From positions 310,001 through 374,000 of the forward strand of contig CANMWT010000002.1 in NCBI GenBank assembly GCA_947501635.1: a DNA stretch of 64,000 nt. The letters run 5' to 3'. Position numbers and translations under genes: made by a program. The notes beneath the pieces are model-generated. The model worked only from the letters and a program-made list of their open reading frames with translations, had not been told where the DNA came from and did not search any database. Within the stretch, counting starts at the first letter, position 1. The number at the start of each line of letters is the position of its first letter. Source of the DNA: an uncultured Roseobacter sp. (GTDB lineage: Bacteria > Pseudomonadota > Alphaproteobacteria > Rhodobacterales > Rhodobacteraceae). Shown here piece by piece: positions 1 to 64,000 of this stretch.

Positions 1-2628
1 GTTCACTTCGATCAGAAAGATTTCGTTTTCACCGCTGTCGTTGGCCTTGATGGCGAACTGGATGTTCATCAGACCCACGACGTTGAGCGCTTTGGCGAGT
101 GCGCGGGTCTGCTGTTCGATCTCGGCGATGATGTCGCGGCTTAGAGAATAGGGCGGCAGCGAGCACGCACTGTCGCCGGAATGCACACCGGCCTCTTCGA
201 TGTGTTGCATAACACCCGCCACATGCACGTCCGTGCCGTCGCACAGCGCGTCGACATCAAGCTCGACTGCACCGGCGAGGTAGCTGTCGAGCAGAACGGG
301 GCTGTCGCCCGAGACGACCACCGCTTCGGAGATGTAGCGTTCGAGGCTTTGCCGGTCGCGCACGATTTCCATGGCGCGCCCGCCCAGAACATAAGACGGG
401 CGGATTACCAGTGGAAAGCCGATTTCGGACGCGATTTCAAGAGCTTCTGCGTCTGAATGCGCGATGCCATTGTGCGGCTGCCGGAGCCCGAGACCCTGCA
501 CAAGTTGCTGGAAACGTTCACGGTCTTCGGCCAGGTCGATGGCGTCGGGCGTGGTGCCGAGGATCGGGATGCCCGCCTCTTCGAGTGCATTGGCAAGCTT
601 GAGCGGGGTTTGTCCGCCGAACTGGACGATCACCCCATGCAGGGTGCCGTTGTCCTGCTCCACCCGTAGGATCTCCATCACATGCTCAAAGGTCAGCGGC
701 TCAAAATAGAGCCGGTCGGATGTGTCATAGTCGGTGGAGACTGTTTCGGGGTTGCAGTTGACCATGATCGTCTCATAGCCGGCCTCGGTCAGTGCATAGC
801 AGGCGTGACAGCAGCAGTAGTCGAATTCGATGCCTTGTCCGATACGGTTGGGGCCGCCGCCCAGAATGACGACTTTCTTGCGGTCCGTGGGGCGCGCTTC
901 GCATTCCACTTCGTCAAAGACGGGGGCTTCGTAGGTGGAATACATATAGGGGGTCTGCGCTTCGAATTCGGCGGCGCAGGTGTCGATACGCTTGAAGACG
1001 GCCGTGACGCCGTGGGTGAGGCGTGTGTTGCGCACGCTGGTTTCGGGCTGGCCGGTCAATTCGCCCAGGCGGGCGTCGGTAAAGCCCAGCATCTTGAGCG
1101 CGCGCAGGCCTTTTTCGGAGGCCGGCAGACCCTCCTGGCGCAGGGTGCGTTCGGCTTCGATGATCTCGCGGATGCGCGACAGGAACCATGGGTCAAACAT
1201 GGTGACGCCGTTGATTTCATCATCGGAAAGCCCGTGGCGCATGGCCTGCGCGATGGTGCGCAACCGGTCCGGTGTCTGCTGGCTGATCGCCTTGACGATC
1301 GCGGCCGTATTCGCGCCTTCGGTTTCCCATGGGCCTACCCCCACACCGGGGATGTCGATTTCGTTGAAACCGGTAAGGCCTTCTTCCATGGAGGCCAGCG
1401 CTTTTTGCATGCTTTCATGGATGGTACGCCCGATGGACATGGCTTCGCCCACGGATTTCATCGCCGTTGTCAGGTTGGGTGTGCTGCCGGGGAACTTCTC
1501 GAACGCGAATTTCGGAATTTTCGTGACCACATAGTCGATGGACGGCTCGAAGCTGGCGGGGGTGACTTTGGTAATGTCATTGTCCAGTTCATCGAGCGTA
1601 TAGCCAACGGCCAGTTTGGCGGCGATCTTGGCGATGGGAAAACCGGTCGCCTTGGAAGCCAGCGCGGACGAGCGGCTTACGCGGGGGTTCATCTCTATCA
1701 CGACCATGCGGCCGTCCACGGGGTTGACCGCCCATTGCACGTTGGAGCCCCCGGTTTCCACGCCGATTTCGCGCAGCACCGCAATCGAGTGGTTGCGCAT
1801 GATCTGGTATTCTTTGTCCGTCAGCGTGAGGGCAGGGGCAACGGTGATACTGTCACCGGTGTGTACGCCCATCGGGTCCACGTTTTCGATGGAGCAGACG
1901 ATGATGGCGTTGTCAGCGGTGTCGCGCACCACCTCCATCTCGAACTCTTTCCAGCCCAGAAGGGATTCATCCACGAGGATTTGCCCTACGGGCGAAGCAT
2001 CCATGCCGGAGCGGCAGATCGCTTCGTAGTCGTCGCGGTTATAGGCCACACCGCCGCCCGTGCCGCCCATGGTAAATGCGGGGCGGATGATCGCTGGCAG
2101 CCCGACCTCTTCCAGTGTTTCCAGCGCAAGGCGGACCCCTTCGGCAAGGTCCTTTTTGCCATTGGCGTCTTTCGGGGCGGTGACAATCGCGGCCTTTGGG
2201 TTTTCGATGCCCAGACGGTCCATCGCCTCGCGGAAGAGTTTGCGGTCTTCGGCCATTTCGATGGCTTCGCGTTTGGCGCCGATCATTTCGACGTTGAACT
2301 TGTCGAGCACGCCCATTTCCTCGAGCGCCAGTGAGGTGTTGAGCCCCGTCTGACCGCCCATGGTGGGCAACAGCGCGTCGGGGCGCTCTTTCTCGATGAT
2401 CTTGGCCACCATTTCGGGGGTGATGGGTTCGATATAGGTCGCATCCGCCAGTTCTGGGTCGGTCATGATGGTGGCGGGGTTGGAGTTGACGAGGATGACG
2501 CGGTAGCCTTCCTCTTTCAGCGCCTTGCAGGCCTGTGCGCCGGAGTAGTCGAACTCGCATGCCTGCCCGATAACGATGGGGCCCGCGCCGATGATCATAA
2601 TGGATGTGATATCGGTTCTCTTTGGCAT
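1..2628 (-). CDS. carB: carbamoyl-phosphate synthase large subunit (3' end cut by window)
   Basis: Makes carbamoyl phosphate from bicarbonate, glutamine-derived ammonia and two ATP, feeding pyrimidine and arginine synthesis. The frame is open from the ATG at 2628 to base 1 with no stop, giving 876 residues that begin [17 protein letters not shown], the typical CarB N-terminus. Family members are about 1,070-1,120 residues. The last visible residues (LMNIQFAIK, then IEVN) match the second ATP-grasp half near residue 830 of the E. coli protein, so the end of that domain and the C-terminal allosteric domain lie outside the window. The small-subunit gene carA is not adjacent. The next gene upstream is a VPLPA-CTERM protein, so carB appears to have its own promoter between 2629 and about 2750. 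Confidence 0.97.
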
Positions 2629-2756
2629 GGTCGGCCCCCTTCAGCATAGAACACGAATGCGTTCAAATTGTCCTGCGTTATAGGCATGGGGGCCTTATGC
2701 GCAAGGGGCAAAGGCACCAAAGCGCGATTGAATCGCATACAAAGAAGCGCACAACG

Positions 2757-2781
2757 CAAAAGGCGACCCGAAGGCCGCCTC
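2757..2781 (-). terminator. rho-independent terminator after the VPLPA-CTERM gene
   Basis: Read on the minus strand, an 8-bp stem (2773-2780 with 2761-2768, one G-T pair) closes a TTCG tetraloop and is followed by a short T run. It lies about 33 bases past the stop of the VPLPA-CTERM gene and ahead of carB. It should separate the two transcription units. Confidence 0.75.
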
Positions 2782-2813
2782 GCGTGTGACGATTGTGAGC
2801 TGGAGTGGAGCTC

Positions 2814-3404
2814 TTAAGACTTTTTGCGGCGGCGCATTGCGCCCAGACCTGCGATGCCTGCGCCCAGCAGCAGCATGGAAGCTGGCAGTGGAACCGCGGA
2901 CAGTTCTACGTCCTGAATGGATACGCCTAGGATTTCGGTGGTTTCCGGACGGCAGTCCGTATCGATTGTTTGGATGGTGGCTTCACACCCTATCAGTTCA
3001 ATCAGCGGCGATAATAACTCCCGTGCGTTCGTGCCGTAAGTGATTTTCAGCAGGTCGATCGCCGTATTCGGTTCGATCGAGTTGATCGTTTCCTCGGACA
3101 GGCCCGCAACAGGGCCGCCATCGGAGTATTCCTCTACCAGGTCCTGGTAGCCGGTGTAAGAGTAGCTACCCGTGATTTCGGATGTGTTCTTTACGACAAA
3201 CGACAGGAAGTAGAAGTCGCTGCCACCACGGTCGAAGGATACTGTGGAAAACGTTTCGGAAGGACCGAAGGAATTTCCGTCCAGATCAGGACCGGTTGTT
3301 GTGTAGGAGAAGCCGTCGCCGAAGTAACCCTGCGACATCGTCACAGCGCTGGCGGATGTGGCAAGAAGCGCGGCTGTCGCGGCACATGCAATATACTTAA
3401 ACAT
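2814..3404 (-). CDS. secreted protein with VPLPA-CTERM sorting signal
   Basis: Protein of 196 residues with an N-terminal signal peptide (MFKYIACAATAALLATSASA) and a C-terminal tail made of the motif VPLPAS, a hydrophobic stretch with GAGIAGLGA, and a basic end RRRKKS. That tail is the VPLPA-CTERM sorting signal, known in Roseobacter-group bacteria and thought to be processed by a dedicated exosortase at the cell surface. No exosortase is in the window. The middle is rich in Gly, Ser, Tyr and acidic residues with no domain I recognise. I chose the ATG at 3404 because GAGAG sits 8 bases before it; an ATG at 3419 would add five residues and lacks such a site. The role is unknown, perhaps an exported matrix or surface protein. 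Confidence 0.88.
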   Translation of the reverse strand: MFKYIACAATAALLATSASAVTMSQGYFGDGFSYTTTGPDLDGNSFGPSETFSTVSFDRGGSDFYFLSFVVKNTSEITGSYSYTGYQDLVEEYSDGGPVAGLSEETINSIEPNTAIDLLKITYGTNARELLSPLIELIGCEATIQTIDTDCRPETTEILGVSIQDVELSAVPLPASMLLLGAGIAGLGAMRRRKKS

Positions 3405-3570
3405 TTGATTCACTCTCATAAGGTCATCGTCACACCGTGATAATGTGGTTTTTATTCGGCGACTGCAACCGCTGATCGCTGTTTTGCCACATTTTTTCCA
3501 CGATCAAAGTGATATTTTCATCTAATTCGAGCCTGAGCGGAGCATTGTGCGCGAATTCGAAACAAAGAGG

Positions 3571-4344
3571 CTATTTTCCTGCCTCATTATTGAGCGCGAG
3601 GAAGGCGACCACCGCTTCTTCGAAGGCGCGGGGCTTGTCTGCGTGCAGCCAATGGCCCGCACCGGTGAGTTTCGCGAATCGTGCCTGCGGAAAAAGCGCC
3701 TTGATCTGCGGTCTGTGATCCGGTGCGACGTAGTCTGACAGGGCGCCTGTAAGGAACAGAACCGGATTGCCAAACTGACCGTCGAGCGCTGGAAATGACA
3801 TGATCTTGTCCATTTCAGCTTCGAGCGTGTCGAGGTTAAGGTTCCATTTTTTCTCTTTTATATCAAGAGACTGCGTGAAAAAACTGCGCAGGGCGGGTTC
3901 GACGCCCTGCTCGGCCAGCTGTGCCTCGGCATCCGAGCGTCGCGACACGCGCGCCAGATCGACGGCCTTCATGGCCTTGATAAAGGGGAGTTGGCTGTGG
4001 CTGTAGGAGACCGGTGCGATATCGGCAACAATCATCCTGTCGACATGTTCGGGCTGGGTCAGCGCGAGCGTCATCGCGGCTTTGCCGCCCATGGAATGCC
4101 CCACCACATGCATCGGCCCGCCCAAGTGTTCGATCAGCGCGCCGAGGTCTGCGGCCATTTCCGGATAGCTGTGTGTTTCCGTTTTCGGGCTAAGCCCGTG
4201 GTTGCGCAGATCGATAGTAAAGACGTGCGCGCGCGACGCCAACCGTTTGGCAATCACGCTCCAGTTGCGTCCCGACCCGTAGAGGCCATGGACGATCATG
4301 ACGCGCGGGGCTCCGGGGTCGCCGTATTCGGTGTAACTTAACAT
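3571..4344 (-). CDS. alpha/beta-fold hydrolase, YbfF-type esterase
   Basis: Serine esterase of 257 residues with the alpha/beta-hydrolase fold. An oxyanion-hole HG is at about residue 19, the nucleophile elbow GHSMGG has Ser at about 84, and the catalytic His lies in the C-terminal GAGHWLHAD motif. The sequence resembles E. coli YbfF-type acyl esterases; the natural substrate is not evident. The open frame runs upstream to 4608, but the typical start MLSYTEYGDP is the ATG at 4344, and the extension is low-complexity antisense of the neighbouring gene. Its 5' end abuts the divergent membrane-anchored protein at 4424, so the two share a very short promoter region. Confidence 0.87.
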   Translation of the reverse strand: MLSYTEYGDPGAPRVMIVHGLYGSGRNWSVIAKRLASRAHVFTIDLRNHGLSPKTETHSYPEMAADLGALIEHLGGPMHVVGHSMGGKAAMTLALTQPEHVDRMIVADIAPVSYSHSQLPFIKAMKAVDLARVSRRSDAEAQLAEQGVEPALRSFFTQSLDIKEKKWNLNLDTLEAEMDKIMSFPALDGQFGNPVLFLTGALSDYVAPDHRPQIKALFPQARFAKLTGAGHWLHADKPRAFEEAVVAFLALNNEAGK

Positions 4345-4423
4345 GCGCCAAGGGCTAGCGGATTTCGCCCGGCTCTGCCAGAAACAATCGAAGCTGAGGG
4401 AGTGGGCACAAAGGCGTCGGCGC

Positions 4424-4798
4424 GTGGAAGGCACAAAAGACATAGAAGAGCAGGCCGAAGCGGTCACCGCCTTGTTCGAGGCGCATATGGGCATCCGTGC
4501 CGCCACGCTGGACGCGGCGGTGAAACGCGCAGGCCGGCGGTTGCCGCGTGGTGTGCGCGCCAAGGCCGGAGTGCTGACCGAGGCGCTGGTGCTGGCGCAG
4601 AACCCCAAGCTGGCGAGACGTCTGGATTACTCAACGACGCAGGCCGCCTACCGCGACCTTGTTGCCTATCTGGAAACGCTGGATCTGGCCGAAGAAAAGC
4701 GCACCCGCCTGCTGAACCTGCTGGCGGGCATCGCGTTCAATCTGATGGTGGTTGCGGTGCTGGTGCTGATCTGGCTGCGCTGGCGTGGTCTTGTCTGA
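4424..4798 (+). CDS. hypothetical protein with C-terminal membrane anchor
   Basis: Protein of about 124 residues that I cannot assign to a named family. The first hundred residues are helical and charged (from VEGTKDIEEQAEAVTALFEAH), and a single hydrophobic segment near the end (LLAGIAFNLMVVAVLVLIWL) is followed by a short basic tail, a tail-anchor layout. I favour the GTG at 4424. The frame also allows an ATG at 4343 that would overlap the start codon of the divergent esterase; the residues it would add (RLCQKQSKLREWAQRRRR) look like non-coding sequence. It converges on the cupin gene, whose stop is four bases away. Confidence 0.72.
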   Translation: MEGTKDIEEQAEAVTALFEAHMGIRAATLDAAVKRAGRRLPRGVRAKAGVLTEALVLAQNPKLARRLDYSTTQAAYRDLVAYLETLDLAEEKRTRLLNLLAGIAFNLMVVAVLVLIWLRWRGLV

Positions 4799-4801
4799 GG
4801 T

Positions 4802-5209
4802 CTACTGCGTCGGCGCAGCAGTGTAATCCGCGTCGCTGACCTGTTCGAGCCAGTCCACCGATGTGCCATCCAGTTCTTCCTGCAAGGCGATATGCGTCAT
4901 GTCACTCTCGGGGGCGGCACCGTGCCAGTGTTTCTCTCCGGGTTCAAACCAGACAACATCGCCGGGACGCAGCGAGCGCAGTGGACCGCCTTCGGTTTGC
5001 GCCAGCCCCGCACCAGCGGTCACGATCAGCGTTTGCCCCAGAGGGTGGGTGTGCCATGCGGTGCGGGCTCCGGCCTCAAAGGTGACTGACGCGCCGCGCA
5101 ACCGTGCAGGATCTGGCGTGCTGACCAGCGGGGTGAGGCGGACGTGGCCGGTGAACCACTCGGCCGGGCCGGTGGTGGTGGGGCTGCTGCCGGGGTGGGT
5201 GATTTTCAT
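4802..5209 (-). CDS. single-domain cupin protein
   Basis: Cupin of 135 residues. Metal-site motifs are visible: the first cupin motif around AWHTHPLGQ (about residues 51-59) with the Glu position varied, and the second motif around PGEKHWHGA, followed by the family tail MTHIALQEE. Close relatives are annotated as cupin proteins or (R)-mandelonitrile-lyase-like, and some sit beside carboxymuconolactone decarboxylases. The reaction here is unknown. AGGAAG lies just before the ATG at 5209. The gene stands alone, converging on the preceding small membrane protein. Confidence 0.85.
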
Positions 5210-5402
5210 GGTGCTTCCTGAAGTGTTTGTGGGATATCTGCGCCGAACCTATGGGATATCGGGTCTGGCGCAAACCACTGATTGGTGTGCGGCTATCGTG
5301 GGTCTGCATCGGACAGCCTGACGTGCAGACAGTGCCGATTGGCTGTGTGCTGGCCATTTATGCTAACCTGTCGGCGACGCAACCGAAGGAAATGCTGAAG
5401 CC

Positions 5403-5735
5403 ATGATAGAACCCGGAAAGAACATTGCCATTAAAGTGCCGCTTCATAAATGGGATGAAACCGTCGCTTTCTACCGCGACCGTGCCCGGCTTGAGATTGC
5501 AAAGGAGTTGCCGAACAGCACGGGGTTTGTCTTTGGACACATGACGCTGTGGATCGACAAAGTAGAAACACAAAGCCAGGTTGATGTATGGCTGGAGTTT
5601 TTCTCGGATGATCCGGGGGGTGCTCTTGAGCAGCTAGGCAGCCCCAAGAGGGACGAGCTTGAACCATTGGACGGTGTGACCGGACACTGGACGTCTGACC
5701 CGGCGGGTGTCGTCCTGCTTGTTCGCAACGGGTGA
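5403..5735 (+). CDS. VOC/glyoxalase-fold protein
   Basis: A 110-residue protein with a glyoxalase/VOC-type pattern: KVPLHKWDETVAFYRD in the first beta-alpha-beta unit and a closing TGHWTSDPAGVVLLVRNG strand pair. The His and Glu expected of a metal-binding VOC enzyme are only partly in place, so it may be a binding protein rather than an enzyme. It is a single gene ending at a bidirectional terminator shared with glyA. No function can be assigned beyond the fold. Confidence 0.75.
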   Translation: MIEPGKNIAIKVPLHKWDETVAFYRDRARLEIAKELPNSTGFVFGHMTLWIDKVETQSQVDVWLEFFSDDPGGALEQLGSPKRDELEPLDGVTGHWTSDPAGVVLLVRNG

Positions 5736-5837
5736 TTTCGCCTGGCACTGCCTGTGGGCCCGGGTCTCATGCGTGGCGTCAAGGCAAGGCATCCCTCGGA
5801 CGGGCCTGTCTGGTTGCGGGTTCAACCTATGGGTCAA

Positions 5838-5872
5838 AAAAGACCGCTGCGGTATGCAGCGGCCTTTTTCGT
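5838..5872. terminator. bidirectional terminator between the VOC gene and glyA
   Basis: A 7-bp perfect stem, CCGCTGC (5844-5850) with GCAGCGG (5856-5862), is flanked by an A run on the left and a T run on the right. It can therefore terminate the VOC gene on the plus strand and glyA on the minus strand. Confidence 0.85.
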
Positions 5873-5898
5873 TTTATGCCCCGGACACGGGAGGTGTC

Positions 5899-7194
5899 TT
5901 AGAGGTCGGGGTACATCGGGAAACGTGCGCACATTTCGGCCACTTCGGCTTTGACCTTTGCTTCGACGGCGCCGTTGCCGTCTTCGCCATTGGCGGCCAG
6001 CCCGTCGACCACTTCGATGATCCAGTCCGCAATCTGGCGGAACTCGGGCTCTCCGAAGCCGCGCGTGGTACCGGCGGGTGACCCCAGCCGGATGCCGGAG
6101 GTCACCATGGGTTTTTCCGGATCAAACGGCACGCCGTTTTTGTTGCAGGTAATATGCGCACGGCCCAAAGCCTTTTCGGTGGCGTTGCCTTTCACGCCTT
6201 TGGGGCGCAGATCCACCAGCACCACATGGGTGTCGGTGCCGTGGGTGATGGTATCCAGCCCACCTTTGATAAGCTGATCAGACAGTGCCTGCGCGTTGGT
6301 GACGACCTGCTGGATGTAGGATTTGAACTCTGGCCGCAGCGCCTCGCCGAAGGCCACGGCTTTGGCTGCGATGACATGCATCAGCGGGCCGCCCTGAATG
6401 CCGGGGAAAATGGCGGAGTTGAATTTCTTCGCCAGCGCTTCGTCATCGGTCAGGATCATACCGCCGCGCGGGCCGCGCAGGGTTTTATGCGTGGTGGTTG
6501 TGGCCACATGCGCGTGCGGGAAGGGGGAGGGGTGCTCGCCCGCCGCCACGAGGCCCGCAAAATGCGCCATGTCCACATGCAGATAGGCACCGACCATATC
6601 GGCGATCTCGCGCATGCGGGCAAAGTCGATCTGCCGTGGAATGGCCGATCCGCCGGCGATGATCAGCTTGGGCTGGTGTTCTTTCGCCAGCGCCTCGACC
6701 TGATCGTAGTCCAGCAGGTTGTCTTCGCGCCGCACCCCGTACTGGATCGCGTTGAACCACTTGCCGGATTGGTTCGGCTTGGCGCCATGGGTCAGGTGAC
6801 CGCCCGCATCAAGGCTCATGCCCAGAATGGTGTCGCCCGGTTGCAAGAGCGCCTGAAAGACGCCCTGGTTGGCCTGGCTGCCCGAGTTCGGCTGCACATT
6901 GGCAAAGCCGCAGCCAAAAAGCTGGCACGCCCGTTCGATGGCAAGGTTTTCGGCCACATCCACAAACTGACACCCGCCATAGTAGCGACGTCCGGGATAC
7001 CCTTCAGCATATTTGTTGGTCATGATCGACCCCTGCGCTTCGAGCACAGCTGCAGAGACGATGTTTTCCGAGGCGATCAGCTCGATCTCGTCGCGCTGGC
7101 GGCCCAACTCGTCCGTGATCGAAGCGAACAGCTCCGGGTCGCTCTCTGCAAGAGATTTGGTGAAAAAACCGGGGGCGCGGTGCGGGGCGTTCAT
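5899..7194 (-). CDS. glyA: serine hydroxymethyltransferase
   Basis: Converts serine and tetrahydrofolate to glycine and 5,10-methylenetetrahydrofolate, the main entry to one-carbon metabolism; PLP-dependent and cytosolic. The 431 residues are full length for the family. Visible signatures include the N-terminal [11 protein letters not shown], the GGRYYGGC-type active-site loop ([14 protein letters not shown]) and the PLP-lysine motif [22 protein letters not shown] site lies shortly before the ATG at 7194. It is transcribed divergently from nadK with a 222-base gap in which no riboswitch was recognised. Confidence 0.98.
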
Positions 7195-7416
7195 GGGGCT
7201 CTCCCTGAGAATAGGAACATATCTGGCGCGTCTCTACCCAAAACTATGCCGACGGGGAAGGTTGTAAAGCGACCAAAGCAAGGGTTTATGCGCCTTTCTA
7301 CCGCGGCCCCTGCCTGCGACGCAATCGCCCGGGCTGGCGTAAACCCCTCCCAAAGCTGGTAAATCATTGGAAGATGTGCTTCTTTCGGCGCATAAAGACC
7401 CCGATCGGAAACCAGA

Positions 7417-8178
7417 ATGCCCAGAAAGATCGCATTTACCGCAAGCCGCGCGGACGTGGCCCAGACCGCAAGGGCCGCATTGGTGACCCGCTATGGAAAT
7501 GTGCCGCTGGCAGAGGCGGATGTGATTGTCGCACTGGGGGGCGACGGGTTCATGTTGCAAACGCTGCATGCCACGCAAGAGCTGTCCGCGCCGGTATACG
7601 GGATGAACCGCGGCACCATCGGGTTCTTGATGAATACCTATGCCGAAAGTGATCTGCCGGCCCGCCTTGCTGCAGCTGAAGAGGCGGTCATCAACCCGCT
7701 GCGCATGACAGCCACCCGCGTGGACGGCTCCGACGCCAGGGCGCTGGCCATAAACGAGGTGTCGCTGCTGCGGTCGGGTCCGCAGGCGGCCAAACTCAGG
7801 ATCACCATCGACGGGCGTCTGCGCATGGAAGAACTGGTTTGCGACGGCGCGCTGGTCAGCACACCTGCGGGCTCCACGGCCTACAACTACTCGGCCCACG
7901 GACCCATTTTGCCCATTGGCTCGGAAGTGTTGGCGCTGACCGCCATGAGCGCCTTTCGCCCGCGGCGTTGGCGGGGGGCGCTGCTGCCCAAAGACGCGAC
8001 CGTGCGCTTTGACGTGCTGGAGCCGGAAAAGCGTCCGGTGATGGCCGAAGCCGATGCGCAATCGGTGATGGATGTGGCATCGGTTGAAATCAGGTCCGAG
8101 CCTTCGGTGGCGCATCACATCCTGTTCGATCCGGGCCACGGGCTGGAAGAGCGCCTTATCAATGAGCAATTCACGTGA
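7417..8178 (+). CDS. nadK: NAD kinase
   Basis: Phosphorylates NAD+ to NADP+. The 253 residues carry the family hallmarks: GGDG at residues 41-44, [10 protein letters not shown] at about 62-71, and the conserved [16 protein letters not shown] segment. Length is normal for short alphaproteobacterial NAD kinases. The next gene starts inside its stop codon (GTGA), so the two are probably translated together. Upstream is a 222-base divergent region shared with glyA. Confidence 0.96.
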
Positions 8179-9461
8179 CAGTCAAGCCCAGGCCGACATT
8201 GCGCGATCCTGCGCCCCGCAGCCTGTGCACCGACTGCGGGGTGTCGCGCATGGAAAACCCTGCGCTTTGCGGCAAGGCCTGCCAGTTCATCGCACCGGAT
8301 TATCCCGCGCTTGAGCAGCAAGCGCACGGCCGCAATCGTTCGGGCGGCGACGAGACCTTCTTTGGCCCTTTTCAGGCCATGTACCGCGCCCGGATGCAAA
8401 CCCCGCGCAGAGGCGCGCAATGGACCGGTATCACCACGGCTCTGGGAGCAGATCTGTTGCTGAAAGGCAAAGTGGACGCGGTACTGACCATGATCTCCGA
8501 CGCCGAGGACAGCTGGCGCCCGCAGCCGGCGCTGGTAACCTACCCTGCCGATATGGCACAGGCGCGCGGCATGCGCATGGGGTATGCCCCGCTGCTTGCC
8601 CTGCTGGAAGAGGCTCGCGCGCAAGGCTTTGGGAAGCTGGCCGTCATCGGTATCCCCTGCCAGATCTACGCTCTTCGAGCCCTCGAAGCGCAGCTCGGTC
8701 TCGACCGGCTCTACGTGATCGGCACGCCCTGCTCTGACAACACAACAACAGAGAACTTCCACCACTTTCTGTCATTGCTCGACGAAAACCCCGACACCAT
8801 CACCTACCTTGAATTTCGCGCCGACTTCCGCGTTGAGCTGCGCTTTGCAGACGGCAGCCAGCGCCTGATCCCGTTTCTGTCGCTGCCCATCTCTGAGTTG
8901 CCATCCGACTTTTTCCCGCTCACCTGCCGCACCTGCGTCGACTATACCAACAGCCTCGCCGATATTACCGTAGGCTACATGGGCGGCACCGGCGCGCAAT
9001 GGCTCCTGGTGCGCAATACCCGCGGCGCGGAAATGCTCGAGGGACTGGGCGACAGGATTGTGCTGAGCGCGCCCGACAGTCGCGGAAAACGGGCTAGCGC
9101 CGTCAAGGGCTTCATCGCCAACACGGCGCGCGCCGCCGGTGGTCTGCCCCTGCGCCGCATGCCTGACTGGCTGCGTCCCTTGGTGAGCTGGCTGCAGCCA
9201 CGCATTGGCCCGAGGGGCCTCGAATTTGCCCGCGCACGGGTCGAGATGAAAGCCGCCGAAACCATTTTGCACCTGCGCCGCGAAGCGCCTGCGAAAATGA
9301 AAAACATGATCCCGGATCATGTCTGGAACATCGCCGCCCCCTATGGCCTCCAACCGGATGCAGGCGAAACCGGCCCTTCTTTGGTCGATAAGTATCCCGG
9401 GGGTGAGGGCGCGCGCCGCGCGTCCGAGGGGGCTGGCCCCCTGTCAGACACCAAAAGCTAG
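8175..9461 (+). CDS. BciB-like 8-vinyl reductase / FrhB-family flavo-iron-sulfur reductase
   Basis: Ferredoxin-dependent reductase of the coenzyme F420 hydrogenase beta-subunit (FrhB) family, 428 residues. Recalled similarity to cyanobacterial BciB, the divinyl-(proto)chlorophyllide 8-vinyl reductase, is strong: LCTDCG with later Cys residues in the N-terminal cluster region, [32 protein letters not shown], a CRTC pair and [12 protein letters not shown]. It starts with the GTG that overlaps the nadK stop. No photosynthesis genes are in the window, so the bacteriochlorophyll role is inferred. The last 30 or so residues (from about [14 protein letters not shown]) are encoded by an inserted intergenic-type repeat (9375-9443) and do not look like part of the enzyme. 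Its stop overlaps that of the convergent cyclase. Confidence 0.85.
9375..9443 (-). repeat. Roseobacter-type GC-rich intergenic repeat, copy 1 (inside the bciB-like gene)
   Basis: On the minus strand it reads as a GGGGGC/GCCCCC hairpin, a GC-rich spacer, then CCCCCGGGAT and, after seven bases, GACCAAAGAA. The same order appears at 37031-37080 and 49861-49920, with a variant at 29648-29700. This copy lies within the 3' end of the reductase gene and supplies its C-terminal tail. Confidence 0.8.
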
Positions 9462-10696
9462 TCCAGCGTGAAAAGGGCCATCCGGTCGCGCAGACCGCGC
9501 AGCCGGTATTGGCCCAAAGCAACAAGATCGTCGCGCCGATCCAGTACCGGCTGTGCCACATCTGCCGACACCACGATCTGCTGATCGACATGCCCGCACA
9601 TGCCCGACAGCCGAGCGGTCGTATTGACCGCCGCACCAATAACGGTGAAATCCAGCCGCGTCGCGCCGCCGATATTGCCGTAGAGAACTTCGCCCCGATG
9701 CAGGGCCAGCGTGAACCCCGTCGTAGGCAGGCTGTGTGAACTACGCTCATCATTGATGATCCGCATCGTTTCGCGCAGGGCGACAGTTGCTTCGATGGCG
9801 GCAAGGTTGGCATCGGCACAGGTTGCGATATCGAAGATCGCAAGCATGCCATCGCCCATGAATTTGAGCACGTTGCCGCCATGGGCGTGAACAATGTCGA
9901 CGGCAACCTCGAAATAGGCATTGAGCATGGCGATGATGGCATCGCCCGCCAATTCTTCGGAAAGCTTGGTAAAACCGGAGAGGTCGAAATAACAGATCAC
10001 GGCTTCGCGCCGCTCGACCGAGCCGCGCACAATATCACCCGACAAAACGCGCAACCCCGCATCGCGGCCCAGATAGGTCTCGGCGATGTCTTTCGCCATC
10101 TGGCGGTTGCTTAGCGATTTCAAGGACATCAGCAATGATGGGAGCAACCCCCTGATAGCTTCGAGGTCGCTTTCCGAGTACCCGCCCGCGCCGTCCATGG
10201 TGATCGACATCAGACACCCTTCGGGCAATACCGCCGACGAAGCGTCCAAAACGGTGCGGTTGGGGGTGAAAAACCGCTTGAACAGGATGTAGTCGGTCGC
10301 GCCGCGCGCCCTGAAATCATCGAAGACCGGAAAACTGAACTCGGGTTCGGGATGGTCCAGCCTTTGCCGCAGTTCGTCCGCCTCTATCGTCAACAGATAA
10401 AAGAGCGGGCTTTGAAGCCAGTTTTCAGAATGTGACTCGCGTCTGGGAAAGGCTTCCTGATGGGTGCCTTCCTCCCGCAGCCAGCGGTGCGCGATGCTGC
10501 CGAAGGCTGGATTATTGGTGCGCATCGTCACGTGGATGCGGGTGGCCGCGATGCCCGCATCATTAAGCCCGGTCCCGAAGGCCGACAGCAGCGCGTCAAA
10601 GTCCTGACCGTCAAGCCCGTCCTGCAAAAGCCGGTCGCGCAGCACTTCGAGTTTTGCAAGGTCAGTCTTGCGAGAGAGTGGCGTGTCAGGTGGCAT
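9458..10696 (-). CDS. class III adenylate/guanylate cyclase
   Basis: Protein of 412 residues. The C-terminal half is a class III nucleotidyl cyclase domain that makes cAMP (or cGMP) from the nucleoside triphosphate. Metal-binding Asp residues sit in ICYFDLSGFT and in LKFMGDGMLAIF. DFTVIG and AAVNTTARL contain the base-recognition Asp and the Asn/Arg transition-state residues, so the active site looks complete. The N-terminal 200 residues have no recognised sensor domain and no membrane segment, so the enzyme is probably cytosolic. It has its own start (ATG at 10696). Its stop shares the tetranucleotide CTAG with the stop of the convergent BciB-like gene. Confidence 0.93.
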   Translation of the reverse strand: MPPDTPLSRKTDLAKLEVLRDRLLQDGLDGQDFDALLSAFGTGLNDAGIAATRIHVTMRTNNPAFGSIAHRWLREEGTHQEAFPRRESHSENWLQSPLFYLLTIEADELRQRLDHPEPEFSFPVFDDFRARGATDYILFKRFFTPNRTVLDASSAVLPEGCLMSITMDGAGGYSESDLEAIRGLLPSLLMSLKSLSNRQMAKDIAETYLGRDAGLRVLSGDIVRGSVERREAVICYFDLSGFTKLSEELAGDAIIAMLNAYFEVAVDIVHAHGGNVLKFMGDGMLAIFDIATCADANLAAIEATVALRETMRIINDERSSHSLPTTGFTLALHRGEVLYGNIGGATRLDFTVIGAAVNTTARLSGMCGHVDQQIVVSADVAQPVLDRRDDLVALGQYRLRGLRDRMALFTLD

Positions 10697-10716
10697 CGGC
10701 TCTCCCTCTTCCGACC

Positions 10717-12609
10717 TTACCCTTTGGCATAGCCTATGGTCTGCAGCGCTTCCTTGATCTCATCCAGAATGGCCGGGTCGTCAATCGTCGCGGGCATTTT
10801 GAACTCCTGATTGTCGGCAATCTTGACCACGGTGGCCCGCAGGATCTTGCCCGAGCGTGTTTTGGGCAGGCGGTCTACCACAAGCGCGCTTTTGAAAGCG
10901 GCGACGGGGCCGATCTTGTCACGGATCAGTTTGACGCATTCGGTCGTGATCTCGGCGTGGGGGCGGTTCACGCCGGTGGTCAGACAGACCAGACCCAGCG
11001 GCGATTGCCCCTTGAGCGTGTCACTGACACCCACGACGGCGCATTCCGCGACATCAGGGTGGCTGGCAAGCACTTCTTCCATGGCACCTGTCGACAACCG
11101 GTGGCCCGCCACGTTGATCACGTCATCGGTGCGCGCCATGATGTAGAGGTATCCGTCCTCGTCGATCATGCCCGCATCGCCGGTTTCGTAATAGCCGGGG
11201 AAAGCGTTCAGGTAGCTTTTTTTGAAGCGGTCCGTGGCATTCCACAAGGTTGGGAGCGTGCCCGGTGGCAGGGGCAGTTTCACGGCGATGGCCCCAAGCT
11301 CTCCGGGCTTCATCGGATGGCCGGCCTCGTCAAGGATCTGCACGTCATAACCGGGCATCGCAACGGTAGGTGAGCCGATTTTCACGGGCAGAGCCTCCAG
11401 TCCAGCGGGGTTGCCGGCGATGGTCCAGCCGGTTTCGGTCTGCCACCAGTGGTCATAGACAGGCACGCCCAAGAGATCGGCAGCCCATTCGATGGTATCG
11501 GGATCGGCCCGTTCGCCAGCAAGATAGAGCGCACGCAGGCCGCTGAGATCGTATTTCTGCCGCTCCAGCCCTTTCGGGTCCTCGCGCTTGACCGCACGGA
11601 TGGCCGTGGGCGCGGTAAAGAAGCTGCGGACGTTGTGTTCGGAAATCACCCGCCAGAATGTGCCTGCGTCCGGTGTGCCCACGGGCTTGCCTTCAAAGAC
11701 GATGGTAGTGTTGCCGTGAATGAGCGGGCCGTAGCAGATATAGCTGTGGCCCACGACCCAGCCCACGTCTGAGGCCGCCCAGAAGACGTCGCCGGGGTCG
11801 ACGTTGTAGATGTTTTTCATGGTCCAGTTCAGCGCCACCAGATGCCCTGCGGTGGGGCGCACCACACCCTTTGGTGCGCCTGTGGTGCCTGAGGTATACA
11901 GGATGTAAGCAGGGTGGTTGCCTTCGACGGCGACGCAATCGGCAGGTGGGACACCTTCCTGTGCGGCGTGCCAGTCCAGATCGCGCCCCGGGATCAATTT
12001 GGCGGTTTCCTGTTCTCGCTGCAGGATCAGGCAGACCTCGGGCTTGTGGTCGGCCATTTCGATGGCCCCGTCGAGCAGCGGTTTGTAATGCACCACGCGC
12101 CCTGGCTCTACCCCGCAGGACGCAGCGAGGATCGCTCGTGGCTGACAGTCGTCGATGCGCACGGCAAGCTCGTTCGCGGCAAATCCGCCAAACACCACGG
12201 AGTGGATCGCACCAATCCGTGCGCAGGCCAGCATTGCCTCAAGCGCTTCGGGCACCATCGGCATGTAGATGATGACCCGGTCTCCCTTGGTCACGCCTTG
12301 TGCCGCCAGTGCGCCTGCCAAAGAGGCCACACGCGTTTGCAGTTCTACATAGGAAATCGTTTGTTTTGCGCCGGTTATCGGGCTGTCGTAGATGATGGCT
12401 GCTTGCTCTCCACGCCCGGCAATGACGTGTCTGTCGACTGCGTTGTAGCAACTGTTGACCAGCCCGTCGGCGAACCATTCGTACATGTGATCGCCACGAT
12501 CAAAGAGCGCTTTCGAAGGCTTTTTATTCCAGTCTATCGCCTCGGCGGCCTGCATCCAGAATGCTTCCGGGTCCGCGAGGCTTGCGTTGTAGATATCTTG
12601 ATATGTCAT
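10717..12609 (-). CDS. prpE: propionyl-CoA synthetase
   Basis: AMP-forming ligase of 630 residues that activates propionate (and less well acetate) to the CoA ester. The N-terminus (YNASLADPEAFW, then IDWNKKPS) is typical of PrpE rather than Acs. The P-loop motif YTSGTTGAPKGVVRP and the C-terminal PKTRSGKILRATV, carrying the catalytic Lys that is commonly acetylated, are intact. It lies upstream of the cyclase gene in the same direction with a 20-base gap, so the two may share a transcript. No methylcitrate-cycle or propionyl-CoA carboxylase gene is next to it. Confidence 0.95.
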   Translation of the reverse strand: MTYQDIYNASLADPEAFWMQAAEAIDWNKKPSKALFDRGDHMYEWFADGLVNSCYNAVDRHVIAGRGEQAAIIYDSPITGAKQTISYVELQTRVASLAGALAAQGVTKGDRVIIYMPMVPEALEAMLACARIGAIHSVVFGGFAANELAVRIDDCQPRAILAASCGVEPGRVVHYKPLLDGAIEMADHKPEVCLILQREQETAKLIPGRDLDWHAAQEGVPPADCVAVEGNHPAYILYTSGTTGAPKGVVRPTAGHLVALNWTMKNIYNVDPGDVFWAASDVGWVVGHSYICYGPLIHGNTTIVFEGKPVGTPDAGTFWRVISEHNVRSFFTAPTAIRAVKREDPKGLERQKYDLSGLRALYLAGERADPDTIEWAADLLGVPVYDHWWQTETGWTIAGNPAGLEALPVKIGSPTVAMPGYDVQILDEAGHPMKPGELGAIAVKLPLPPGTLPTLWNATDRFKKSYLNAFPGYYETGDAGMIDEDGYLYIMARTDDVINVAGHRLSTGAMEEVLASHPDVAECAVVGVSDTLKGQSPLGLVCLTTGVNRPHAEITTECVKLIRDKIGPVAAFKSALVVDRLPKTRSGKILRATVVKIADNQEFKMPATIDDPAILDEIKEALQTIGYAKG

Positions 12610-12716
12610 GGCTTTTTGTCCCCCTCACGCCGTGTTGCGCCATGGTTACGCCTGCCAAAACGGGAGAGCAACCCCGCTCTATGCCGCAGGGTAGCATCGG
12701 GCCGGAAGACACCGGC

Positions 12717-12750
12717 AAAACGCGTCAGGCGCACAGGTGCCTGAAGCGTT
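12717..12750 (-). terminator. terminator after the small lipoprotein gene
   Basis: An inverted repeat pairs 12719-12730 with 12739-12750 (eleven pairs and one mismatch) around an 8-base loop. On the minus strand it is followed by TTTT. It lies between the lipoprotein stop and the prpE start. Confidence 0.75.
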
Positions 12751-12768
12751 GAAGGACCGCGGAACGAT

Positions 12769-13059
12769 CTAGAACCTGTCGTTCATGCCGCCGAATTGGT
12801 AGTTGTTGACCAGAGTTTCAGCGGCGCGTTCACAGTCATTGGGGCTGTCGATACGGCAGGTCGCGGAAACCCCGCGGTAGACCACACTGGTTTGTTCGTA
12901 CCGGCCTTGCGGACCATCCAGCGTGCGCTGTCGGACCTGATAGCGTTCACCGGCGTTAAAACCTCTTTCGATCACTGCTGTGGATGTTTTTTCATCTACA
13001 ACGGTTGCACAAGCACTGAGTGCCAGGGCGGCGGCGGGCAGCAGATAAGTCCATTTCAT
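12769..13059 (-). CDS. small predicted lipoprotein
   Basis: A 96-residue protein with a lipoprotein signal peptide; the lipobox LSAC places the modified Cys at residue 17. The mature part contains two further Cys (TCRIDSPNDC) that could form a disulfide and ends in NNYQFGGMNDRF. No family is recognised. The start at 13059 is chosen because AGGAG lies 7-8 bases before the ATG and the signal peptide begins there; the longer open frame to 13137 adds unlikely residues. It is a single gene with its own terminator. Confidence 0.8.
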   Translation of the reverse strand: MKWTYLLPAAALALSACATVVDEKTSTAVIERGFNAGERYQVRQRTLDGPQGRYEQTSVVYRGVSATCRIDSPNDCERAAETLVNNYQFGGMNDRF

Positions 13060-13164
13060 AATATCACTCCTGTCATTCCGTTGTGACACAGAATAGGGCG
13101 TCAGAACAGGTGCGACACCGTTTTTCGCTTGCTTCACGCATAGTTGACGTCAAGTTACGGGCAG

Positions 13165-15438
13165 CTAGCCGTAGTGCGCAACCGGTGTGCCCGCGATGGC
13201 GGACATATTGAGCAGGCCGCGTGCGGTGATGGAAGGGGACACGATATGCGCGTGATTTCCCATGCCCATCAGGATGGGTCCCACTTCGAGCCCGCCACCT
13301 TTCATCTTGAGGATGTTGCGCACGCCTGAGGCCGCATCCGCATGGGCAAAGACCAGCACATTGGCCGCGCCTTCCATCCGGTTGCCGGGCAATATCCTGT
13401 CGCGCAACTCAGCATCCAGTGCGGTGTCGATGTTCATCTCGCCTTCGTAGCAGAAGTCGTACCCGCCCGCGTCGAGCAGGCGGATCGCGCCGCGCAGACG
13501 TCCGCCGGTTCCTTCGCCTTTGTTGCCGAATTGCGATTGCGAGCAAAAGGCGATTTTGGGTTCTATGCCAAACCGGCGCACGTGGCGTGCGCAGCCGATG
13601 GCGATTTCGGCGATCTCCTCGGCGCTTGGGTGCAGATGCACCTGCGTGTCGGCGATAAACAGTGGGCCGTCTTCAAGGATCATCATGGACAGCGCACCCA
13701 CCGGATGCAGCGCGTCATTGCCGAGTATCTGCTTGATGTAATTGAGGTGCCAGCTGAATTCGCCGAATGTGCCGCAAATCAGGCTGTCAGCTTCTTGGCG
13801 GTGCACCATAACGGCGCCGATCGCGGTTGTGTTCGTACGCATGATCGCCCGCGCCAGATCGGGCGTAACCCCATGGCGCGCGCGCAAAGCGTGGTAGCTT
13901 TCCCAATAATCCCGGTAGCGCGGGTCGTTTTCGGGGTTCACAAATTCCACATCATCACCAAGGCTGATTGTCAGCCCGGCCTTTTCGATGCGCATTTGCA
14001 TGACTTCGGGGCGCCCGATGAGAATGGGGCTCTCGGATGTTTCTTCGAGCATGGCCTGACTGGCGCGCAGCACCCGTTCGTCTTCGCCCTCGGCAAAAAC
14101 GATGCGGCGCGGCGACTGGCGGGCGGCCTGAAACACCGGTCGCATCAGAAGTGCGGATTTGAATACCGAACTGTCCAGCCGTTGCCTGTAAGCCTGCAGG
14201 TCGTCGATGGGACGGGTCGCGACGCCTGTGTCCATCGCTGCTTTGGCCACGGCGGAAGAGACGATGCCCACAAGCCGCGGATCGAAAGGTTTTGGGATCA
14301 GGTAGTCGGCCCCGAATGTCATTTCTTCGCCCTTGTAGGCGGCGGCAGCTTCGGCGGATGTGGTTGCGCGTGCCAATGCGGCGATCCCGTCGATGCAGGC
14401 CAGTTGCATTTCATCGTTGATCGTCGTGGCACCGACATCGAGCGCGCCGCGAAAGATGAAGGGGAAGCACAGGACGTTGTTGACCTGATTTGGAAAATCC
14501 GACCGCCCCGTCGCGATGATCGCATCCGGCGACACCTCGCGGACCAGATCGGGCAGGATTTCCGGGGTGGGGTTCGCCAGCGCAAAGATGACCGGTCTCT
14601 GAGCCATGCGTTTGACCATCTCGGGTTTGAGAACACCGGGCCCGGACAACCCCAGAAAGAGATCGGCGCCGTCAATCACGTCATCCAGAGTGCGCAGTTC
14701 GGTGCGTTGCGCGAACTCGGATTTGATGGGGTTCATATCAACCTCGCGCCCTTCGTAGACGAGGCCGTGGATATCGCAAAGCCAGACGTTTTCGCGCTTT
14801 ACCCCCAGTTTGAGCAGCATGTTGAGGCAGGCGATGCCGGCAGCGCCACCACCGGTCGAGACGATCTTGATGTCTTCGAATTTCTTGCCCGCCACGTGTA
14901 GCGCGTTTGTGGCGGCCGCACCCACGACGATTGCCGTGCCGTGCTGGTCGTCGTGAAACACGGGGATATTCATCCGCTCACGGCAAATCCGTTCAACGGT
15001 AAAGCAATCGGGCGCCTTGATGTCTTCGAGGTTCACGGCCCCGAAGCTGGGTTCCAGTGCGCAGACGATATCGGCAAGCTTTTCAGGGTCGGGCTGGTCC
15101 ACTTCAATGTCAAAGCAGTCGATACTGGCGAATTTCTTGAACAGAACGGCCTTGCCTTCCATCACCGGTTTCGAGGCCAGAGCACCGATGTTGCCAAGGC
15201 CAAGCACGGCAGAGCCATTGGTGACCACAGCCACCAGATTGGCGCGCGAGGTGTAGAGTGCGGCCGTCGACGGGTCTTCTTTGATTTCGAGGCAGGCTTC
15301 CGCGACGCCGGGGGAATAGGCGCGGGCCAGATCACGTCCGTTCGCAAGTGGTTTCGTCGCACGGATTTCCAGCTTGCCCGGTTTCGGAAAGGCGTGATAG
15401 TCCAGCGCGGCCTGCCGCAGGTTGGGTGTGTCCGACAT
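13165..15438 (-). CDS. maeB: NADP-dependent malic enzyme with phosphotransacetylase-like domain
   Basis: Decarboxylates malate to pyruvate with NADP+. The 757 residues follow the MaeB layout: malic-enzyme N-terminal domain ([31 protein letters not shown]), NAD(P)-binding domain ([15 protein letters not shown]), then from about residue 430 a phosphate-acetyltransferase-like domain ([14 protein letters not shown]) that is regulatory rather than catalytic in studied homologues. GGGGAG lies 9 bases before the ATG at 15438. A perfect 24-bp palindrome at 15461-15484, 23 bases upstream of the start, suggests direct control by a dimeric repressor or activator. Confidence 0.96.
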
Positions 15439-15460
15439 TCTGTATTTCTCCCCTTGGTTT

Positions 15461-15484
15461 GGGTAGTTTAACGTTAAACTACCC
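15461..15484. promoter_or_regulatory. perfect 24-bp palindrome upstream of maeB (candidate operator)
   Basis: The left arm GGGTAGTTTAAC is followed directly by its exact reverse complement. The centre AACGTT is of the type bound by LacI- and TetR-family dimers. It lies between divergent maeB (start 15438) and the membrane protein (start 15613), so it could control either or both. Confidence 0.7.
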
Positions 15485-15612
15485 TATGCAGCCGCTTGAG
15501 ACCCACCGCATAGTTGACCCTTGGGCAAGTGTACAGTGGGTGTTTACAATTGCATCTGGCAGATTAATGATCCGGGCATCAAAAGCGAGCCCAAAAGCAG
15601 CGGAGCGCAGCC

Positions 15613-16281
15613 ATGAACCATCAACCAGACGCACCACCGGCTTCGGACAGCGCCGTCAGCCTGATGCGCGCCTTTCTTTTGTGTTCGGCACTGATTGCGG
15701 TTTTCATTGCTGTCGATCTGGCCTTTTTCGCTGATGGCAAGTCTTTCAAACGCGAAGGCGGCGGATTGGAGAACGCCTCTGCCGTTCTTTATGTCGTGGC
15801 GGCGGTGGTCTTTTTCGTCACGGCACCGGCGCGTGTTTGGCCGCGGCTTTTTCATGTGCCGGCCCTGATGGTGCTTTTCGCGATGCGCGAAATGGATTTC
15901 GACAAGGCGTTCACGCCTGCGGGCGTATTGTCGCTGCGGCTTTACAGTGGTGACGCGCCGCTGACGACCAAGCTGATTGCAGGCGCTGTCGCGGTTTTTG
16001 CGGTCTATGTCATTTTACGCAACGTGTGGTTCGGAGTGCGCAGCGGATGGCAGGCATTGCTCGCGGGCAGGCTTTGGCCCTGGTTTGCGATACTAGCCGG
16101 AGCGTTGGTTGTCGCGACAAAATCCGTGGACGGGCTTGGCCGCAAACTGCTTGATGTGGGTATTGTCATCTCTGATGACTTGGATGCGGCAGCGTCGCTT
16201 TGGGAGGAAGTGGGCGAGGTGTTTATCCCGGTCTGTGCCATTCTGGCCATTCTGGCCTGCTGGCGGGGGGCGCGGGCGTGA
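15613..16281 (+). CDS. integral membrane protein of unknown function
   Basis: A 222-residue protein with about five hydrophobic segments: residues 18-40, 56-74, about 120-140 (GAVAVFAVYVILRNVWF), about 154-172, and 203-218. Between segments are a conserved-looking AMREMDFDKAF stretch and an acidic cytosolic or periplasmic loop (SDDLDAAASLWEEVGEVF). I do not recognise the family. Its stop overlaps the GTG start of the VOC/cupin gene (GTGA), indicating translational coupling. The 24-bp palindrome at 15461 lies upstream. Confidence 0.8.
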   Translation: MNHQPDAPPASDSAVSLMRAFLLCSALIAVFIAVDLAFFADGKSFKREGGGLENASAVLYVVAAVVFFVTAPARVWPRLFHVPALMVLFAMREMDFDKAFTPAGVLSLRLYSGDAPLTTKLIAGAVAVFAVYVILRNVWFGVRSGWQALLAGRLWPWFAILAGALVVATKSVDGLGRKLLDVGIVISDDLDAAASLWEEVGEVFIPVCAILAILACWRGARA

Positions 16282-17366
16282 CTGACATAAAAGCCGAAGT
16301 TCGCCTGCCCACGCACGAATTGCGCGACGATATTCCGTTTTTCACCAAGGTTCTGGGGATGCGTATGGATATGATTTATCCTGCGGATGATCCGTCTGTT
16401 GCGGTGTTTTCCGGTCATGGGTTGCGGGTGCGGGTGGAAAAGGACGCACCCGACCCACCGGGCACGATCCGCATACTGACCGACACGCCGGATACTTTTG
16501 CCGAGGGCCGGACCGAGCTTGTGGCGCCCAATGGCACGCGGGTCGAGATCGTGCCGCTGAATGCGCCGCTGGTGATGCCGGACACGGTGCACAGCTTTGT
16601 GGTGCGCCGCCTTGCAGATCAGGCGCCGTGGATCATAGGGCGCGCCGGCATGCATTACCGCGATCTGATCCCCGACCGTCTGGGCGGGTCGATTATCGCC
16701 AGCCATATCCGCATTCCCGACGGCGGCCCGGTGCCGGACATGGTGCATTACCACACCGTCGGGTTTCAGCTGATCTTTTGTTACCGGGGCTGGGTTGATC
16801 TGGTCTACGAGGATCAGGGCGATCCCTTCCGGCTCCATGCTGGCAACTGCGTGATCCAGCCGCCGGAAATCCGCCATCGGGTGCTTTATGCCTCGGACAA
16901 TATCGAGGTGATCGAGATCGGCGTGCCTGCTGAACATGTCACCACCATCGACCACGACATGACACTGCCGAACGGCCCTGCAAACCCCGACCGAGTATTT
17001 CAGGGACAGCGTTTTGTGCATCATAAGGCGGATGAAGCCATATGGGCGCCGTTTCGCATGCCCGGTTTTCAAAGCCGCGATACCACCATTGCCGAACATA
17101 CGGGCAATGTCGCCGGTGTTCATGTTGTCCGACCCAAAACGGGGCAGGGCACTGATTGGACAGCGCATGACGCCGATATTCTTTTCACCTTCGTGATGGC
17201 GGGGACCATGACCCTTGAAGGCGAAGGGCGCGAACCTTACCGCTTGGCGCCGGGAGATGCCTTTGTCATTCCGCCGTCGATGCGCGTCCGCTACGCGGAA
17301 GTGTCCGACGATCTTGAATTGTTGGAGGTGTCTTTGCCTGGCTGCTTTGACACCCGCGCGGGCTGA
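16278..17366 (+). CDS. VOC / double-cupin fusion protein
   Basis: A 362-residue protein. Residues 1 to about 95 resemble a glyoxalase/VOC unit (RDDIPFFTKVLGMRMDM...). Two cupin domains follow, one around 150-235 (VHYHTVGFQ ... PPEIRHRVLYA) and one around 265-355 (ILFTFVMAGTMTLEGEG ... VIPPSMRVRYA). The first cupin keeps His residues suited to metal binding; the second has few, so it may be structural. The reaction is unknown. I chose the GTG at 16278 because it overlaps the previous stop; the frame opens at 16200. It precedes cdd by 78 bases. Confidence 0.78.
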   Translation: MTDIKAEVRLPTHELRDDIPFFTKVLGMRMDMIYPADDPSVAVFSGHGLRVRVEKDAPDPPGTIRILTDTPDTFAEGRTELVAPNGTRVEIVPLNAPLVMPDTVHSFVVRRLADQAPWIIGRAGMHYRDLIPDRLGGSIIASHIRIPDGGPVPDMVHYHTVGFQLIFCYRGWVDLVYEDQGDPFRLHAGNCVIQPPEIRHRVLYASDNIEVIEIGVPAEHVTTIDHDMTLPNGPANPDRVFQGQRFVHHKADEAIWAPFRMPGFQSRDTTIAEHTGNVAGVHVVRPKTGQGTDWTAHDADILFTFVMAGTMTLEGEGREPYRLAPGDAFVIPPSMRVRYAEVSDDLELLEVSLPGCFDTRAG

Positions 17367-17444
17367 TGCGTTCCGGGCCAAATCGCTTGCATTCCGTCGC
17401 GCGGGGCGACACGCTGTCGGGTGTGATATCAAACAGGAGCGCCA

Positions 17445-17834
17445 ATGTCGCTGAAAGAGGCCGCCCGGGCCGTGCGTGAAAATGCGCATGCGCCATACTC
17501 GAATTTCAAGGTCGGTGCCGCGCTGCGCGCGCGCAGCGGCGCGGTCTTTGTCGGCTGCAACGTCGAGAATGTGGCCTATCCCGAAGGAACCTGCGCCGAG
17601 GCGGGCGCAATTGCAGCGATGGTCGCCGCTGGGGAGACGGAGATCACCGAAGCCTATGTGATCGCGGGATCGCCAACACCGGTCAGTCCCTGTGGCGGTT
17701 GTCGTCAGAAGCTGGCAGAGTTTGCCGCAGCAGACGTGCCTGTGACCATGGCGACGACCAGTGGCGTTGAACAGCGCACCACCGTCGGGGCCTTGTTGCC
17801 GGGCGAATTCAACGCAGATCATTTGGGCGGCTGA
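17445..17834 (+). CDS. cdd: cytidine deaminase
   Basis: Deaminates cytidine and deoxycytidine to uridine and deoxyuridine. The 129 residues match the small homotetrameric form. Zinc ligands are visible in CAEAGAI (Cys, with catalytic Glu) and PCGGCRQ (two Cys). CAGGAG precedes the ATG at 17445. It is the first gene of the salvage run cdd-deoA-deoB-upp, with deoA starting two bases after its stop. Confidence 0.96.
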   Translation: MSLKEAARAVRENAHAPYSNFKVGAALRARSGAVFVGCNVENVAYPEGTCAEAGAIAAMVAAGETEITEAYVIAGSPTPVSPCGGCRQKLAEFAAADVPVTMATTSGVEQRTTVGALLPGEFNADHLGG

Positions 17835-17835
17835 G

Positions 17836-19146
17836 ATGACTGACGCACGTTCTGTCCTGTCGCGCTTGCGGCACGAGTTGCCGCTGTCTCCGGACCATAT
17901 GACATGGGTAGCGGAAGCGCTCGCGGATGGCGCGCTGAGTGATGCGCAGGCGGGTGCCTTTGCTATGGGGGTTTGCGCGCGTGGACTACAGGAGCCTGAA
18001 CGCGTGGCGCTGACACTGGCCATGCGCGACAGTGGCCGGGTTTTTGACTGGGCGCTTGACGGGCCGGTGCTGGATAAGCACTCAACCGGCGGGGTCGGCG
18101 ATTGTGTCTCACTGGTGCTCGCGCCTGCTTTGGCGGCGTGTGGGGCCTATGTGCCGATGATCTCGGGGCGGGGTCTGGGCCATACAGGCGGCACACTTGA
18201 CAAGCTAGAGGCCATTCCGGGATTTGTGACCGAACTGGATGAGGCGCGCTTTCGTCAGGTGGTTGGCGACGCTGGCTGTGCCATCGTGGGGGCCAGCGCC
18301 GATATCGCTCCGGCGGACAAACGTTTGTATGCGGTGCGCGACGTCACTGCGACAGTGGACAGTCTTGATCTGATAACTGCGTCCATTCTGTCCAAAAAGC
18401 TTGCTGGCGGGCTGGACGGTCTGGTGCTGGACGTCAAGGTTGGCAGTGGCGCTTTCATGAAGGACATGGCGGCGGCAGACGCGTTGGCCAAGGCTCTGGT
18501 GCGCACGGCCAATGCGGCGGGCTGTAAAACAAGCGCGGTCATCAGCGACATGAGCCAGCCGCTGGTGCCAAGCCTTGGTAATGCGCTTGAAGTCGCCGAG
18601 GTCATGCATGTGCTCGCAGGTCATGCGCAGGGTCCACTGGTAGAGCTTTGTGCAGCGCTGGGGGGCGTTGTGCTGGCGGATGCGGGGCTTGCGGAAGACG
18701 TGCAGGCAGGCGCGGACGCAATTGTGGCCGCGATCCGTGATGGCGCGGCTGCGGAGCGTTTTGGACGAATGGTGTCGATGATGGGTGGGCCGGTGCACTT
18801 CGTCGACAACTGGCAGCGGTTCCTGCCCGAAGCCACGGTCGTGCGTGAGGTGACGGCACAAACCGGCGGCTATGTCAGCGCAATTGACGGTGAAGCGCTG
18901 GGGTTGGCGGTCGTTACTTTGGGGGGGGGACGCCGTGTTGAGACTGATGCGATTGATCCGGCGGTAGGTATGGGACAGGTGGTGCGGCTCGGCCAGCAGG
19001 TGCAGAAAGGCCAGCCACTGGCGGTGGTTCACGCCGCGCGCCCCGATGCTGCCGACCGCGCTGCGCGCGCCGTGCGTGCCGCGATTACTGTATCGCCCGA
19101 AACGCTGGAGGCCGTGCCCGCGCTGATCCACAGCAGGGTGGATTGA
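17836..19146 (+). CDS. deoA: thymidine phosphorylase
   Basis: Splits thymidine (and deoxyuridine) with phosphate to free base and deoxyribose 1-phosphate. The 436 residues carry the family signature SGRGLGHTGGTLDKLEAIPG and the phosphate-site KHSTGGVGD. The start is the ATG at 17836 just after the cdd stop; an upstream TTG in the frame would run back into cdd. Its stop overlaps the deoB start (TGATG). Product deoxyribose 1-phosphate is the substrate of the next enzyme. Confidence 0.96.
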   Translation: MTDARSVLSRLRHELPLSPDHMTWVAEALADGALSDAQAGAFAMGVCARGLQEPERVALTLAMRDSGRVFDWALDGPVLDKHSTGGVGDCVSLVLAPALAACGAYVPMISGRGLGHTGGTLDKLEAIPGFVTELDEARFRQVVGDAGCAIVGASADIAPADKRLYAVRDVTATVDSLDLITASILSKKLAGGLDGLVLDVKVGSGAFMKDMAAADALAKALVRTANAAGCKTSAVISDMSQPLVPSLGNALEVAEVMHVLAGHAQGPLVELCAALGGVVLADAGLAEDVQAGADAIVAAIRDGAAAERFGRMVSMMGGPVHFVDNWQRFLPEATVVREVTAQTGGYVSAIDGEALGLAVVTLGGGRRVETDAIDPAVGMGQVVRLGQQVQKGQPLAVVHAARPDAADRAARAVRAAITVSPETLEAVPALIHSRVD

Positions 19147-20372
19147 TGGCACGCGCGTTCCTTGTGGTCATGGATTCTGTCGGTATTGGCGGCGCGCCTG
19201 ACGCAGCAGCCTATTTCAACGCAGACAGGCCCGATACCGGGGCCAATACACTGGGCCATATCGCCGAAGCTTGCGCAGAAGGTCGCGCGGAGGAGGGCCG
19301 TACGGGCCCTTTGTCACTGCCGACCCTTGCACGCTTGGGGCTGGCAGATGCGGTCACGCTGGCCAGTGGCATGGTCCCTCCCGGTTTGCCCACGGCGGCA
19401 GCAGGTGCCCAGTGGGGGGCTGCCACAGAAGTGTCGCGCGGCAAGGACACCCCGTCCGGGCATTGGGAACTGGCAGGGTTGCCCGTGCCTTGGGCGTGGC
19501 ACCATTTCAAGAACAAGGAAGAATCGTTTCCCAAGGACGTCATTGCGCGCGTCAGCGCTTTGGCGGGCACCGATGGCATCTTGGGAAACTGCCATGCGTC
19601 GGGCACCGAGATTATCGCGCGTTTGGGTGCGGCGCACATAAAAACAGGTCAACCCATTTGCTATACTTCTGCCGACTCGGTGTTTCAGATTGCCGCCCAT
19701 GAAGAGGCGTTTGGCCTGACCCGTTTGCTGGATCTTTGTGAGGGGATCGCGCCGATGCTGCATGCTATGAAGGTGGGCCGCGTCATCGCGCGCCCCTTCA
19801 CGGGAAGCGCCGCTGCAGGATTCACACGGACGAAGAACCGCCGCGACTATGCCATCACACCACCCGGGCGCACAGTTTCGGATTGGGTGCAGGCGGCGGG
19901 TGGGCATGTCTATGCCATTGGCAAAATCGGCGACATCTTTTCCATGCAGGGCATCGACGAAGTCGCGACAGGCACCGACGCGGAACTGATGCAACACCTT
20001 GCTGCACGCGTTACGGACGCGCAGGACGGCAGCCTGACATTTGCCAACTTCGTGGAGTTCGACAGTCTATACGGGCACCGCCGAGATGTGTCCGGCTATG
20101 CCCGCGCGCTGGAGTGGTTTGACACTGAAATAGGCGCAGTGATTGCCGCGTTGCAGCCGGGCGATTTGCTGGTGCTGACGGCAGATCACGGCAATGACCC
20201 TACGTGGACGGGCACCGATCACACGCGCGAACGCGTCCCCGTTTTGCTGGCGGGGCATGCGCTGCCCGCCTTTGGCATGGGGGACGGGACCGGAGGTGCT
20301 TTGGGGCATATGGGTTTTTCAGATGTAGCGTTGCTGGTCGCGCGGCATCTGGGCATTCAGCCAACCGGCTGA
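19146..20372 (+). CDS. deoB: phosphopentomutase
   Basis: Interconverts (deoxy)ribose 1-phosphate and 5-phosphate, using two divalent metals in an alkaline-phosphatase-like fold. The 408 residues start MARAFLVVMDSVGIGGAPDA with the metal Asp, and end with TADHGNDPTWTGTDHTRE, which holds further metal ligands. The ATG at 19146 overlaps the deoA stop, so translation is coupled. deoC, the aldolase that would use the 5-phosphate, is not in the window. Confidence 0.97.
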   Translation: MARAFLVVMDSVGIGGAPDAAAYFNADRPDTGANTLGHIAEACAEGRAEEGRTGPLSLPTLARLGLADAVTLASGMVPPGLPTAAAGAQWGAATEVSRGKDTPSGHWELAGLPVPWAWHHFKNKEESFPKDVIARVSALAGTDGILGNCHASGTEIIARLGAAHIKTGQPICYTSADSVFQIAAHEEAFGLTRLLDLCEGIAPMLHAMKVGRVIARPFTGSAAAGFTRTKNRRDYAITPPGRTVSDWVQAAGGHVYAIGKIGDIFSMQGIDEVATGTDAELMQHLAARVTDAQDGSLTFANFVEFDSLYGHRRDVSGYARALEWFDTEIGAVIAALQPGDLLVLTADHGNDPTWTGTDHTRERVPVLLAGHALPAFGMGDGTGGALGHMGFSDVALLVARHLGIQPTG

Positions 20373-20465
20373 GCCTGCGCCACACGGCACCATGTGGTCT
20401 TGCCCCGCGGGGCGGGGTTGCGTACACCCGATGACGAACGGGACCAGCTTTCGGAGGCATAACGC

Positions 20466-21098
20466 ATGGCAGAACATCTAACGGTCGTCGACCACCCGCT
20501 TGTGCAGCACAAGCTGACCCTGATGCGCGCCAAGGAAACGCCTACGGCGGTTTTCCGGCAGTTACTACGCGAGATCAGCCAGTTGCTGGCCTATGAGGTG
20601 ACGCGCGGTTTGCCCATGGCCACCAAAGAGATCGAAACGCCCATGCAGAAAATGGATGCGCCCACGCTTGACGGCAAAAAGCTGGCACTGATCTCGATTT
20701 TGCGGGCGGGCAACGGTCTGCTCGACGGCGTGTTGGAACTGATCCCGTCGGCGCGCGTAGGATTTGTCGGGCTGTACCGCGATGAAGAGACGCTGCAACC
20801 GGTGCAGTATTACTTCAAGGTGCCCGAGGCACTGGAGGACCGTCTGGTGATCGCTGTTGATCCGATGCTGGCCACCGGCAACTCTTCGGTGGCTGCGATT
20901 GATCTGCTGAAAAAGGCAGGGGCCACGAACATTCGCTTTTTGTGCCTGCTCGCAGCACCCGAGGGCATCGCACGCATGAAAGAGGCGCATCCCGACGTGC
21001 CGATCGTGACGGCAGCGGTTGATGCGCAGTTGAACGATATCGGCTATATTGTGCCCGGATTGGGGGATGCTGGCGACCGGATGTTCGGCACCAAGTAA
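20466..21098 (+). CDS. upp: uracil phosphoribosyltransferase
   Basis: Makes UMP from uracil and PRPP, completing uracil salvage from the cdd/deoA products. The 210 residues show the PRPP loop DPMLATGNS and the uracil-site region [13 protein letters not shown] at the C-terminus, both typical. CGGAGG is positioned 9-10 bases before the ATG at 20466. A 93-base gap after deoB contains the palindrome GCCCCGCGGGGC, so upp may be partly uncoupled from the genes before it. Confidence 0.97.
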
Positions 21099-21192
21099 CG
21101 CCTATACGGATTTCTTTTGCAAAGGGCTGCGCTGCGTCTTGCCTCAATGGCCGGTTTCGGGCAGGCTCACCCCACATCTTGTGGGGGCAGGT

Positions 21193-21831
21193 ATGAATAT
21201 TACCAGAAACATCGCGGCTTTCCTGTGTATTGCGGGATTGGGCGGCTGGACGCTTCCGGCGGCGGCTCAGCAGGGATTGCGCCTGCCCGCCGAGGTGCCG
21301 CCAGCCAGTTACAGCGGCACGCAATTTGTAGACAGCGCGGGATGTGTTTTCATCCGCGCGGGTGTCGCCGGCTCGGTCACCTGGGTGCCGCGGGTGACAC
21401 GCGACCGGCGCCAGATTTGCGGATTTGAGCCAACGTTTCCCAGCGCAGCGATTGCCCCTCAGACGCCTGCGCCCGCAGCGACAAAAGCTGTTGAGGTGGT
21501 CAACGTGGCACCGGTACCCCGTGCCGATCCCGTTGTGATTGCGCCCGCAGGTGTCAAGCAGCCTGCGCCGGTACCTGCGCCCGCAGCCGTTGGCACAGTT
21601 TTCACCGCCGAAACCGCTGCAGCCAAGGGCGTGACCGCTCGGACCCGCGTGCTGCCAAAGCATCTTTACCCATCCTATCAAGAGCGCAAAACCGTGCGCG
21701 TGCCAAAGGGCTATCGCCGCGCGTGGCAAGATGACCGCCTGAACCTGCGCCGTGCCGAACAAACCCTCGCAGGGCAGGCACAGATGCGGAAAATCTGGAC
21801 AGATACGGTGCCGCGCCGGCTGATCGACTAG
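21193..21831 (+). CDS. secreted Ala/Pro-rich protein of unknown function
   Basis: A 212-residue protein with a cleavable signal peptide (cleavage after WTLPAAAQ). A short domain of about 60 residues follows, with two Cys (SAGCVF and RRQICGF). Then comes an Ala/Pro/Val-rich linker (about 85-150) and a basic C-terminal part ([18 protein letters not shown] ... VPRRLID). The layout fits an envelope protein with a periplasm-spanning linker. No family is recognised. The start is the ATG at 21193, where the signal peptide begins. It converges on the next gene with overlapping stop codons. Confidence 0.8.
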
Positions 21832-22841
21832 CCGCCGCAGATGCTTTGCAGCCTTAGCCAGTCCGCGTCACTGAGAAGCGGGGCGGCAGCGGTGCGCGCC
21901 ATCGGGTCGGCTTCGATCAGGGGCAGGACACTCTCACCGGTCACATCGCGGGCATAGGCATAGGGCGTGCTGCGGACCTGGCGCGCAGCAAATGCCGCCA
22001 GCAGAGGGGCATCTGCGGGCACGGTGCGGTCCTGCGTCAGCAAATGGCGCGCATATGTGTCGAGGGTTTCGCTCTTGAGGCTGCCCGTGGTCAGAAGCTG
22101 GAAGCTTGCAACTGTCCCGACCGTATCGAGCAGGTCGCGCAACGGGTCCGACGCCTGGGCCAGCACCTGTTCGGCGAGAATGAAGCCCGCCGCCACGTCA
22201 GGTTCTTCGAAGTCTTCCACAACTGCGCGGTCCAGCAGAATAATTCCGCCGGGCAAATGCAGGCTGGTGTTCGCGGTCCCGGGCAAGATGGCCAGCGGCC
22301 CGCTGCCAAGACGTGCGCGCAGCTTCTGGATCGCGCGCAGTCCGGCCGGTTGAGCGCAGGCGGGGCCAGTCATACGTTCGATACGCGCCAGCAGTTCCGC
22401 GCCGATAGCTGCGCGCTTGACCGAAGGCACCACCGATACGGTGTGATTGACCAATGCGCCGGGCAGCCAGAAAAGCGCCAGCACCACCACCAGACTCACC
22501 GATGCCGCAAACCCCATCCAGCGCAATCGTCCGGGCCGGGGTCGGGCGCGGTCTACCGCTCGGCGCAGTTTTTCCAGTGCATCGATCATCTGGGCTTCGT
22601 CGACGGCAAGTTCGATTGTCTCGCCCGTGTCGCCTTCGGGGTGGAAAATAGCAGGGCGGGTGCCGGGGTTGGCACGCCGGATCGCAGCCAGTGACCAATG
22701 GGTCAGGGGCCGGTCCTGCATATCGGAAATGGTCAATGTCGCATCGCCAATCGAGATCACGACCTCGCGCCGCTGGTCTTCGGGCCGCGCACGCCAGAGC
22801 GCGCTGCCTTCCAGACGGGCGTATTTCTTCAGGGCGACCAT
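21828..22841 (-). CDS. membrane-anchored protein of unknown function
   Basis: About 337 residues. An N-terminal region of about 110 residues resembles a small beta-rich sensor or PH-like segment ([20 protein letters not shown]). One membrane span follows ([20 protein letters not shown]), then about 200 residues outside the cytosol that include [27 protein letters not shown]; this last part recalls peptidase-M48-like segments but the HExxH motif is absent. A role cannot be given. I use the ATG at 22841 ([13 protein letters not shown]); the frame is open to 22946 and an ATG at 22901 is possible. Its stop overlaps that of the secreted protein. Confidence 0.75.
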
Positions 22842-23022
22842 TGGGGCGATGCTGCTCGCATTGTTTTTCTTGCTGCCAAAGGTAGCACGGTGGTCCGGCA
22901 TGGCCAAGCGGCAGCATGGACATCCCGGGCTGAAGAAACTGCACAAGCGACGTCAGCGGATGCCGGTACGACGGCCCTGCAAGTTTGCGCGTTGACACCG
23001 ATTGGACCGCAGCCCAGGCAAC

Positions 23023-24648
23023 TTAGCCGATGTCTTGTGCGACCTTGCGGAGTTCGAATTTCTGTATCTTGCCGGTCGAGGTTTTCGGCAATTCCTGAAA
23101 GACCACCCGCTTGGGCGCTTTAAAACCCGCAAGCGTCTGGCGGGAAAATGCGATCAGCCCTGCTTCGTCCACCGACGCGCCCTCTTTCAGTTCCACGAAG
23201 GCACAGGGCACTTCGCCCCATTTCTCGTCCGGCTTGGCCACGACGGCTGCCAGCATCACGTCCTCATGGCCCATCAGCACACCTTCGACTTCTACCGATG
23301 AGATATTCTCACCGCCCGAAATGATGATGTCCTTGGCGCGGTCAGCGATCTGGATATAGCTGTCTTCGTGCTGGATCGCGAGATCTCCGGAATGGAAGTA
23401 TCCGCCCTCGAAGGCATCGGTCGTGGCTTTAGGGTTCTTGTAGTACCCTTTCATCACCGAATTGCCGCGGATCATGATCTCGCCTTGTGCACTGGCGTCA
23501 TTGGGAACCTGCGCCATCTGGCTGTCCATCACGGTGATGTCTTCCATCATCGGGAAGGGGACCCCCTGACGCGCTTTGATTGCGGCTTTTGCTTCTGCTT
23601 CGTGATCATCCCATTCTGCACGCCACAGGCATTCCGTGACATGGCCATAGGTCTCTGTCAGGCCGTAGACCTGTGTCACGTTAAAGCCCAGAGCCTCGAT
23701 CTTGGCCAGTGTCGCCGGGGCCGGTGGTGCGCCTGCGGTGAACACCTCAACCACGTGATCGAACGCGCGGCGTTCCGTCTCGGGGGCGTTGACCAGCATA
23801 TTGAGTACGATGGGAGCGCCGCCGAAATGGGTGACTTTCTCCTCTGCGATGGCGCTGTAGATCGCATCTGCGGTGATGTCGCGGCAGCACACGAGCGTCC
23901 CGCCGATCAGCGGCATCATCCACGCATGGTTCCATCCGTTGCAGTGAAAAAGGGGCACGATCTGCATAAAGGTTGGGTGCAGCACCATGCGCCATGTGAT
24001 GATGGTGCCCATGGTCATGAGATAGGCACCGCGATGGTGGTAGACGACACCCTTGGGGCGCCCCGTGGTGCCCGACGTGTAGTTGAGCGCGAGGCTTTCC
24101 CATTCGTCCTGCGGCATGATCCAAGCAAATCCGGGATCGCCAGTGGCCATCAAGGCGTCATAGGTTTCGTGCCGTCCGGAGGCTGCAACGCCGGCAACGG
24201 GATCCGCGACCTCGATGATTTCAGGGGGCGTGTCGAGCATCGCACAGGCCGCTTCAGCCAGTTCCAGAAACTGCGGATCGACCAGCACGACTTTCGCCTC
24301 TCCGTGCCCGAAGATGTAGGACACGGTATCCACATCAAGACGCGTGTTGATCGTATTAAGAACAGCACCGCAGGCTGGCACGCCGAAATGGGCTATCACC
24401 TGAGCGGGCACATTCGGCAGGATGGTCGCAACAACATCGCCCGGCACCACAGCTTTTTGCGACAGGGCAGAAGCAAGCCGAGACACCTGTGCATGCAGCT
24501 CCCGGTAGTCAAACCGCAAGTCGCCATAGACCAATGCGGTGTGCCTCGCGAAAACGGTTGTGGCACGCTGAAGGTGGGACAAGGGTGTCAGCGGAACATA
24601 ATTGGCGTCGCATTTGTCGAGCCCCGTTTCGTCACTCATCCAGCCCAT
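23023..24648 (-). CDS. acyl-CoA synthetase, DmdB-like
   Basis: AMP-forming acyl-CoA ligase of 541 residues. The nucleotide motif NYTSGTTGRPKGVVYHH and the C-terminal PKTSTGKIQKFELR with catalytic Lys are intact. Length and the N-terminal phrase NYVPLTPLSHLQRA match the Roseobacter group that includes DmdB (3-methylthiopropionyl-CoA ligase) and medium-chain ligases, so substrate is uncertain. I chose the ATG at 24648 because GGGAG lies 8 bases upstream; an earlier ATG at 24693 has no such site. It lies near fadB, fadA and two acyl-CoA dehydrogenases, which fits a beta-oxidation role. Confidence 0.9.
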   Translation of the reverse strand: MGWMSDETGLDKCDANYVPLTPLSHLQRATTVFARHTALVYGDLRFDYRELHAQVSRLASALSQKAVVPGDVVATILPNVPAQVIAHFGVPACGAVLNTINTRLDVDTVSYIFGHGEAKVVLVDPQFLELAEAACAMLDTPPEIIEVADPVAGVAASGRHETYDALMATGDPGFAWIMPQDEWESLALNYTSGTTGRPKGVVYHHRGAYLMTMGTIITWRMVLHPTFMQIVPLFHCNGWNHAWMMPLIGGTLVCCRDITADAIYSAIAEEKVTHFGGAPIVLNMLVNAPETERRAFDHVVEVFTAGAPPAPATLAKIEALGFNVTQVYGLTETYGHVTECLWRAEWDDHEAEAKAAIKARQGVPFPMMEDITVMDSQMAQVPNDASAQGEIMIRGNSVMKGYYKNPKATTDAFEGGYFHSGDLAIQHEDSYIQIADRAKDIIISGGENISSVEVEGVLMGHEDVMLAAVVAKPDEKWGEVPCAFVELKEGASVDEAGLIAFSRQTLAGFKAPKRVVFQELPKTSTGKIQKFELRKVAQDIG

Positions 24649-24723
24649 GCGGATATCTCCCGTTGTTATTGGTTTGATATGTCTTTGCGACATCTGCGCA
24701 ACGCAGTTAGTAAAGTATTACAT

Positions 24724-24753
24724 TTGACGCAATTGAAAAGCGTATCGTATCTA
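24724..24753 (+). promoter_or_regulatory. candidate sigma-70 promoter of the sulfotransferase gene
   Basis: TTGACG (24724-24729) and TATCTA (24748-24753) are spaced 18 bases apart, about 25 bases before the GTG start. A strong GGGAGGA ribosome site follows at about 24765-24772. Confidence 0.5.
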
Positions 24754-24777
24754 ACAGGCGGCGTCGGGAGGAAGTCG

Positions 24778-25422
24778 GTGATTATATCTCGCGGGCGGGG
24801 GTACGTTTTTGTCCATATGCCCAAGACCGGCGGCACTTCGCTGGCCGAAGCGCTTGAGCAGCGCGCGATGCGCGATGACATCCTGATCGGGGATACATCC
24901 AAAGCACGACGCCGCAAGAAAAGGCTGCAGGGGTTGCAGGCCAGTGGAAGGCTGTGGAAGCACTCAAAGCTGAGCGACATCGACGGGGTGCTGTCACCGA
25001 AGGAAGTGTCGGAGATGTTTACCTTTACCCTTGTGCGCAACCCATGGGACCGGATGGTGAGCTATTATCATTGGCTGCGCAATCAGGAGTTTAGCCACCC
25101 GGCGGTCACGCTGTCCAAGGCACAGTCGTTTGGTGCATTTGTAAAGGATCCTACCATCAGGTCCAGTTTTGCCCGTAACCAGGCGCCGCAATACATGACG
25201 ACGGCCGCAGGGGTCGAATGCTGTTCTGCTTACATCCGGCTCGAAAACTTTGAGATCGACGCGGCGCCGCTTTTTGAACATCTCGGGTTCGACATCCGGC
25301 TACCCCATCTCAACCGGTCTGACCGCGCTGCGGACTATCGCAGTTACTACGACGACAAAGCCCGTGCAGCGGTTGGTGAAGCCTGCAAGACGGACATTGA
25401 AAGGTTCGGATACCGTTTCTAA
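24778..25422 (+). CDS. sulfotransferase family protein
   Basis: A 214-residue PAPS-dependent sulfotransferase-fold protein. The 5'-phosphosulfate loop PKTGGTS is at residues 15-21, and the 3'-phosphate motif VRNPWDRMVSYY begins at about residue 86. Relatives sulfate carbohydrate or small-molecule hydroxyls; the acceptor here is unknown. The GTG start is chosen because GGAGG lies 6 bases before it and the protein then begins at the phosphate-binding strand, as is usual. Upstream in-frame ATGs give an unlikely extension. It is divergent from the acyl-CoA ligase and convergent with fadB, so it stands alone. Confidence 0.86.
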   Translation: MIISRGRGYVFVHMPKTGGTSLAEALEQRAMRDDILIGDTSKARRRKKRLQGLQASGRLWKHSKLSDIDGVLSPKEVSEMFTFTLVRNPWDRMVSYYHWLRNQEFSHPAVTLSKAQSFGAFVKDPTIRSSFARNQAPQYMTTAAGVECCSAYIRLENFEIDAAPLFEHLGFDIRLPHLNRSDRAADYRSYYDDKARAAVGEACKTDIERFGYRF

Positions 25423-25491
25423 TCTATGTGTTTTCAGAAGAGGCAGCGCACATCGCGCCGCCCCTCCAGTGTCAATGGCGGTCCAGCCGTA

Positions 25492-27687
25492 TCAGGCAGC
25501 CTCGGCCTCTGGACCGAAGCGGCCGTAAAAGCTTTGGTCTTTTTCGGCCATCTCGCGCAACAGTGCGGGACAGGCAAAGCGATCACCAAAGCGCGCGACC
25601 AGATCATCGCACCGTTCGGCTGCATAGCTGGCCCCGAGCATGTCAAACCAGCTGAGCGGGCCGCCCGACCACGGCGCAAAACCCCAACCAAGGATTGCAC
25701 CCACGTCGCCTTCGCGAATGTCCATCAGCACACCTTCTTCGAGTGCCCGCACCGCTTCGAGTGTTTGGGCGAACAGCAGGCGATGTTGCACATCAATCAG
25801 ATCGGGCTGTTCGTCTGCTGCAGGGTATTTTGCCGCCAGACCTTCCCAAAATCCCTGACGCTTGCCTTTTTCGTCATAGCTGTAGAAACCAGCGTTCGAT
25901 TTGCGCCCCAGCCGACCCTCTGCTTCCAGCCAGAAAATCACCTCGTCTGCGTAATCGTCGTAACCGTCGCCCATGCCGGCCTTGGTGGCGCGGGCGATTT
26001 TGGCACCCAGATCGATCGAGGTCTCATCGGTCAATTGCAGCGGGCCCAGCGGCATCCCCACCAGTTTGGCGGCGTTTTCGATCAGCGCGGGTTCCACACC
26101 TTCCTTCAGCATCCGCACACCTTCGTTGACGTAAGGCAGGATACAGCGGTTGGCGTAGAAAAAGCGCGCGTCGTTGACGACGATCGGCGTTTTTCGGATT
26201 TGGCGCACATAATCCAAAGCCTTGGCTACTGCGCGGTCTCCGGTGCCCTTGCCTTTGATAATCTCGACCAGCAGCATTTTTTCAACCGGCGAGAAGAAAT
26301 GGATGCCGATGAATTGCTCTGGCCGCGTTGATGCCTTGGCCAGTTCAGTGATCGGCAACGTCGAGGTGTTGGAGGCAAAGATACAATCCTGCGGGATGAC
26401 AGCTTCGACTTTTTGGGTCATTTCCGCCTTGACCTTGGGGTCTTCAAAGACGGCCTCGATGATGAGATCGCAACCCGTCAGTGCCTCCAGATCGGTGGTG
26501 GCGGTTATCAGGCTGAGAAGCTGTTCTTTTTTCTCAGGTGTTGTTTTCTTGCGGGCGATACCTTTGTCGGCAAAGGTCGCCGTGTAGGCCTTGCCGCGAT
26601 CAGCCGCTTCCTGCGTCTGGTCAATCAAAACGACTTCGATGCCCGCCTGCGCAGACACAAGGCTGATCCCGGCACCCATCATGCCAGCCCCCAGAACTCC
26701 AAGCTTTTTGACCCGCTGGTCAGCCACATCCGCAGGCCGCACAGCGCCCTTTTCAAGAGCTTCTTTATTGATAAAGAGCGAACGGATCATTGCCTCGGAA
26801 GACGGGTTCATCAAAATCGACGTGAACCATCGGGCTTCAATTTTCAATGCGGTGTCAAAAGGCACCAGTGCACCTTCGTAGACCGCAGATAACAGCGCTT
26901 TGGCCGCCGGGTACACGCCCTGCGTTTTGCCGTTGACCATGGCAGAAGCGCCTACAAAGGTCATGAAACCGGCGGGATGGTAGGGTGCTCCACCGGGCAT
27001 TTTGTATCCCTTCGCGTCCCACGGTTTGACAAGGTCGGCGTCTTTCGCATTCAGCACCCAGTCGCGCGCGGCCACCATCGGGTCATCCGACACCTCGTCA
27101 ATGAGCCCGGCCGCTTTGGCCGCGGCAGGAGCCACCAGCTTGCCTTCCAGAAGGAAGGGAGAGGCTGCCATAGCACCCATCTTGCGCGTCAGGCGTGTGG
27201 TGCCACCGGCACCGGGGAAGATGCCGACCATGATCTCGGGCAACCCGATCTTGGCCTTTGGATTGTTCGCCGCAAAGATGCGGTGGGTGGACAAAGGGAT
27301 TTCCAAGCCGATGCCAAGAGCGGTTCCCGGCAAAACGGTGGCGATCGGTTTGCCACCTTTCAGCGTTTTGGGGTCCATGCCCGCGCGTTCGATTTTGCGC
27401 ATGATGCGGTGGGCATTCATAATGCCGTCAAAAAGGCCCTGTGCCGGGTCATCGCCCGCCATCTGCTTCATCCTGGCAATGACATTGAGGTCCATGCCGC
27501 CCGCAAAGCTATCCTTGCCGGACGTCAGTATCACCCCCTTGACCGCATCGTCGGACAGGGCGTCATCGATCAGACCGTCGAGTATATCCCAAGCGTCCAA
27601 AGTCATCACATTCATGGACTTGTTCTTGACGTCCCATGTGATCGTGGCGATGCCGTCTGCATCGGTTTTCATTGTAAAATCAGTCAT
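25492..27687 (-). CDS. fadB: fatty-acid oxidation multifunctional enzyme (enoyl-CoA hydratase / 3-hydroxyacyl-CoA dehydrogenase)
   Basis: Carries out two beta-oxidation steps: hydration of enoyl-CoA and NAD-dependent oxidation of 3-hydroxyacyl-CoA. The 731 residues consist of an enoyl-CoA hydratase domain (to about 290, with TALGIGLEIPLSTHRI and GLPEIMVGIFPGAGGT) and a dehydrogenase domain. The latter has the NAD loop LGAGMMGAGIS at about 336 and the catalytic-His region GIHFFSPVEKMLLVE, followed by the C-terminal helical domain. It lies directly downstream of fadA with a 30-base gap, giving the usual thiolase/FadB pair. Confidence 0.96.
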   Translation of the reverse strand: MTDFTMKTDADGIATITWDVKNKSMNVMTLDAWDILDGLIDDALSDDAVKGVILTSGKDSFAGGMDLNVIARMKQMAGDDPAQGLFDGIMNAHRIMRKIERAGMDPKTLKGGKPIATVLPGTALGIGLEIPLSTHRIFAANNPKAKIGLPEIMVGIFPGAGGTTRLTRKMGAMAASPFLLEGKLVAPAAAKAAGLIDEVSDDPMVAARDWVLNAKDADLVKPWDAKGYKMPGGAPYHPAGFMTFVGASAMVNGKTQGVYPAAKALLSAVYEGALVPFDTALKIEARWFTSILMNPSSEAMIRSLFINKEALEKGAVRPADVADQRVKKLGVLGAGMMGAGISLVSAQAGIEVVLIDQTQEAADRGKAYTATFADKGIARKKTTPEKKEQLLSLITATTDLEALTGCDLIIEAVFEDPKVKAEMTQKVEAVIPQDCIFASNTSTLPITELAKASTRPEQFIGIHFFSPVEKMLLVEIIKGKGTGDRAVAKALDYVRQIRKTPIVVNDARFFYANRCILPYVNEGVRMLKEGVEPALIENAAKLVGMPLGPLQLTDETSIDLGAKIARATKAGMGDGYDDYADEVIFWLEAEGRLGRKSNAGFYSYDEKGKRQGFWEGLAAKYPAADEQPDLIDVQHRLLFAQTLEAVRALEEGVLMDIREGDVGAILGWGFAPWSGGPLSWFDMLGASYAAERCDDLVARFGDRFACPALLREMAEKDQSFYGRFGPEAEAA

Positions 27688-27717
27688 TTCTTTTCCCTCT
27701 TTTCGGGGTCTCAGCGC

Positions 27718-28929
27718 TTAAACGCGCTCAATAATGGTGGCGGCGCCCATGCCAGAGGCGATGCAAAGCGTGGCCAGTCCCACTTCTTTATCCGCACGCT
27801 CCAACTCGTCGAGAAGTGTGCCGATGATGATCGCACCGGTGGCACCCAGCGGGTGGCCCATCGCAATCGAGCCGCCATTCACGTTCACCTTGTCATGATC
27901 CACGTCAAATGCCTGCATGAAACGCAGTACAACCGAGGCAAAGGCCTCGTTGACTTCGAACAGGTCGATATCCTTGATGTCCATGCCGTGATCTGCGAGG
28001 ATTTTTTGTGTCACAGGCACCGGGCCAGTCAGCATGATGGTCGGGTCTGTGCCGATTTTGGCCGTAGCGCGGATGCGCGCGCGCGGCTTGAGCCCATGCC
28101 GTTCGCCGAATTCCTTGTTGCCGATCAGAACGGCAGCGGCGCCATCCACAATACCCGAGGAGTTACCCGCATGGTGGATGTGGTTGATCCGCTCCAGATG
28201 TGGGTACTTCATCAACGCGACCTTATCAAAACCGGGCATGACCTCGCCCATGGCCTGAAAAGCAGGGTTAAGCGCGCCAAGGCTTTGCATGTCGGTCTGT
28301 GGGCGCATGTATTCATCGTGGTCGAGGATTTTCAAACCATTCTGGTCCTTGATCGTGATCACGGATTTTGAAAACCGCTCTTCGTCCCACGCCTGTTTTG
28401 CACGGCGTTGGGATGCAACGGCCAACTGGTCCGCTTCATCACGGGTAAAGCCATATTCCGTCGCAATAATGTCCGCGCTGATACCTTGCGGTACAAAGTA
28501 TTTTTCCATCGCAAGCGTCGGATCAACGGCAATGGCTGCACCGTCACTGCCCATAGCAACACGGCCCATCATCTCCACGCCGCCGGCGATATAGGCTGCA
28601 CCTGCGCCACCTTTGACCTGATTGGCCGCAAGGTTCACAGCTTCCATCCCGCTGGCGCAAAAACGGTTGATCGCAAGACCTGGGATACGTTCGTCCAGAT
28701 CGGATGCCAATACAGCAGAGCGTGCCAGACAGCCCCCCTGTTCCATCACTTGCGTGACATTGCCCCAGATCACGTCTTCGACGGCATGACCTTCAAGATT
28801 GTTGCGGTCCTTGACCGCATTGAGGGTCTGCGCGGACAGGCGCAGGGCTGTCACTTCGTGCAAGCTTCCGTCCTTGCGGCCTTTGCCGCGCGGGGTGCGG
28901 AGCGCATCATAGATGTAGGCTTCGGTCAT
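27718..28929 (-). CDS. fadA: acetyl-CoA C-acyltransferase (3-ketoacyl-CoA thiolase)
   Basis: Thiolytic last step of beta-oxidation. The 403 residues have the nucleophilic Cys at residue 91 in [10 protein letters not shown], the GHPLGATGA His motif and the C-terminal [10 protein letters not shown] Cys, so the active site is complete. AGGAG lies 6 bases before the ATG at 28929. It is followed by fadB and preceded by a glutathione transferase gene 41 bases upstream, all in one direction. Confidence 0.96.
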
Positions 28930-28970
28930 TTCAGTCTCCTTTTTGTGCAGAAAGCGAGCTGCACGGGTGT

Positions 28971-29609
28971 TTAAGCGCGGTCTGCAGGTGAGCCGGGCAT
29001 AAGATCGTATGGGGCTTTCCAGCCGGGTGTATTCGAAAGGCGCGTGAGCCAGGCATCAATGTGGGGCCAGTCACCGCGGTCAAATCCGAATGTCTCCGGA
29101 TAGTAGAGGTACCCACAGCAGGTCAGATCCGCGTTCGTCAGGCAGTCGCCCACGATCCAGTCGCGGCCTTCCAGGTGCGTGTTCAACACCTCATAAGCGG
29201 CCTTCAAGCGGCCCTGCATAAAACCGATGACCTCTTGAGGTCGTTTATCCTCAGGCAGAAAATTCATCAAAAAACGGGTCATACCCGCGGCAGAGCTTAG
29301 CTTGTGATTGTCCCAGAGGATCCAACGCAGGATTTCGCGACGCTCATCGGAGTCTTTTCCTCCAAACTTGCCTGACTTCTCAGCGACATAATCCTGGATC
29401 ACGCCGGATTGCGTAAGGGTCACCGGGCCATCGATCATCACCGGAGCTTCGCCCATGGCGTTCACATTTGCGCGGTATTCCGCAGAACGGGTTTCGCCAT
29501 TGAAAAAATCGACCTTGACCGGTTGCCAGTCGAGGCCGGACAATTCGAGCGCCAAGGCGGCCTTATAGGCGTTCCCGCTTTCACCGAAGCAATACAATTT
29601 GATGGTCAT
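28971..29609 (-). CDS. glutathione S-transferase family protein
   Basis: A 212-residue cytosolic GST-like protein. It has an N-terminal thioredoxin-fold domain (IKLYCFGESGNAYKAALALELSG, with a Ser in the usual catalytic region) and a helical C-terminal domain with LTNADLTCCGYLYY, the N-capping/hydrophobic-staple region of GSTs. It sits just upstream of fadA and fadB in the same direction, so it may belong to that transcript. The natural electrophile is unknown. Confidence 0.9.
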   Translation of the reverse strand: MTIKLYCFGESGNAYKAALALELSGLDWQPVKVDFFNGETRSAEYRANVNAMGEAPVMIDGPVTLTQSGVIQDYVAEKSGKFGGKDSDERREILRWILWDNHKLSSAAGMTRFLMNFLPEDKRPQEVIGFMQGRLKAAYEVLNTHLEGRDWIVGDCLTNADLTCCGYLYYPETFGFDRGDWPHIDAWLTRLSNTPGWKAPYDLMPGSPADRA

Positions 29610-29647
29610 GGGCCTGCCCTTTCCGAGCGCTTGATTGATGGTTCGGA

Positions 29648-29700
29648 TTGGGGGTTTTACACCCCCAAACCCCCGTAGAGTTTATTCGGCAAGATGAGCG
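29648..29700 (+). repeat. Roseobacter-type GC-rich intergenic repeat, copy 2 (variant tail)
   Basis: Stem TTGGGGGT (29648-29655) pairs with ACCCCCAA (29661-29668). AACCCCCG follows, then a different tail ending GGCAAGATGAG in place of GACCAAAGAA. Hairpin plus CCCCCG matches the other copies, so it is treated as a subtype. Confidence 0.65.
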
Positions 29701-29848
29701 AGCGCGTTCATCTCATGTTAACCTTGTCCTACCACCATGGTGTCGCGGGGCAGGCTGGAGAGCCGAGCCGCGTGCAAGGTGACGCTCTGTTTTCGCGGTC
29801 GCGGTGTATCGCCGGCAGACGGAAACAGAGCGGAGCTTCCTTGTCATC

Positions 29849-29874
29849 TTGCCCAAAAAACTCCCGCCGGAGGC
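29849..29874. repeat. short repeat with CTCCCGCCGGAGG core, copy 1
   Basis: Begins TTGCCC, then a short A-rich stretch, then ACTCCCGCCGGAGGC. A near-identical copy is at 47934-47959. CTCC and GGAG can form a small hairpin. Both copies lie in intergenic sequence. Confidence 0.6.
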
Positions 29875-29910
29875 TCCCGTCGTTTCAAGATTGTCCGAAG
29901 TGGCATTCAT

Positions 29911-31059
29911 TTAGAGCGCCCTCGCAATAAGTTCTTTCATAATCTCGTTAGTGCCACCGTAGATGCGCTGAACGCGCGCATCGGTCCACATCTCCGCAAT
30001 GGCGTATTCCTGCATGAAGCCGTAACCACCATGCAATTGCAGGCAGTCATCGAGCACCTCGCCCTGCGTGTCGGTGAGCCAGTACTTAGCCATGGCAGCC
30101 TTTTCATTTGTCAATGCGCCGCGCATGTGTTCAGCCATGCATTCGTCGAAGAATGCGCGCCCAACTTTAGTTTTGGTTTGGCACTCCACCAGTTTGAATC
30201 GGGTGTTCTGAAACTGCGTCAATGGGCCGCCAAAGGCTTCGCGCTCTTTGCAATAGTCAATCGTGCGTGCGACCGCACCTTCCATCGAGCCCACGGCCCC
30301 GCAGGCAATGACCAGCCGTTCCTGAGGCAATTGTTGCATCAACTGGTAAAACCCTTGTCCCTCGGCGCCACCGAGGATGTTTTCAGGCGGGATTTCCACA
30401 TTATCGAAAAACAACTCGGAGGTATCAGAGGCATGCAGCCCAATTTTCTCCAGGTTGCGACCGCGGGTGAACCCTTCCGCCATGTCAGTTTCAACCACGA
30501 CCAGTGATATGCCTTTCGCACCCTCGGAGGGATCGGTCTTTGCCGCCACCACAATCAGATCGGCATGTTGGCCGTTGGTGATGAAAGTTTTTTGCCCTGA
30601 CAGGCGGTATGCATTTCCCTCGCGCAGCGCGCGCGTCTTGATGCCCTGCACGTCCGAGCCTGTCGACGGTTCTGTCATTGCCAGCGCGCCGACCATTTCT
30701 CCTGAAACCATCTTGGGCAACCACCGGTGTTTTTGTTCTTCTGTCCCGTAGGCGAGGATGTAGTGTGCGACGATGCCGGAATGGATGCCATGCCCCCAGC
30801 TTGCCAGATTGGCGCGCGCGCCTTCGATCAGGATGGCAGCCTCATGGCCGAAATCACCGCCTGCACCGCCGTATTCTTCGGGGATCGAGGGGCAGAGCAG
30901 GCCCAGCTCGCCGGCTTGTTGCCACGTCATGCGGTCCATCTCGCCCTGTTTGCGCCATGTCTCAAAATGTGGCGCCCACTCGTTGGTGATAAACTGCGCG
31001 GTCATGTCCGCGATCATCCGGTGTTCGTCGGTCATCCACTGTGACACATGTTCGGTCAT
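29911..31059 (-). CDS. acyl-CoA dehydrogenase (long-chain/isovaleryl-type active site)
   Basis: FAD-dependent dehydrogenase of 382 residues that forms the 2,3-double bond of an acyl-CoA. FAD-binding motifs [14 protein letters not shown] (about 127-140) and FITNGQHAD are present, as is the C-terminal GGYGFMQEY. The usual Glu of the YEGT motif is replaced (YGGTNEI), but a Glu lies at about residue 247 in QERLVIA, the catalytic-base position used by long-chain and isovaleryl-CoA dehydrogenases. It is followed by the GST-fadA-fadB unit and preceded by a small gene 12 bases upstream. Confidence 0.93.
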
Positions 31060-31071
31060 TGCACTCTTCCG

Positions 31072-31284
31072 TTACTTTTTGCGCGCGTCGAGTTCGGCAT
31101 TGAACAAGCGCATTCTGTGGCCGAAGGTTTCTTCGTTGATAACGCTGTCGAAATTCTCAAACAGGAATGATAATGCCTCGCCTTCGTCGAGCCCGGCCTC
31201 GGACGCAAAGCGCCGAAGACGCCGGTAGCCGTCTTCTGTCATTGCTATGTTGAGGCGGCGGGTCGCGCGGAACCGTTTCGGCAT
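31072..31284 (-). CDS. small hypothetical protein
   Basis: A 70-residue basic/helical protein (RRLNIAMTEDGYRRLRRFASEAGLD...) with a predicted start strand and two helices, a pattern like a ribbon-helix-helix protein, though that is only a guess from layout. AAGGACG lies before the ATG at 31284. It is 12 bases upstream of the acyl-CoA dehydrogenase and 11 bases after the GFA gene, so it belongs to the same operon. Confidence 0.7.
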   Translation of the reverse strand: MPKRFRATRRLNIAMTEDGYRRLRRFASEAGLDEGEALSFLFENFDSVINEETFGHRMRLFNAELDARKK

Positions 31285-31295
31285 AAGTACGTCCT

Positions 31296-31724
31296 TCAGA
31301 ATCTGTCGCGCGCCGGGATGTCGCTGCGACCGGCAGGCTGGAAGTCGGGGCGTGGTAGCTTATCGATTTGCGCAAGCCACGCGGGATGATCGTCGTGGTA
31401 AAAGACCATGTCAGGCGCCACCGCAACCTTCGCGCATCCCATGCTGAACCCGAAGGTGCTGCTATCGTTACCGGCATAGTAAAGGGGACTGCCGCAGGTC
31501 CCGCAAAACCCGCGGGACGCGATGGCGGACGACTGGTAGACGGCCGGCTTTCCGTGCCAGACCACCCGGTCGCGGGCAACACTGATGAAGGCAGGCACTG
31601 GCGCGCCCGTTGCCTGCTTGCACATATTGCAAAAGCACAGGTTCACCTGTCCCGGCCCGGCAGCTACGGTGTAGCGCACCGCGCCGCACAGGCAGCCGCC
31701 TTCAAAAGCTGGAATATCCTTCAT
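31296..31724 (-). CDS. GFA family (Mss4-like zinc-fold) protein
   Basis: A 142-residue protein of the GFA family, named for a glutathione-dependent formaldehyde-activating enzyme; most members have no proven reaction. Two zinc sites are visible: GGCLCGAVRY with CFCNMC near the N-terminus, and FCGTCGSPLYY in the middle. The ATG at 31724 follows GAGGGGAG; the frame also allows a TTG one codon earlier. It sits between two acyl-CoA dehydrogenase genes in one operon. Confidence 0.88.
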   Translation of the reverse strand: MKDIPAFEGGCLCGAVRYTVAAGPGQVNLCFCNMCKQATGAPVPAFISVARDRVVWHGKPAVYQSSAIASRGFCGTCGSPLYYAGNDSSTFGFSMGCAKVAVAPDMVFYHDDHPAWLAQIDKLPRPDFQPAGRSDIPARDRF

Positions 31725-31736
31725 CAAGTGCTCCCC

Positions 31737-33518
31737 TCAGAAGTTTGCTACATCCAGCGCCATGACTGGTTCCGCACCCGATTGAATGCGGCTGAGATGC
31801 AGTGCCGTAGCGGGCAGTTGCCGCGCCATGTAGTAGCGCCCCGTGGCCAGCTTGGTTTCGTAAAAGGCACTATCAGACGCGCCGTTCGCCAGTGCCGTCC
31901 TCGCGGCCTTACCCATCTTGGCCCACATCAGGCCAATGCAGACGTGACCGAACATATGCATGAAGTCATATGAACCGGACAAAGCGTTGTTGGGGTTCTT
32001 CATGCCGTTTTGCATGAAATACATACCTGCCGCCTGCAGGTCTTTTGAGGCCACTTTGAGCGGGTCGAGGAAGTCGCGGTCAAAGTCGGCATCTTGCCCC
32101 GCGTTGTCTTTGATAAAGGACTTTACCAAATCAAAGAAGGCCATCACATGTTTGCCGCCGTCCTGCGCGAGCTTGCGCCCAACCAGATCGAGGGCCTGAA
32201 CCCCGTTTGCGCCTTCGTAGATCATTGCGATACGGGCGTCGCGGGTGAATTGCGACATGCCCCATTCCTCGATGTAGCCGTGACCGCCGTAGACCTGTTG
32301 GGCCTTGATTGTCATGTCATAGCCCTGATCTGTCAGGAAGCCTTTGATAACCGGCGTCAACAGGGACACGAGGCCATCTGCGGCTTTGTCATCCGATCGG
32401 TGCGCGGCGTCAATCATGGTGGCACCCCAAAGGATGAACGCGCGCGCGCCTTCGGCAAAACTTTTCTGATCCATCAGCGCACGCCGGACGTCAGGGTGTA
32501 CGATCAGCGGATCAGCGGGGCCATCGGGGTTTTTCACACCTGTAACGTCACGGCCCTGCAAGCGGTCCTTGGCGTACTCCAGCGCGTTTTGATAGGCCAC
32601 TTCGGCTTGCGACAGACCCTGCATGCCGACGCCCAGCCGCGCTTCGTTCATCATGGTGAACATCGCGCGCATGCCTTTGTGCTCTTCGCCCAAGAGATAC
32701 CCCGTCGCACCATCGTAGTTCATCACACAGGTGGAGTTGCCGTGGATCCCCATCTTTTCTTCGATTTTGCCCACGGCAACGCCATTCCGCTCTCCCAGGG
32801 AACCGTCGTCTTTAACCAGAAACTTTGGCACGATGAACAGTGACACACCTTTGATGCCCTCGGGGCCGCCGGTGATCTTGGCCAGCACCAGATGAATGAT
32901 GTTGTCCGACATGTCATGCTCGCCGGCTGAAATAAAGATTTTCTGGCCGGTAATCTTGTAGCTGCCGTCAGCTTGCGGCTCCGCTTTGGTGCGCATCATG
33001 CCAAGGTCGGTGCCGCAGTGTGGTTCAGTCAGGTTCATCGTGCCTGTCCACTGGCAAGACACCATGTTTGGCAGATACGTGTCTTTTTGCGCATCCGTTC
33101 CGTGAGCAAGGATCGCCGATGCGGCGCCATGTGTCAGCCCCTGGTACATGGTGAATGCCATGTTCGACGATGAAAACATCTCGCCGACGGCGGTTCCAAT
33201 CACGCAGGGCATGTTCTGCCCGCCGTATTCCTCGGGCATGTCCAGCCCGGGCCAACCGCCTTCACGCACTTGGCCAAATGCCTCTTTGAAACCTGTCGGC
33301 GTCCTTACGACACCGTTTTCGAGTGTGCAGCCTTCAGTGTCGCCAACCACATTCAAAGGCACCAGCACCTCGGACGTGAGTTTGCCCGCCTCTTCAAGAA
33401 TGGCGGACGTGAAATCAGCTTCCAGTTCGTCGTATCCCGGAATGGACTGCTCTGTTACCTTCAGCACATCGTGCAGAATAAACTGAAAGTCTTTGGTGGG
33501 TGGCGTGTAGCTTGGCAT
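31737..33518 (-). CDS. acyl-CoA dehydrogenase with C-terminal extension, DmdC-like
   Basis: A 593-residue acyl-CoA dehydrogenase of the longer type that includes DmdC (3-methylthiopropionyl-CoA dehydrogenase) and related fatty acyl-CoA dehydrogenases. It shows the FAD motif [15 protein letters not shown], the catalytic Glu in [12 protein letters not shown], and an extra helical C-terminal domain of about 130 residues. Whether the substrate is a sulfur-containing or an ordinary acyl-CoA cannot be decided from sequence. GGGAGAG precedes the ATG at 33518. A MerR regulator gene lies 40 bases upstream in the same direction, which suggests that regulator controls the operon. Confidence 0.92.
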
Positions 33519-33557
33519 GTTCTCTCTCCCTGAAACCTGCGGGCGTGTTGGAAATTA

Positions 33558-33956
33558 CTATGCGGCGTCGTGGCCGCGACGCATCGAGGCGACCATCTCT
33601 TCGCCCCACTTGAGTTGTTCTTTGAGGTCCGCGATGGCCTCGTTCAGCTCATCGCGCTGGGTAACCAGATCCGACAGCCTTTCACGTGCAATCTCGACCG
33701 AACGGGACAGCTGTGTCTGTTGCTGATCGCCCATGTCGTAGAGGTCGAGCAACTGGCGTATTTCCTCGAGGCTGAAGCCAAAACGCTTGCCGCGCAGGAT
33801 CAACTTGAGTCGCGCACGGTCGCGGCGGGTAAAGAGCCGCTTCTGACCTTCACGCTGAGGAAACAAAAGCTCTTTGGATTCGTAAAAGCGCAATGTTCGT
33901 GGCGTGACCTCGAAAGCGTCACACATTTCCCGGATCGTCATCAACTGGTCTGTCAT
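33558..33956 (-). CDS. MerR family transcriptional regulator
   Basis: A 132-residue regulator. The N-terminal winged helix-turn-helix (MTIREMCDAFEVTPRTLRFYESKELL) is followed by the MerR second wing and a C-terminal coiled coil (about 75-120, VEIARERLSDLVTQRDELNEAIADL). No Cys metal-binding motif is present, so it likely senses an organic ligand. MerR proteins of this kind (LiuR-type) control fatty-acid and branched-chain amino-acid breakdown in proteobacteria, which fits the downstream acyl-CoA genes. The ATG at 33956 is preferred over one at 33974. Confidence 0.9.
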   Translation of the reverse strand: MTDQLMTIREMCDAFEVTPRTLRFYESKELLFPQREGQKRLFTRRDRARLKLILRGKRFGFSLEEIRQLLDLYDMGDQQQTQLSRSVEIARERLSDLVTQRDELNEAIADLKEQLKWGEEMVASMRRGHDAA

Positions 33957-34267
33957 TTTCTCGTCTTTCTGCATCCTAGCGATGAAAAAATAAGAACTGG
34001 ATTTGCTGCTACAACAGGTTTGGATGTTTACGTAACCCAGACGTTGCGTCACTTTCAAATGCACTGCCGAATGTACTGCAACATGATCGGATTTGTGTCA
34101 AAGCGCTGGCGCGCCTTGCGGCCGTACGCACGCGATTGCGCGCGGAGTGGGCACGAGACGCGCCGCAGGCAAGCCTTGCGGAGAGCTTTATTTTGATAGG
34201 GCGGGCGCAGGTTCGGCGGATCGGCCCAGCTTGCCTCCGTCCCAGACGGTGTCATGCAGCCGCGCGT
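33957..34267. other. 311-base intergenic region between the two MerR genes
   Basis: No coding frame or RNA gene is recognised. It contains the 8-bp palindrome TTACGTAA at 34028-34035, about 70 bases upstream of the downstream regulator gene, which might be part of an operator. The half nearest 34267 is GC-rich without clear structure. Confidence 0.5.
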
Positions 34268-34639
34268 TTACTTGTCCAACGCGGCCTGCGTGTTGTCCCG
34301 AATGGTGCGCAGTTCCTCAATCGCCTCGTCCAGTTGTGCACGCTCGGAGGCGAGTTGTTCCAACTGCCCGTCGGCCAGTTTTATCCAGGCGCGCATCTGC
34401 GCGTCGGTGCCTTCTTTCTCGTAAATCAAAAGCCACTGGCGAATGTCTTCCAGCGGAAAGCCCCACTTGCGGCCCCGCAGGATTAGTTTCATGCGCGCGC
34501 GTTCTCGTGGGCCATAAAACCGTGATCTGCCTTCCCGGTCCGGCTGCAGCAATTCGATATATTCGTAGTATCGCAGCGTTCGCGGTGTGACGTCGAATTC
34601 GGCGCACATCTCTTTGAACGTCAAACGGTCCGAAGTCAT
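34268..34639 (-). CDS. MerR family transcriptional regulator (paralogue)
   Basis: A 123-residue regulator closely similar in layout to the one at 33558: MTSDRLTFKEMCAEFDVTP, then RTLRYYEYIELL, RMKLILRGRKWGFPLEDIRQWL, and a coiled-coil end (about 90-115). The shared helix-turn-helix phrase EMC-A-F-VTPRTLR indicates gene duplication. No metal-binding Cys is seen. The ATG at 34639 follows GGGAGAG. It is divergent from the thioesterase pair at 34765, giving a shared promoter region of 125 bases. Confidence 0.9.
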   Translation of the reverse strand: MTSDRLTFKEMCAEFDVTPRTLRYYEYIELLQPDREGRSRFYGPRERARMKLILRGRKWGFPLEDIRQWLLIYEKEGTDAQMRAWIKLADGQLEQLASERAQLDEAIEELRTIRDNTQAALDK

Positions 34640-34764
34640 TGTTCTTCTCTCCCTTGGCGCTAGGCTAGGACGCAATCGCAAAGAGCGCAACAGGGGCCCT
34701 TGCTCTTGATTGGTTTCTGAGACGATAAAGAGAAACCGGGCTGGCTGCGGGTAAGGAAGAAGAT

Positions 34765-35187
34765 ATGGCAGATAGAGACAAGATCGCACAGCAGTTCATG
34801 GAAGCCCTGCCGCACAGCAAAGCACTTGGGATGAGACTGGTCGACATGAAGGACGGCTGTGCCACGATTGACATGCCCTATGATGAAAAACTGGTAGGCG
34901 ATCCTGAGACAGGGGTGATTCATGGCGGCGCGGTCTCGGCGCTGATGGATACCTGCTGCGGCGCTGCGGCAATGTGCCATCCCAAGAACCTTGGCGGGAC
35001 CGCGACGATTGACCTGCGCATCGACTACATGCGCGCGGCGACGCCCGGCCAGCGGATCACGGCGCGTGCTGAGTGTTACCATGTGACACGCAGCGTGGCC
35101 TTCGTGCGTGCCACTGCTTCTGACGAGGATGCGGACAACCCCGTGGCAGCGGCCACGGGTGCGTTTACCGTGGAGGGCGGCAGATGA
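34765..35187 (+). CDS. PaaI-type hotdog thioesterase
   Basis: A 140-residue hotdog-fold thioesterase of the PaaI/4HBT group, which hydrolyses acyl- or aryl-CoA esters. The motif GVIHGGAVSALMDTCCGAA (about 50-68) carries the HGG turn and the acidic residue used in catalysis. GGAAGAAG lies before the ATG at 34765. The next gene encodes a second hotdog protein overlapping by four bases (ATGA), so the two may form a hetero-oligomer. Confidence 0.9.
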   Translation: MADRDKIAQQFMEALPHSKALGMRLVDMKDGCATIDMPYDEKLVGDPETGVIHGGAVSALMDTCCGAAAMCHPKNLGGTATIDLRIDYMRAATPGQRITARAECYHVTRSVAFVRATASDEDADNPVAAATGAFTVEGGR

Positions 35188-35699
35188 GAGCACCACGACG
35201 TGCGCCCGAACCGGTTCAGGTGGTCAAGCAACGCCGCGATTCCACCCTGCGCGCGCTGGTCGACGGCGTGCCTTACATCCAGTTTCTCGGGATTGAATTC
35301 GAGCGTCGGGGCGACGAATTGACGGGTATCCTGCCCTTTGACCAAAAGCTGATCGGTAACCCGTTGCTGCCGGCGATCCATGGTGGCGTCACAGCGGCTT
35401 TTCTGGAAGTGACTGCAATCATCACGCTAAGCTGGACCTATCTGTGGGCAGACGTGGAATCCGGTGCGATTGATGCGTCAGGGCTGGCTTCTGGCGGTAT
35501 GCCCCGTCTGCCGAAGACGATTGATATCTCCACCGATTACCTGCGCTCTGGATTGCCGCGGGATGCGTATGCGCGGGCGCGCATCGTGCGCGCCGGGCGA
35601 CGCTATGCAAGTGTCCATGTTGAGGCCTGGCAGGATAACAGGGACCGGTTGTTTGCGCAGGCCACAGGCCACTATCTGATGCCGGACCGCCGTGAGTGA
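35184..35699 (+). CDS. PaaI-type hotdog thioesterase (second copy)
   Basis: A 171-residue hotdog protein related to the preceding gene, with the motif AIHGGVTAAFLEVTAI (about 69-84) and a tail typical of the family (IVRAGRRYASVHVEAWQD). It differs by a longer N-terminus and an insertion before the central helix. The start overlaps the previous stop (ATGA) and its own stop overlaps the MATE gene start. The substrate CoA ester is unknown. Confidence 0.87.
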   Translation: MRAPRRAPEPVQVVKQRRDSTLRALVDGVPYIQFLGIEFERRGDELTGILPFDQKLIGNPLLPAIHGGVTAAFLEVTAIITLSWTYLWADVESGAIDASGLASGGMPRLPKTIDISTDYLRSGLPRDAYARARIVRAGRRYASVHVEAWQDNRDRLFAQATGHYLMPDRRE

Positions 35700-37023
35700 G
35701 CCTGCAGCGACTGCACAGGCGGAGATTACCCATCGACGCGTCCTGAAGATTGCGCTGCCGATTGTATTGTCCAACGCGACGGTGCCTATTCTGGGGGCGG
35801 TGGATGTGGGCGTGGTCGGGCAGATGGGCGAGGCCGCGCCAATTGGCGCGGTAGGTCTGGGCGCCATTATTCTGTCGACGGTCTACTGGATTTTCGGATT
35901 TCTGCGCATGGGCACCGTGGGGCTTGTGGGGCAGGCCGAAGGGGCCGGCGACAAGGCAGAGGTCTCTGCATGGTTGACCCGCGCGCTTGTGGTTGCTTTG
36001 GCGGGGGGCGTGTTGCTCATTGTTTTGCAGCCGCTAGTGATCTGGGCGGCACTGGAGTTGGCGCCTGCGAGTGACGAGGTTGAAGGTCTTGCCCGCCAGT
36101 ATCTGAGCATCCGGATATGGACTGCCCCCGCGGCCATTGCGGTCTATGCGTTGACGGGATGGCTTGTGGCGATGGAGCGCACGGCGGGTGTGTTCTGGGT
36201 TCAGTTGACCATGAACGGTGTCAATATCCTGTTGGATCTGTTGTTTGTTCTGGTCTTTGACTGGGGTGTTCCCGGCGTTGCGGCGGCCACAGTAATTGCC
36301 GAGATCACGGGGGCCGCGCTGGGACTGTGGTTTTGTCGCGGCGCATTCTCGCGGCCGGACTGGCGGGACTGGCCGCGCATATTCGACCGCAGTAAGCTGG
36401 TGAGGATGGCGCTGCTGAACACGGATATTCTGTTGCGGTCGGCCATGCTGATGATCATCTTTTCGTCTTTTGTCTTTCTGGGCGCGCGCTTTGGGGATGT
36501 CACGCTTGCCGCCAATGAGGTTCTGATCCAGTTCATGTATATCACGGCCTATGCGATGGATGGATTTGCCTTCGCCGCTGAGACCTTGATTGCGCGAGCC
36601 ATCGGACGGGGGGCGCGCCGCCAGGTGCGGCGCAGTGCGGTGGTGACATCGGTTTGGGGGGCAGTTGTCTGTCTGACCATGTCGCTGGCGTTTGCGATTT
36701 GGGGACCGTGGATCATTGATGTCATGGCCAAAGATCCGGATGTTCAGCGCGAGGCGCGCGATTTTTTGCCGTTTATGGTTGCGGCACCGGTGTTGGGATG
36801 TGCCGCCTGGATGCTTGATGGGATTTTCATCGGTGCCACACGGAGCCGTGACATGCGCAACATGATGGCGCTGAGTTTTGCGGTGTACTGGGCTGCGGTT
36901 TTTGTTTTGGTGCCCTGGCTGGGCAATAACGGACTTTGGCAGGCGCTGTTAATTTCTTTTGTTGCGCGGGGCGTTACGCTGGGCCTGCGGTACCCGGCAC
37001 TGGAGCGTCAAGGGAGGGGATGA
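35692..37023 (+). CDS. MATE family efflux transporter
   Basis: A 443-residue inner-membrane antiporter with about 12 predicted spans in two halves. The N-terminal motif LKIALPIVLSNATVPILGAVDVGVVG and IGRGARRQVRR after span 7 are typical of DinF-like MATE exporters. It starts with a GTG inside the end of the thioesterase gene, so the three genes are one operon. What it exports cannot be told from sequence. A hairpin repeat follows its stop. Confidence 0.92.
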   Translation: MSEPAATAQAEITHRRVLKIALPIVLSNATVPILGAVDVGVVGQMGEAAPIGAVGLGAIILSTVYWIFGFLRMGTVGLVGQAEGAGDKAEVSAWLTRALVVALAGGVLLIVLQPLVIWAALELAPASDEVEGLARQYLSIRIWTAPAAIAVYALTGWLVAMERTAGVFWVQLTMNGVNILLDLLFVLVFDWGVPGVAAATVIAEITGAALGLWFCRGAFSRPDWRDWPRIFDRSKLVRMALLNTDILLRSAMLMIIFSSFVFLGARFGDVTLAANEVLIQFMYITAYAMDGFAFAAETLIARAIGRGARRQVRRSAVVTSVWGAVVCLTMSLAFAIWGPWIIDVMAKDPDVQREARDFLPFMVAAPVLGCAAWMLDGIFIGATRSRDMRNMMALSFAVYWAAVFVLVPWLGNNGLWQALLISFVARGVTLGLRYPALERQGRG

Positions 37024-37030
37024 GCCCGTC

Positions 37031-37080
37031 TTTTGGGGGCCCGCCCCCAAACCCCCGGGATATTTACAGACCAAAGAAAG
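37031..37080 (+). repeat. Roseobacter-type GC-rich intergenic repeat, copy 3
   Basis: Stem TTTGGGGG (37032-37039) pairs with CCCCCAAA (37044-37051). CCCCCGGGAT and GACCAAAGAA follow. It fills the space between the convergent MATE and pyrD stops and probably terminates one or both. Confidence 0.8.
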
Positions 37081-37083
37081 GGC

Positions 37084-38127
37084 TCAGAGCCAGCTGTCGC
37101 GGCCTGTACCGCAGGCTTCAGCCACGGTTGCAAACCCTTCTTGCGCAAGACAGGCGTCCAGATCGCGTGCGATTTTGCCAGCCAGTGAGAGACCCCCGTA
37201 GACGAGACCAGTATAGAGTTGCACTGCCGAAGCTCCTGCGCGGATTTTTGCGTAGGCTTGGGCGCCGGAGGCAATACCACCCACGCCGATAAGGGGAATG
37301 TCGGTCAGGGTTGAAAGCTGTGCGAGAATGCGTGTCGAGCTTTCGAAAAGTGGTTGTCCGGAGAGGCCGCCAGTTTCAGTTTGTTGCGGATCGCGCAGCC
37401 CGTGACGCGCGAGGGTGGTGTTTGTGGCGACGATCGCATCGATGCCGGCATTCTGTGCGACACTTGCGATGTCGCTCAGGTCAGACATAGAAAGATCCGG
37501 CGCAATTTTCAGAAAAACCGGCGTTGTGCCACGCACGTTCATAACACCGTCAAGCAGACCGGCGAGAGCATCCGCGCCTTGCAGGTCACGCAGTTTTTCC
37601 GTGTTCGGCGAGGACACATTGACGGTGGCAAAACTGACGTGGTCTTTCATATGCGCCATGACGCGGGCGAAATCTGCTGCGCGGTCCTCGCTCGATTTAT
37701 TCGCGCCGAGGTTGATGCCGACCGGCACGGCGGAACGCGCGTTTGACAGGCGCTTGCCGATCGCGTGCATCCCGTCGTTGTTGAATCCGAAACGATTGAT
37801 CGCGGCGTGATCTTGCATCAGGCGGAACAGGCGTGGTTTGGGGTTGCCGGGCTGAGGCCGGGGCGTTGCGGCACCGACCTCGAGAAAGCCGAAACCCGCT
37901 CGCGAAAGCGCCGTGACAGCTTGGGCGTTCTTGTCAAAACCCGCAGCAAGCCCGACCGGGTTGGCCAGATCAATACCGGCCACCGTGCATTTGAGCCGGT
38001 CGCTTGTGACTGCTCCGCCTTGGGTGCCGAGCCCCATTGCCACGGCTTTCAGGGCCAGGCCATGGGCTTGTTCCGGGTCCAGACGCTGCAAAAGCTTTAG
38101 ACCGGCTGTTTCCGCGAAACGCGTCAT
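37084..38127 (-). CDS. pyrD: dihydroorotate dehydrogenase (quinone)
   Basis: Oxidises dihydroorotate to orotate with FMN and membrane quinone, the fourth step of pyrimidine synthesis. The 347 residues are of the class 2 type: an amphipathic N-terminal helix ([17 protein letters not shown]), [28 protein letters not shown] with the catalytic Ser region, and the FMN loop [15 protein letters not shown]. The ATG at 38127 gives the normal N-terminus; the frame extends upstream into the DUF952 gene. That gene ends 13 bases before, so the two are co-transcribed. Confidence 0.97.
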
Positions 38128-38140
38128 CTTAAGCGTGGCA

Positions 38141-38488
38141 TCATTGGCTGGCCTCGTCGAGACCAGCGGGAAAGCTGTGTGTGCCGTTGACAAGCGGCAG
38201 CGGCTGGGCCCAGGAGACATCCTGCAGGCGCAAGTTGCGGTAGAGATGCGGGAATAGCTGTCCGCCGCGAGACACTTCCCATTTCAGCTCTGCGCCCAGC
38301 TTGTCGGCATCCACGCAGACCAGCATGAGGTCTGTTGCGCCTGCGAAGTGTTTTGCGGCTGTTTCCGGGGCTTGTTGCGCGGTGGAGAAGTGTATGTATC
38401 CGTCGGCAATATCAATCGGAGCGCCCTGAGTTTCGCCTGCGGCGCGCAGCGCTTCCCATTCACTGGCGCGGAATATCTTGAATATCAT
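38141..38488 (-). CDS. DUF952 family protein
   Basis: A 115-residue protein of the DUF952 family, recognised from [34 protein letters not shown] and the C-terminal HLYRNL. The fold is related to ADP-ribosyltransferase-like glutathione/RES-type proteins, but no reaction is established. The start is either the ATG at 38488 or the adjacent one at 38491. It is the first gene of a two-gene unit with pyrD. Confidence 0.85.
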
Positions 38489-38627
38489 CATGGGCGGGTG
38501 ATGCCTTTTGCTTGGGCAGGGGTCAAGTGTCATCGCGCAGGTGACGCAAGGACAGGGTGCACTGATGCTTTGACAGGGCGGCAGGTGCAGGCCACGATGT
38601 GCATATTGGTGTTTCGAGGGGAAAAAG

Positions 38628-40184
38628 ATGAAACGATTCCTGACAGCGACGGCAGCGTTTGCCGTGACGGGCAGCATGGCGGTGGCAGACTACAGCCTGA
38701 CCATTCTGCACACAAACGACTTTCATGCGCGCTTTGAGCCGATCAGCAAGTATGACAGCGGCTGCTCTGCGGAGGATGACGCGGAAGGCAAGTGCTTTGG
38801 CGGCTCTGCACGGCTGGTGACGGCCGTCGCCGAGGCGCGTGCACGCAGCAACAACGCGATCCTCGTGGATGGCGGCGACCAGTTTCAGGGCACTTTGTTC
38901 TATACATACTACAAGGGAGCGCTTGCCGCTGAGATGATGAACAAACTGGGCTATGACGCGATGACCGTGGGCAACCATGAGTTTGACGACGGGCCCGAGG
39001 TGCTGCGTGGGTTTATGGATGCGGTTGAGTTCCCTGTCCTGATGTCAAACGCGGATGTCACGCGTGAGCCTTTGCTGGCCGACAAACTGCCTAAGTCCGT
39101 TGTTATCGAGCGCGGAGGAGAGAAGCTGGGGCTGATCGGTCTGACGCCGCAGGACACGGACGAGCTTGCCTCTCCTGGCGATAACATCACCTTTTCGGAT
39201 CCGGTTGCCGCCGTTCAGGGTGAGGTGGACAAGCTGACCGCGCAAGGGGTGAACAAGATCATCGTCCTGAGCCACTCAGGCTATGGTGTGGACCAGCGGG
39301 TTGCGGCCGAGACCACGGGCGTTGATGTGATCGTCGGTGGGCATTCCAACACGCTGCTGTCCAACACCAGTGACCGCGCGGCTGGGCCTTATCCGACGAT
39401 GGTCGGGAATACGGCTATTGTTCAGGCCTATGCATACGGGAAGTTTCTGGGCGAGTTGAATGTCACCTTCGATGATGCCGGAAATCTGACAGAGGCTACG
39501 GGCGAGCCGCTGATTATGGATGCGGCGGTGACGGCAGATGCCGCGACAGTTGCGCGCATCGCCGAAGCGGCGGCCCCGCTGGAGGAAATCCGCAACCGTG
39601 TTGTTGCCGAGACCGCAACAGAGATTGTCGGCGTGCGGGAAGAGTGCCGGGCGCGCGAATGTGCGATGGGCAATTTGATTGCCGATGCCATGCTTGACCG
39701 TGTGCGGGATCAGGGCATTGACGTTGCGATCCAGAACGGTGGCGGCATCCGCGCCAGTATTGACGCGGGTGAAGTCACAATGGGTGAAGTACTGACTGTT
39801 CTGCCCTTCCAGAACACCTTGAGCACCTTTCAGGTGACGGGCGCTACGATTATCGCAGCCTTGGAAAACGGGGTCAGCCAGCACGAAGACGGGGCAGGGC
39901 GTTTTCCACAAGTGGCCGGGATGAGCTTTGCATTCGACCTGTCCAAAGAGCCGGGCAGTCGTATCAGCGATGTGATGGTGGGCGGTGCACCAATTGATCC
40001 TGACAAAGTCTATGGCGTCGTTTCCAACAATTACGTGCGCAATGGCGGAGACGGATACGATATGTTCAAAAGCGCTATGAATGCTTATGACTTCGGGCCT
40101 GATCTTGCAGATGTCACGGCAGAGTTCATGGCTGCTGGGGGCGCTTACACGCCCTATCTCGATGGTCGCATCACGATGAAGTAG
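38628..40184 (+). CDS. periplasmic 5'-nucleotidase / UshA-type metallophosphatase
   Basis: Exported phosphatase of 518 residues that releases phosphate from nucleotides or sugar nucleotides. A signal peptide (cleavage after GSMAVA) is followed by the two-metal catalytic domain with HTNDFHARFEP, VDGGDQFQG, GNHEFDDGP, LSHSGYG and GGHSNTLL. The C-terminal substrate-binding domain has NGGGIRASIDAGEVT and GGDGYDMF. All metal ligands are present. It is a single gene ending at a strong terminator. It could supply nucleosides to the salvage enzymes encoded elsewhere in the window, though there is no direct link. Confidence 0.93.
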   Translation: MKRFLTATAAFAVTGSMAVADYSLTILHTNDFHARFEPISKYDSGCSAEDDAEGKCFGGSARLVTAVAEARARSNNAILVDGGDQFQGTLFYTYYKGALAAEMMNKLGYDAMTVGNHEFDDGPEVLRGFMDAVEFPVLMSNADVTREPLLADKLPKSVVIERGGEKLGLIGLTPQDTDELASPGDNITFSDPVAAVQGEVDKLTAQGVNKIIVLSHSGYGVDQRVAAETTGVDVIVGGHSNTLLSNTSDRAAGPYPTMVGNTAIVQAYAYGKFLGELNVTFDDAGNLTEATGEPLIMDAAVTADAATVARIAEAAAPLEEIRNRVVAETATEIVGVREECRARECAMGNLIADAMLDRVRDQGIDVAIQNGGGIRASIDAGEVTMGEVLTVLPFQNTLSTFQVTGATIIAALENGVSQHEDGAGRFPQVAGMSFAFDLSKEPGSRISDVMVGGAPIDPDKVYGVVSNNYVRNGGDGYDMFKSAMNAYDFGPDLADVTAEFMAAGGAYTPYLDGRITMK

Positions 40185-40208
40185 CGGCGCTTGCAGAGGC
40201 CGCGGCAC

Positions 40209-40243
40209 AAAACGCGCCGGTCTTTGGCCCGGCGCGTTTTTTT
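40209..40243 (+). terminator. terminator after the 5'-nucleotidase gene
   Basis: A 9-bp perfect stem, ACGCGCCGG (40212-40220) with CCGGCGCGT (40229-40237), has an 8-base loop and a run of seven T. It lies 25 bases after the nucleotidase stop. Confidence 0.9.
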
Positions 40244-40285
40244 ATGCGCTGGTGCGCGCGCGCCGGGCGGTTTATTCTGCTATGC

Positions 40286-40951
40286 ATGTGCGGACGCTTT
40301 GCTATTACCCTGCCCACTGATGCCATGGCACAACTTTTCGAGGCGCAACCGGCCAATGATTTGCCTGAGGTGCCGAACTATAACGTGTGCCCGACAAACA
40401 GCATCCACGCGGTGACCGGCGGAGCGGAAAGCAACCGTAAACTTGTGTCGATGCGGTGGGGCTTTATCCCGAAGTGGTACAAGAAGCCAAACGGCGGACC
40501 GCTGCTTATTAATGCCCGTGCTGAAAGCCTTGCCGAAAAACCCGCTTTCCGCGAAGCGGCCCGCGCACGCCGCGCGCTTGTTGTGGCCTCCGGATTCTAT
40601 GAATGGACCAAGACACCGGACGATGCACGCGACCCGTGGTACATCAGACCCTCTGACGGCGGAGCCCTTGTTATGGCGGCGGTCTGGCAGGACTGGGTGG
40701 ATGCACAAGGTCAGACCCTGCGGTGTTGCGCGATTGTGACGACAGCGGCCAACGAGACCATGTCACGGATTCATCACCGCATGCCTGTGATCCTGCGGCG
40801 CGAAGACTGGCCTTTGTGGCTGGGGGAAGCTGGCCATGGTGCAGCGCGGTTAATGCAGGCAGCCCCGGAAGATGCGCTTGAGTTTTATCGTGTGGATCGT
40901 GCCGTGAATTCCAACAGGGCATCGGGCCCCGACCTCGTCCAGCCGCTGTGA
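40286..40951 (+). CDS. SRAP domain protein (HMCES/YedK family)
   Basis: Covalently shields abasic sites in single-stranded DNA by forming a thiazolidine link through the N-terminal Cys. The 221 residues start MCGRFA, so Cys becomes residue 1 after Met removal. Other active-site parts, LLINARAES (Asn), SGFYEWTK (Glu) and IHHRMPVIL (His), are all present. The ATG at 40286 is required by this chemistry; upstream starts in the frame would bury the Cys. It is a single gene followed by a hairpin. Confidence 0.95.
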   Translation: MCGRFAITLPTDAMAQLFEAQPANDLPEVPNYNVCPTNSIHAVTGGAESNRKLVSMRWGFIPKWYKKPNGGPLLINARAESLAEKPAFREAARARRALVVASGFYEWTKTPDDARDPWYIRPSDGGALVMAAVWQDWVDAQGQTLRCCAIVTTAANETMSRIHHRMPVILRREDWPLWLGEAGHGAARLMQAAPEDALEFYRVDRAVNSNRASGPDLVQPL

Positions 40952-40965
40952 ATGGGAACACAACC

Positions 40966-40987
40966 GGTCCCATCCTGCGATGGGACC
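40966..40987. terminator. hairpin between the SRAP and cupredoxin genes
   Basis: A 9-bp perfect stem, GGTCCCATC with GATGGGACC, closes a 4-base loop. There is no T run on either side. Its place between two convergent stops suggests a transcription end or mRNA 3' protection. Confidence 0.55.
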
Positions 40988-41007
40988 ATTACTCGTTACC
41001 AAACGCG

Positions 41008-41352
41008 TCAGTCGGCGACGTTCGGTCGAGTGAGATCAAGCTGCCCGGTGATCTTCGTTTCGCTCATGCCGTAGTACGCACCGCCCATATCGGGCTCAAT
41101 CGTCACCAACAACTCTTCGCCATGGGCAAGGGCGCGTGTGGCCCAGTTGCCCTGTGCATGGAAGATTGCGTGATCGCGGCCGCTCTCGTTGACGAACCGC
41201 ACGACATCTCCTGCAACGACCGTGGTATTCTGAGGAAAATAGGCACTTTCCAGAATGATCACGATGTGCTCATCCGCCGCGCTGGCAGCAAGTCCGGGCA
41301 GGACCAATCCAAAGGTTAACAGGGGAACTCGTAACAGGTTTTTGAGCAGCAA
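41008..41352 (-). CDS. exported cupredoxin-like protein
   Basis: About 114 residues: a signal peptide (LRVPLLTFGLVLPGLAASA), then a plastocyanin/cupredoxin-type beta domain of about 90 residues (FPQNTTVVAGDVVRFVNESGRDHAIFHAQG ... MGGAYYGMSE). Candidate copper ligands are His in DHAIFH and a late Met, but the Cys-x-His pair of true blue-copper proteins is not seen, so copper binding is uncertain. There is no ATG in the frame. I propose the TTG at 41352, which follows AGGA and begins the signal peptide; the frame is open to 41421. Confidence 0.7.
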   Translation of the reverse strand: MLLKNLLRVPLLTFGLVLPGLAASAADEHIVIILESAYFPQNTTVVAGDVVRFVNESGRDHAIFHAQGNWATRALAHGEELLVTIEPDMGGAYYGMSETKITGQLDLTRPNVAD

Positions 41353-41781
41353 AACAAACAGTCCTATGATTGGTCCCACCCAATCGGCAGATACGAATAA
41401 TCTATCGATCAATTGGGACAATTAGAGGTCTTGCGGGTGGCGCGCCAGCGGCAAACGCAGACCGTACAGAGTGTTTCCCAACAGCGGATAATTGGCGAAA
41501 TATGGCAAGCCTGCCCGGATGGAGCGGGCGAAACAAACAAATGCGACGAAACCGAGACGTATGTGACGGGATGTAGGCGCAGGCGCGCGTCAATTGAGGT
41601 GCCTGCACGGCAACTTTCCAGCAGTTCACGCGTCGCGGGAATGCCTGTCAGGCCGCATTTGCGGCCCTTGTCATTCGGCGGTGAGGTGCTGATCTTAGCA
41701 GGGCACGCGGGGACTTTTGCCTCTTGCAACCCAGTGATAGGGTAGTAGGACTGCAACATTCAGGGAGCGAAGGGGAGAGCT
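41353..41781. other. 429-base divergent region upstream of gcdH
   Basis: Separates the cupredoxin-like gene from glutaryl-CoA dehydrogenase. Open frames exist on both strands, but their products are Arg/Cys-rich with no recognisable family, so I do not call a gene. Many alphaproteobacteria carry a LysR regulator beside gcdH; no remnant of one is evident here. Confidence 0.45.
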
Positions 41782-43005
41782 ATGAACGTTGAAAGCCCGA
41801 TTCTGAAAGAAAAGGATGCCCCTGATCTGGGAGCATTTGACTGGTCCGACCCGTTTCGCCTGACCGACCAGTTGGCTGAAGACGAGCGTATGATTCAGGA
41901 CAGCGCTGCTGCCTATGCGCAGGAAAAGCTGCAACCTCGGGTGATAGCCGCCTACGCCAGCGAGGCCGTCGAACCAGAAATTTTCCGCGAAATGGGTGAT
42001 ATGGGGCTGTTGGGTATCACGCTGCCCGAGGCCTATGGCGGTCTGGGCGGGTCATATGTGTCCTACGGGCTGGTCGCGCGCGAAATCGAACGGGTGGATT
42101 CCGGATATCGTTCCATGATGTCCGTTCAGTCGTCGCTGGTGATCTATCCGATCTATGCCTACGGTTCGGAAGCGCAACGCACCAAGTATCTGCCAAAACT
42201 CTGCTCTGGAGAGTGGATCGGTTGTTTTGGGCTGACCGAACCCGATGCCGGTTCCGATCCCGCGGGTATGAAAACACGCGCTGAAAAGACAGCCACCGGA
42301 TACAAGCTGACGGGCGCCAAGATGTGGATATCGAACGCGCCGATCGCAGATGTTTTTGTCGTCTGGGCAAAATCCGAGGCCCATGGTGGCAAAATCCGCG
42401 GGTTTATTCTGGAAAAGGGCATGGGTGGTCTGTCCGCCCCGAAAGTCGGCAACAAGCTGAGCTTGCGTGCCTCTGTGACAGGCGAAATCGTAATGGACGG
42501 TGTTGAGGTCGGTGAGGAAGCGCTCTTGCCGCATGTGCAAGGTCTCAAAGGGCCGTTTGGCTGTCTGAACCGTGCGCGCTACGGTATCTCTTGGGGGGTC
42601 ATGGGGGCGGCGGAGTTCTGTTGGCATGCCGCGCGGCAGTATGGGCTTGACCGTCACCAGTTTGGCAAGCCGATTGCAGGCACTCAGCTGTTCCAGAAGA
42701 AGCTGGCGGATATGCAGACAGAGATTGCATTGGGTCTGCAGGGCTCGCTACAGGTCGGCCGACTTATGGATGACGCGAAAGCCGCGCCCGAGATGATCTC
42801 GATCATGAAGCGTAACAACTGCGGCAAGGCACTGGATATTGCGCGGATGGCGCGCGACATGCATGGCGGAAACGGCATCAGCGGCGAGTTTCAGGTGATC
42901 CGACATATGATGAACCTTGAAACAGTAAACACCTATGAGGGGACCCACGACATTCATGCGTTGATCCTCGGGCGTGCCCAGACTGGCGTGCAGGCTTTTT
43001 TCTGA
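41782..43005 (+). CDS. gcdH: glutaryl-CoA dehydrogenase
   Basis: Oxidises and decarboxylates glutaryl-CoA to crotonyl-CoA in lysine and tryptophan breakdown. The 407 residues carry FAD motifs [17 protein letters not shown] and the very characteristic C-terminal [17 protein letters not shown] with the catalytic Glu. The Arg and Ser residues that recognise the substrate carboxylate lie in the conserved [15 protein letters not shown] region. GGGGAG precedes the ATG at 41782. Its partner CoA-transferase gene is not next to it. Confidence 0.95.
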
Positions 43006-43243
43006 TCCTGTCTGTCTTGATTCGGTGCAAGACCGTTTCCTGCGCTTCGTTCACACAACTTTACGCGCGTAAACTATCGCTTCTGCTGCGATATGCAGGC
43101 CCCCGGATTTTTGAGGGAAAGTTATTTATTTCAGGTGCTTACGTTTTTTTGCACACGTGTGCAAAATTCTCTTGCCAAAATGCCCCTCTGGTCGCTAGCG
43201 TCAAAGGCAGCGCAAAAAGCGTGCTGCGCCAGCAGGGGGATCT
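43006..43243 (+). other. 238-base promoter region of the ABC/SnoaL operon
   Basis: AT-richer than its surroundings. It holds the LacI-type palindrome at 43147-43166 and an AGGGGGA ribosome site before the ATP-binding protein gene. No further gene is seen. Confidence 0.6.
43147..43166. promoter_or_regulatory. perfect 20-bp LacI-type operator palindrome
   Basis: The arms TTTTGCACAC and GTGTGCAAAA are exact reverse complements with a central CG, the form bound by LacI-family dimers. It lies 78 bases before the first gene of the operon that also encodes a LacI regulator. No second copy was found in the window. Confidence 0.8.
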
Positions 43244-44299
43244 ATGGCCGAAATACAACTGCGAAACGTGAACAAGCGTTGGGGCAGCTTCGTAGGTGTC
43301 GACAACTTTGATCTGACCATCGCCGATCAGGAGTTCTTGGTGCTGTTGGGGCCCTCGGGCTGTGGCAAGACGACGACCATGCGCATGATCGCGGGTCTTG
43401 AAGATGCCACCGAAGGCGAGATCGTGATTGACGGTCGCGTAGTGAATGATCTGGACCCCAAAGACAGGGATGTCGCGATGGTGTTCCAGTCTTACGGCCT
43501 TTATCCGAACATGAATGTCTATGAGAACATTCGCTTTCCGCTGAAAGTGCGCAAGGTGCCGGATGCGGAACATGACGAACGGGTGCGCCGCGCCTCTGCC
43601 ATGGTGGAGCTGGATGATTTCTTGCACCGCAAACCTGCCGAATTGTCAGGCGGGCAGCGACAGCGGGTTGCCCTGGCCCGTGCAATCGTGCGCGAACCAA
43701 ACGTATTTTTAATGGATGAACCGCTCTCCAACCTCGACGCCAAGCTGCGGGTCTCGACCCGTGCGCAGATCAAAAATCTCAGCCATGAACTCAAGGTGAC
43801 CACGGTCTATGTGACGCACGACCAGATCGAGGCCATGACGCTCGCAGACCGTGTCGTTGTCATGAAGCAAGGCAAGGTTCAGCAAGTCGGCACGCCGACG
43901 GACATCTATGACAACCCGGCAAACACATTCGTTGCCAGCTTTATCGGCAGCCCCGCGATGAACCTTATGGATGGCGAGGTGTCGGGTGGAACCTTCACCG
44001 GCACCAATGTCTCGATCAGCGATCTCAACGCGCCCGATGGCCCTGTGACCTTGGGCTTTCGCGCCGAAGATGCAGCGCTGGCCGAAGATGGCCAAGGGCA
44101 GATCAGCGCCCCGATTTACACGATCGAGCTCTTGGGGGATGCGACCATGCTGACTGTGCGCGCGGGTGGACAATTGGTTTCGGTGAAGGCGCACAAGGAA
44201 TTCCGGGCGGAGATTGGCGATATGATCTCATTCGCCGTGCCGCAGACAATTTGCCACTTGTTTGACAAGGACAGCGGGATGCGGATCGGCATTTCCTGA
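43244..44299 (+). CDS. CUT1-type sugar ABC transporter ATP-binding protein
   Basis: A 351-residue ATPase of the MalK/UgpC group that drives import through the two permeases encoded downstream. Walker A GPSGCGKTT is at 36-44, the signature LSGGQRQR follows, and Walker B FLMDEPLSNLD is next, with a TOBE-type C-terminal regulatory domain from about 240 (VTLGFRAEDA). The ATG at 43244 follows AGGGGGA. It is the first gene of the operon behind the 20-bp operator. The order ATPase, binding protein, permeases is unusual for CUT1 systems, which mostly start with the binding protein. Confidence 0.94.
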   Translation: MAEIQLRNVNKRWGSFVGVDNFDLTIADQEFLVLLGPSGCGKTTTMRMIAGLEDATEGEIVIDGRVVNDLDPKDRDVAMVFQSYGLYPNMNVYENIRFPLKVRKVPDAEHDERVRRASAMVELDDFLHRKPAELSGGQRQRVALARAIVREPNVFLMDEPLSNLDAKLRVSTRAQIKNLSHELKVTTVYVTHDQIEAMTLADRVVVMKQGKVQQVGTPTDIYDNPANTFVASFIGSPAMNLMDGEVSGGTFTGTNVSISDLNAPDGPVTLGFRAEDAALAEDGQGQISAPIYTIELLGDATMLTVRAGGQLVSVKAHKEFRAEIGDMISFAVPQTICHLFDKDSGMRIGIS

Positions 44300-44308
44300 C
44301 CACCTTCA

Positions 44309-44358
44309 AGCCCGGGGTTTCGGGCCAACAAAAGGGTGCAGACTTGCAAGATGCACCC
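44309..44358 (+). promoter_or_regulatory. intercistronic stem-loops before the binding-protein gene
   Basis: Two small inverted repeats lie in series: GCCCG/CGGGC (44310-44314 with 44321-44325) and GGGTGCA/TGCACCC (44334-44340 with 44352-44358). They sit between the ATPase stop and the binding-protein start, where they could protect the transcript of the more abundant binding protein. Confidence 0.5.
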
Positions 44359-44385
44359 CACCCAACTGCAACAGGGAGTTTGCAT

Positions 44386-45606
44386 ATGTTTTTGAAAAGA
44401 ATCGCACTGGCCGGCGCTGTGTCACTCATGGGGAGTGCGGCATTTGCGGCATGTTCCTATGAGAACGAAGTGCCGATTAAATCGCTGAGCGCGGGATTTG
44501 AAGCGTGGAAGGCCGTGACCGATGCAATGGCGGAGTGCGGCAATTTCCAGGCTGAGCTGGATCAGGAGTTCCGCACCAAGCAGCCGGCCGCTTTCGAAGC
44601 GAACCCGTCGCTATACCAAATCGGTGGTGTGTCCAACGGCACGATCACCCCGCTCTTGAACGCAGGCACCATCCGCCCCTTGGACGATCTGGTGGAAAAA
44701 TACGGTCAGAACCTGAGCCCAAACCAGTTGATCCGCGTGAACGGCCAGATCATGGCGATCGCGATGATGGTCAACACGCAACACCTGATGTACCGCTCCG
44801 ATATCCTGGCTGATCTGGGTATTGAAACGCCAACCTCCTGGGATGAAGTCTACGCAGCTGCTGCGCAGATCAAAGAAGCCGGTGTCGTCGACTATCCGCT
44901 TGGCGCGACGATGAAGTCAGGTTGGAACCTCGCACAGGAATTCGTCAACATGTACCCGGGCTTCGGAGGCGTTTTCTTTAACGAAAACAATACGACGGCA
45001 GTAAATTCCGAAGCTGGGATGAAAGCTTTGGCCACAATGCAAAAAGCACTGGAATACACCGACCCTGAAGTTCTTGTCAGTGACAGCACATATGTGCAGC
45101 AGCAATTCCAGCAGGGCAAAATCGCTATGGCCAACCTATGGGCAAGCCGTGCCGGTGCCATGAACGACGAGGCCGAAAGTCAGGTTGTTGGCAAAGTTGC
45201 GATGGCAGCCGCTCCTGTTGCCATGGAAGGCGGTGCGCCTGCGACAACGCTGTGGTGGGACGGTATCGTCATCGCCAAGAACATCTCGGACGAAGAAGCT
45301 GATGCCGCTTTCCGTCTCGCGATGGAGGGTCTCGACAGTGAAATGGTGCAGGGTGCCAATGATGCAGCCATCTGGCTTGTGCCCGGCTATGAGCCCAATG
45401 AGATTGCCGTCGGAGCGATTGCAACCGCGACTGCAAACCCAGCACCTCCCGCGTACCCATCCACAACTCAGATGGGCCTGTTGCACACGGCATTGGGCAA
45501 CGAACTGCCTGCTTTCCTGACCGGAGAGCGTGACGCTGCAGCAACGCTGGTGGCAATTGAAGAGGCCTACACAACGTCCGCCAAGGAAGCTGGCGTTCTT
45601 CAATAA
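44386..45606 (+). CDS. ABC transporter substrate-binding protein (CUT1 family)
   Basis: Periplasmic receptor of 406 residues that delivers the substrate to the permeases. The signal peptide MFLKRIALAGAVSLMGSAAF ends with a cleavage site near AFA-AC. The mature protein has the extracellular solute-binding family 1 pattern (FEANPSLYQIGGVSNGTITPLL; NTQHLMYRSDILADLGIETP; GKIAMANLWASRAG). The ligand is not evident; an early mature Cys may pair or carry lipid. The ATG at 44386 follows GGGAG; a TTG at 44344 is less likely. Hairpins on both sides suggest separate mRNA stability. Confidence 0.93.
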   Translation: MFLKRIALAGAVSLMGSAAFAACSYENEVPIKSLSAGFEAWKAVTDAMAECGNFQAELDQEFRTKQPAAFEANPSLYQIGGVSNGTITPLLNAGTIRPLDDLVEKYGQNLSPNQLIRVNGQIMAIAMMVNTQHLMYRSDILADLGIETPTSWDEVYAAAAQIKEAGVVDYPLGATMKSGWNLAQEFVNMYPGFGGVFFNENNTTAVNSEAGMKALATMQKALEYTDPEVLVSDSTYVQQQFQQGKIAMANLWASRAGAMNDEAESQVVGKVAMAAAPVAMEGGAPATTLWWDGIVIAKNISDEEADAAFRLAMEGLDSEMVQGANDAAIWLVPGYEPNEIAVGAIATATANPAPPAYPSTTQMGLLHTALGNELPAFLTGERDAAATLVAIEEAYTTSAKEAGVLQ

Positions 45607-45615
45607 GCAATTCCG

Positions 45616-45640
45616 CCGGTCGGGGCGCTGTCCCGGCCGG
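45616..45640 (+). promoter_or_regulatory. intercistronic hairpin after the binding-protein gene
   Basis: A 9-bp stem (45616-45624 with 45632-45640, one T-G pair) closes a 7-base loop and has no T run. Such hairpins behind binding-protein genes usually stabilise that message over the permease part. Confidence 0.6.
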
Positions 45641-45736
45641 TACCCCGCCTGCCTGCTTTACCGACCGATACGCTTCTTTCGGTCCGTCAAGCTGGCATCC
45701 GCCTGAACAGCCGCAGCAAGCCGCAAGGAGTGGCCC

Positions 45737-46762
45737 ATGAAATTCAAGACCTTCGCAGCCTTTGTCGGCCCGTCCGTCTTTATGATGCTGTTGTTTATCG
45801 CCGCTCCGTTGGTCAGCGTGTTTGTCCAGAGCTTTCAGGTAACACAACCGATCCTCGAGCAAGTTGAAGTCGAGACATGTACGCCGGGCTTTCTGACCCA
45901 GACCTGCACCACCGAAACCAAGACGATACCGGTGCTGGACGAGAATGGCAAAACGCTGACGGAAACCCGCTGGGTCGGCCTGCAAAGCTATCAGAACGTT
46001 CTGCAGATGGACAAGTTCTGGGAGGCCGTTGGCAACGGCAGCTGGAATGATATCATGCAAATCGATTTCTGGAAGGCACTACGCTTTACCCTGTCCTTCA
46101 CACTGCTGACGCTGCCCCTCGTGATTGGCGTGGGCCTCGCGATTGCTCTGGCGGTGAATAATGCGACCCGCGCCATTCGCGGGCCCATCATCTTCGTGTC
46201 GCTTCTGCCCTTCATTATCACACCCGTCATCGGATCGCTCTCGATCTACTGGCTCTTTGTCGGGGATGGTATCCTGACAGCCATGATGGAGCGTTGGACT
46301 GGCACCAATATTTCCATGTTTGCCCAGGCCTGGACCATCGAGTTGCTGATGTATTTCTACCGCGTCTGGCACGTGGCTCCCTTCGCTTTCGTGATTTTTT
46401 ACGCTGGTTTACAAACGGTGAACATGGACACGCTGGAATCTGCCGTGATCGACGGGGCAAGCCGTTGGGAGCGTCTGCGCCATGTGATAATCCCGCACCT
46501 CATGCCGCTCATTATCTTCATTGCGCTTATTCACCTGATGGACTGCTACCGTGTCTTCGAAGAGATCGTCGGCTTCCGCAGCCAGGCGCATGTGATTTCC
46601 CTGCAGTGGCTGACCTACGACTTCATGACACCTGATGACGCGGGCAACCGTGCGATCAGCCGGGCGTCGGCATCGGCCATGCTGACAATGATCGGGATTG
46701 TCTTCCTTCTGATCCTGCCACTGCGCCGTACATGGCGCGACCACAAGGGGAGTTCGCACTGA
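45737..46762 (+). CDS. ABC transporter permease (MalF-like)
   Basis: A 341-residue inner-membrane permease with six or more spans and the ATPase-contact EAA loop ESAVIDGASRWERLRHVIIPHLMP. After the first span it has a periplasmic loop of about 80 residues with two Cys close together (VETCTPGFLTQTCTTE), possibly a disulfide-bonded cap. That is longer than usual for CUT1 permeases outside MalF. AAGGAG lies before the ATG at 45737. The second permease starts within its stop codon (TGATG). Confidence 0.92.
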   Translation: MKFKTFAAFVGPSVFMMLLFIAAPLVSVFVQSFQVTQPILEQVEVETCTPGFLTQTCTTETKTIPVLDENGKTLTETRWVGLQSYQNVLQMDKFWEAVGNGSWNDIMQIDFWKALRFTLSFTLLTLPLVIGVGLAIALAVNNATRAIRGPIIFVSLLPFIITPVIGSLSIYWLFVGDGILTAMMERWTGTNISMFAQAWTIELLMYFYRVWHVAPFAFVIFYAGLQTVNMDTLESAVIDGASRWERLRHVIIPHLMPLIIFIALIHLMDCYRVFEEIVGFRSQAHVISLQWLTYDFMTPDDAGNRAISRASASAMLTMIGIVFLLILPLRRTWRDHKGSSH

Positions 46763-47919
46763 TGTCGACCTCAAAGGCGATGCAGCAGTCTTTCGCGCTG
46801 CGCTTCTCTTCAGGCCTGTTTCTGGCCTTCTGGTGCCTGCTCGCGGCCTTTCCGATCTTCTGGATCGCGATCATGAGTTTCAAATCCCCCGTGGACGCTT
46901 TTGCAGCCAGCCCGTGGGATGTGATTACCGGCCCGGCGACGCGCGCCAATGGCGATGGCCTCTCGGTACTGGATATCGCGGTGGGGCTTGTAGTGCTCTA
47001 CTTTGCAATCCGCTGGGCCTTTACCCGCCTGCCGGGGCTGTTGCAGCAGTACTGCCCACCGGGCATGATCGTTCTGGGCTGGGTATTTGGCGCCATTCTC
47101 TACGCGATTGCCTTCGTATTGGTGTTCTTCAGCCTCATGCCCCTGATCCTGGGGGCGCTCAACAGCATAGCCGGCCCGCTGGGCACGCCGGTGCTGGGTC
47201 TGACAACGCAACACTATGTTGCCGTCTGGGCCGAGAATGAATTCTACCGAAACTTCCTGAATTCGATGCTGGTGACGGCAGGTGTTGTTACAGTATCGCT
47301 GACAGTGGGTACGCTTGCAGGTTACGGGCTTGCACGCTCTGGCTCCGATCTGGCGTTCTGGCTTTTGATCCTCGCACTGGTGTTTCGCGCGCTGCCGCAT
47401 TCGGTTCTCGTTGCAGGCTACCTGCCTGTCTTCATCAATTCGTCCGAAATCCTGCGCCCGATCTTTGGCGAAGGAGCGCCAACGCTCTACGGCCAACCCT
47501 GGGCAGTCATCGCCGTTCTTGTGGCGATCAACCAACCCTTCACCATCTGGATGCTACGCTCGTTTTTTCAGAACATTCCCGCCGAACTGGACGAAGCGGC
47601 GCGCGTGGACGGCTGCTCGCACTTTCAGGCCTTCCGGCGCGTCATCATGCCAGTGATGTGGCCCGGTGTTATTACGACTGGTCTGTTCAGCTTCCTGCTC
47701 GGCTACAACGATTTTCTTGTGACATCGCTTTTGCTCGATGCTCAAAATCAAACAATGGTGCCCGCCATCGCAGGATACTTCAATCGTGAAACCACAACCA
47801 CCGATCAGGTCGAAGCGGTTGCGGCAGCTGTATCGATTACCGCGCCCCTCTTCCTGTTGGTCATGGTCTTTCAAAGACAAATCGTCAGCGGCCTCACGGC
47901 AGGGGCCGTAAAAGGATAA
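46762..47919 (+). CDS. ABC transporter permease (MalG-like) with extra membrane segments
   Basis: Second permease, 385 residues. The core carries the usual NSMLVTAGVVTVSLTVGTLAGYGLAR and the EAA loop ELDEAARVDGCSHFQAFRRVIMPVMWP. MalG-type permeases are usually 270-300 residues. The surplus of about 90 lies between span 1 and the core, and contains two more hydrophobic stretches (about 70-85 and 105-135, LGWVFGAILYAIAFVLVFF). The start overlaps the previous stop. This enlarged form, together with the looped partner, points to an uncommon subfamily. Confidence 0.92.
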   Translation: MSTSKAMQQSFALRFSSGLFLAFWCLLAAFPIFWIAIMSFKSPVDAFAASPWDVITGPATRANGDGLSVLDIAVGLVVLYFAIRWAFTRLPGLLQQYCPPGMIVLGWVFGAILYAIAFVLVFFSLMPLILGALNSIAGPLGTPVLGLTTQHYVAVWAENEFYRNFLNSMLVTAGVVTVSLTVGTLAGYGLARSGSDLAFWLLILALVFRALPHSVLVAGYLPVFINSSEILRPIFGEGAPTLYGQPWAVIAVLVAINQPFTIWMLRSFFQNIPAELDEAARVDGCSHFQAFRRVIMPVMWPGVITTGLFSFLLGYNDFLVTSLLLDAQNQTMVPAIAGYFNRETTTTDQVEAVAAAVSITAPLFLLVMVFQRQIVSGLTAGAVKG

Positions 47920-47933
47920 ACCGCTCGCTCACT

Positions 47934-47959
47934 TTGCCCCATAAACTCCCGCCGGAGGC
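47934..47959. repeat. short repeat with CTCCCGCCGGAGG core, copy 2
   Basis: TTGCCC, then ATAAACTCCCGCCGGAGGC; 20 or so of 26 positions match the copy at 29849-29874. It lies between the permease gene and the SnoaL gene within the operon. Confidence 0.6.
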
Positions 47960-47990
47960 GCATGTCTCCTGCCAAGACCAAAGGTTACAC

Positions 47991-48530
47991 ATGAAAGGCA
48001 GCCGTCCCGAACAAGCCGTGCTTACCCGAGACACGGACATGTCGAAAACCGAAGAAACACGCGCGGTCATCGAAGGCATGGTCGACGGACTCAACGATCA
48101 CCGCATTGATGACATAGGCGCATTCTTCGCCGAGAATTTTCGCTGGATGGGCAATCAGGGCTGCGGTACCAAAACCGGGTTGCGTGCGTTTCAGGATAAC
48201 TGGCAACGCCCGTTTCAAGCCGCTTTCTCCGACAAAGTCTGCGTGGATGAAGCGCGGCTCTACATGGGAGAGTGGGCTGCAGCTTTCGGGCGACAGGAAG
48301 CTACGCATTCAGGTCCCTTCATGGGGGTGGCGCCTACCGGTAAGCGGGTCGTCATCCGTTATATGGATTTTTGGAAAGTGGAGGATGGCAGGATCTCGGA
48401 CAACTGGGTGATGGTAGACTTTCCCCATGTGTTGGCGCAGCTGGGCGTGGATGTATTCAGGGGCGAGGGCTGGGAGGCTTTCGACAGAGGCGAGAAAGAA
48501 CCGCCGCGCCCCGTTAAGGGAGGAGAATAG
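47991..48530 (+). CDS. SnoaL/NTF2-fold protein (ester-cyclase-like), single domain
   Basis: A 179-residue protein of the SnoaL-like group within the NTF2 fold; members include polyketide cyclases, isomerases and many uncharacterised proteins. The fold pattern is [30 protein letters not shown], then [49 protein letters not shown]. This last segment recurs nearly intact in the tandem SnoaL protein at 49923. The start is the ATG at 47991 or 48039. It lies two bases before the HisD-like gene and is the first of three SnoaL proteins in the operon. Confidence 0.85.
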
Positions 48531-48532
48531 AC

Positions 48533-49861
48533 ATGGCGATCACGTATCTAAAACGCGGAAAGAGCGATGCAGAGCGCGAAGAGGATGATGCAAAAACCCG
48601 TGCTGCAGTGGAAGGTATACTGGCAGATATCGAAAAACGCGGCGACGCGGCGGTACGCGAACTGTCCGAGAAGTTTGACAACTATTCGCCCGCGTCGTTT
48701 CGACTGAACGCGGCAGAAATTGATGATTTGATCGCACAGCTCAGCCCACGCGAGCTTGAAGATATCAAATTCGCCCAGGAACAGGTCCGCAACTTTGCCC
48801 AGGCGCAGCGCGACAGCATGCTGGATATCGAAATTGAAACGATGCCGGGCGTCATTCTTGGTCACAAGAACATACCCGTACAGTCCGTGGGCTGCTATGT
48901 GCCTGGCGGCAAGTTTCCCATGGTGGCATCTGCCCATATGTCAGTGGCAACCGCGAGTGTCGCAAAGGTGCCGCGCATCATTGCCTGCACGCCCCCGTTC
49001 AAAGGCAAGCCAAACCCGGCTGTGATTGCCGCCATGCATATGGGGGGAGCGCATGAGATTTACGTCATGGGTGGTATTCAGGCCGTGGGCGCGATGGCGC
49101 TCGGGACAGATACGATTGATCCGGTGCATATGCTCGTGGGGCCGGGAAATGCTTTTGTGGCGGAGGCAAAACGCCAGCTTTTTGGACGGGTTGGCATCGA
49201 CCTTTTTGCAGGCCCGACCGAAACCATGGTGATTGCGGATGAAACGGTGGATGCCGAGATGTGCGCCACGGATCTGCTTGGACAAGCCGAGCATGGCTAT
49301 AATTCCCCAGCAGTTTTGTTGACCAACTCGCGTAAACTGGCCGAAGAGACTCTGACCGAAATCAACCGTATCCTGACCATCCTGCCCACGGCGGACACCG
49401 CGCGCGTCAGTTGGGCCGATTATGGAGAGGTGATCCTATGCGACACCTATGAAGAGATGCTTCAGGTGGCCGACGATATTGCCTCGGAACATGTGCAGGT
49501 GATGACTGATCGCGATGACTGGTTCTTGGAGAATATGACCTGCTACGGCGCTTTATTTTTGGGACCACGCACGAATGTGGCCAACGGAGATAAGGTTATT
49601 GGGACCAATCACACGTTGCCCACCAAAAAGGCAGGTCGGTATACGGGCGGTTTGTGGGTCGGCAAGTTCCTGAAAACGCATAGCTATCAGAGGATTTTGA
49701 CTGATGAGGCCGCGGCTGAGATCGGTGCTTATGGGTCGCGGTTGTGCATGTTGGAGGGCTTTGTCGGGCATGCCGAGCAGTGTAATTTGCGGGTCCGGCG
49801 GTATGGCGGCGTCAATGTGCCCTATGGCGCCGGCGCGCCTGCGCAAGAGGCGGCGGAGTAG
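48533..49861 (+). CDS. histidinol dehydrogenase family enzyme, HpsN-like (possible sulfopropanediol 3-dehydrogenase)
   Basis: A 442-residue zinc- and NAD-dependent dehydrogenase of the HisD family. Zinc ligands Gln251 and His254 ([10 protein letters not shown]), Asp353 and His413 are in place, as is the catalytic pair Glu319-His320 (SEHVQVM). No his gene is near, and the sequence as I recall it is closer to HpsN, which oxidises 2,3-dihydroxypropane-1-sulfonate to sulfolactate, than to biosynthetic HisD. Like HpsN it probably oxidises a primary alcohol to the acid in two steps. It follows the SnoaL gene by two bases; a repeat separates it from the next gene. Confidence 0.83.
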
Positions 49862-49920
49862 GGGGCTCTGCCCCCCGGTGCGCGGCACCTTCCCCCCGGG
49901 ATGTATTGGGACCAAAGAAG
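49861..49920 (+). repeat. Roseobacter-type GC-rich intergenic repeat, copy 4
   Basis: GGGGGC/GCCCCC hairpin, GC-rich spacer, CCCCCGGGAT, then GACCAAAGAAG. It begins on the last base of the HisD-like stop codon. Its final AAGAAG stands where the ribosome site of the next gene should be. Confidence 0.8.
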
Positions 49921-49922
49921 AT

Positions 49923-50969
49923 ATGGATGTGCATTCACGACATAAAGAGGTTCTCGCGCCTTTACGCGCTGCGCTGTATGACTTTGATCTGGCGGCAGTG
50001 CGGCGTGTTCTTTTTGATATTTGCGCGCCGGATGTTGTGTTCCGGCTGGCCTATCCTTTTGAGACCATCCAAGGTGTTGACGCTTTTGTCGAACGCGTTT
50101 TTGTACCTTTGCAGGCAAGTTGGCCCGATCTGGAGCGGCGCGACTATATTGTGATGGCGGGACCTACGCCGGAAGGCGCGGATTGGGTCGGCTGTGGCGG
50201 CTACTATACCGGCGCGTTCATGGCGCCGTGGTTGGATGTTCCGCCGACAGGCCATCTTGCGCATATGCGGTTTCATGAATTCTACAGGTTCAAGGATGGC
50301 AAGATCACCGAGATGCAGGCGCTATGGGATATTCCTGAGGTGATGATGCAGGCGCGGGCCTGGCCCATGAGCCCCAGTCTGGGGCGCGAATGGGCGGTGC
50401 CCGGTCCTGCGACGTGCGACGGTATTTTGACCGGCGCCCATGATCCGCAGATCAGTACGGCCACCTGCCAGCATATCATCGATATGTTGGAGTATCTCAA
50501 AAAGCACCCCAGTCAGGGCGGGCCTGAAGTGATGGAGATGGAACGGTTCTGGCATCCCAAGATGTCATGGTACGGGCCGGCGGGCATTGGCACAGGGCGC
50601 GGACAACGCGGCTTTCGTCATTGGCACCAGATACCCTTCCTTAACGCGATGCCGGATCGTGGGCAGTATGTGGAAGATATCGAATACCATTTCTTCGGAG
50701 ATGGGAGCTATGCGGCGGTGACGGGCTGGCCAGATATGTATCAGAGCATCACGCATGACGGCTGGCTGGGCATTGCGCCCACGGGCAAGAAGATCGAAAT
50801 GCGCAGCCTTGATTTCTGGCGTCTTGAAAACGGGTTGATCCGCGAGAACTGGGTTCTGGTCGATTTGCTGCATATGTACGATCAGATCGGCGTTGATGTC
50901 TTTGCCCGGATGCGGGAGTTCAATAAGGCGCGCAGCGGATTTGATCCTGAAAGCGGGGTGGCATTGTGA
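49923..50969 (+). CDS. tandem SnoaL/NTF2-fold protein
   Basis: A 348-residue protein built of two SnoaL domains, about residues 8-140 (LRAALYDFDLAAVRRVLFDICAPDVVFRLAYP...) and about 190-335 (MERFWHPKMSWYGPAGIGTGRG...IAPTGKKIEMRSLDFWRLENGLIRENWVLVDLLHMYDQIG). The second domain is clearly related to the single-domain protein at 47991. No catalytic role is known for tandem forms. The start is the ATG at 49923; the frame itself opens inside the upstream gene. Its ribosome site (AAGAAG) is the end of the repeat element. The stop overlaps the SDR start (GTGA). Confidence 0.85.
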   Translation: MDVHSRHKEVLAPLRAALYDFDLAAVRRVLFDICAPDVVFRLAYPFETIQGVDAFVERVFVPLQASWPDLERRDYIVMAGPTPEGADWVGCGGYYTGAFMAPWLDVPPTGHLAHMRFHEFYRFKDGKITEMQALWDIPEVMMQARAWPMSPSLGREWAVPGPATCDGILTGAHDPQISTATCQHIIDMLEYLKKHPSQGGPEVMEMERFWHPKMSWYGPAGIGTGRGQRGFRHWHQIPFLNAMPDRGQYVEDIEYHFFGDGSYAAVTGWPDMYQSITHDGWLGIAPTGKKIEMRSLDFWRLENGLIRENWVLVDLLHMYDQIGVDVFARMREFNKARSGFDPESGVAL

Positions 50970-51727
50970 AGGTGTTGCCAAAATCTCCGGGTTTCGATCT
51001 GGCAGGCAAACGGGCCTTGGTGACGGGCGCATCTTCGGGGATCGGGCTTGCTTGTGCCGCCGCTTTGGCTGAAGCAGGTGCGCATGTTGTTTGTGCCGCG
51101 CGGCGCGAAGGCCCCTTGGCAGAGGTTGTGGCTGCGATGTCGCAGGCGGGTTTTTCCGCCGAGGTTCTGGTACTGGATCAGACTGATCTTGTCAGGTTGG
51201 AGGAGGTTTTCGCCACGTCCTTTGACGTGGTCGTCAATTCTGCTGGGCTTGCGCGCCACAATGCCGCGGTAGAGACTTTGCCGGAAGACTTTGACGCGGT
51301 CATGGGGATCAACTTGCGGTCAGCCTATTTTCTGTCGTCCTATGCCGCACGGGCTTTGATGGGCGCCGGGCGCGCGGGGTCGATCATTCATATTTCCAGC
51401 CAGATGGGGCAGGTGGGTGGCATTGACCGCGCTGTGTACTGCGCTTCCAAGCATGGGTTGGAAGGCATGGTAAAATCCATGGCGATTGAGTGGGGCAAGG
51501 CTGGTATCCGCATCAACACGGTCGGGCCGACCTTCATTCGAACACCGCTCACACAGGTGACCTTTGAAAACCCCGAACGTCTGGCCTGGATCATGGAAAA
51601 GATCAAATTACCGCGCGTGGGTGAAGTCGAAGACATTATGGGTGCTGTGCTTTTTCTGGCGTCGGATGCCTCTGCGATGGTCACGGGCACGTCGCTTTTG
51701 GTGGATGGAGGCTGGACCGCAGACTGA
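50966..51727 (+). CDS. short-chain dehydrogenase/reductase
   Basis: A 253-residue NAD(P)-dependent oxidoreductase of the classical SDR type. The cofactor loop is TGASSGIGLACA (about 20-31), NSAG is at about 91-94, and the active site has Ser in HISSQMGQVGG and the Tyr-x-x-x-Lys pair YCASK. The substrate is probably an alcohol or ketone intermediate of the pathway in this operon. It starts with a GTG overlapping the previous stop, and its stop overlaps the LacI start (TGATG). Confidence 0.93.
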   Translation: MKVLPKSPGFDLAGKRALVTGASSGIGLACAAALAEAGAHVVCAARREGPLAEVVAAMSQAGFSAEVLVLDQTDLVRLEEVFATSFDVVVNSAGLARHNAAVETLPEDFDAVMGINLRSAYFLSSYAARALMGAGRAGSIIHISSQMGQVGGIDRAVYCASKHGLEGMVKSMAIEWGKAGIRINTVGPTFIRTPLTQVTFENPERLAWIMEKIKLPRVGEVEDIMGAVLFLASDASAMVTGTSLLVDGGWTAD

Positions 51728-52752
51728 TGGGCAAAGTAACTTCCCTCGATGTGGCTGAAAGGGCTGGTGTGAGCCGGTCCGCTGTCAGTCGGGTCTTTAC
51801 ACCCGGCGCATCTGTCAGTTCGGCCACCCGTGACAAGGTGCGTAAGGCTGCCGCGGCATTGGGCTATCGTCCCAATGTCCTGGCCCGTGCGATGAATACC
51901 GGGCGCAGCCGCATCATCGGGCTGGTGGTGGCTTATCTGGAAAATCAGTTTTACCCCGAAGCCATAGAACGGCTTTCCAAGGCGCTGCAGGCCGAGGGCT
52001 ATCATGTGCTGGTTTTCATGGCCTCTAACGATGAGGCCGCGACACAGTCGGTTATTGACGAGTTGCTCGACTATCAGGTGGACGCAATCATCGCCGCTTC
52101 GGTCGGGCTTTCCAGTGACCTGACGCAGCGTTGTGAAGGGCTGGGCATTCCGATTGTGCTGTTCAACCGGCATCAGTATGATGAACGGCTGACGTCAGTG
52201 ACGTCGGACAATGTCACGGGCGGGCGCAAACTGGCAGAGTTTCTGGTCGCGGGCAGTCACGAGCGGATCGCACATATCGCCGGTTGGGAAGGTGCGTCGA
52301 CCCAGATAGACCGCGAGGCCGGTTTCATGGAAGGCTTGCATGCAGCCGGCGTTCCGCTTTTTGCCCGCGAGGTCGGCAACTTCAATTTTGAAACCGCCAA
52401 GGAAGCAGCGCGCGCGATGTTCAGCGCAGCAAACAGGCCGGATGCGGTGTTTGTCGCCAATGATCACATGGCCTTCGCCGTCATGGATGTGCTGCGTTTC
52501 GAACTTGGGTTACGTGTGCCGCAAGATACTTCCGTCGTCGGCTATGACGATGTCGCACTTTCGCAGTGGCCGAGCTACAACCTGACGACCGTTCGCCAGC
52601 CTGCCAACCGGATGGTGGCCGAAACTGTTCACGCACTCATGTCCCGCCTGTCCGGTGAGGATACCGCCCCAAGGCGCATCGCCCTTGACGGGCCTCTGAT
52701 GATCCGCGGCTCGGCCCGCTTACCGAAGGACCCTTCCCATGCAAGGATTTGA
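51727..52752 (+). CDS. LacI family transcriptional regulator
   Basis: A 341-residue regulator. The helix-turn-helix VTSLDVAERAGVSRSAVSRVF is at the N-terminus, followed by the hinge-helix region RPNVLARAM and a periplasmic-binding-protein-like effector domain (IIGLVVAYLENQFYP ... VFVANDHMAFAVMDVLR ... VVGYDDVALSQW). It is embedded within the operon rather than beside it. The likely target is the 20-bp palindrome at 43147-43166 upstream of the first gene, giving autoregulation. The effector is probably the imported substrate or a breakdown product. It overlaps the next gene by 14 bases. Confidence 0.95.
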   Translation: MGKVTSLDVAERAGVSRSAVSRVFTPGASVSSATRDKVRKAAAALGYRPNVLARAMNTGRSRIIGLVVAYLENQFYPEAIERLSKALQAEGYHVLVFMASNDEAATQSVIDELLDYQVDAIIAASVGLSSDLTQRCEGLGIPIVLFNRHQYDERLTSVTSDNVTGGRKLAEFLVAGSHERIAHIAGWEGASTQIDREAGFMEGLHAAGVPLFAREVGNFNFETAKEAARAMFSAANRPDAVFVANDHMAFAVMDVLRFELGLRVPQDTSVVGYDDVALSQWPSYNLTTVRQPANRMVAETVHALMSRLSGEDTAPRRIALDGPLMIRGSARLPKDPSHARI

Positions 52753-53707
52753 CGCGAAATTCAAAGATTTTCCTGACTATATCATCGGGATTACAAAGGA
52801 AATCTGGGAGGATCGTGGGATTGCAACTCTGCATCAGTATTACTCGGATGATATTGTGGTGCGCTCGCCTGCCTCGGTCGTTGTGGGCAACCAGAATGTA
52901 ATCGGTGCTACGATGGCCACTCTGGCCGAGTTCCCCGATCGCACGCTTTTGGGCGAAGACGTGATCTGGTCGGGGACGCCGGAGGAGGGCATGCTGTCGT
53001 CGCACAGGTTGCTAAGTACGGCGACACATGCGCGTGACGGTGTTTATGGCAAGGCAACTGGCAGAAAGCTGACCTACCGCATTCTTGCGGATTGCCATGC
53101 GATCAACAACCAGATCAACGACGAGTGGCTGATACGCGATCAGGGAGCGATTGTCCGTCAACTGGGATGGGATCCCAAAGACTACGCTGCTGATCTGATC
53201 ACCAGGGAAGGGGGTGCGGAAAACTGCATTAAGCCGCTCACTCCGCAAACAGATCAGCCGGGGCCTTACAAGGGCAGGGGCAACGACAATGAATGGGGCG
53301 CGAAATACGCAGATATCCTGTCGCGCATCATGGGCGCGGATATGGCGGTCATTCCGGTCGCGTATGACCGTGCGGCGCATCTTGAGTATCCGGGTGGTGT
53401 AACCGGCCATGGTCACGGTGATGCGGATCAGTTCTGGATGGGGCTGCGTGCGTCTTTCCCGGATGCCGTTTTCCAGATCGATCACCAGATCGGGCGCGAT
53501 GAACCGTTGATGCCGCCACGGGCCGCGGTCCGCTGGTCTTTGTCTGGCAAACATTCGGGGTGGGGGACCTTTGGAGCACCCACCGGGGCAGATATCTATC
53601 TGCTTGGCATCTGCCACGCGGAATTCGGGCCTTGGGGGATGCGGCGCGAGTATGTGATTTATGACGAGACGACGATCTGGAAGCAGATATTGTTGCACAC
53701 GGGGTAA
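52739..53707 (+). CDS. tandem SnoaL/NTF2-fold protein (second type)
   Basis: A 322-residue protein with two SnoaL-like domains, about 10-145 (ITKEIWEDRGIATLHQYYSDDIVVRSPASVVVG) and about 180-315 (QFWMGLRASFPDAVFQIDHQIGRDEPLMPPRAAVRWSLSGKHSGWGTFG). It shares the fold and tandem layout, but little sequence, with the protein at 49923. No reaction is known. The ATG at 52739 lies inside the end of the LacI gene, so translation is coupled. It is followed three bases later by the PNPOx-like gene. Confidence 0.84.
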   Translation: MQGFDAKFKDFPDYIIGITKEIWEDRGIATLHQYYSDDIVVRSPASVVVGNQNVIGATMATLAEFPDRTLLGEDVIWSGTPEEGMLSSHRLLSTATHARDGVYGKATGRKLTYRILADCHAINNQINDEWLIRDQGAIVRQLGWDPKDYAADLITREGGAENCIKPLTPQTDQPGPYKGRGNDNEWGAKYADILSRIMGADMAVIPVAYDRAAHLEYPGGVTGHGHGDADQFWMGLRASFPDAVFQIDHQIGRDEPLMPPRAAVRWSLSGKHSGWGTFGAPTGADIYLLGICHAEFGPWGMRREYVIYDETTIWKQILLHTG

Positions 53708-53710
53708 AAG

Positions 53711-54322
53711 ATGGATCACTTCGGAACATTGATGTTTACCGACGCTGTGCAGCGGGAACAAACCGCGCAAGGTTCCCGCGAGACCTATGCGCGGATGACA
53801 CAGCGTCCGGCGCCGGTTGGATTAGGCGAGGATGAAATTGCTTTTTTAACCACGCGCACCTCTGTCTACATGGCAACGGTTTCTCAGACCGGTTGGCCTT
53901 ACGTGCAGCATCGCGGTGGACCACGCGGCTTTATCAAGGTAGCCGACCCTTTGACGATCGCCTTTGCCGACTATCGCGGCAACCGGCAGTTTGTCAGCAA
54001 GGGTAACCTAACAACCGACGACCGCGTGTCGCTCTTTGCGATGGATTATCCGCGAAAGGCGCGACTGAAGCTGCTGGGCCATGCCGTCATGCAATCAGCC
54101 GAGAATGCGCCCGATCTGGCAGAGCAATTGGCAACTGAAGGGCAAGGCAAAGTTGAACGTGTTGTGACGATAAAAATCGCAGCCTTTGACTGGAACTGCC
54201 CGCAATTCATCACACCAAGGTTCGATGCCGAGGAAATGGCGGCCCTTGTCGGCCCCGAGATCACGCGGTTGGAGAACCGTATCGCAGAGTTGGAAGCCGA
54301 ACTCGCCGATCTGCGTTCATGA
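53711..54322 (+). CDS. pyridoxamine 5'-phosphate oxidase-like flavin-binding protein
   Basis: A 203-residue protein with a split-barrel flavin-binding fold of the PNPOx-like family. The pattern is FLTTRTSVYMATVSQTGWPYVQHRGGPRGF, then IAFADYRGNRQFVSKGNL, typical of the longer AGZ/Pnp-ox subgroup found near oxidation pathways. A C-terminal coiled coil (about 180-203, ITRLENRIAELEAELADL) may hold the dimer. It could use FMN or F420-like flavins as a reductase or oxidase. It is three bases after the tandem SnoaL gene and followed by a cupin gene. Confidence 0.88.
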   Translation: MDHFGTLMFTDAVQREQTAQGSRETYARMTQRPAPVGLGEDEIAFLTTRTSVYMATVSQTGWPYVQHRGGPRGFIKVADPLTIAFADYRGNRQFVSKGNLTTDDRVSLFAMDYPRKARLKLLGHAVMQSAENAPDLAEQLATEGQGKVERVVTIKIAAFDWNCPQFITPRFDAEEMAALVGPEITRLENRIAELEAELADLRS

Positions 54323-54338
54323 AAAGAAAGAGACTGCA

Positions 54339-55307
54339 ATGACACCCCAGGAAATGGAAAGCCGCATCGTTCGCTATGGCGACCTGCGACCTTGTAAAAC
54401 CGCCTTTATCGATGCCCATACACCGGGCTCGGATCAGAAAGAGAATTTTACGATTATCGGGGGCGGTGTCTCGGAAAGCGCGGATCAGCATGTGCATATC
54501 GCCTTGCCGCATGGTTTTAACATTGGCGCCGCAGGGCAACCGCCAAAGTGCCGTAACTCGCTGCATAGCCATCGCACGGCCGAAGTCTTTTTTGTCCTGT
54601 CCGGCAGATGGCGTTTTTTCTGGGGCCGATGGGGCGACGCGGGCGAGGTCGTGCTGGAAGAGGGTGACATCTTTAACATCCCGACCGGTATCTTCCGCGG
54701 TTTCGAAAACATTGGAAATGATTACGGAATGATCATGGCCATCCTTGGGGGAGACGACGCCGGCGGGGGCGTGATCTGGGCGCCGCAGGTGATCGAAGAT
54801 GCCGCCGGCCACGGGTTGGTTCTTTCGGAAGAGGGCAAGCTTTATGACGGAACCAAGGGCCAAAGCCTGCCGGCGGGCGTCAAACCGATGCCATTGTTGA
54901 GCGACGAGGAGTTGTCGGCGTTTCCAGAACCCTCAACAGCCGATGTGGTGCCGCACTACGTGGCACGATACTGGGACATGGTTGCCCTTTCAGACCGCAA
55001 ACCGGCCAAGGTTATTGGTGCGCAGGGCATGCTGCGCGACAAGCCGGGCTTTGAGGTTGATATGGTCACGCGCGCTTCTGCGACGGACAAGATGCACAAA
55101 CATGACCGCCCGTCGGTGCTGATGCCCGTGCGCGGACACTGGCGGGTCAACTGGGAAGGCGGCAGTACGACGCTTGCACCGGGAGATACGATGTCGGTGC
55201 CCGAAGAGATCATGCATTCGGCGGTGCCCTCGATGACAGGGAACGCAAGCCTTTTCCACATTGTGGCAACAGATGACGCGCCCGGCGCGACATGGGCGGG
55301 AGAATAA
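54339..55307 (+). CDS. double-domain cupin protein
   Basis: A 322-residue bicupin. The first cupin is at about 55-150 (RNSLHSHRTAEVFFVLSGRWRFFWG ... EGDIFNIPTGIFRGFENIG), with His-x-His and Glu ligands. The second is at about 240-310 (HKHDRPSVLMPVRGHWRVNWEGG ... DTMSVPEEIMHSAVP). Both cupins retain metal-type His, so it may be a dioxygenase or isomerase. The start is the ATG at 54339, 17 bases after the previous stop. The MetE-like gene begins two bases after its stop. A related but distinct double cupin is fused to a VOC domain at 16278. Confidence 0.85.
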   Translation: MTPQEMESRIVRYGDLRPCKTAFIDAHTPGSDQKENFTIIGGGVSESADQHVHIALPHGFNIGAAGQPPKCRNSLHSHRTAEVFFVLSGRWRFFWGRWGDAGEVVLEEGDIFNIPTGIFRGFENIGNDYGMIMAILGGDDAGGGVIWAPQVIEDAAGHGLVLSEEGKLYDGTKGQSLPAGVKPMPLLSDEELSAFPEPSTADVVPHYVARYWDMVALSDRKPAKVIGAQGMLRDKPGFEVDMVTRASATDKMHKHDRPSVLMPVRGHWRVNWEGGSTTLAPGDTMSVPEEIMHSAVPSMTGNASLFHIVATDDAPGATWAGE

Positions 55308-55308
55308 C

Positions 55309-56436
55309 ATGTCGATCAGTGTCACACATGTAGGGTCGCTGCCGCGCACGCAGGAAGTTGTCGATTTCATTTTCGCGCGGGAGCGAGAGGAACCTTACGA
55401 CCCTGCGGCTTTTGACGCTGCAATGGCGCGGGCCGTTTCAGACACGGTCGCCAAACAGGTGGCAGCAGGCGTCGATATTGTCAGCGATGGCGAGACGTCC
55501 AAGATTTCCTACGCGACTTATGTGAAAGACCGCTACACAGGGTTTTCCGGGGACAGTCCGCGCAACCCGCCGGGAGATCTGAAACTCTTTCCCAGTTTTC
55601 TCAAACGCTTGGCGAATGATGGTGGCACACCTAAATATGCACGCCCCATGTGTACCGGCGAGGTGCGTTCCAAAGGGCAGGGCGAGTTGGGCAAGGACAT
55701 TGCAAACCTCAAAGCGGCCATGGCCGAGCATGGGCGCGCCCGAGGGTTTATGAACGCGGCCTCACCGGGGGTCATCTCGCTGTTTTTGCAAAATGATCAC
55801 TATCCTACGCGTGACGCTTATCTGGCGGCTTTGGCAGATGCGATGCGCGAGGAATACGAAACGATCGTGGCTGCAGGTCTGGATTTGCAACTGGATTGTC
55901 CTGATCTGGCGCTCTCGCGTCATATGTTGTTTCAGGATCTGACGGATGAAGAATTTGTAGCTGTTGCCGCGTCGCACGTTGAGGCGCTGAACCATGCGTT
56001 GGCAAATGTACCCGCCGAACGGGTTCGCATACATATCTGCTGGGGCAATTACGAGGGGCCTCATGTTTGTGATATCGGGATGGCGCAAGTCTTTGACACG
56101 CTGATGTCTGCCAAGGCACGCTATGTGCTGTTCGAGACGTCAAATCCCCGCCATGCGCATGAGTGGACGGTTTTCCGTGACCGTAGGGCCGACATCCCCG
56201 ACGATAAGGTGCTGGTGCCCGGCGTGGTCGATACAACGACAAACTTTGTTGAGCATCCCGAAGTTGTGGCCCAACGGCTTGAGCGGTTTATCCCGATTGT
56301 CGGAAAGGACCGCGTGATCGCGGGATCGGACTGTGGTTTTGGCACTTTTGCGGGTTTCGGATCGGTTGATCCGGATATCGCTTATGCCAAGCTGCAGTCT
56401 CTGTCTGAAGGGGCCGCGATTGCGGCAGCGCGTTGA
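55309..56436 (+). CDS. single-domain MetE-like zinc thiol-alkyltransferase
   Basis: A 375-residue protein matching the C-terminal catalytic barrel of cobalamin-independent methionine synthase. The zinc triad is visible as His242-x-Cys244 (IHICWGN) and Cys342 (GSDCGFG), with Glu276 between. The N-terminal half of full MetE is absent. Known enzymes of this short form include epoxyalkane:coenzyme M transferase and core-MetE proteins, all of which join or cleave a carbon-sulfur bond at a zinc-bound thiolate. Its place in a breakdown operon beside an HpsN-like enzyme suggests such a step here. The ATG at 55309 is 2 bases after the cupin stop; the stop overlaps the RraA start. Confidence 0.85.
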   Translation: MSISVTHVGSLPRTQEVVDFIFAREREEPYDPAAFDAAMARAVSDTVAKQVAAGVDIVSDGETSKISYATYVKDRYTGFSGDSPRNPPGDLKLFPSFLKRLANDGGTPKYARPMCTGEVRSKGQGELGKDIANLKAAMAEHGRARGFMNAASPGVISLFLQNDHYPTRDAYLAALADAMREEYETIVAAGLDLQLDCPDLALSRHMLFQDLTDEEFVAVAASHVEALNHALANVPAERVRIHICWGNYEGPHVCDIGMAQVFDTLMSAKARYVLFETSNPRHAHEWTVFRDRRADIPDDKVLVPGVVDTTTNFVEHPEVVAQRLERFIPIVGKDRVIAGSDCGFGTFAGFGSVDPDIAYAKLQSLSEGAAIAAAR

Positions 56437-57131
56437 TGGATGACAATTTGCACAAACTGCTGACAGAGGTAGATACCCCGACCGTCTGCAATGCGATCGA
56501 GGTGGCTCAGGGCAAACGGGGATTTGCCGCGTTCACCCGCGGGACCATGCTGGCCTCCCACCCGAGCGCGCCTGCGATGGTCGGTTATGCACGCACGGCG
56601 CGCATCCGCGCGATTGCGCCTCCGACCGAGCCGCCCGAAACCATCAAGGCGCGCCGCATGGCCTACTACAAGCATATGGCCACTGGCCCGCGTCCGGCAG
56701 TGGCTGTGGTGCAGGATCTGGATGTGCCGAATGCGATTGGCGCTTATTGGGGTGAGATCAACACCAATATCCACAAAAGCTTTGGTCTGTCGGGAACGCT
56801 GACCGACGGTGTCATGCGAGATCTGGGCGATATGCCCGAAGGCTACCCGGTCGTGGCAGGCTCTGTCGGGCCCAGCCACGGTTTTGTACATGTCGTCGAT
56901 ATCGCCAAAGAGGTCGACATCTTCGGTCTGCCAGTGGCGGATGGCGATCTGGTCCATGCCGACCGGCACGGCGCGCTTGTTATTCCGCCAGAGGTCATTC
57001 CGCGACTTGCTGACGCCATCGCGACGTTGCAGCGCTCGGAGCGGATCATTTTTGACGCGGTGAAAGGCAAACGCCTGTCATTCGAAGAGTTCGAAGGCGT
57101 CTGGGCGGCCTTTGAGACTTCCCGGACCTGA
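56436..57131 (+). CDS. RraA-like aldolase/lyase (HMG/CHA aldolase family)
   Basis: A 231-residue protein of the RraA/dimethylmenaquinone-methyltransferase-like fold. Most such members in breakdown operons are metal-dependent class II aldolases of the 4-hydroxy-4-methyl-2-oxoglutarate type, splitting off pyruvate or decarboxylating oxaloacetate. Signatures are LTEVDTPTVCNAIEV at the N-terminus, WGEINTNIHKSFGLSGTLTDGVMRDL, which includes the GxxTDGxxRD-type metal loop, and VADGDLVHADRHGALVIPPEV. The ATG at 56436 overlaps the previous stop. It is the last gene of the operon. Confidence 0.88.
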   Translation: MDDNLHKLLTEVDTPTVCNAIEVAQGKRGFAAFTRGTMLASHPSAPAMVGYARTARIRAIAPPTEPPETIKARRMAYYKHMATGPRPAVAVVQDLDVPNAIGAYWGEINTNIHKSFGLSGTLTDGVMRDLGDMPEGYPVVAGSVGPSHGFVHVVDIAKEVDIFGLPVADGDLVHADRHGALVIPPEVIPRLADAIATLQRSERIIFDAVKGKRLSFEEFEGVWAAFETSRT

Positions 57132-57152
57132 TGCAAGGCAAAGGCGGGCGAT

Positions 57153-58385
57153 CTATTCCTGAATCGACGGTGCGCCACCCTCAAAATTGTTACCATTCAC
57201 ATAGTCGCAGGGTGCGTCCTGCATCTGCAGATGCAACCCGTCGCCGCTATAGGGGTGCGCACGCGCCAGCGCTTCGTCAACTTCTATGCCCAGTCCGGGG
57301 GCTTCGGGCGCTTCAATAAAGCCGCCTTCCACGCGAATGCTGCCTTTTATCAAAGCGTCATGAAAAGGGGTTTCAATCGTTTCCGCCATCAGCAGGTTGG
57401 GGATGGCGCAGGCCAGGTGGATGTTGGCGGCCCACTCCAACGGGCCGGCATAAAGATGCGGCGCCATCTGCGCGTTGTAGACCTCGGCAATCGCAGCGAC
57501 CTTTTTCATCTCCCAAATGCCGCCGGCTCGCCCCAGTGCCGGTTGCAGGATTGTCGCGGCACCGGCGCGTAAAACCTGTGCGAACTCGGCTTTGGTGGTC
57601 AGGCGCTCTCCGGTGGCGATGGGTATGCGTACCGCCTGCGCGACCTTGGCCATTTCGTCGATGGCATCGGGTGGGATCGGTTCTTCGAACCAAAGCGGGC
57701 TGTAGGGTTCAAGCGCTTGCCCCAACCGGATCGCACCGGCCGTTGTGAACTGACCATGCGTGCCGAAAAGAAGATCAGCCTTGTCACCCACCGCCTCCCG
57801 GATCGCTTTGCAAAAAGCGACAGAGGTGGAAATGTCGCTCATCGCAGGCATGTGGCCACCGCGCATTGTGTAGGGGCCGGCAGGGTCAAACTTGACGGCT
57901 GTATAGCCTTTGGTGACCATCGCCTCTGCGCACTCTGCGGCCAGTTCAGGCGATGTCCAGAACGCTGTCGCATCATGGTGGGGCAGCGGATAAAGATAGG
58001 TATAGGCACGGATGCGTTGGTTAATCTTGCCGCCCAGCAAGGCATAGACCGGGCGGTTGCGTGCTTTTCCCAATATGTCCCAACAGGCGATCTCCAATCC
58101 TGAAAACGCCCCCATAACTGTAAGGTCGGGGCGTTGCGTGAAACCCGATGAATAGGCGCGCCGGAACATCAGCTCGATGTCTTCTGGGTTTTCACCCATC
58201 ATATGCCGCGAGAACACATCCTCGATTACAGCTTGCATCGCTTTCGGGCCGACGCTTGACGCATAGCATTCGCCCCACCCGGTGATGCCGTCATCCGTTG
58301 TCAGTTTCACCAGTATCCAGTAACGCCCGCCCCAGCCAGGAGCGGGTGGGGCTGTCACAATAACGTCCAGATCCTTGAGTTTCAC
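57153..58385 (-). CDS. enolase-superfamily protein (mandelate racemase/muconate lactonizing family)
   Basis: A 410-residue protein with the enolase-superfamily capping domain (about 1-125) and barrel. Metal-site Glu235 (WFEEP) and Glu260 (TGERL) and the late His310 (MAPHLY) are in place. The position usually held by the first metal ligand, in front of the HG motif, is Gly or Thr (LLFGTHGQFT). It probably acts as a sugar-acid dehydratase or epimerase, but reaction and even activity are uncertain. It starts with a GTG preceded by GGAG. It is the last gene of the minus-strand run, 30 bases after the alcohol dehydrogenase. Confidence 0.87.
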   Translation of the reverse strand: MKLKDLDVIVTAPPAPGWGGRYWILVKLTTDDGITGWGECYASSVGPKAMQAVIEDVFSRHMMGENPEDIELMFRRAYSSGFTQRPDLTVMGAFSGLEIACWDILGKARNRPVYALLGGKINQRIRAYTYLYPLPHHDATAFWTSPELAAECAEAMVTKGYTAVKFDPAGPYTMRGGHMPAMSDISTSVAFCKAIREAVGDKADLLFGTHGQFTTAGAIRLGQALEPYSPLWFEEPIPPDAIDEMAKVAQAVRIPIATGERLTTKAEFAQVLRAGAATILQPALGRAGGIWEMKKVAAIAEVYNAQMAPHLYAGPLEWAANIHLACAIPNLLMAETIETPFHDALIKGSIRVEGGFIEAPEAPGLGIEVDEALARAHPYSGDGLHLQMQDAPCDYVNGNNFEGGAPSIQE

Positions 58386-58414
58386 AAAACCACTCCTTGC
58401 GCTGCGTGTCAGGG

Positions 58415-59521
58415 TCAGGTTGTCTGCGCTGCGTCTTCAAACAAAATGACGTTCCGTCGCGCAGACCCCGATTTTGTGTCAGCTATTGCTGCGTTGATGT
58501 CGTCCAGCGACCAACGGCCCGAGATCAGCTCGTCCAGCTTCAGCCGGCCCTGAGAGTAAAGGTCAACCATCCATGGAATGTCACGCTGGATGACGACATC
58601 CCCCATTTTGGACCCGACCATACCCTGACCGAGTGCGGCAAGAACGACCGGCTCGTAAGAAGACATGTCGCCCGAATGCGGCATGCCGACCATGACCACC
58701 TTGCCCCCCATGCCCAGATAGCGCGGCGCCTGATCGTAGGCTGGAATGGCGCCGACGGTCACGATAACAGCTTCGGCTCCTTTGCCGCCCAAAGCTTGGT
58801 GTGCTGCCTGCCACGGTTTGTTTTGCTGCGCGAGAACGCCGTGTGTCGCTCCGAAGGATTTAGCCATCGCGAGCTTTTCCTCGCTCATATCGACCGCGAC
58901 GATGCGGCGTGCGCCAGCAATCCGCGCGCCTTGGATCGCGTTCAGACCGACACCACCCGCGCCGATCACAACAACGTCCTGACCTGCCTTCAAACCAGCG
59001 GCATTGACCACTGCGCCGACGCCTGTGATCACGCCGCAGGCCACAAGACTTGCAGCGTCCATGGGAATATCGGGGGCGATCTTTACGACCTGAGCTTGGG
59101 ACACCACGACTTTCTCGGCGAAACCGCCGGTGGCCATCGCCTGATGCAGCTTGCCGCCCTCCATGGTCTTGATCGGCCCCGCGTCGCCGTCATAGGGCGT
59201 TTCGCACAGTGTGGGGGCACCGCCTGCGCATTGTCCGCAAGACCCGCAGGCGCGGATCAAGGTGACAATGACGCTGTCGCCCTCCGTCAGGCCGGTGACG
59301 CCGTCCCCGACAGCTGTGATGTGCCCGGCCGCCTCGTGTCCGTAGACTGCGGGCAGTGATCCGCCCCATGCGCCCTCGGCGTAAGAAATGTCCGAGTGAC
59401 AGATGGCGACGGCGGCCAGCTTGATCTCCACCTCGCCGCGTTCGGGCGACCGGATTAGGATATCTTCCACGACGAGAGGCGTGCCAAACCCATGACACAC
59501 GGCTGCTTTGATCTTTTGCAT
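58415..59521 (-). CDS. zinc-dependent alcohol dehydrogenase
   Basis: A 368-residue medium-chain dehydrogenase related to class III alcohol dehydrogenases. Catalytic zinc ligands are Cys in VAICHSD, the GHEAAG His, and a Cys near residue 162 (VACGVITGVG). The structural-zinc loop ACGSCGQCAGGAPTLC is intact, and the NAD loop is VIGAGGVGLNAIQGA with an acidic residue (AVDMS) typical of NAD use. It lies between the MFS gene (96-base gap) and the enolase-superfamily gene. It could oxidise an alcohol intermediate of either facing operon. Confidence 0.93.
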   Translation of the reverse strand: MQKIKAAVCHGFGTPLVVEDILIRSPERGEVEIKLAAVAICHSDISYAEGAWGGSLPAVYGHEAAGHITAVGDGVTGLTEGDSVIVTLIRACGSCGQCAGGAPTLCETPYDGDAGPIKTMEGGKLHQAMATGGFAEKVVVSQAQVVKIAPDIPMDAASLVACGVITGVGAVVNAAGLKAGQDVVVIGAGGVGLNAIQGARIAGARRIVAVDMSEEKLAMAKSFGATHGVLAQQNKPWQAAHQALGGKGAEAVIVTVGAIPAYDQAPRYLGMGGKVVMVGMPHSGDMSSYEPVVLAALGQGMVGSKMGDVVIQRDIPWMVDLYSQGRLKLDELISGRWSLDDINAAIADTKSGSARRNVILFEDAAQTT

Positions 59522-59617
59522 GGCGATTTGAATGTCCCTGAACGTGTTTTTGTTCCAGTCAGGGTTACGGGATGCGCGTGGCAGTGCAAGCCATAACGCG
59601 ACTTTTCGTAAGGAAAC

Positions 59618-60826
59618 CTAAGATGAAAACGACGTCCGCGGGGTGTGTCTGATAAATATGACCAGCGCCAGAGTGACAAGCGCTGCAGACAGCACAAAAG
59701 GCGCGCCGGGAAAAAAGACTGGCGCCTGCGCTGTAGTGAAGGCCGCAAAGGTGCCAGTCATCACCATCGGAGACAGGATCATCGCAAGCGCACTGATCGA
59801 GGTGAGCGCACCCTGCAACTCGCCCTGAGCATCCGCGCCAACCGACCGCGACATGATCCCTTGCAAGGCGGGGGTGATTACGGCCGCCAGGGCAGCCATG
59901 GGTACAAGGATCAGTGCAATAGTGCCGCTGGTTACCAGCGCGAGTGCAATAAACGCCCCGATATCAAACAGATGGCCGTAGATGACCGTGCCTCTTTCCC
60001 CCAAGAGGCGCATCACCGGCCTGATAAGTCCGCCTTGAACAATGGCGAGCATGATCCCGAAAAGAGCAAGGCTCAGACCGATTGTGGCTGGATCCCAGCC
60101 AAAGCGCGCTTTTCCAAAAAAGGACCAGACAGCCGGATAGACGGCAAAGGCGAACTGGTAGATGAAAAACACAAGCAACAGCGATCCAAGGCCTGAGAAT
60201 TTGCTCAACTGCATAAGGCTGCCCAAGGGGTTCGCGCGCCGCCACTCAAATTTTCGCCGCTTCTCCGGAGGCAACGTTTCTTTCAAAACAAGATAGCCGA
60301 ATAGCGCATTCAAGCCCGACAATAGCGCTGCGGCATAGAAAGGCGCGCGGGTTCCGAATTCGGCCAGCAGCCCGCCAACAAGCGGCCCCAGAACAAAGCC
60401 AATGCCAAAAGCCGCACCAATCAGTCCGAAATTTGCTGCACGGTCTTCGGGGGCAGAGATGTCTGCCATATAGGCATTCGCGGTAGCCTGCGTGGCCGCG
60501 GTGATGCCACCGATCGTGCGCCCGAGCAGCAATAGCCATATGCTGCCCGCCACGGCCATCACCAGATAGTCCAGCGCCATGACCACAAGTGACAGCAACA
60601 GCACGGGGCGCCGTCCAAAGCGGTCGGACAAGCCGCCCATCACCGGCCCAAAGAGAAACTGCATCACTGCAAAACTGGTGGCAAGGATGCCGCCCCATAT
60701 CGCGGCGGTGCTCAGCCCGCCGGCACCCACTTCGGCGAAAAGGTCTGGCATCACAGGGATGATCAATCCGATGCCCATAGCGTCGATCATCATGGTCAAC
60801 AGGATGAAAATGACGGCGGGGCGCAT
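59618..60826 (-). CDS. MFS transporter, TetA-like
   Basis: A 402-residue, 12-span major facilitator transporter. The motif [16 protein letters not shown] between spans 2 and 3 and [23 protein letters not shown] near span 5 are those of drug:proton antiporters of the TetA group. Function may be export of a toxic intermediate rather than drug resistance. The start is the ATG at 60826, six bases after the cycloisomerase stop; a TTG one codon earlier is possible. The gene is embedded in the minus-strand operon. Confidence 0.9.
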
Positions 60827-60829
60827 CAA

Positions 60830-62155
60830 TTACAAAGCCCGGACGCGCGCGGCGAAAGCCAGAGCCGTCTGGGGTGCCTGACCCAGTTGTACCGTCGCAT
60901 CGGTCAGACTGGCTGGCAAGTTCGGATATGCTGCCATGGCCAGCGACAAAAGCGGCTTGCCGCTGGCAAGCGCCTGGGCACAGAGTTCTTTTGTCCGCGC
61001 TTGGGCTTCAGGTCGCGGCATCTCTGCGGCGAGCGCGAAACTCAAAGCCTCTGCATGCAGCAGGCCAAGATCGGAAGCCAATGCCGCCTGCATGCGCTCA
61101 GGCTGCGGGCGGAGCCCTTCCAACAGGCCAATGGCGATCTCAAGCGATGAGGCCGTGCACAGGGCCAATTGAGGCACCGTCATCCACTCACTGAACCATG
61201 CAGCTCCGTCCCGCTGATGCTGATGAACGGCCGCAGTCGCCAGTCCTGCGCGCAGGCTGGCGGCTGACTGTGACAAGGCCACCAGAGCAGATGCGGCAAC
61301 CGGGTTTTGCTTTTGTGGCATGGTCGAAGAACTACCTGAAGCGGCAAAGGAAACCTCGTTTGTGCCACTGGCGGAAAGCGCAATCAGGGTATTCCCCATC
61401 GCACCCAAACTGGCAGTGATCTGTGCCATCCAGTCTGTTATCCGCAAAATTGGGCCACGGTCCGTATGCCATGAGCGTTTGGGATCCCCAAGCCCCAACC
61501 CTTCAGCAAGCGATGCGCGCAGGCTGTCGGGGTCATCCCCCAAAGCGGAGGCCGTGCCCGCCGCACCGCTCAGCGACACCCACAGCGATCTTTCGCGCAG
61601 CCCGGGCAGGGCCTCAAGCGCATCTGCCAAAGGTGCGCCCCATTGTGCCAGAACGGCCCCCCAGGTCGTTGGTGTTGCAAATTGCGCATAGGTGCGCGCA
61701 GGCATGGCTGTTCGCGCGTGCTCTGACGCCTCGTCTGCCAGTGCGATCAGCACGTGTCGCAGCTGCTTTTCGGCAAGGCTCAGCGCTTGGCGCAGTCGTA
61801 GCATCAGACCGCTGTCGATTATATCTTGCGAAGTTGCGCCCCAATGCACGAATTGCGCGTGCTCCGGGGCATTCATCTCCGCGCGAAATGCTTCGATCAG
61901 TGCCGGAACACAAACGCCGTTCTGACCTGTCGCGCGAGCAATCGCCCCCGGGTCTATCTGGATTTCCAGGCTCGCGCGATGAATGGCAGCTGCGCTGATT
62001 TCCGGAATAATGCCGGCCTGTCCCTGCGCCTTCGCGAGGGCTCCTTCAACCAACAGCATCGCGCGCAATGCTGCACTGTCTGAAAAGAGCCGACCAGTTT
62101 CTCCGGTCTGGAAAAGATGCGCATAAAGGGGGCTGTCAAAAACGCTGGCGGCCAT
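60830..62155 (-). CDS. pcaB: 3-carboxy-cis,cis-muconate cycloisomerase-like protein
   Basis: A 441-residue protein of the fumarase/argininosuccinate-lyase superfamily. The superfamily signature is SGSSSTMPQKQNPVAAS, and the N-terminal half has FVHWGATSQDIIDSGLMLRLR, both typical of PcaB. PcaB converts 3-carboxymuconate to the 4-carboxymuconolactone in protocatechuate breakdown. The genes that usually accompany it (pcaGH and pcaC) are missing here. The ATG at 62155 overlaps the stop of the upstream hydrolase (TGATG). Confidence 0.88.
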   Translation of the reverse strand: MAASVFDSPLYAHLFQTGETGRLFSDSAALRAMLLVEGALAKAQGQAGIIPEISAAAIHRASLEIQIDPGAIARATGQNGVCVPALIEAFRAEMNAPEHAQFVHWGATSQDIIDSGLMLRLRQALSLAEKQLRHVLIALADEASEHARTAMPARTYAQFATPTTWGAVLAQWGAPLADALEALPGLRERSLWVSLSGAAGTASALGDDPDSLRASLAEGLGLGDPKRSWHTDRGPILRITDWMAQITASLGAMGNTLIALSASGTNEVSFAASGSSSTMPQKQNPVAASALVALSQSAASLRAGLATAAVHQHQRDGAAWFSEWMTVPQLALCTASSLEIAIGLLEGLRPQPERMQAALASDLGLLHAEALSFALAAEMPRPEAQARTKELCAQALASGKPLLSLAMAAYPNLPASLTDATVQLGQAPQTALAFAARVRAL

Positions 62156-62868
62156 CAAGTTCTCCGCAGGGCTGTTTCAAGGGCTTGCACCAGACCTTCG
62201 GGATCAGCGTAAAAAGGCGAGTGTCCGCAGGGCATGTGCTGTACCTGAGCGGTCGGCCAGTCATGGGTCATTGTCGCCTGAAACTCAGGTGGAATGGTGC
62301 GATCATCGGTGCAGATGATGTAGTCGCGAGGCAAGCCGGACAATGCTGCGCTGCCGGCAAATGGCACGTTGGTCGGCGCGGTCGCCTGCGGGCACAGCCG
62401 CGCAACCGCACGTGCCGCGATATCAGGCGCACAGTCATGGTAAAAAAGATCAACTGCTTTCTGTGGATCAATGGTAAAGCTGCTACCGTCCCGTGACACC
62501 GTAATGGCAGGCAGCACTGGTTGACGGGGTGCCTGCATGCGCATCTGAGCAAGGCTTATGCCTTCTTGCGGGACATAGGCACACAGATACACCAGCCGGT
62601 CGACCTGTTCGGGCGCAAGGCTGGCGGCAGCCGCGATAGCGTAGCCGCCCATCGAATGCCCCACAAGCACCGTCTTTTCGGTCATCGCCCCGACAATGGC
62701 GCGTGCATAGGCATCCAGTGTCACTATCCCCACTTCGGTCTTGTCCGCGCCGTGGCCGGGCAGGTCGATGGCCCGCGCACGGTGCCCGTCGCGGGCCAGC
62801 AGCGGCAAAACATTTTCCCAACACCAGGCACCATGGCAAGAGCCGTGCACCAACAGAATATCAGCCAT
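62155..62868 (-). CDS. alpha/beta-fold hydrolase (methylesterase-like)
   Basis: A 237-residue hydrolase of the group that includes plant methyl-salicylate esterases and bacterial EstC. The oxyanion region is LLVHGSCHGAWCW, nucleophile Ser lies in LVGHSMGGYA (about residue 72), an acidic residue in IICTDDRTIPPEF, and His in MPCGHSPFYADP, giving a full triad. It may remove an ester from a substrate before it enters the following steps. It overlaps the end of the pcaD-like gene by 8 bases. Confidence 0.88.
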   Translation of the reverse strand: MADILLVHGSCHGAWCWENVLPLLARDGHRARAIDLPGHGADKTEVGIVTLDAYARAIVGAMTEKTVLVGHSMGGYAIAAAASLAPEQVDRLVYLCAYVPQEGISLAQMRMQAPRQPVLPAITVSRDGSSFTIDPQKAVDLFYHDCAPDIAARAVARLCPQATAPTNVPFAGSAALSGLPRDYIICTDDRTIPPEFQATMTHDWPTAQVQHMPCGHSPFYADPEGLVQALETALRRT

Positions 62869-63664
62869 TCACACCGTCCAGATGCCCTACGCTTTCCAGA
62901 AAATCGGTGAGAACGCGCGCATATTCCTCGGGTTTTTCGACACAGGGCAGGTGGCCGGCTTTGCGGATCAGATGAAAACGGCTGCCGGGGATCAAATCGA
63001 CCGTCTCGCGCACCAGATCGGGTGGGGTCGAGCCGTCCTCGCTCCCGGCAATGCCAAGCGTCGGCAGACGCAAACCGCTGGTCGGCGTAAAAAAGTCGGT
63101 GCCGGATATCGCGGCAGAGCAGCCCATGTATCCGTGGTCTTCCTGCCGTGTCAGCATGTTGCGCCAAAGTTCAAGCTCGGGCGAAGAGCGGAATGCCGCG
63201 CTGAACCACCGCTCCATCACCGCATCTGCCAGCTTTTCGATGCCGCCTGTTTCAACGTCAGCAATGCGCTGTGCCCAAAGCTTCGGTGTGCCGATCTTTG
63301 CCGCTGTATTCGACAAGACCATTGCCCGCACAAGATCCAGCCTTTTTATCGCAAGCCCCTGCGCAATCATCCCGCCGATGGAAAGCCCGACAAACACACA
63401 ATCGCGAACCTTCAAATGGTCCAGCAAGCGCTCTGTGTCGCTGATCAGCGCGCCCATGGTGTAAGGACTTGGCGGGCAGCTGGACAGCCCGTGCCCGCGT
63501 TTGTCAAAGCGGATGATGCGCAGCCCGTCCGGCAAGAGGGGCAGGATCGGATCCCAAAGGCGCATATCTGTTCCCAGAGAGTTTGCAAAAACCACCGCCG
63601 GTCCATCATCAGGGCCGTCAATGCGGTAGTGCAGGGCGACTTCTCCGAGTTGTGCGACTTTCAT
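62861..63664 (-). CDS. pcaD: 3-oxoadipate enol-lactonase-like hydrolase
   Basis: A 267-residue alpha/beta hydrolase matching PcaD, which opens 3-oxoadipate enol-lactone. The pattern is VVFANSLGTDMRLWDPIL at the oxyanion site, FDKRGHGLS, nucleophile Ser in FVGLSIGGMIAQGLA, an acidic residue in IAGSEDGSTPP and His in KAGHLPCVEKP. AAGGAG lies before the ATG at 63664. It sits at the head of a run with the esterase-like and pcaB-like genes, 26 bases after a dehydratase gene. True PcaD function is likely but not proven in the absence of pcaC. Confidence 0.89.
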   Translation of the reverse strand: MKVAQLGEVALHYRIDGPDDGPAVVFANSLGTDMRLWDPILPLLPDGLRIIRFDKRGHGLSSCPPSPYTMGALISDTERLLDHLKVRDCVFVGLSIGGMIAQGLAIKRLDLVRAMVLSNTAAKIGTPKLWAQRIADVETGGIEKLADAVMERWFSAAFRSSPELELWRNMLTRQEDHGYMGCSAAISGTDFFTPTSGLRLPTLGIAGSEDGSTPPDLVRETVDLIPGSRFHLIRKAGHLPCVEKPEEYARVLTDFLESVGHLDGVNG

Positions 63665-63690
63665 AAAGGTCTCCTTGATCGGGGCGGGGG

Positions 63691-64000
63691 CTACGCCGTT
63701 GCATGACGCGACAGCGCCATCTGAAAGACACCGGCATCTACATTGCCACCTGATATCGTCACGATTACATCGTCACCTGCCAAGGTTTCAGGTCGAAAGA
63801 GCGCTGCTGCCAAAGCAACCGCCCCGCCGGGTTCGGCGACGACCTTGAGGTGCATGAATGCCAGCGCCATAGCGTGCAGAGCCTCGTCATCACTGACCAC
63901 CAGCCCCGGTCCGGCAAGGCGTTGCAGAATTGGAAAGGTAATCTCTCCCGGTGTAGGGGAGATGATAGCGTCGCACAGGCTGCCAGACGTTTGCGCGTTG
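63691..64000 (-). CDS. threonine/serine dehydratase, C-terminal part (5' end cut by window)
   Basis: The last 102 residues of a PLP-dependent dehydratase of the threonine/serine (fold type II) group, open through base 64000. Visible features are TPGEITFPILQRLAGPGLVVSDDEA, the AEPGGAVALAAAL segment that recurs in this family, and the PLP-phosphate end region VTISGGNVD. The lysine-bearing N-terminal part is outside the window, so the preferred substrate (threonine, serine or 3-hydroxyaspartate) cannot be judged. It lies 26 bases upstream of the pcaD-like gene. Confidence 0.9.
   Translation of the reverse strand, partial: NAQTSGSLCDAIISPTPGEITFPILQRLAGPGLVVSDDEALHAMALAFMHLKVVAEPGGAVALAAALFRPETLAGDDVIVTISGGNVDAGVFQMALSRHATA

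Follow-up and report, generated by a model that had tools for sequence, protein, structure and literature searches.

Mycosporine-like amino acids (MAAs) serve widely as UV sunscreens in cyanobacteria, dinoflagellates, red algae, and corals. As set out in the accessible part of PMC3083659, C3 of an MAA bears Gly and C1 a second amino acid, a methoxyl group is attached to the ring double bond, and bacteria are cited as forming 4-deoxygadusol from the MAAs shinorine and porphyra-334. Here we describe a 14-gene operon, located in a 64,000-nucleotide stretch of DNA (the window, meaning that whole stretch), that probably encodes the import and breakdown of MAAs such as these two.

Single enzymes of the operon have described relatives. 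The operon dehydrogenase matches HpsN and HisD in its zinc ligands and its catalytic Glu-His and, by analogy only, would share with them a four-electron oxidation of an alcohol to an acid. According to the accessible part of PMC11382572, HpsN is marked by a GRY[AS]H motif with a sulfonate-recognition His and HisD by a GSAPL motif. An RraA-fold aldolase cleaves CHA into pyruvate and oxaloacetate, and its active-site Arg is Arg-123 in the Pseudomonas putida enzyme (accessible part of PMC5065237). The lower pathway of protocatechuate 4,5-cleavage and gallate degradation (LigU, LigJ, and LigK) has the end products that we propose for the operon, 4-oxalomesaconate (OMA) or CHA, with aldol cleavage to pyruvate and oxaloacetate, and in Parasphingorhabdus marina it is physically joined to the operon core. 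It differs in ring opening, which in the operon would be carried out by a cupin instead of a PF02900 dioxygenase.

Organization and candidate operators of the operon

All 14 genes lie on the plus strand at positions 43244-57131; re-derived gene positions confirmed the same-strand set with overlaps and short gaps that the sequence-only reading had described. Nine of the 13 gene junctions are overlaps or gaps of at most 17 bp, and the other four gaps measure 86, 130, 71, and 61 bp. The first four genes encode an importer composed of a CUT1-type ATP-binding protein (abcA, 43244..44299; orthologue annotated "ABC transporter ATP-binding protein"), an extracellular solute-binding protein (44386..45606; SBP_bac_1, PF01547, 6e-24), and two sugar-type permeases (45737..46762 and 46780..47919). 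A LacI-family regulator is encoded further downstream (51727..52752). The names of the ATP-binding protein, the permeases, and the regulator come from their sequences and annotated orthologues without a Pfam scan, whereas the ten other names, including five SnoaL domains in one single and two tandem proteins, have Pfam or NCBIfam support.

A perfect 18-bp palindrome, TTTGCACACGTGTGCAAA (43148..43165, no strand assigned), lies 5' of the first gene and is a candidate LacI operator; it is the only match in the window with up to 3 mismatches (0.06 expected). A near-perfect palindrome with 1 mismatch, ACTTTACGCGCGTAAACT (43058..43075, no strand assigned), is a second candidate, known from the window sequence. 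The core TTGCANNCGNNTGCAA recurs upstream of the same first gene in many orthologous loci. This comparison drew on the 36 of 42 loci that gave rows, some of which have a first gene that does not belong to the set; the remaining six had too little upstream sequence or an uncalled MetE-like gene. The presence of a LacI gene within the operon and of an operator-like site ahead of its first gene supports the earlier proposal of a single co-regulated unit, and the 14 genes seem to form such a unit. Scans of the window for promoters (6 matches versus 7.2 in shuffles) and terminators (16 versus 14.7) gave about as many matches as shuffled sequence.

Enzymes of the operon and a candidate route

The HpsN/HisD-family dehydrogenase (48533..49861; Histidinol_dh, PF00815, 3e-134) passes the NCBIfam HisD model TIGR00069 (430.2 bits versus a cutoff of 243.8), and its best PDB match is 8v35, a sulfopropanediol 3-dehydrogenase. 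Alignment to 8v35 shows that the zinc ligands Gln, His, Asp, and His and the catalytic Glu-His are kept; EH, DK, and QAEH occur in all 96 HpsN-like sequences, and the last His occurs in at least 95 of them. With HpsN as the closest solved structure by sequence, the protein could be read as a DHPS-3-dehydrogenase acting on DHPS or a DHPS conjugate. However, GRY[AS]H was found in none of the 96 sequences, the sulfonate-binding His being replaced in every one (motif from the accessible part of PMC11382572). The HisD-type GSAPL is absent as well; all 96 have G[KR][FY]P[MLI] instead, and the window protein has GKFPM. We therefore set a sulfonate substrate aside as very improbable, and the name "HpsN-like" does not imply one. 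By analogy, the enzyme would oxidize a CH2OH group to COOH.

The MetE-like zinc methyltransferase (55309..56436; Meth_synt_2, PF01717) resembles the C-terminal half of MetE, the cobalamin-independent methionine synthase, in its GSLPR-type N-terminal motif and in its zinc ligand pattern: HxCWGN, FExxN, and DCGF are at least 95% conserved in 67 sequences, and the His, Cys, Glu, and Cys are presumably equivalent, by motif and not by structure, to the zinc positions of Escherichia coli MetE. In contrast to MetE, it scores far under all listed curated equivalog cutoffs (best, 84.7 versus 406 bits), and the window's operon has no folate gene. We infer that it is an O-demethylase.

The sequence-only reading had a side group released by the MetE-like enzyme or the cupin. 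For the bicupin (54339..55307; PF07883), a role as side-group remover is not supported, and ring opening, putatively as a dioxygenase, is more likely. Its second domain is weak by Pfam and visible in the structural model (pLDDT, 92.5), and it is 10 to 17% identical to bicupin dioxygenases among the matches listed. H76, H78, and E82 are invariant in 36 rows, all of which have Arg120 where the motif predicts the last His, so that the HxH, E, H metal set is incomplete. The protein thereby differs from quercetinase and gentisate/salicylate 1,2-dioxygenase, keeping HxHxxxE with the last His changed to Arg.

The RraA-like protein (56436..57131; PF03737, 1.3e-13; 51.9 bits versus a cutoff of 24.5) shares with HMG/CHA aldolase an Arg-Asp motif that is at least 95% conserved in 29 sequences and was matched by motif, not by structure. 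It differs in its low identity to LigK (29% over 90 amino acids), and CHA is its putative substrate. The final carbon cleavage assigned to it earlier would be of the aldol type, which is plausible because HpcH/HpaI pyruvate aldolases, an unrelated family, take its place in many other lineages. The remaining products are SnoaL1 (47991..48530; single SnoaL/NTF2 fold, PF07366, 1.3e-20), the tandem proteins SnoaL2 (49923..50969; two stretches each of PF07366 and PF12680) and SnoaL3 (52739..53707; SnoaL profile match, model pLDDT 96.9), an SDR dehydrogenase (50966..51727; PF13561, 4e-56), and an accessory PNPOx-like flavin split-barrel protein (53711..54322; PNPOx_N, PF01243, 2e-08).

From these parts we infer the substrate, the order of steps, and each reaction of the following route. 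The ABC importer would take up the MAA; we know of no precedent for a sugar-type importer of MAAs. The SnoaL-fold proteins would, as a guess, detach the imine-linked glycine, serine, and threonine and leave 4-deoxygadusol, whose C7 ring skeleton bears a single methoxy and a single hydroxymethyl group. Next, the HpsN-like enzyme would convert the CH2OH to COOH, and the MetE-like enzyme would pass the methyl group to a thiol, most likely homocysteine, leaving a cyclic reductone that the cupin would open with O2. Together with aldol cleavage, these steps would take 4-deoxygadusol exactly via CHA to pyruvate and oxaloacetate. As a variant, dehydration by a SnoaL protein would give 4-O-methylgallate, and gallate would then give OMA instead of CHA.

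The sugar-type importer and the SDR would also fit another amino-acid-conjugated or O-methylated cyclitol or sugar of algae or cyanobacteria whose breakdown likewise ends at a pyruvate aldolase, as would a lactonase-like protein (F19; best match, fuconolactonase) and a GarL-like HpcH in other loci, both below cutoff. We consider such a substrate unlikely, as it does not predict the junction with LigU, LigJ, and LigK described below, which needs a C7 branched tricarboxylic acid.

Distribution of the core and its junctions with lig and ammonia-lyase genes

The search for the co-occurring set and its syntenic variants that had been suggested earlier shows a core that is not confined to one strain. 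Of 390 genomes sampled from the order, 161 (about 41%) have the MetE-like gene. Among the 40 order loci fetched from these 161 matches, 32 have the HpsN-like and MetE-like genes together, most with nearly the whole set, and thus the grouping goes beyond chance; in the other eight (L060, L061, L064, L065, L067, L069, L071, and L073), the HpsN-like gene is missing and less of the set is present. Alpha-, Beta-, and Gammaproteobacteria, Acidimicrobiia, and Chloroflexi all have members with the HpsN-like/SDR/SnoaL/cupin/MetE-like core, and SAR324 has part of it; the importers are interchangeable. Ruegeria halocynthiae DSM 27839 and P. marina DSM 22363 are examples of laboratory strains that carry it. 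The gene list of the sequence-only reading stands, except that the PNPOx-like protein is only a rare accessory (4 of 47 loci); a member common elsewhere, the alpha/beta hydrolase F10 (30 of 47 loci), does not occur in the window's operon. These counts rest on our own gene caller and miss genes where calling failed: no MetE-like gene was called in 5 of 80 loci, including L150, in which a direct search recovers the set. Plasmids of Dietzia and Halobaculum carry distant MetE-like genes, which were rejected as members for want of a common gene set. The TonB receptor of L109, considered for what it might say about the substrate, gave no informative relative.

In P. marina (L135), the core starts 4 bp after LigJ and occupies the place that ligA, ligB, and ligC have in relatives. 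LigU-LigK and 3HIBDH-LigJ are retained, and LigI, LigA, LigB, and LigC are missing at the locus. Genome-wide tests covered LigB and LigJ, so that the absence of LigI, LigA, and LigC refers to the locus: a LigB-type dioxygenase (PF02900) gave no match in the P. marina genome or the window genome (three of the six genomes searched had one), and LigJ was not found in the window genome. Since the core replaces ligA, ligB, and ligC, LigU, LigJ, and LigK are kept, and LigB is absent, the core route seems to end at the C7 acid OMA/CHA. P. marina also carries HpcH, and the need for an aldolase is therefore met twice. In a genus-mate (L229), the lig locus lacks ligAB and the core is not there; loss of ligAB can therefore have other causes. 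The junction was seen in a single genome.

The same junction would be expected if the substrate were a methoxylated C7 phenolic (syringate, 3-O-methylgallate, or an algal or plant phenolic alcohol), with ring demethylation by the MetE-like enzyme, the cupin as gallate dioxygenase, and OMA as product. In sphingomonads, moreover, a more distant group of MetE-like, NTF2, and IclR genes adjoins LigM, MetF, and PurU. However, this group is 53 to 55% identical, and the rest of the set is missing from the stretches fetched; HpsN-type CH2OH oxidation is superfluous for benzoates, aromatics are not usually taken up by CUT1, SSS, or TRAP importers, and the serine/threonine ammonia-lyases described below are left without explanation. 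We regard a phenolic substrate as rather improbable. Identity of the MetE-like or NTF2 protein with DesC/DesD of Novosphingobium aromaticivorans was also rejected: of the two genes beside ligM in L237, one reads as an alpha/beta hydrolase and the other as a GST-like protein, and the 20 kb beside this ligM gave no match for the MetE-like gene. L237 was taken as N. aromaticivorans from an exact primer match (the partial published primer matched 0 of 397 genomes and then 1 of 195), and DesC/DesD were placed by counting locus tags from ligM; no passage on them was found in the accessible part of PMC6486533.

A further clue to the substrate is that ammonia-lyases for L-serine or threonine, or RidA, join the cluster in several lineages. 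Five loci with the full core (L150, L130, L137, L145/L238, and L148/L239) have an L-serine ammonia-lyase over the curated cutoff, either inside the cluster or next to it. Genomes in a wider lyase search were partly picked for a locus-level match; the rate to quote is 5 among the 176 loci and the window stretch together, versus about 0.8 expected at an assumed 1.1 copies per 3.8 Mb, with two more just outside locus edges. A threonine ammonia-lyase over cutoff stands behind an AceE-like E1 in the L131 operon, and RidA adjoins the cluster in L135 and L144. L157 is a contig of 4.5 kb that carries F10, MetE-like, and cupin genes but does not show the full core; a serine ammonia-lyase over cutoff overlaps its cupin gene by 4 bp. 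Another, beside the MetE-like gene of L121, which lacks the core, was counted apart, and one near L143 was rejected, being on a different contig despite close coordinates. All core-joined ammonia-lyases are outside Rhodobacterales, in which we found only a RidA-like match in L073 and a dehydratase-like gene 6 to 8 kb downstream in L187 (judged without a scan) and L202 (below every cutoff); the serine ammonia-lyase of the window genome is about 91 kb from the operon. Operator matches precede the serine ammonia-lyase in intergenic stretches of L137, L238, and L239, but these lie between divergent genes and may therefore serve the core gene on the opposite side; none was found before the lyase in L130, L150, L157, or L121. 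With a route that seems to enter OMA/CHA and with serine/threonine ammonia-lyases in some copies, the "carbohydrate- or polyol-like" substrate proposed earlier is too general.

Implications for the fate of algal sunscreens

In the literature searched, from which most subscription papers and all bioRxiv preprints were out of scope, neither this gene set nor MAA-breakdown genes were found, in agreement with the earlier statement that no described pathway has this set. Tentatively, the operon could be the first gene set for complete bacterial MAA catabolism and bring two new chemistries, a MetE-type zinc ring O-demethylase and a cupin that opens a nonaromatic cyclic reductone straight to CHA. The pathway would be modular, with importers and aldolases exchanged across Alpha-, Beta-, and Gammaproteobacteria, Acidimicrobiia, and Chloroflexi. 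If MAAs are indeed the substrate, algal-sunscreen compounds would gain a known fate, and metagenomes could be used to measure what becomes of their carbon, nitrogen, and methyl groups; the MetE-like gene occurs in about 41% of the order genomes sampled, and 32 of the 40 loci fetched from these have the HpsN-like gene as well. The MetE-like and HpsN-like clades would gain their first substrate, and many genes now named "cobalamin-independent methionine synthase II family protein," "histidinol dehydrogenase," and "ester cyclase" would need renaming.

Gene content and distribution of the operon

All 14 genes at 43244-57131 lie on the plus strand, as the sequence-only reading had it, and nine of the 13 junctions are overlapping or at most 17 bp long. 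A Pfam/NCBIfam scan bore out the names that this reading had given to 10 gene products, while the names of the ATP-binding protein, the permeases, and LacI come from their sequences and from orthologue annotation. The host genome (G000) comprises 4.2 Mb in 65 contigs, and the most similar clusters belong, where a carrier is named, to Rhodobacterales, e.g., Ruegeria, Octadecabacter, and Shimia. Immediately downstream, on the opposite strand (57153-60829), are genes for an MR/MLE-type dehydratase, a zinc alcohol dehydrogenase (ADH), and an MFS protein; in close relatives, MR/MLE and ADH genes again adjoin the operon (in 5 and 4 of 47 loci, respectively).

The MetE-like gene is present in 161 of the 390 genomes sampled from the order (E ≤1e-30). 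At E ≤1e-40, the samples from the class (385 genomes) and the phylum (398) yielded 72 and 26 carriers, counts that include G000 itself and members of its family. Among 47 loci that have a MetE-like relative (40 fetched within the order and seven plasmid records, distant relatives among the latter), the commonest families are SDR (37), SnoaL3 (35), HpsN-like (34), LacI (34), cupin (33), and the alpha/beta hydrolase F10 (30), followed by importer genes (29), SnoaL2 (28), RraA (26), SnoaL1 (21), and PNPOx (4). Of the loci from named records (at least 590), the 80 best were analysed; the MetE-like gene was called in 75, and 60 of these also have an HpsN-like or cupin gene. Family counts in those 60, reduced by contig ends and gene calling, are cupin 55, any SnoaL 53, HpsN-like 48, SDR 47, LacI 44, and F10 37; the aldolase is HpcH/HpaI in 24 and RraA in 15, with both once (L161) and neither in 22. 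By record title, carriers include Phenylobacterium, Sphingomonas, Burkholderiales, Halieaceae, HTCC2148, Steroidobacteraceae, Acidimicrobiales, and Chloroflexi, among others; a SAR324 contig has only the MetE-like, cupin, and importer genes. Judged from sequence, the operon is a real, conserved, and widespread catabolic unit.

The cluster of Octadecabacter arcticus (L033) is carried on a plasmid typed as mobilizable (pOA238_160), with an adjoining IS6 transposase and a short DDE transposase gene within; plasmid location and transposases are a possible route of spread.

Importers, regulation, and enzyme features

A CUT1-type ABC importer accompanies the Rhodobacterales, Rhizobiaceae, and Acidimicrobiales clusters, a TonB receptor paired with either a sodium-solute symporter or an MFS protein those of sphingomonads and gammaproteobacteria, and a TRAP importer that of L113. 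This interchange between lineages suggests that the pathway is defined by its enzymes and not by its importer.

An 18-bp perfect palindrome ends 78 bp upstream of the first operon gene and has no second match within the window at up to three mismatches. Of 42 loci examined, 36 had a usable upstream stretch, and a CG-centred palindrome (at most one mismatch) lies within 300 bp upstream of the run's first gene in 16 of these 36, versus 1 of 36 coding-region controls. The core common to the loci is TTGCANNCGNNTGCAA, the reversed form of which gave 0 matches in each of 8 genomes searched. Evidence thus favours common regulation of the 14 genes, and the operon is probably co-regulated. G000 has four occurrences of TTGCANNCGNNTGCAA: this operon, two TTGCAACCGGTTGCAA copies, perhaps the site of a different regulator, and one more. 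The TTGCAACCGGTTGCAA palindromes (contig C24 of G000, at 3319 and 23265; also G042, G074, G294, G1115, G119, and G110) are mostly paired or in triplets at 3- to 20-kb spacing and may mark another LacI-type regulon.

The HpsN-like protein retains its zinc and catalytic residues, and in all 96 sequences Met, Leu, or Ile takes the place of the sulfonate His. The MetE-like zinc pattern shows ≥95% conservation across 67 sequences, including haloarchaeal and actinobacterial ones, and the RraA-like protein keeps its Arg-Asp motif. In the cupin (model pLDDT 92.5), H76, H78, and E82 are invariant and R120 occupies a position that is usually His; its structural neighbours include quercetinase and gentisate dioxygenase, tied with oxalate decarboxylase and vicilin. 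For SnoaL3 (pLDDT 96.9), the neighbours comprise SnoaL cyclases and ketosteroid isomerase. Seven loci (L042, L055, L120, L132, L136, L156, and L207) have a second HpsN-like paralogue, more distant (43-46% identity, motif GRFPL/GRYPL), within the cluster or close to it, and SnoaL-family proteins additional to the window's three occur at L141:7695-8102, L052:7275-8291, and L130:11880-12596, the last slightly under the Pfam cut-off.

Related MetE-like genes also occur in other settings. In four sphingomonad loci (L034, L077, L078, and L235) one is paired with genes for an NTF2 protein of 129 to 133 aa and a regulator of the IclR type, in the neighbourhood of LigM, MetF, and PurU (in three of four also FolD); the family may have a second O-demethylation role there. 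On Dietzia plasmid pI (L036), the neighbours of one encode a 2OG-Fe oxygenase, a transporter of the YaaH type, and a phytanoyl-CoA dioxygenase/HD-domain pair resembling phosphonate oxidation genes.

Ammonia-lyases and the lig junction

The core of mycosporine-like amino acids (MAAs), 4-deoxygadusol, is 3,5-dihydroxy-5-hydroxymethyl-2-methoxycyclohex-2-enone; shinorine carries serine as its second amino acid, and porphyra-334 threonine. An excerpted source places glycine at C3, the second amino acid at C1, and a methoxyl on the ring, with hydrolysis giving deoxygadusol (PMC3083659).

L-Serine ammonia-lyase genes are present in 5 of 176 fetched loci (about 0.8 expected), and two more, just past locus edges, were confirmed by fetching those stretches; all seven exceed the TIGR00720 cut-off. 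Five of the seven loci (L130, L137, L150, L145, and L148) have the full core (HpsN-like, SDR, SnoaL, cupin, and MetE-like genes). The short contig L157 has the lyase with F10, MetE-like, and cupin genes, overlapping the cupin gene by 4 bp, and L121 has it with the MetE-like gene only. An operator match lies between divergent genes before the lyase in L137 (0 mismatches), L238 (2), and L239 (2), the last two being the loci L145 and L148; none was found before it in L130, L150, L157, or L121. When up to two mismatches are allowed, 36 operator sites fall within 13 loci, versus 0 to 19 for ten shuffled half-sites. In the L131 operon, a threonine ammonia-lyase (NF005600, 543 versus a cut-off of 496 bits) stands behind an AceE-like E1 that is under its own cut-off, with a 4-bp overlap between each of the two genes and the gene upstream. 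RidA adjoins the cluster in two loci, L135 (Pfam) and L144 (tblastn, 50% to the L135 protein). Against an MAA substrate, the cluster-linked ammonia-lyases are all outside Rhodobacterales, where the loci offer only a RidA-like match in L073 and, 6-8 kb downstream in L187 and L202, a gene resembling dehydratases. This serine/threonine-dehydratase-like gene of two close relatives of the window (L202:17674-18681 and L187:20134-21108) is on the strand opposite to the operon, and the L202 copy is under every curated cut-off.

In Parasphingorhabdus marina (L135), the gene order is LigU, LigK / 3HIBDH, LigJ, F10, MetE-like, HpcH, SnoaL3, cupin, SDR, HpsN-like, SSS, SnoaL2, RidA. LigJ and F10 lie 4 bp apart; the nearest curated models of this F10 are the enol-lactonases PcaCD/PcaD, with a score under the cut-off. 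Nine LigJ-bearing comparators (seven genus-mates, G1109, and G1112) have the order LigI-LigU-LigK / 3HIBDH-LigJ-LigA-LigB-LigC, and eight retain ligA and ligB, the exception (L229) having LigI and LigC but neither of these two. LigU, LigK, LigA, and LigB follow the Croceicoccus annotation; LigI, LigJ, LigC, and 3HIBDH were named here, the Croceicoccus genes being annotated as amidohydrolases or oxidoreductases. The L135 lig locus has no LigI, LigA, LigB, or LigC. Genome-wide, where the search covered LigB, P. marina gave no LigB relative by protein search (3 of 14 genomes had one) and no PF02900 match (3 of 6 genomes searched had one). Excerpts describe the conversion of the C7 acid CHA to pyruvate and oxaloacetate (PMC5065237) and of gallate, by ring cleavage, to 4-oxalomesaconate (OMA) (PMC8091115). 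With the core standing where relatives have ligA, ligB, and ligC, with ligI lost as well, and given these fates, OMA or CHA is the most likely product of the core. Against an MAA origin of that product, the junction is known from one genome only, where HpcH is also present; a genus-mate without ligAB at the locus has not gained the core there; and no LigJ was found in the window genome.

Proposed route and substrate

The HpsN-like enzyme would oxidize the CH2OH of 4-deoxygadusol to COOH, the MetE-like enzyme would take off the methyl group, and the cupin would cleave C2=C3, giving C2OOH-C1(=O)-C6H2-C5(OH)(COOH)-C4H2-C3OOH, which is CHA. In a variant with dehydration first, the intermediates would be 4-O-methylgallate, gallate, and then OMA. 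We know of no other natural compound in which a branched C7 skeleton, a methyl ether, and a primary alcohol next to a hydroxyl-bearing carbon occur together with glycine, serine, or threonine. On genomic evidence, an MAA is the best-supported substrate, and it is fairly likely that the operon serves to break it down.
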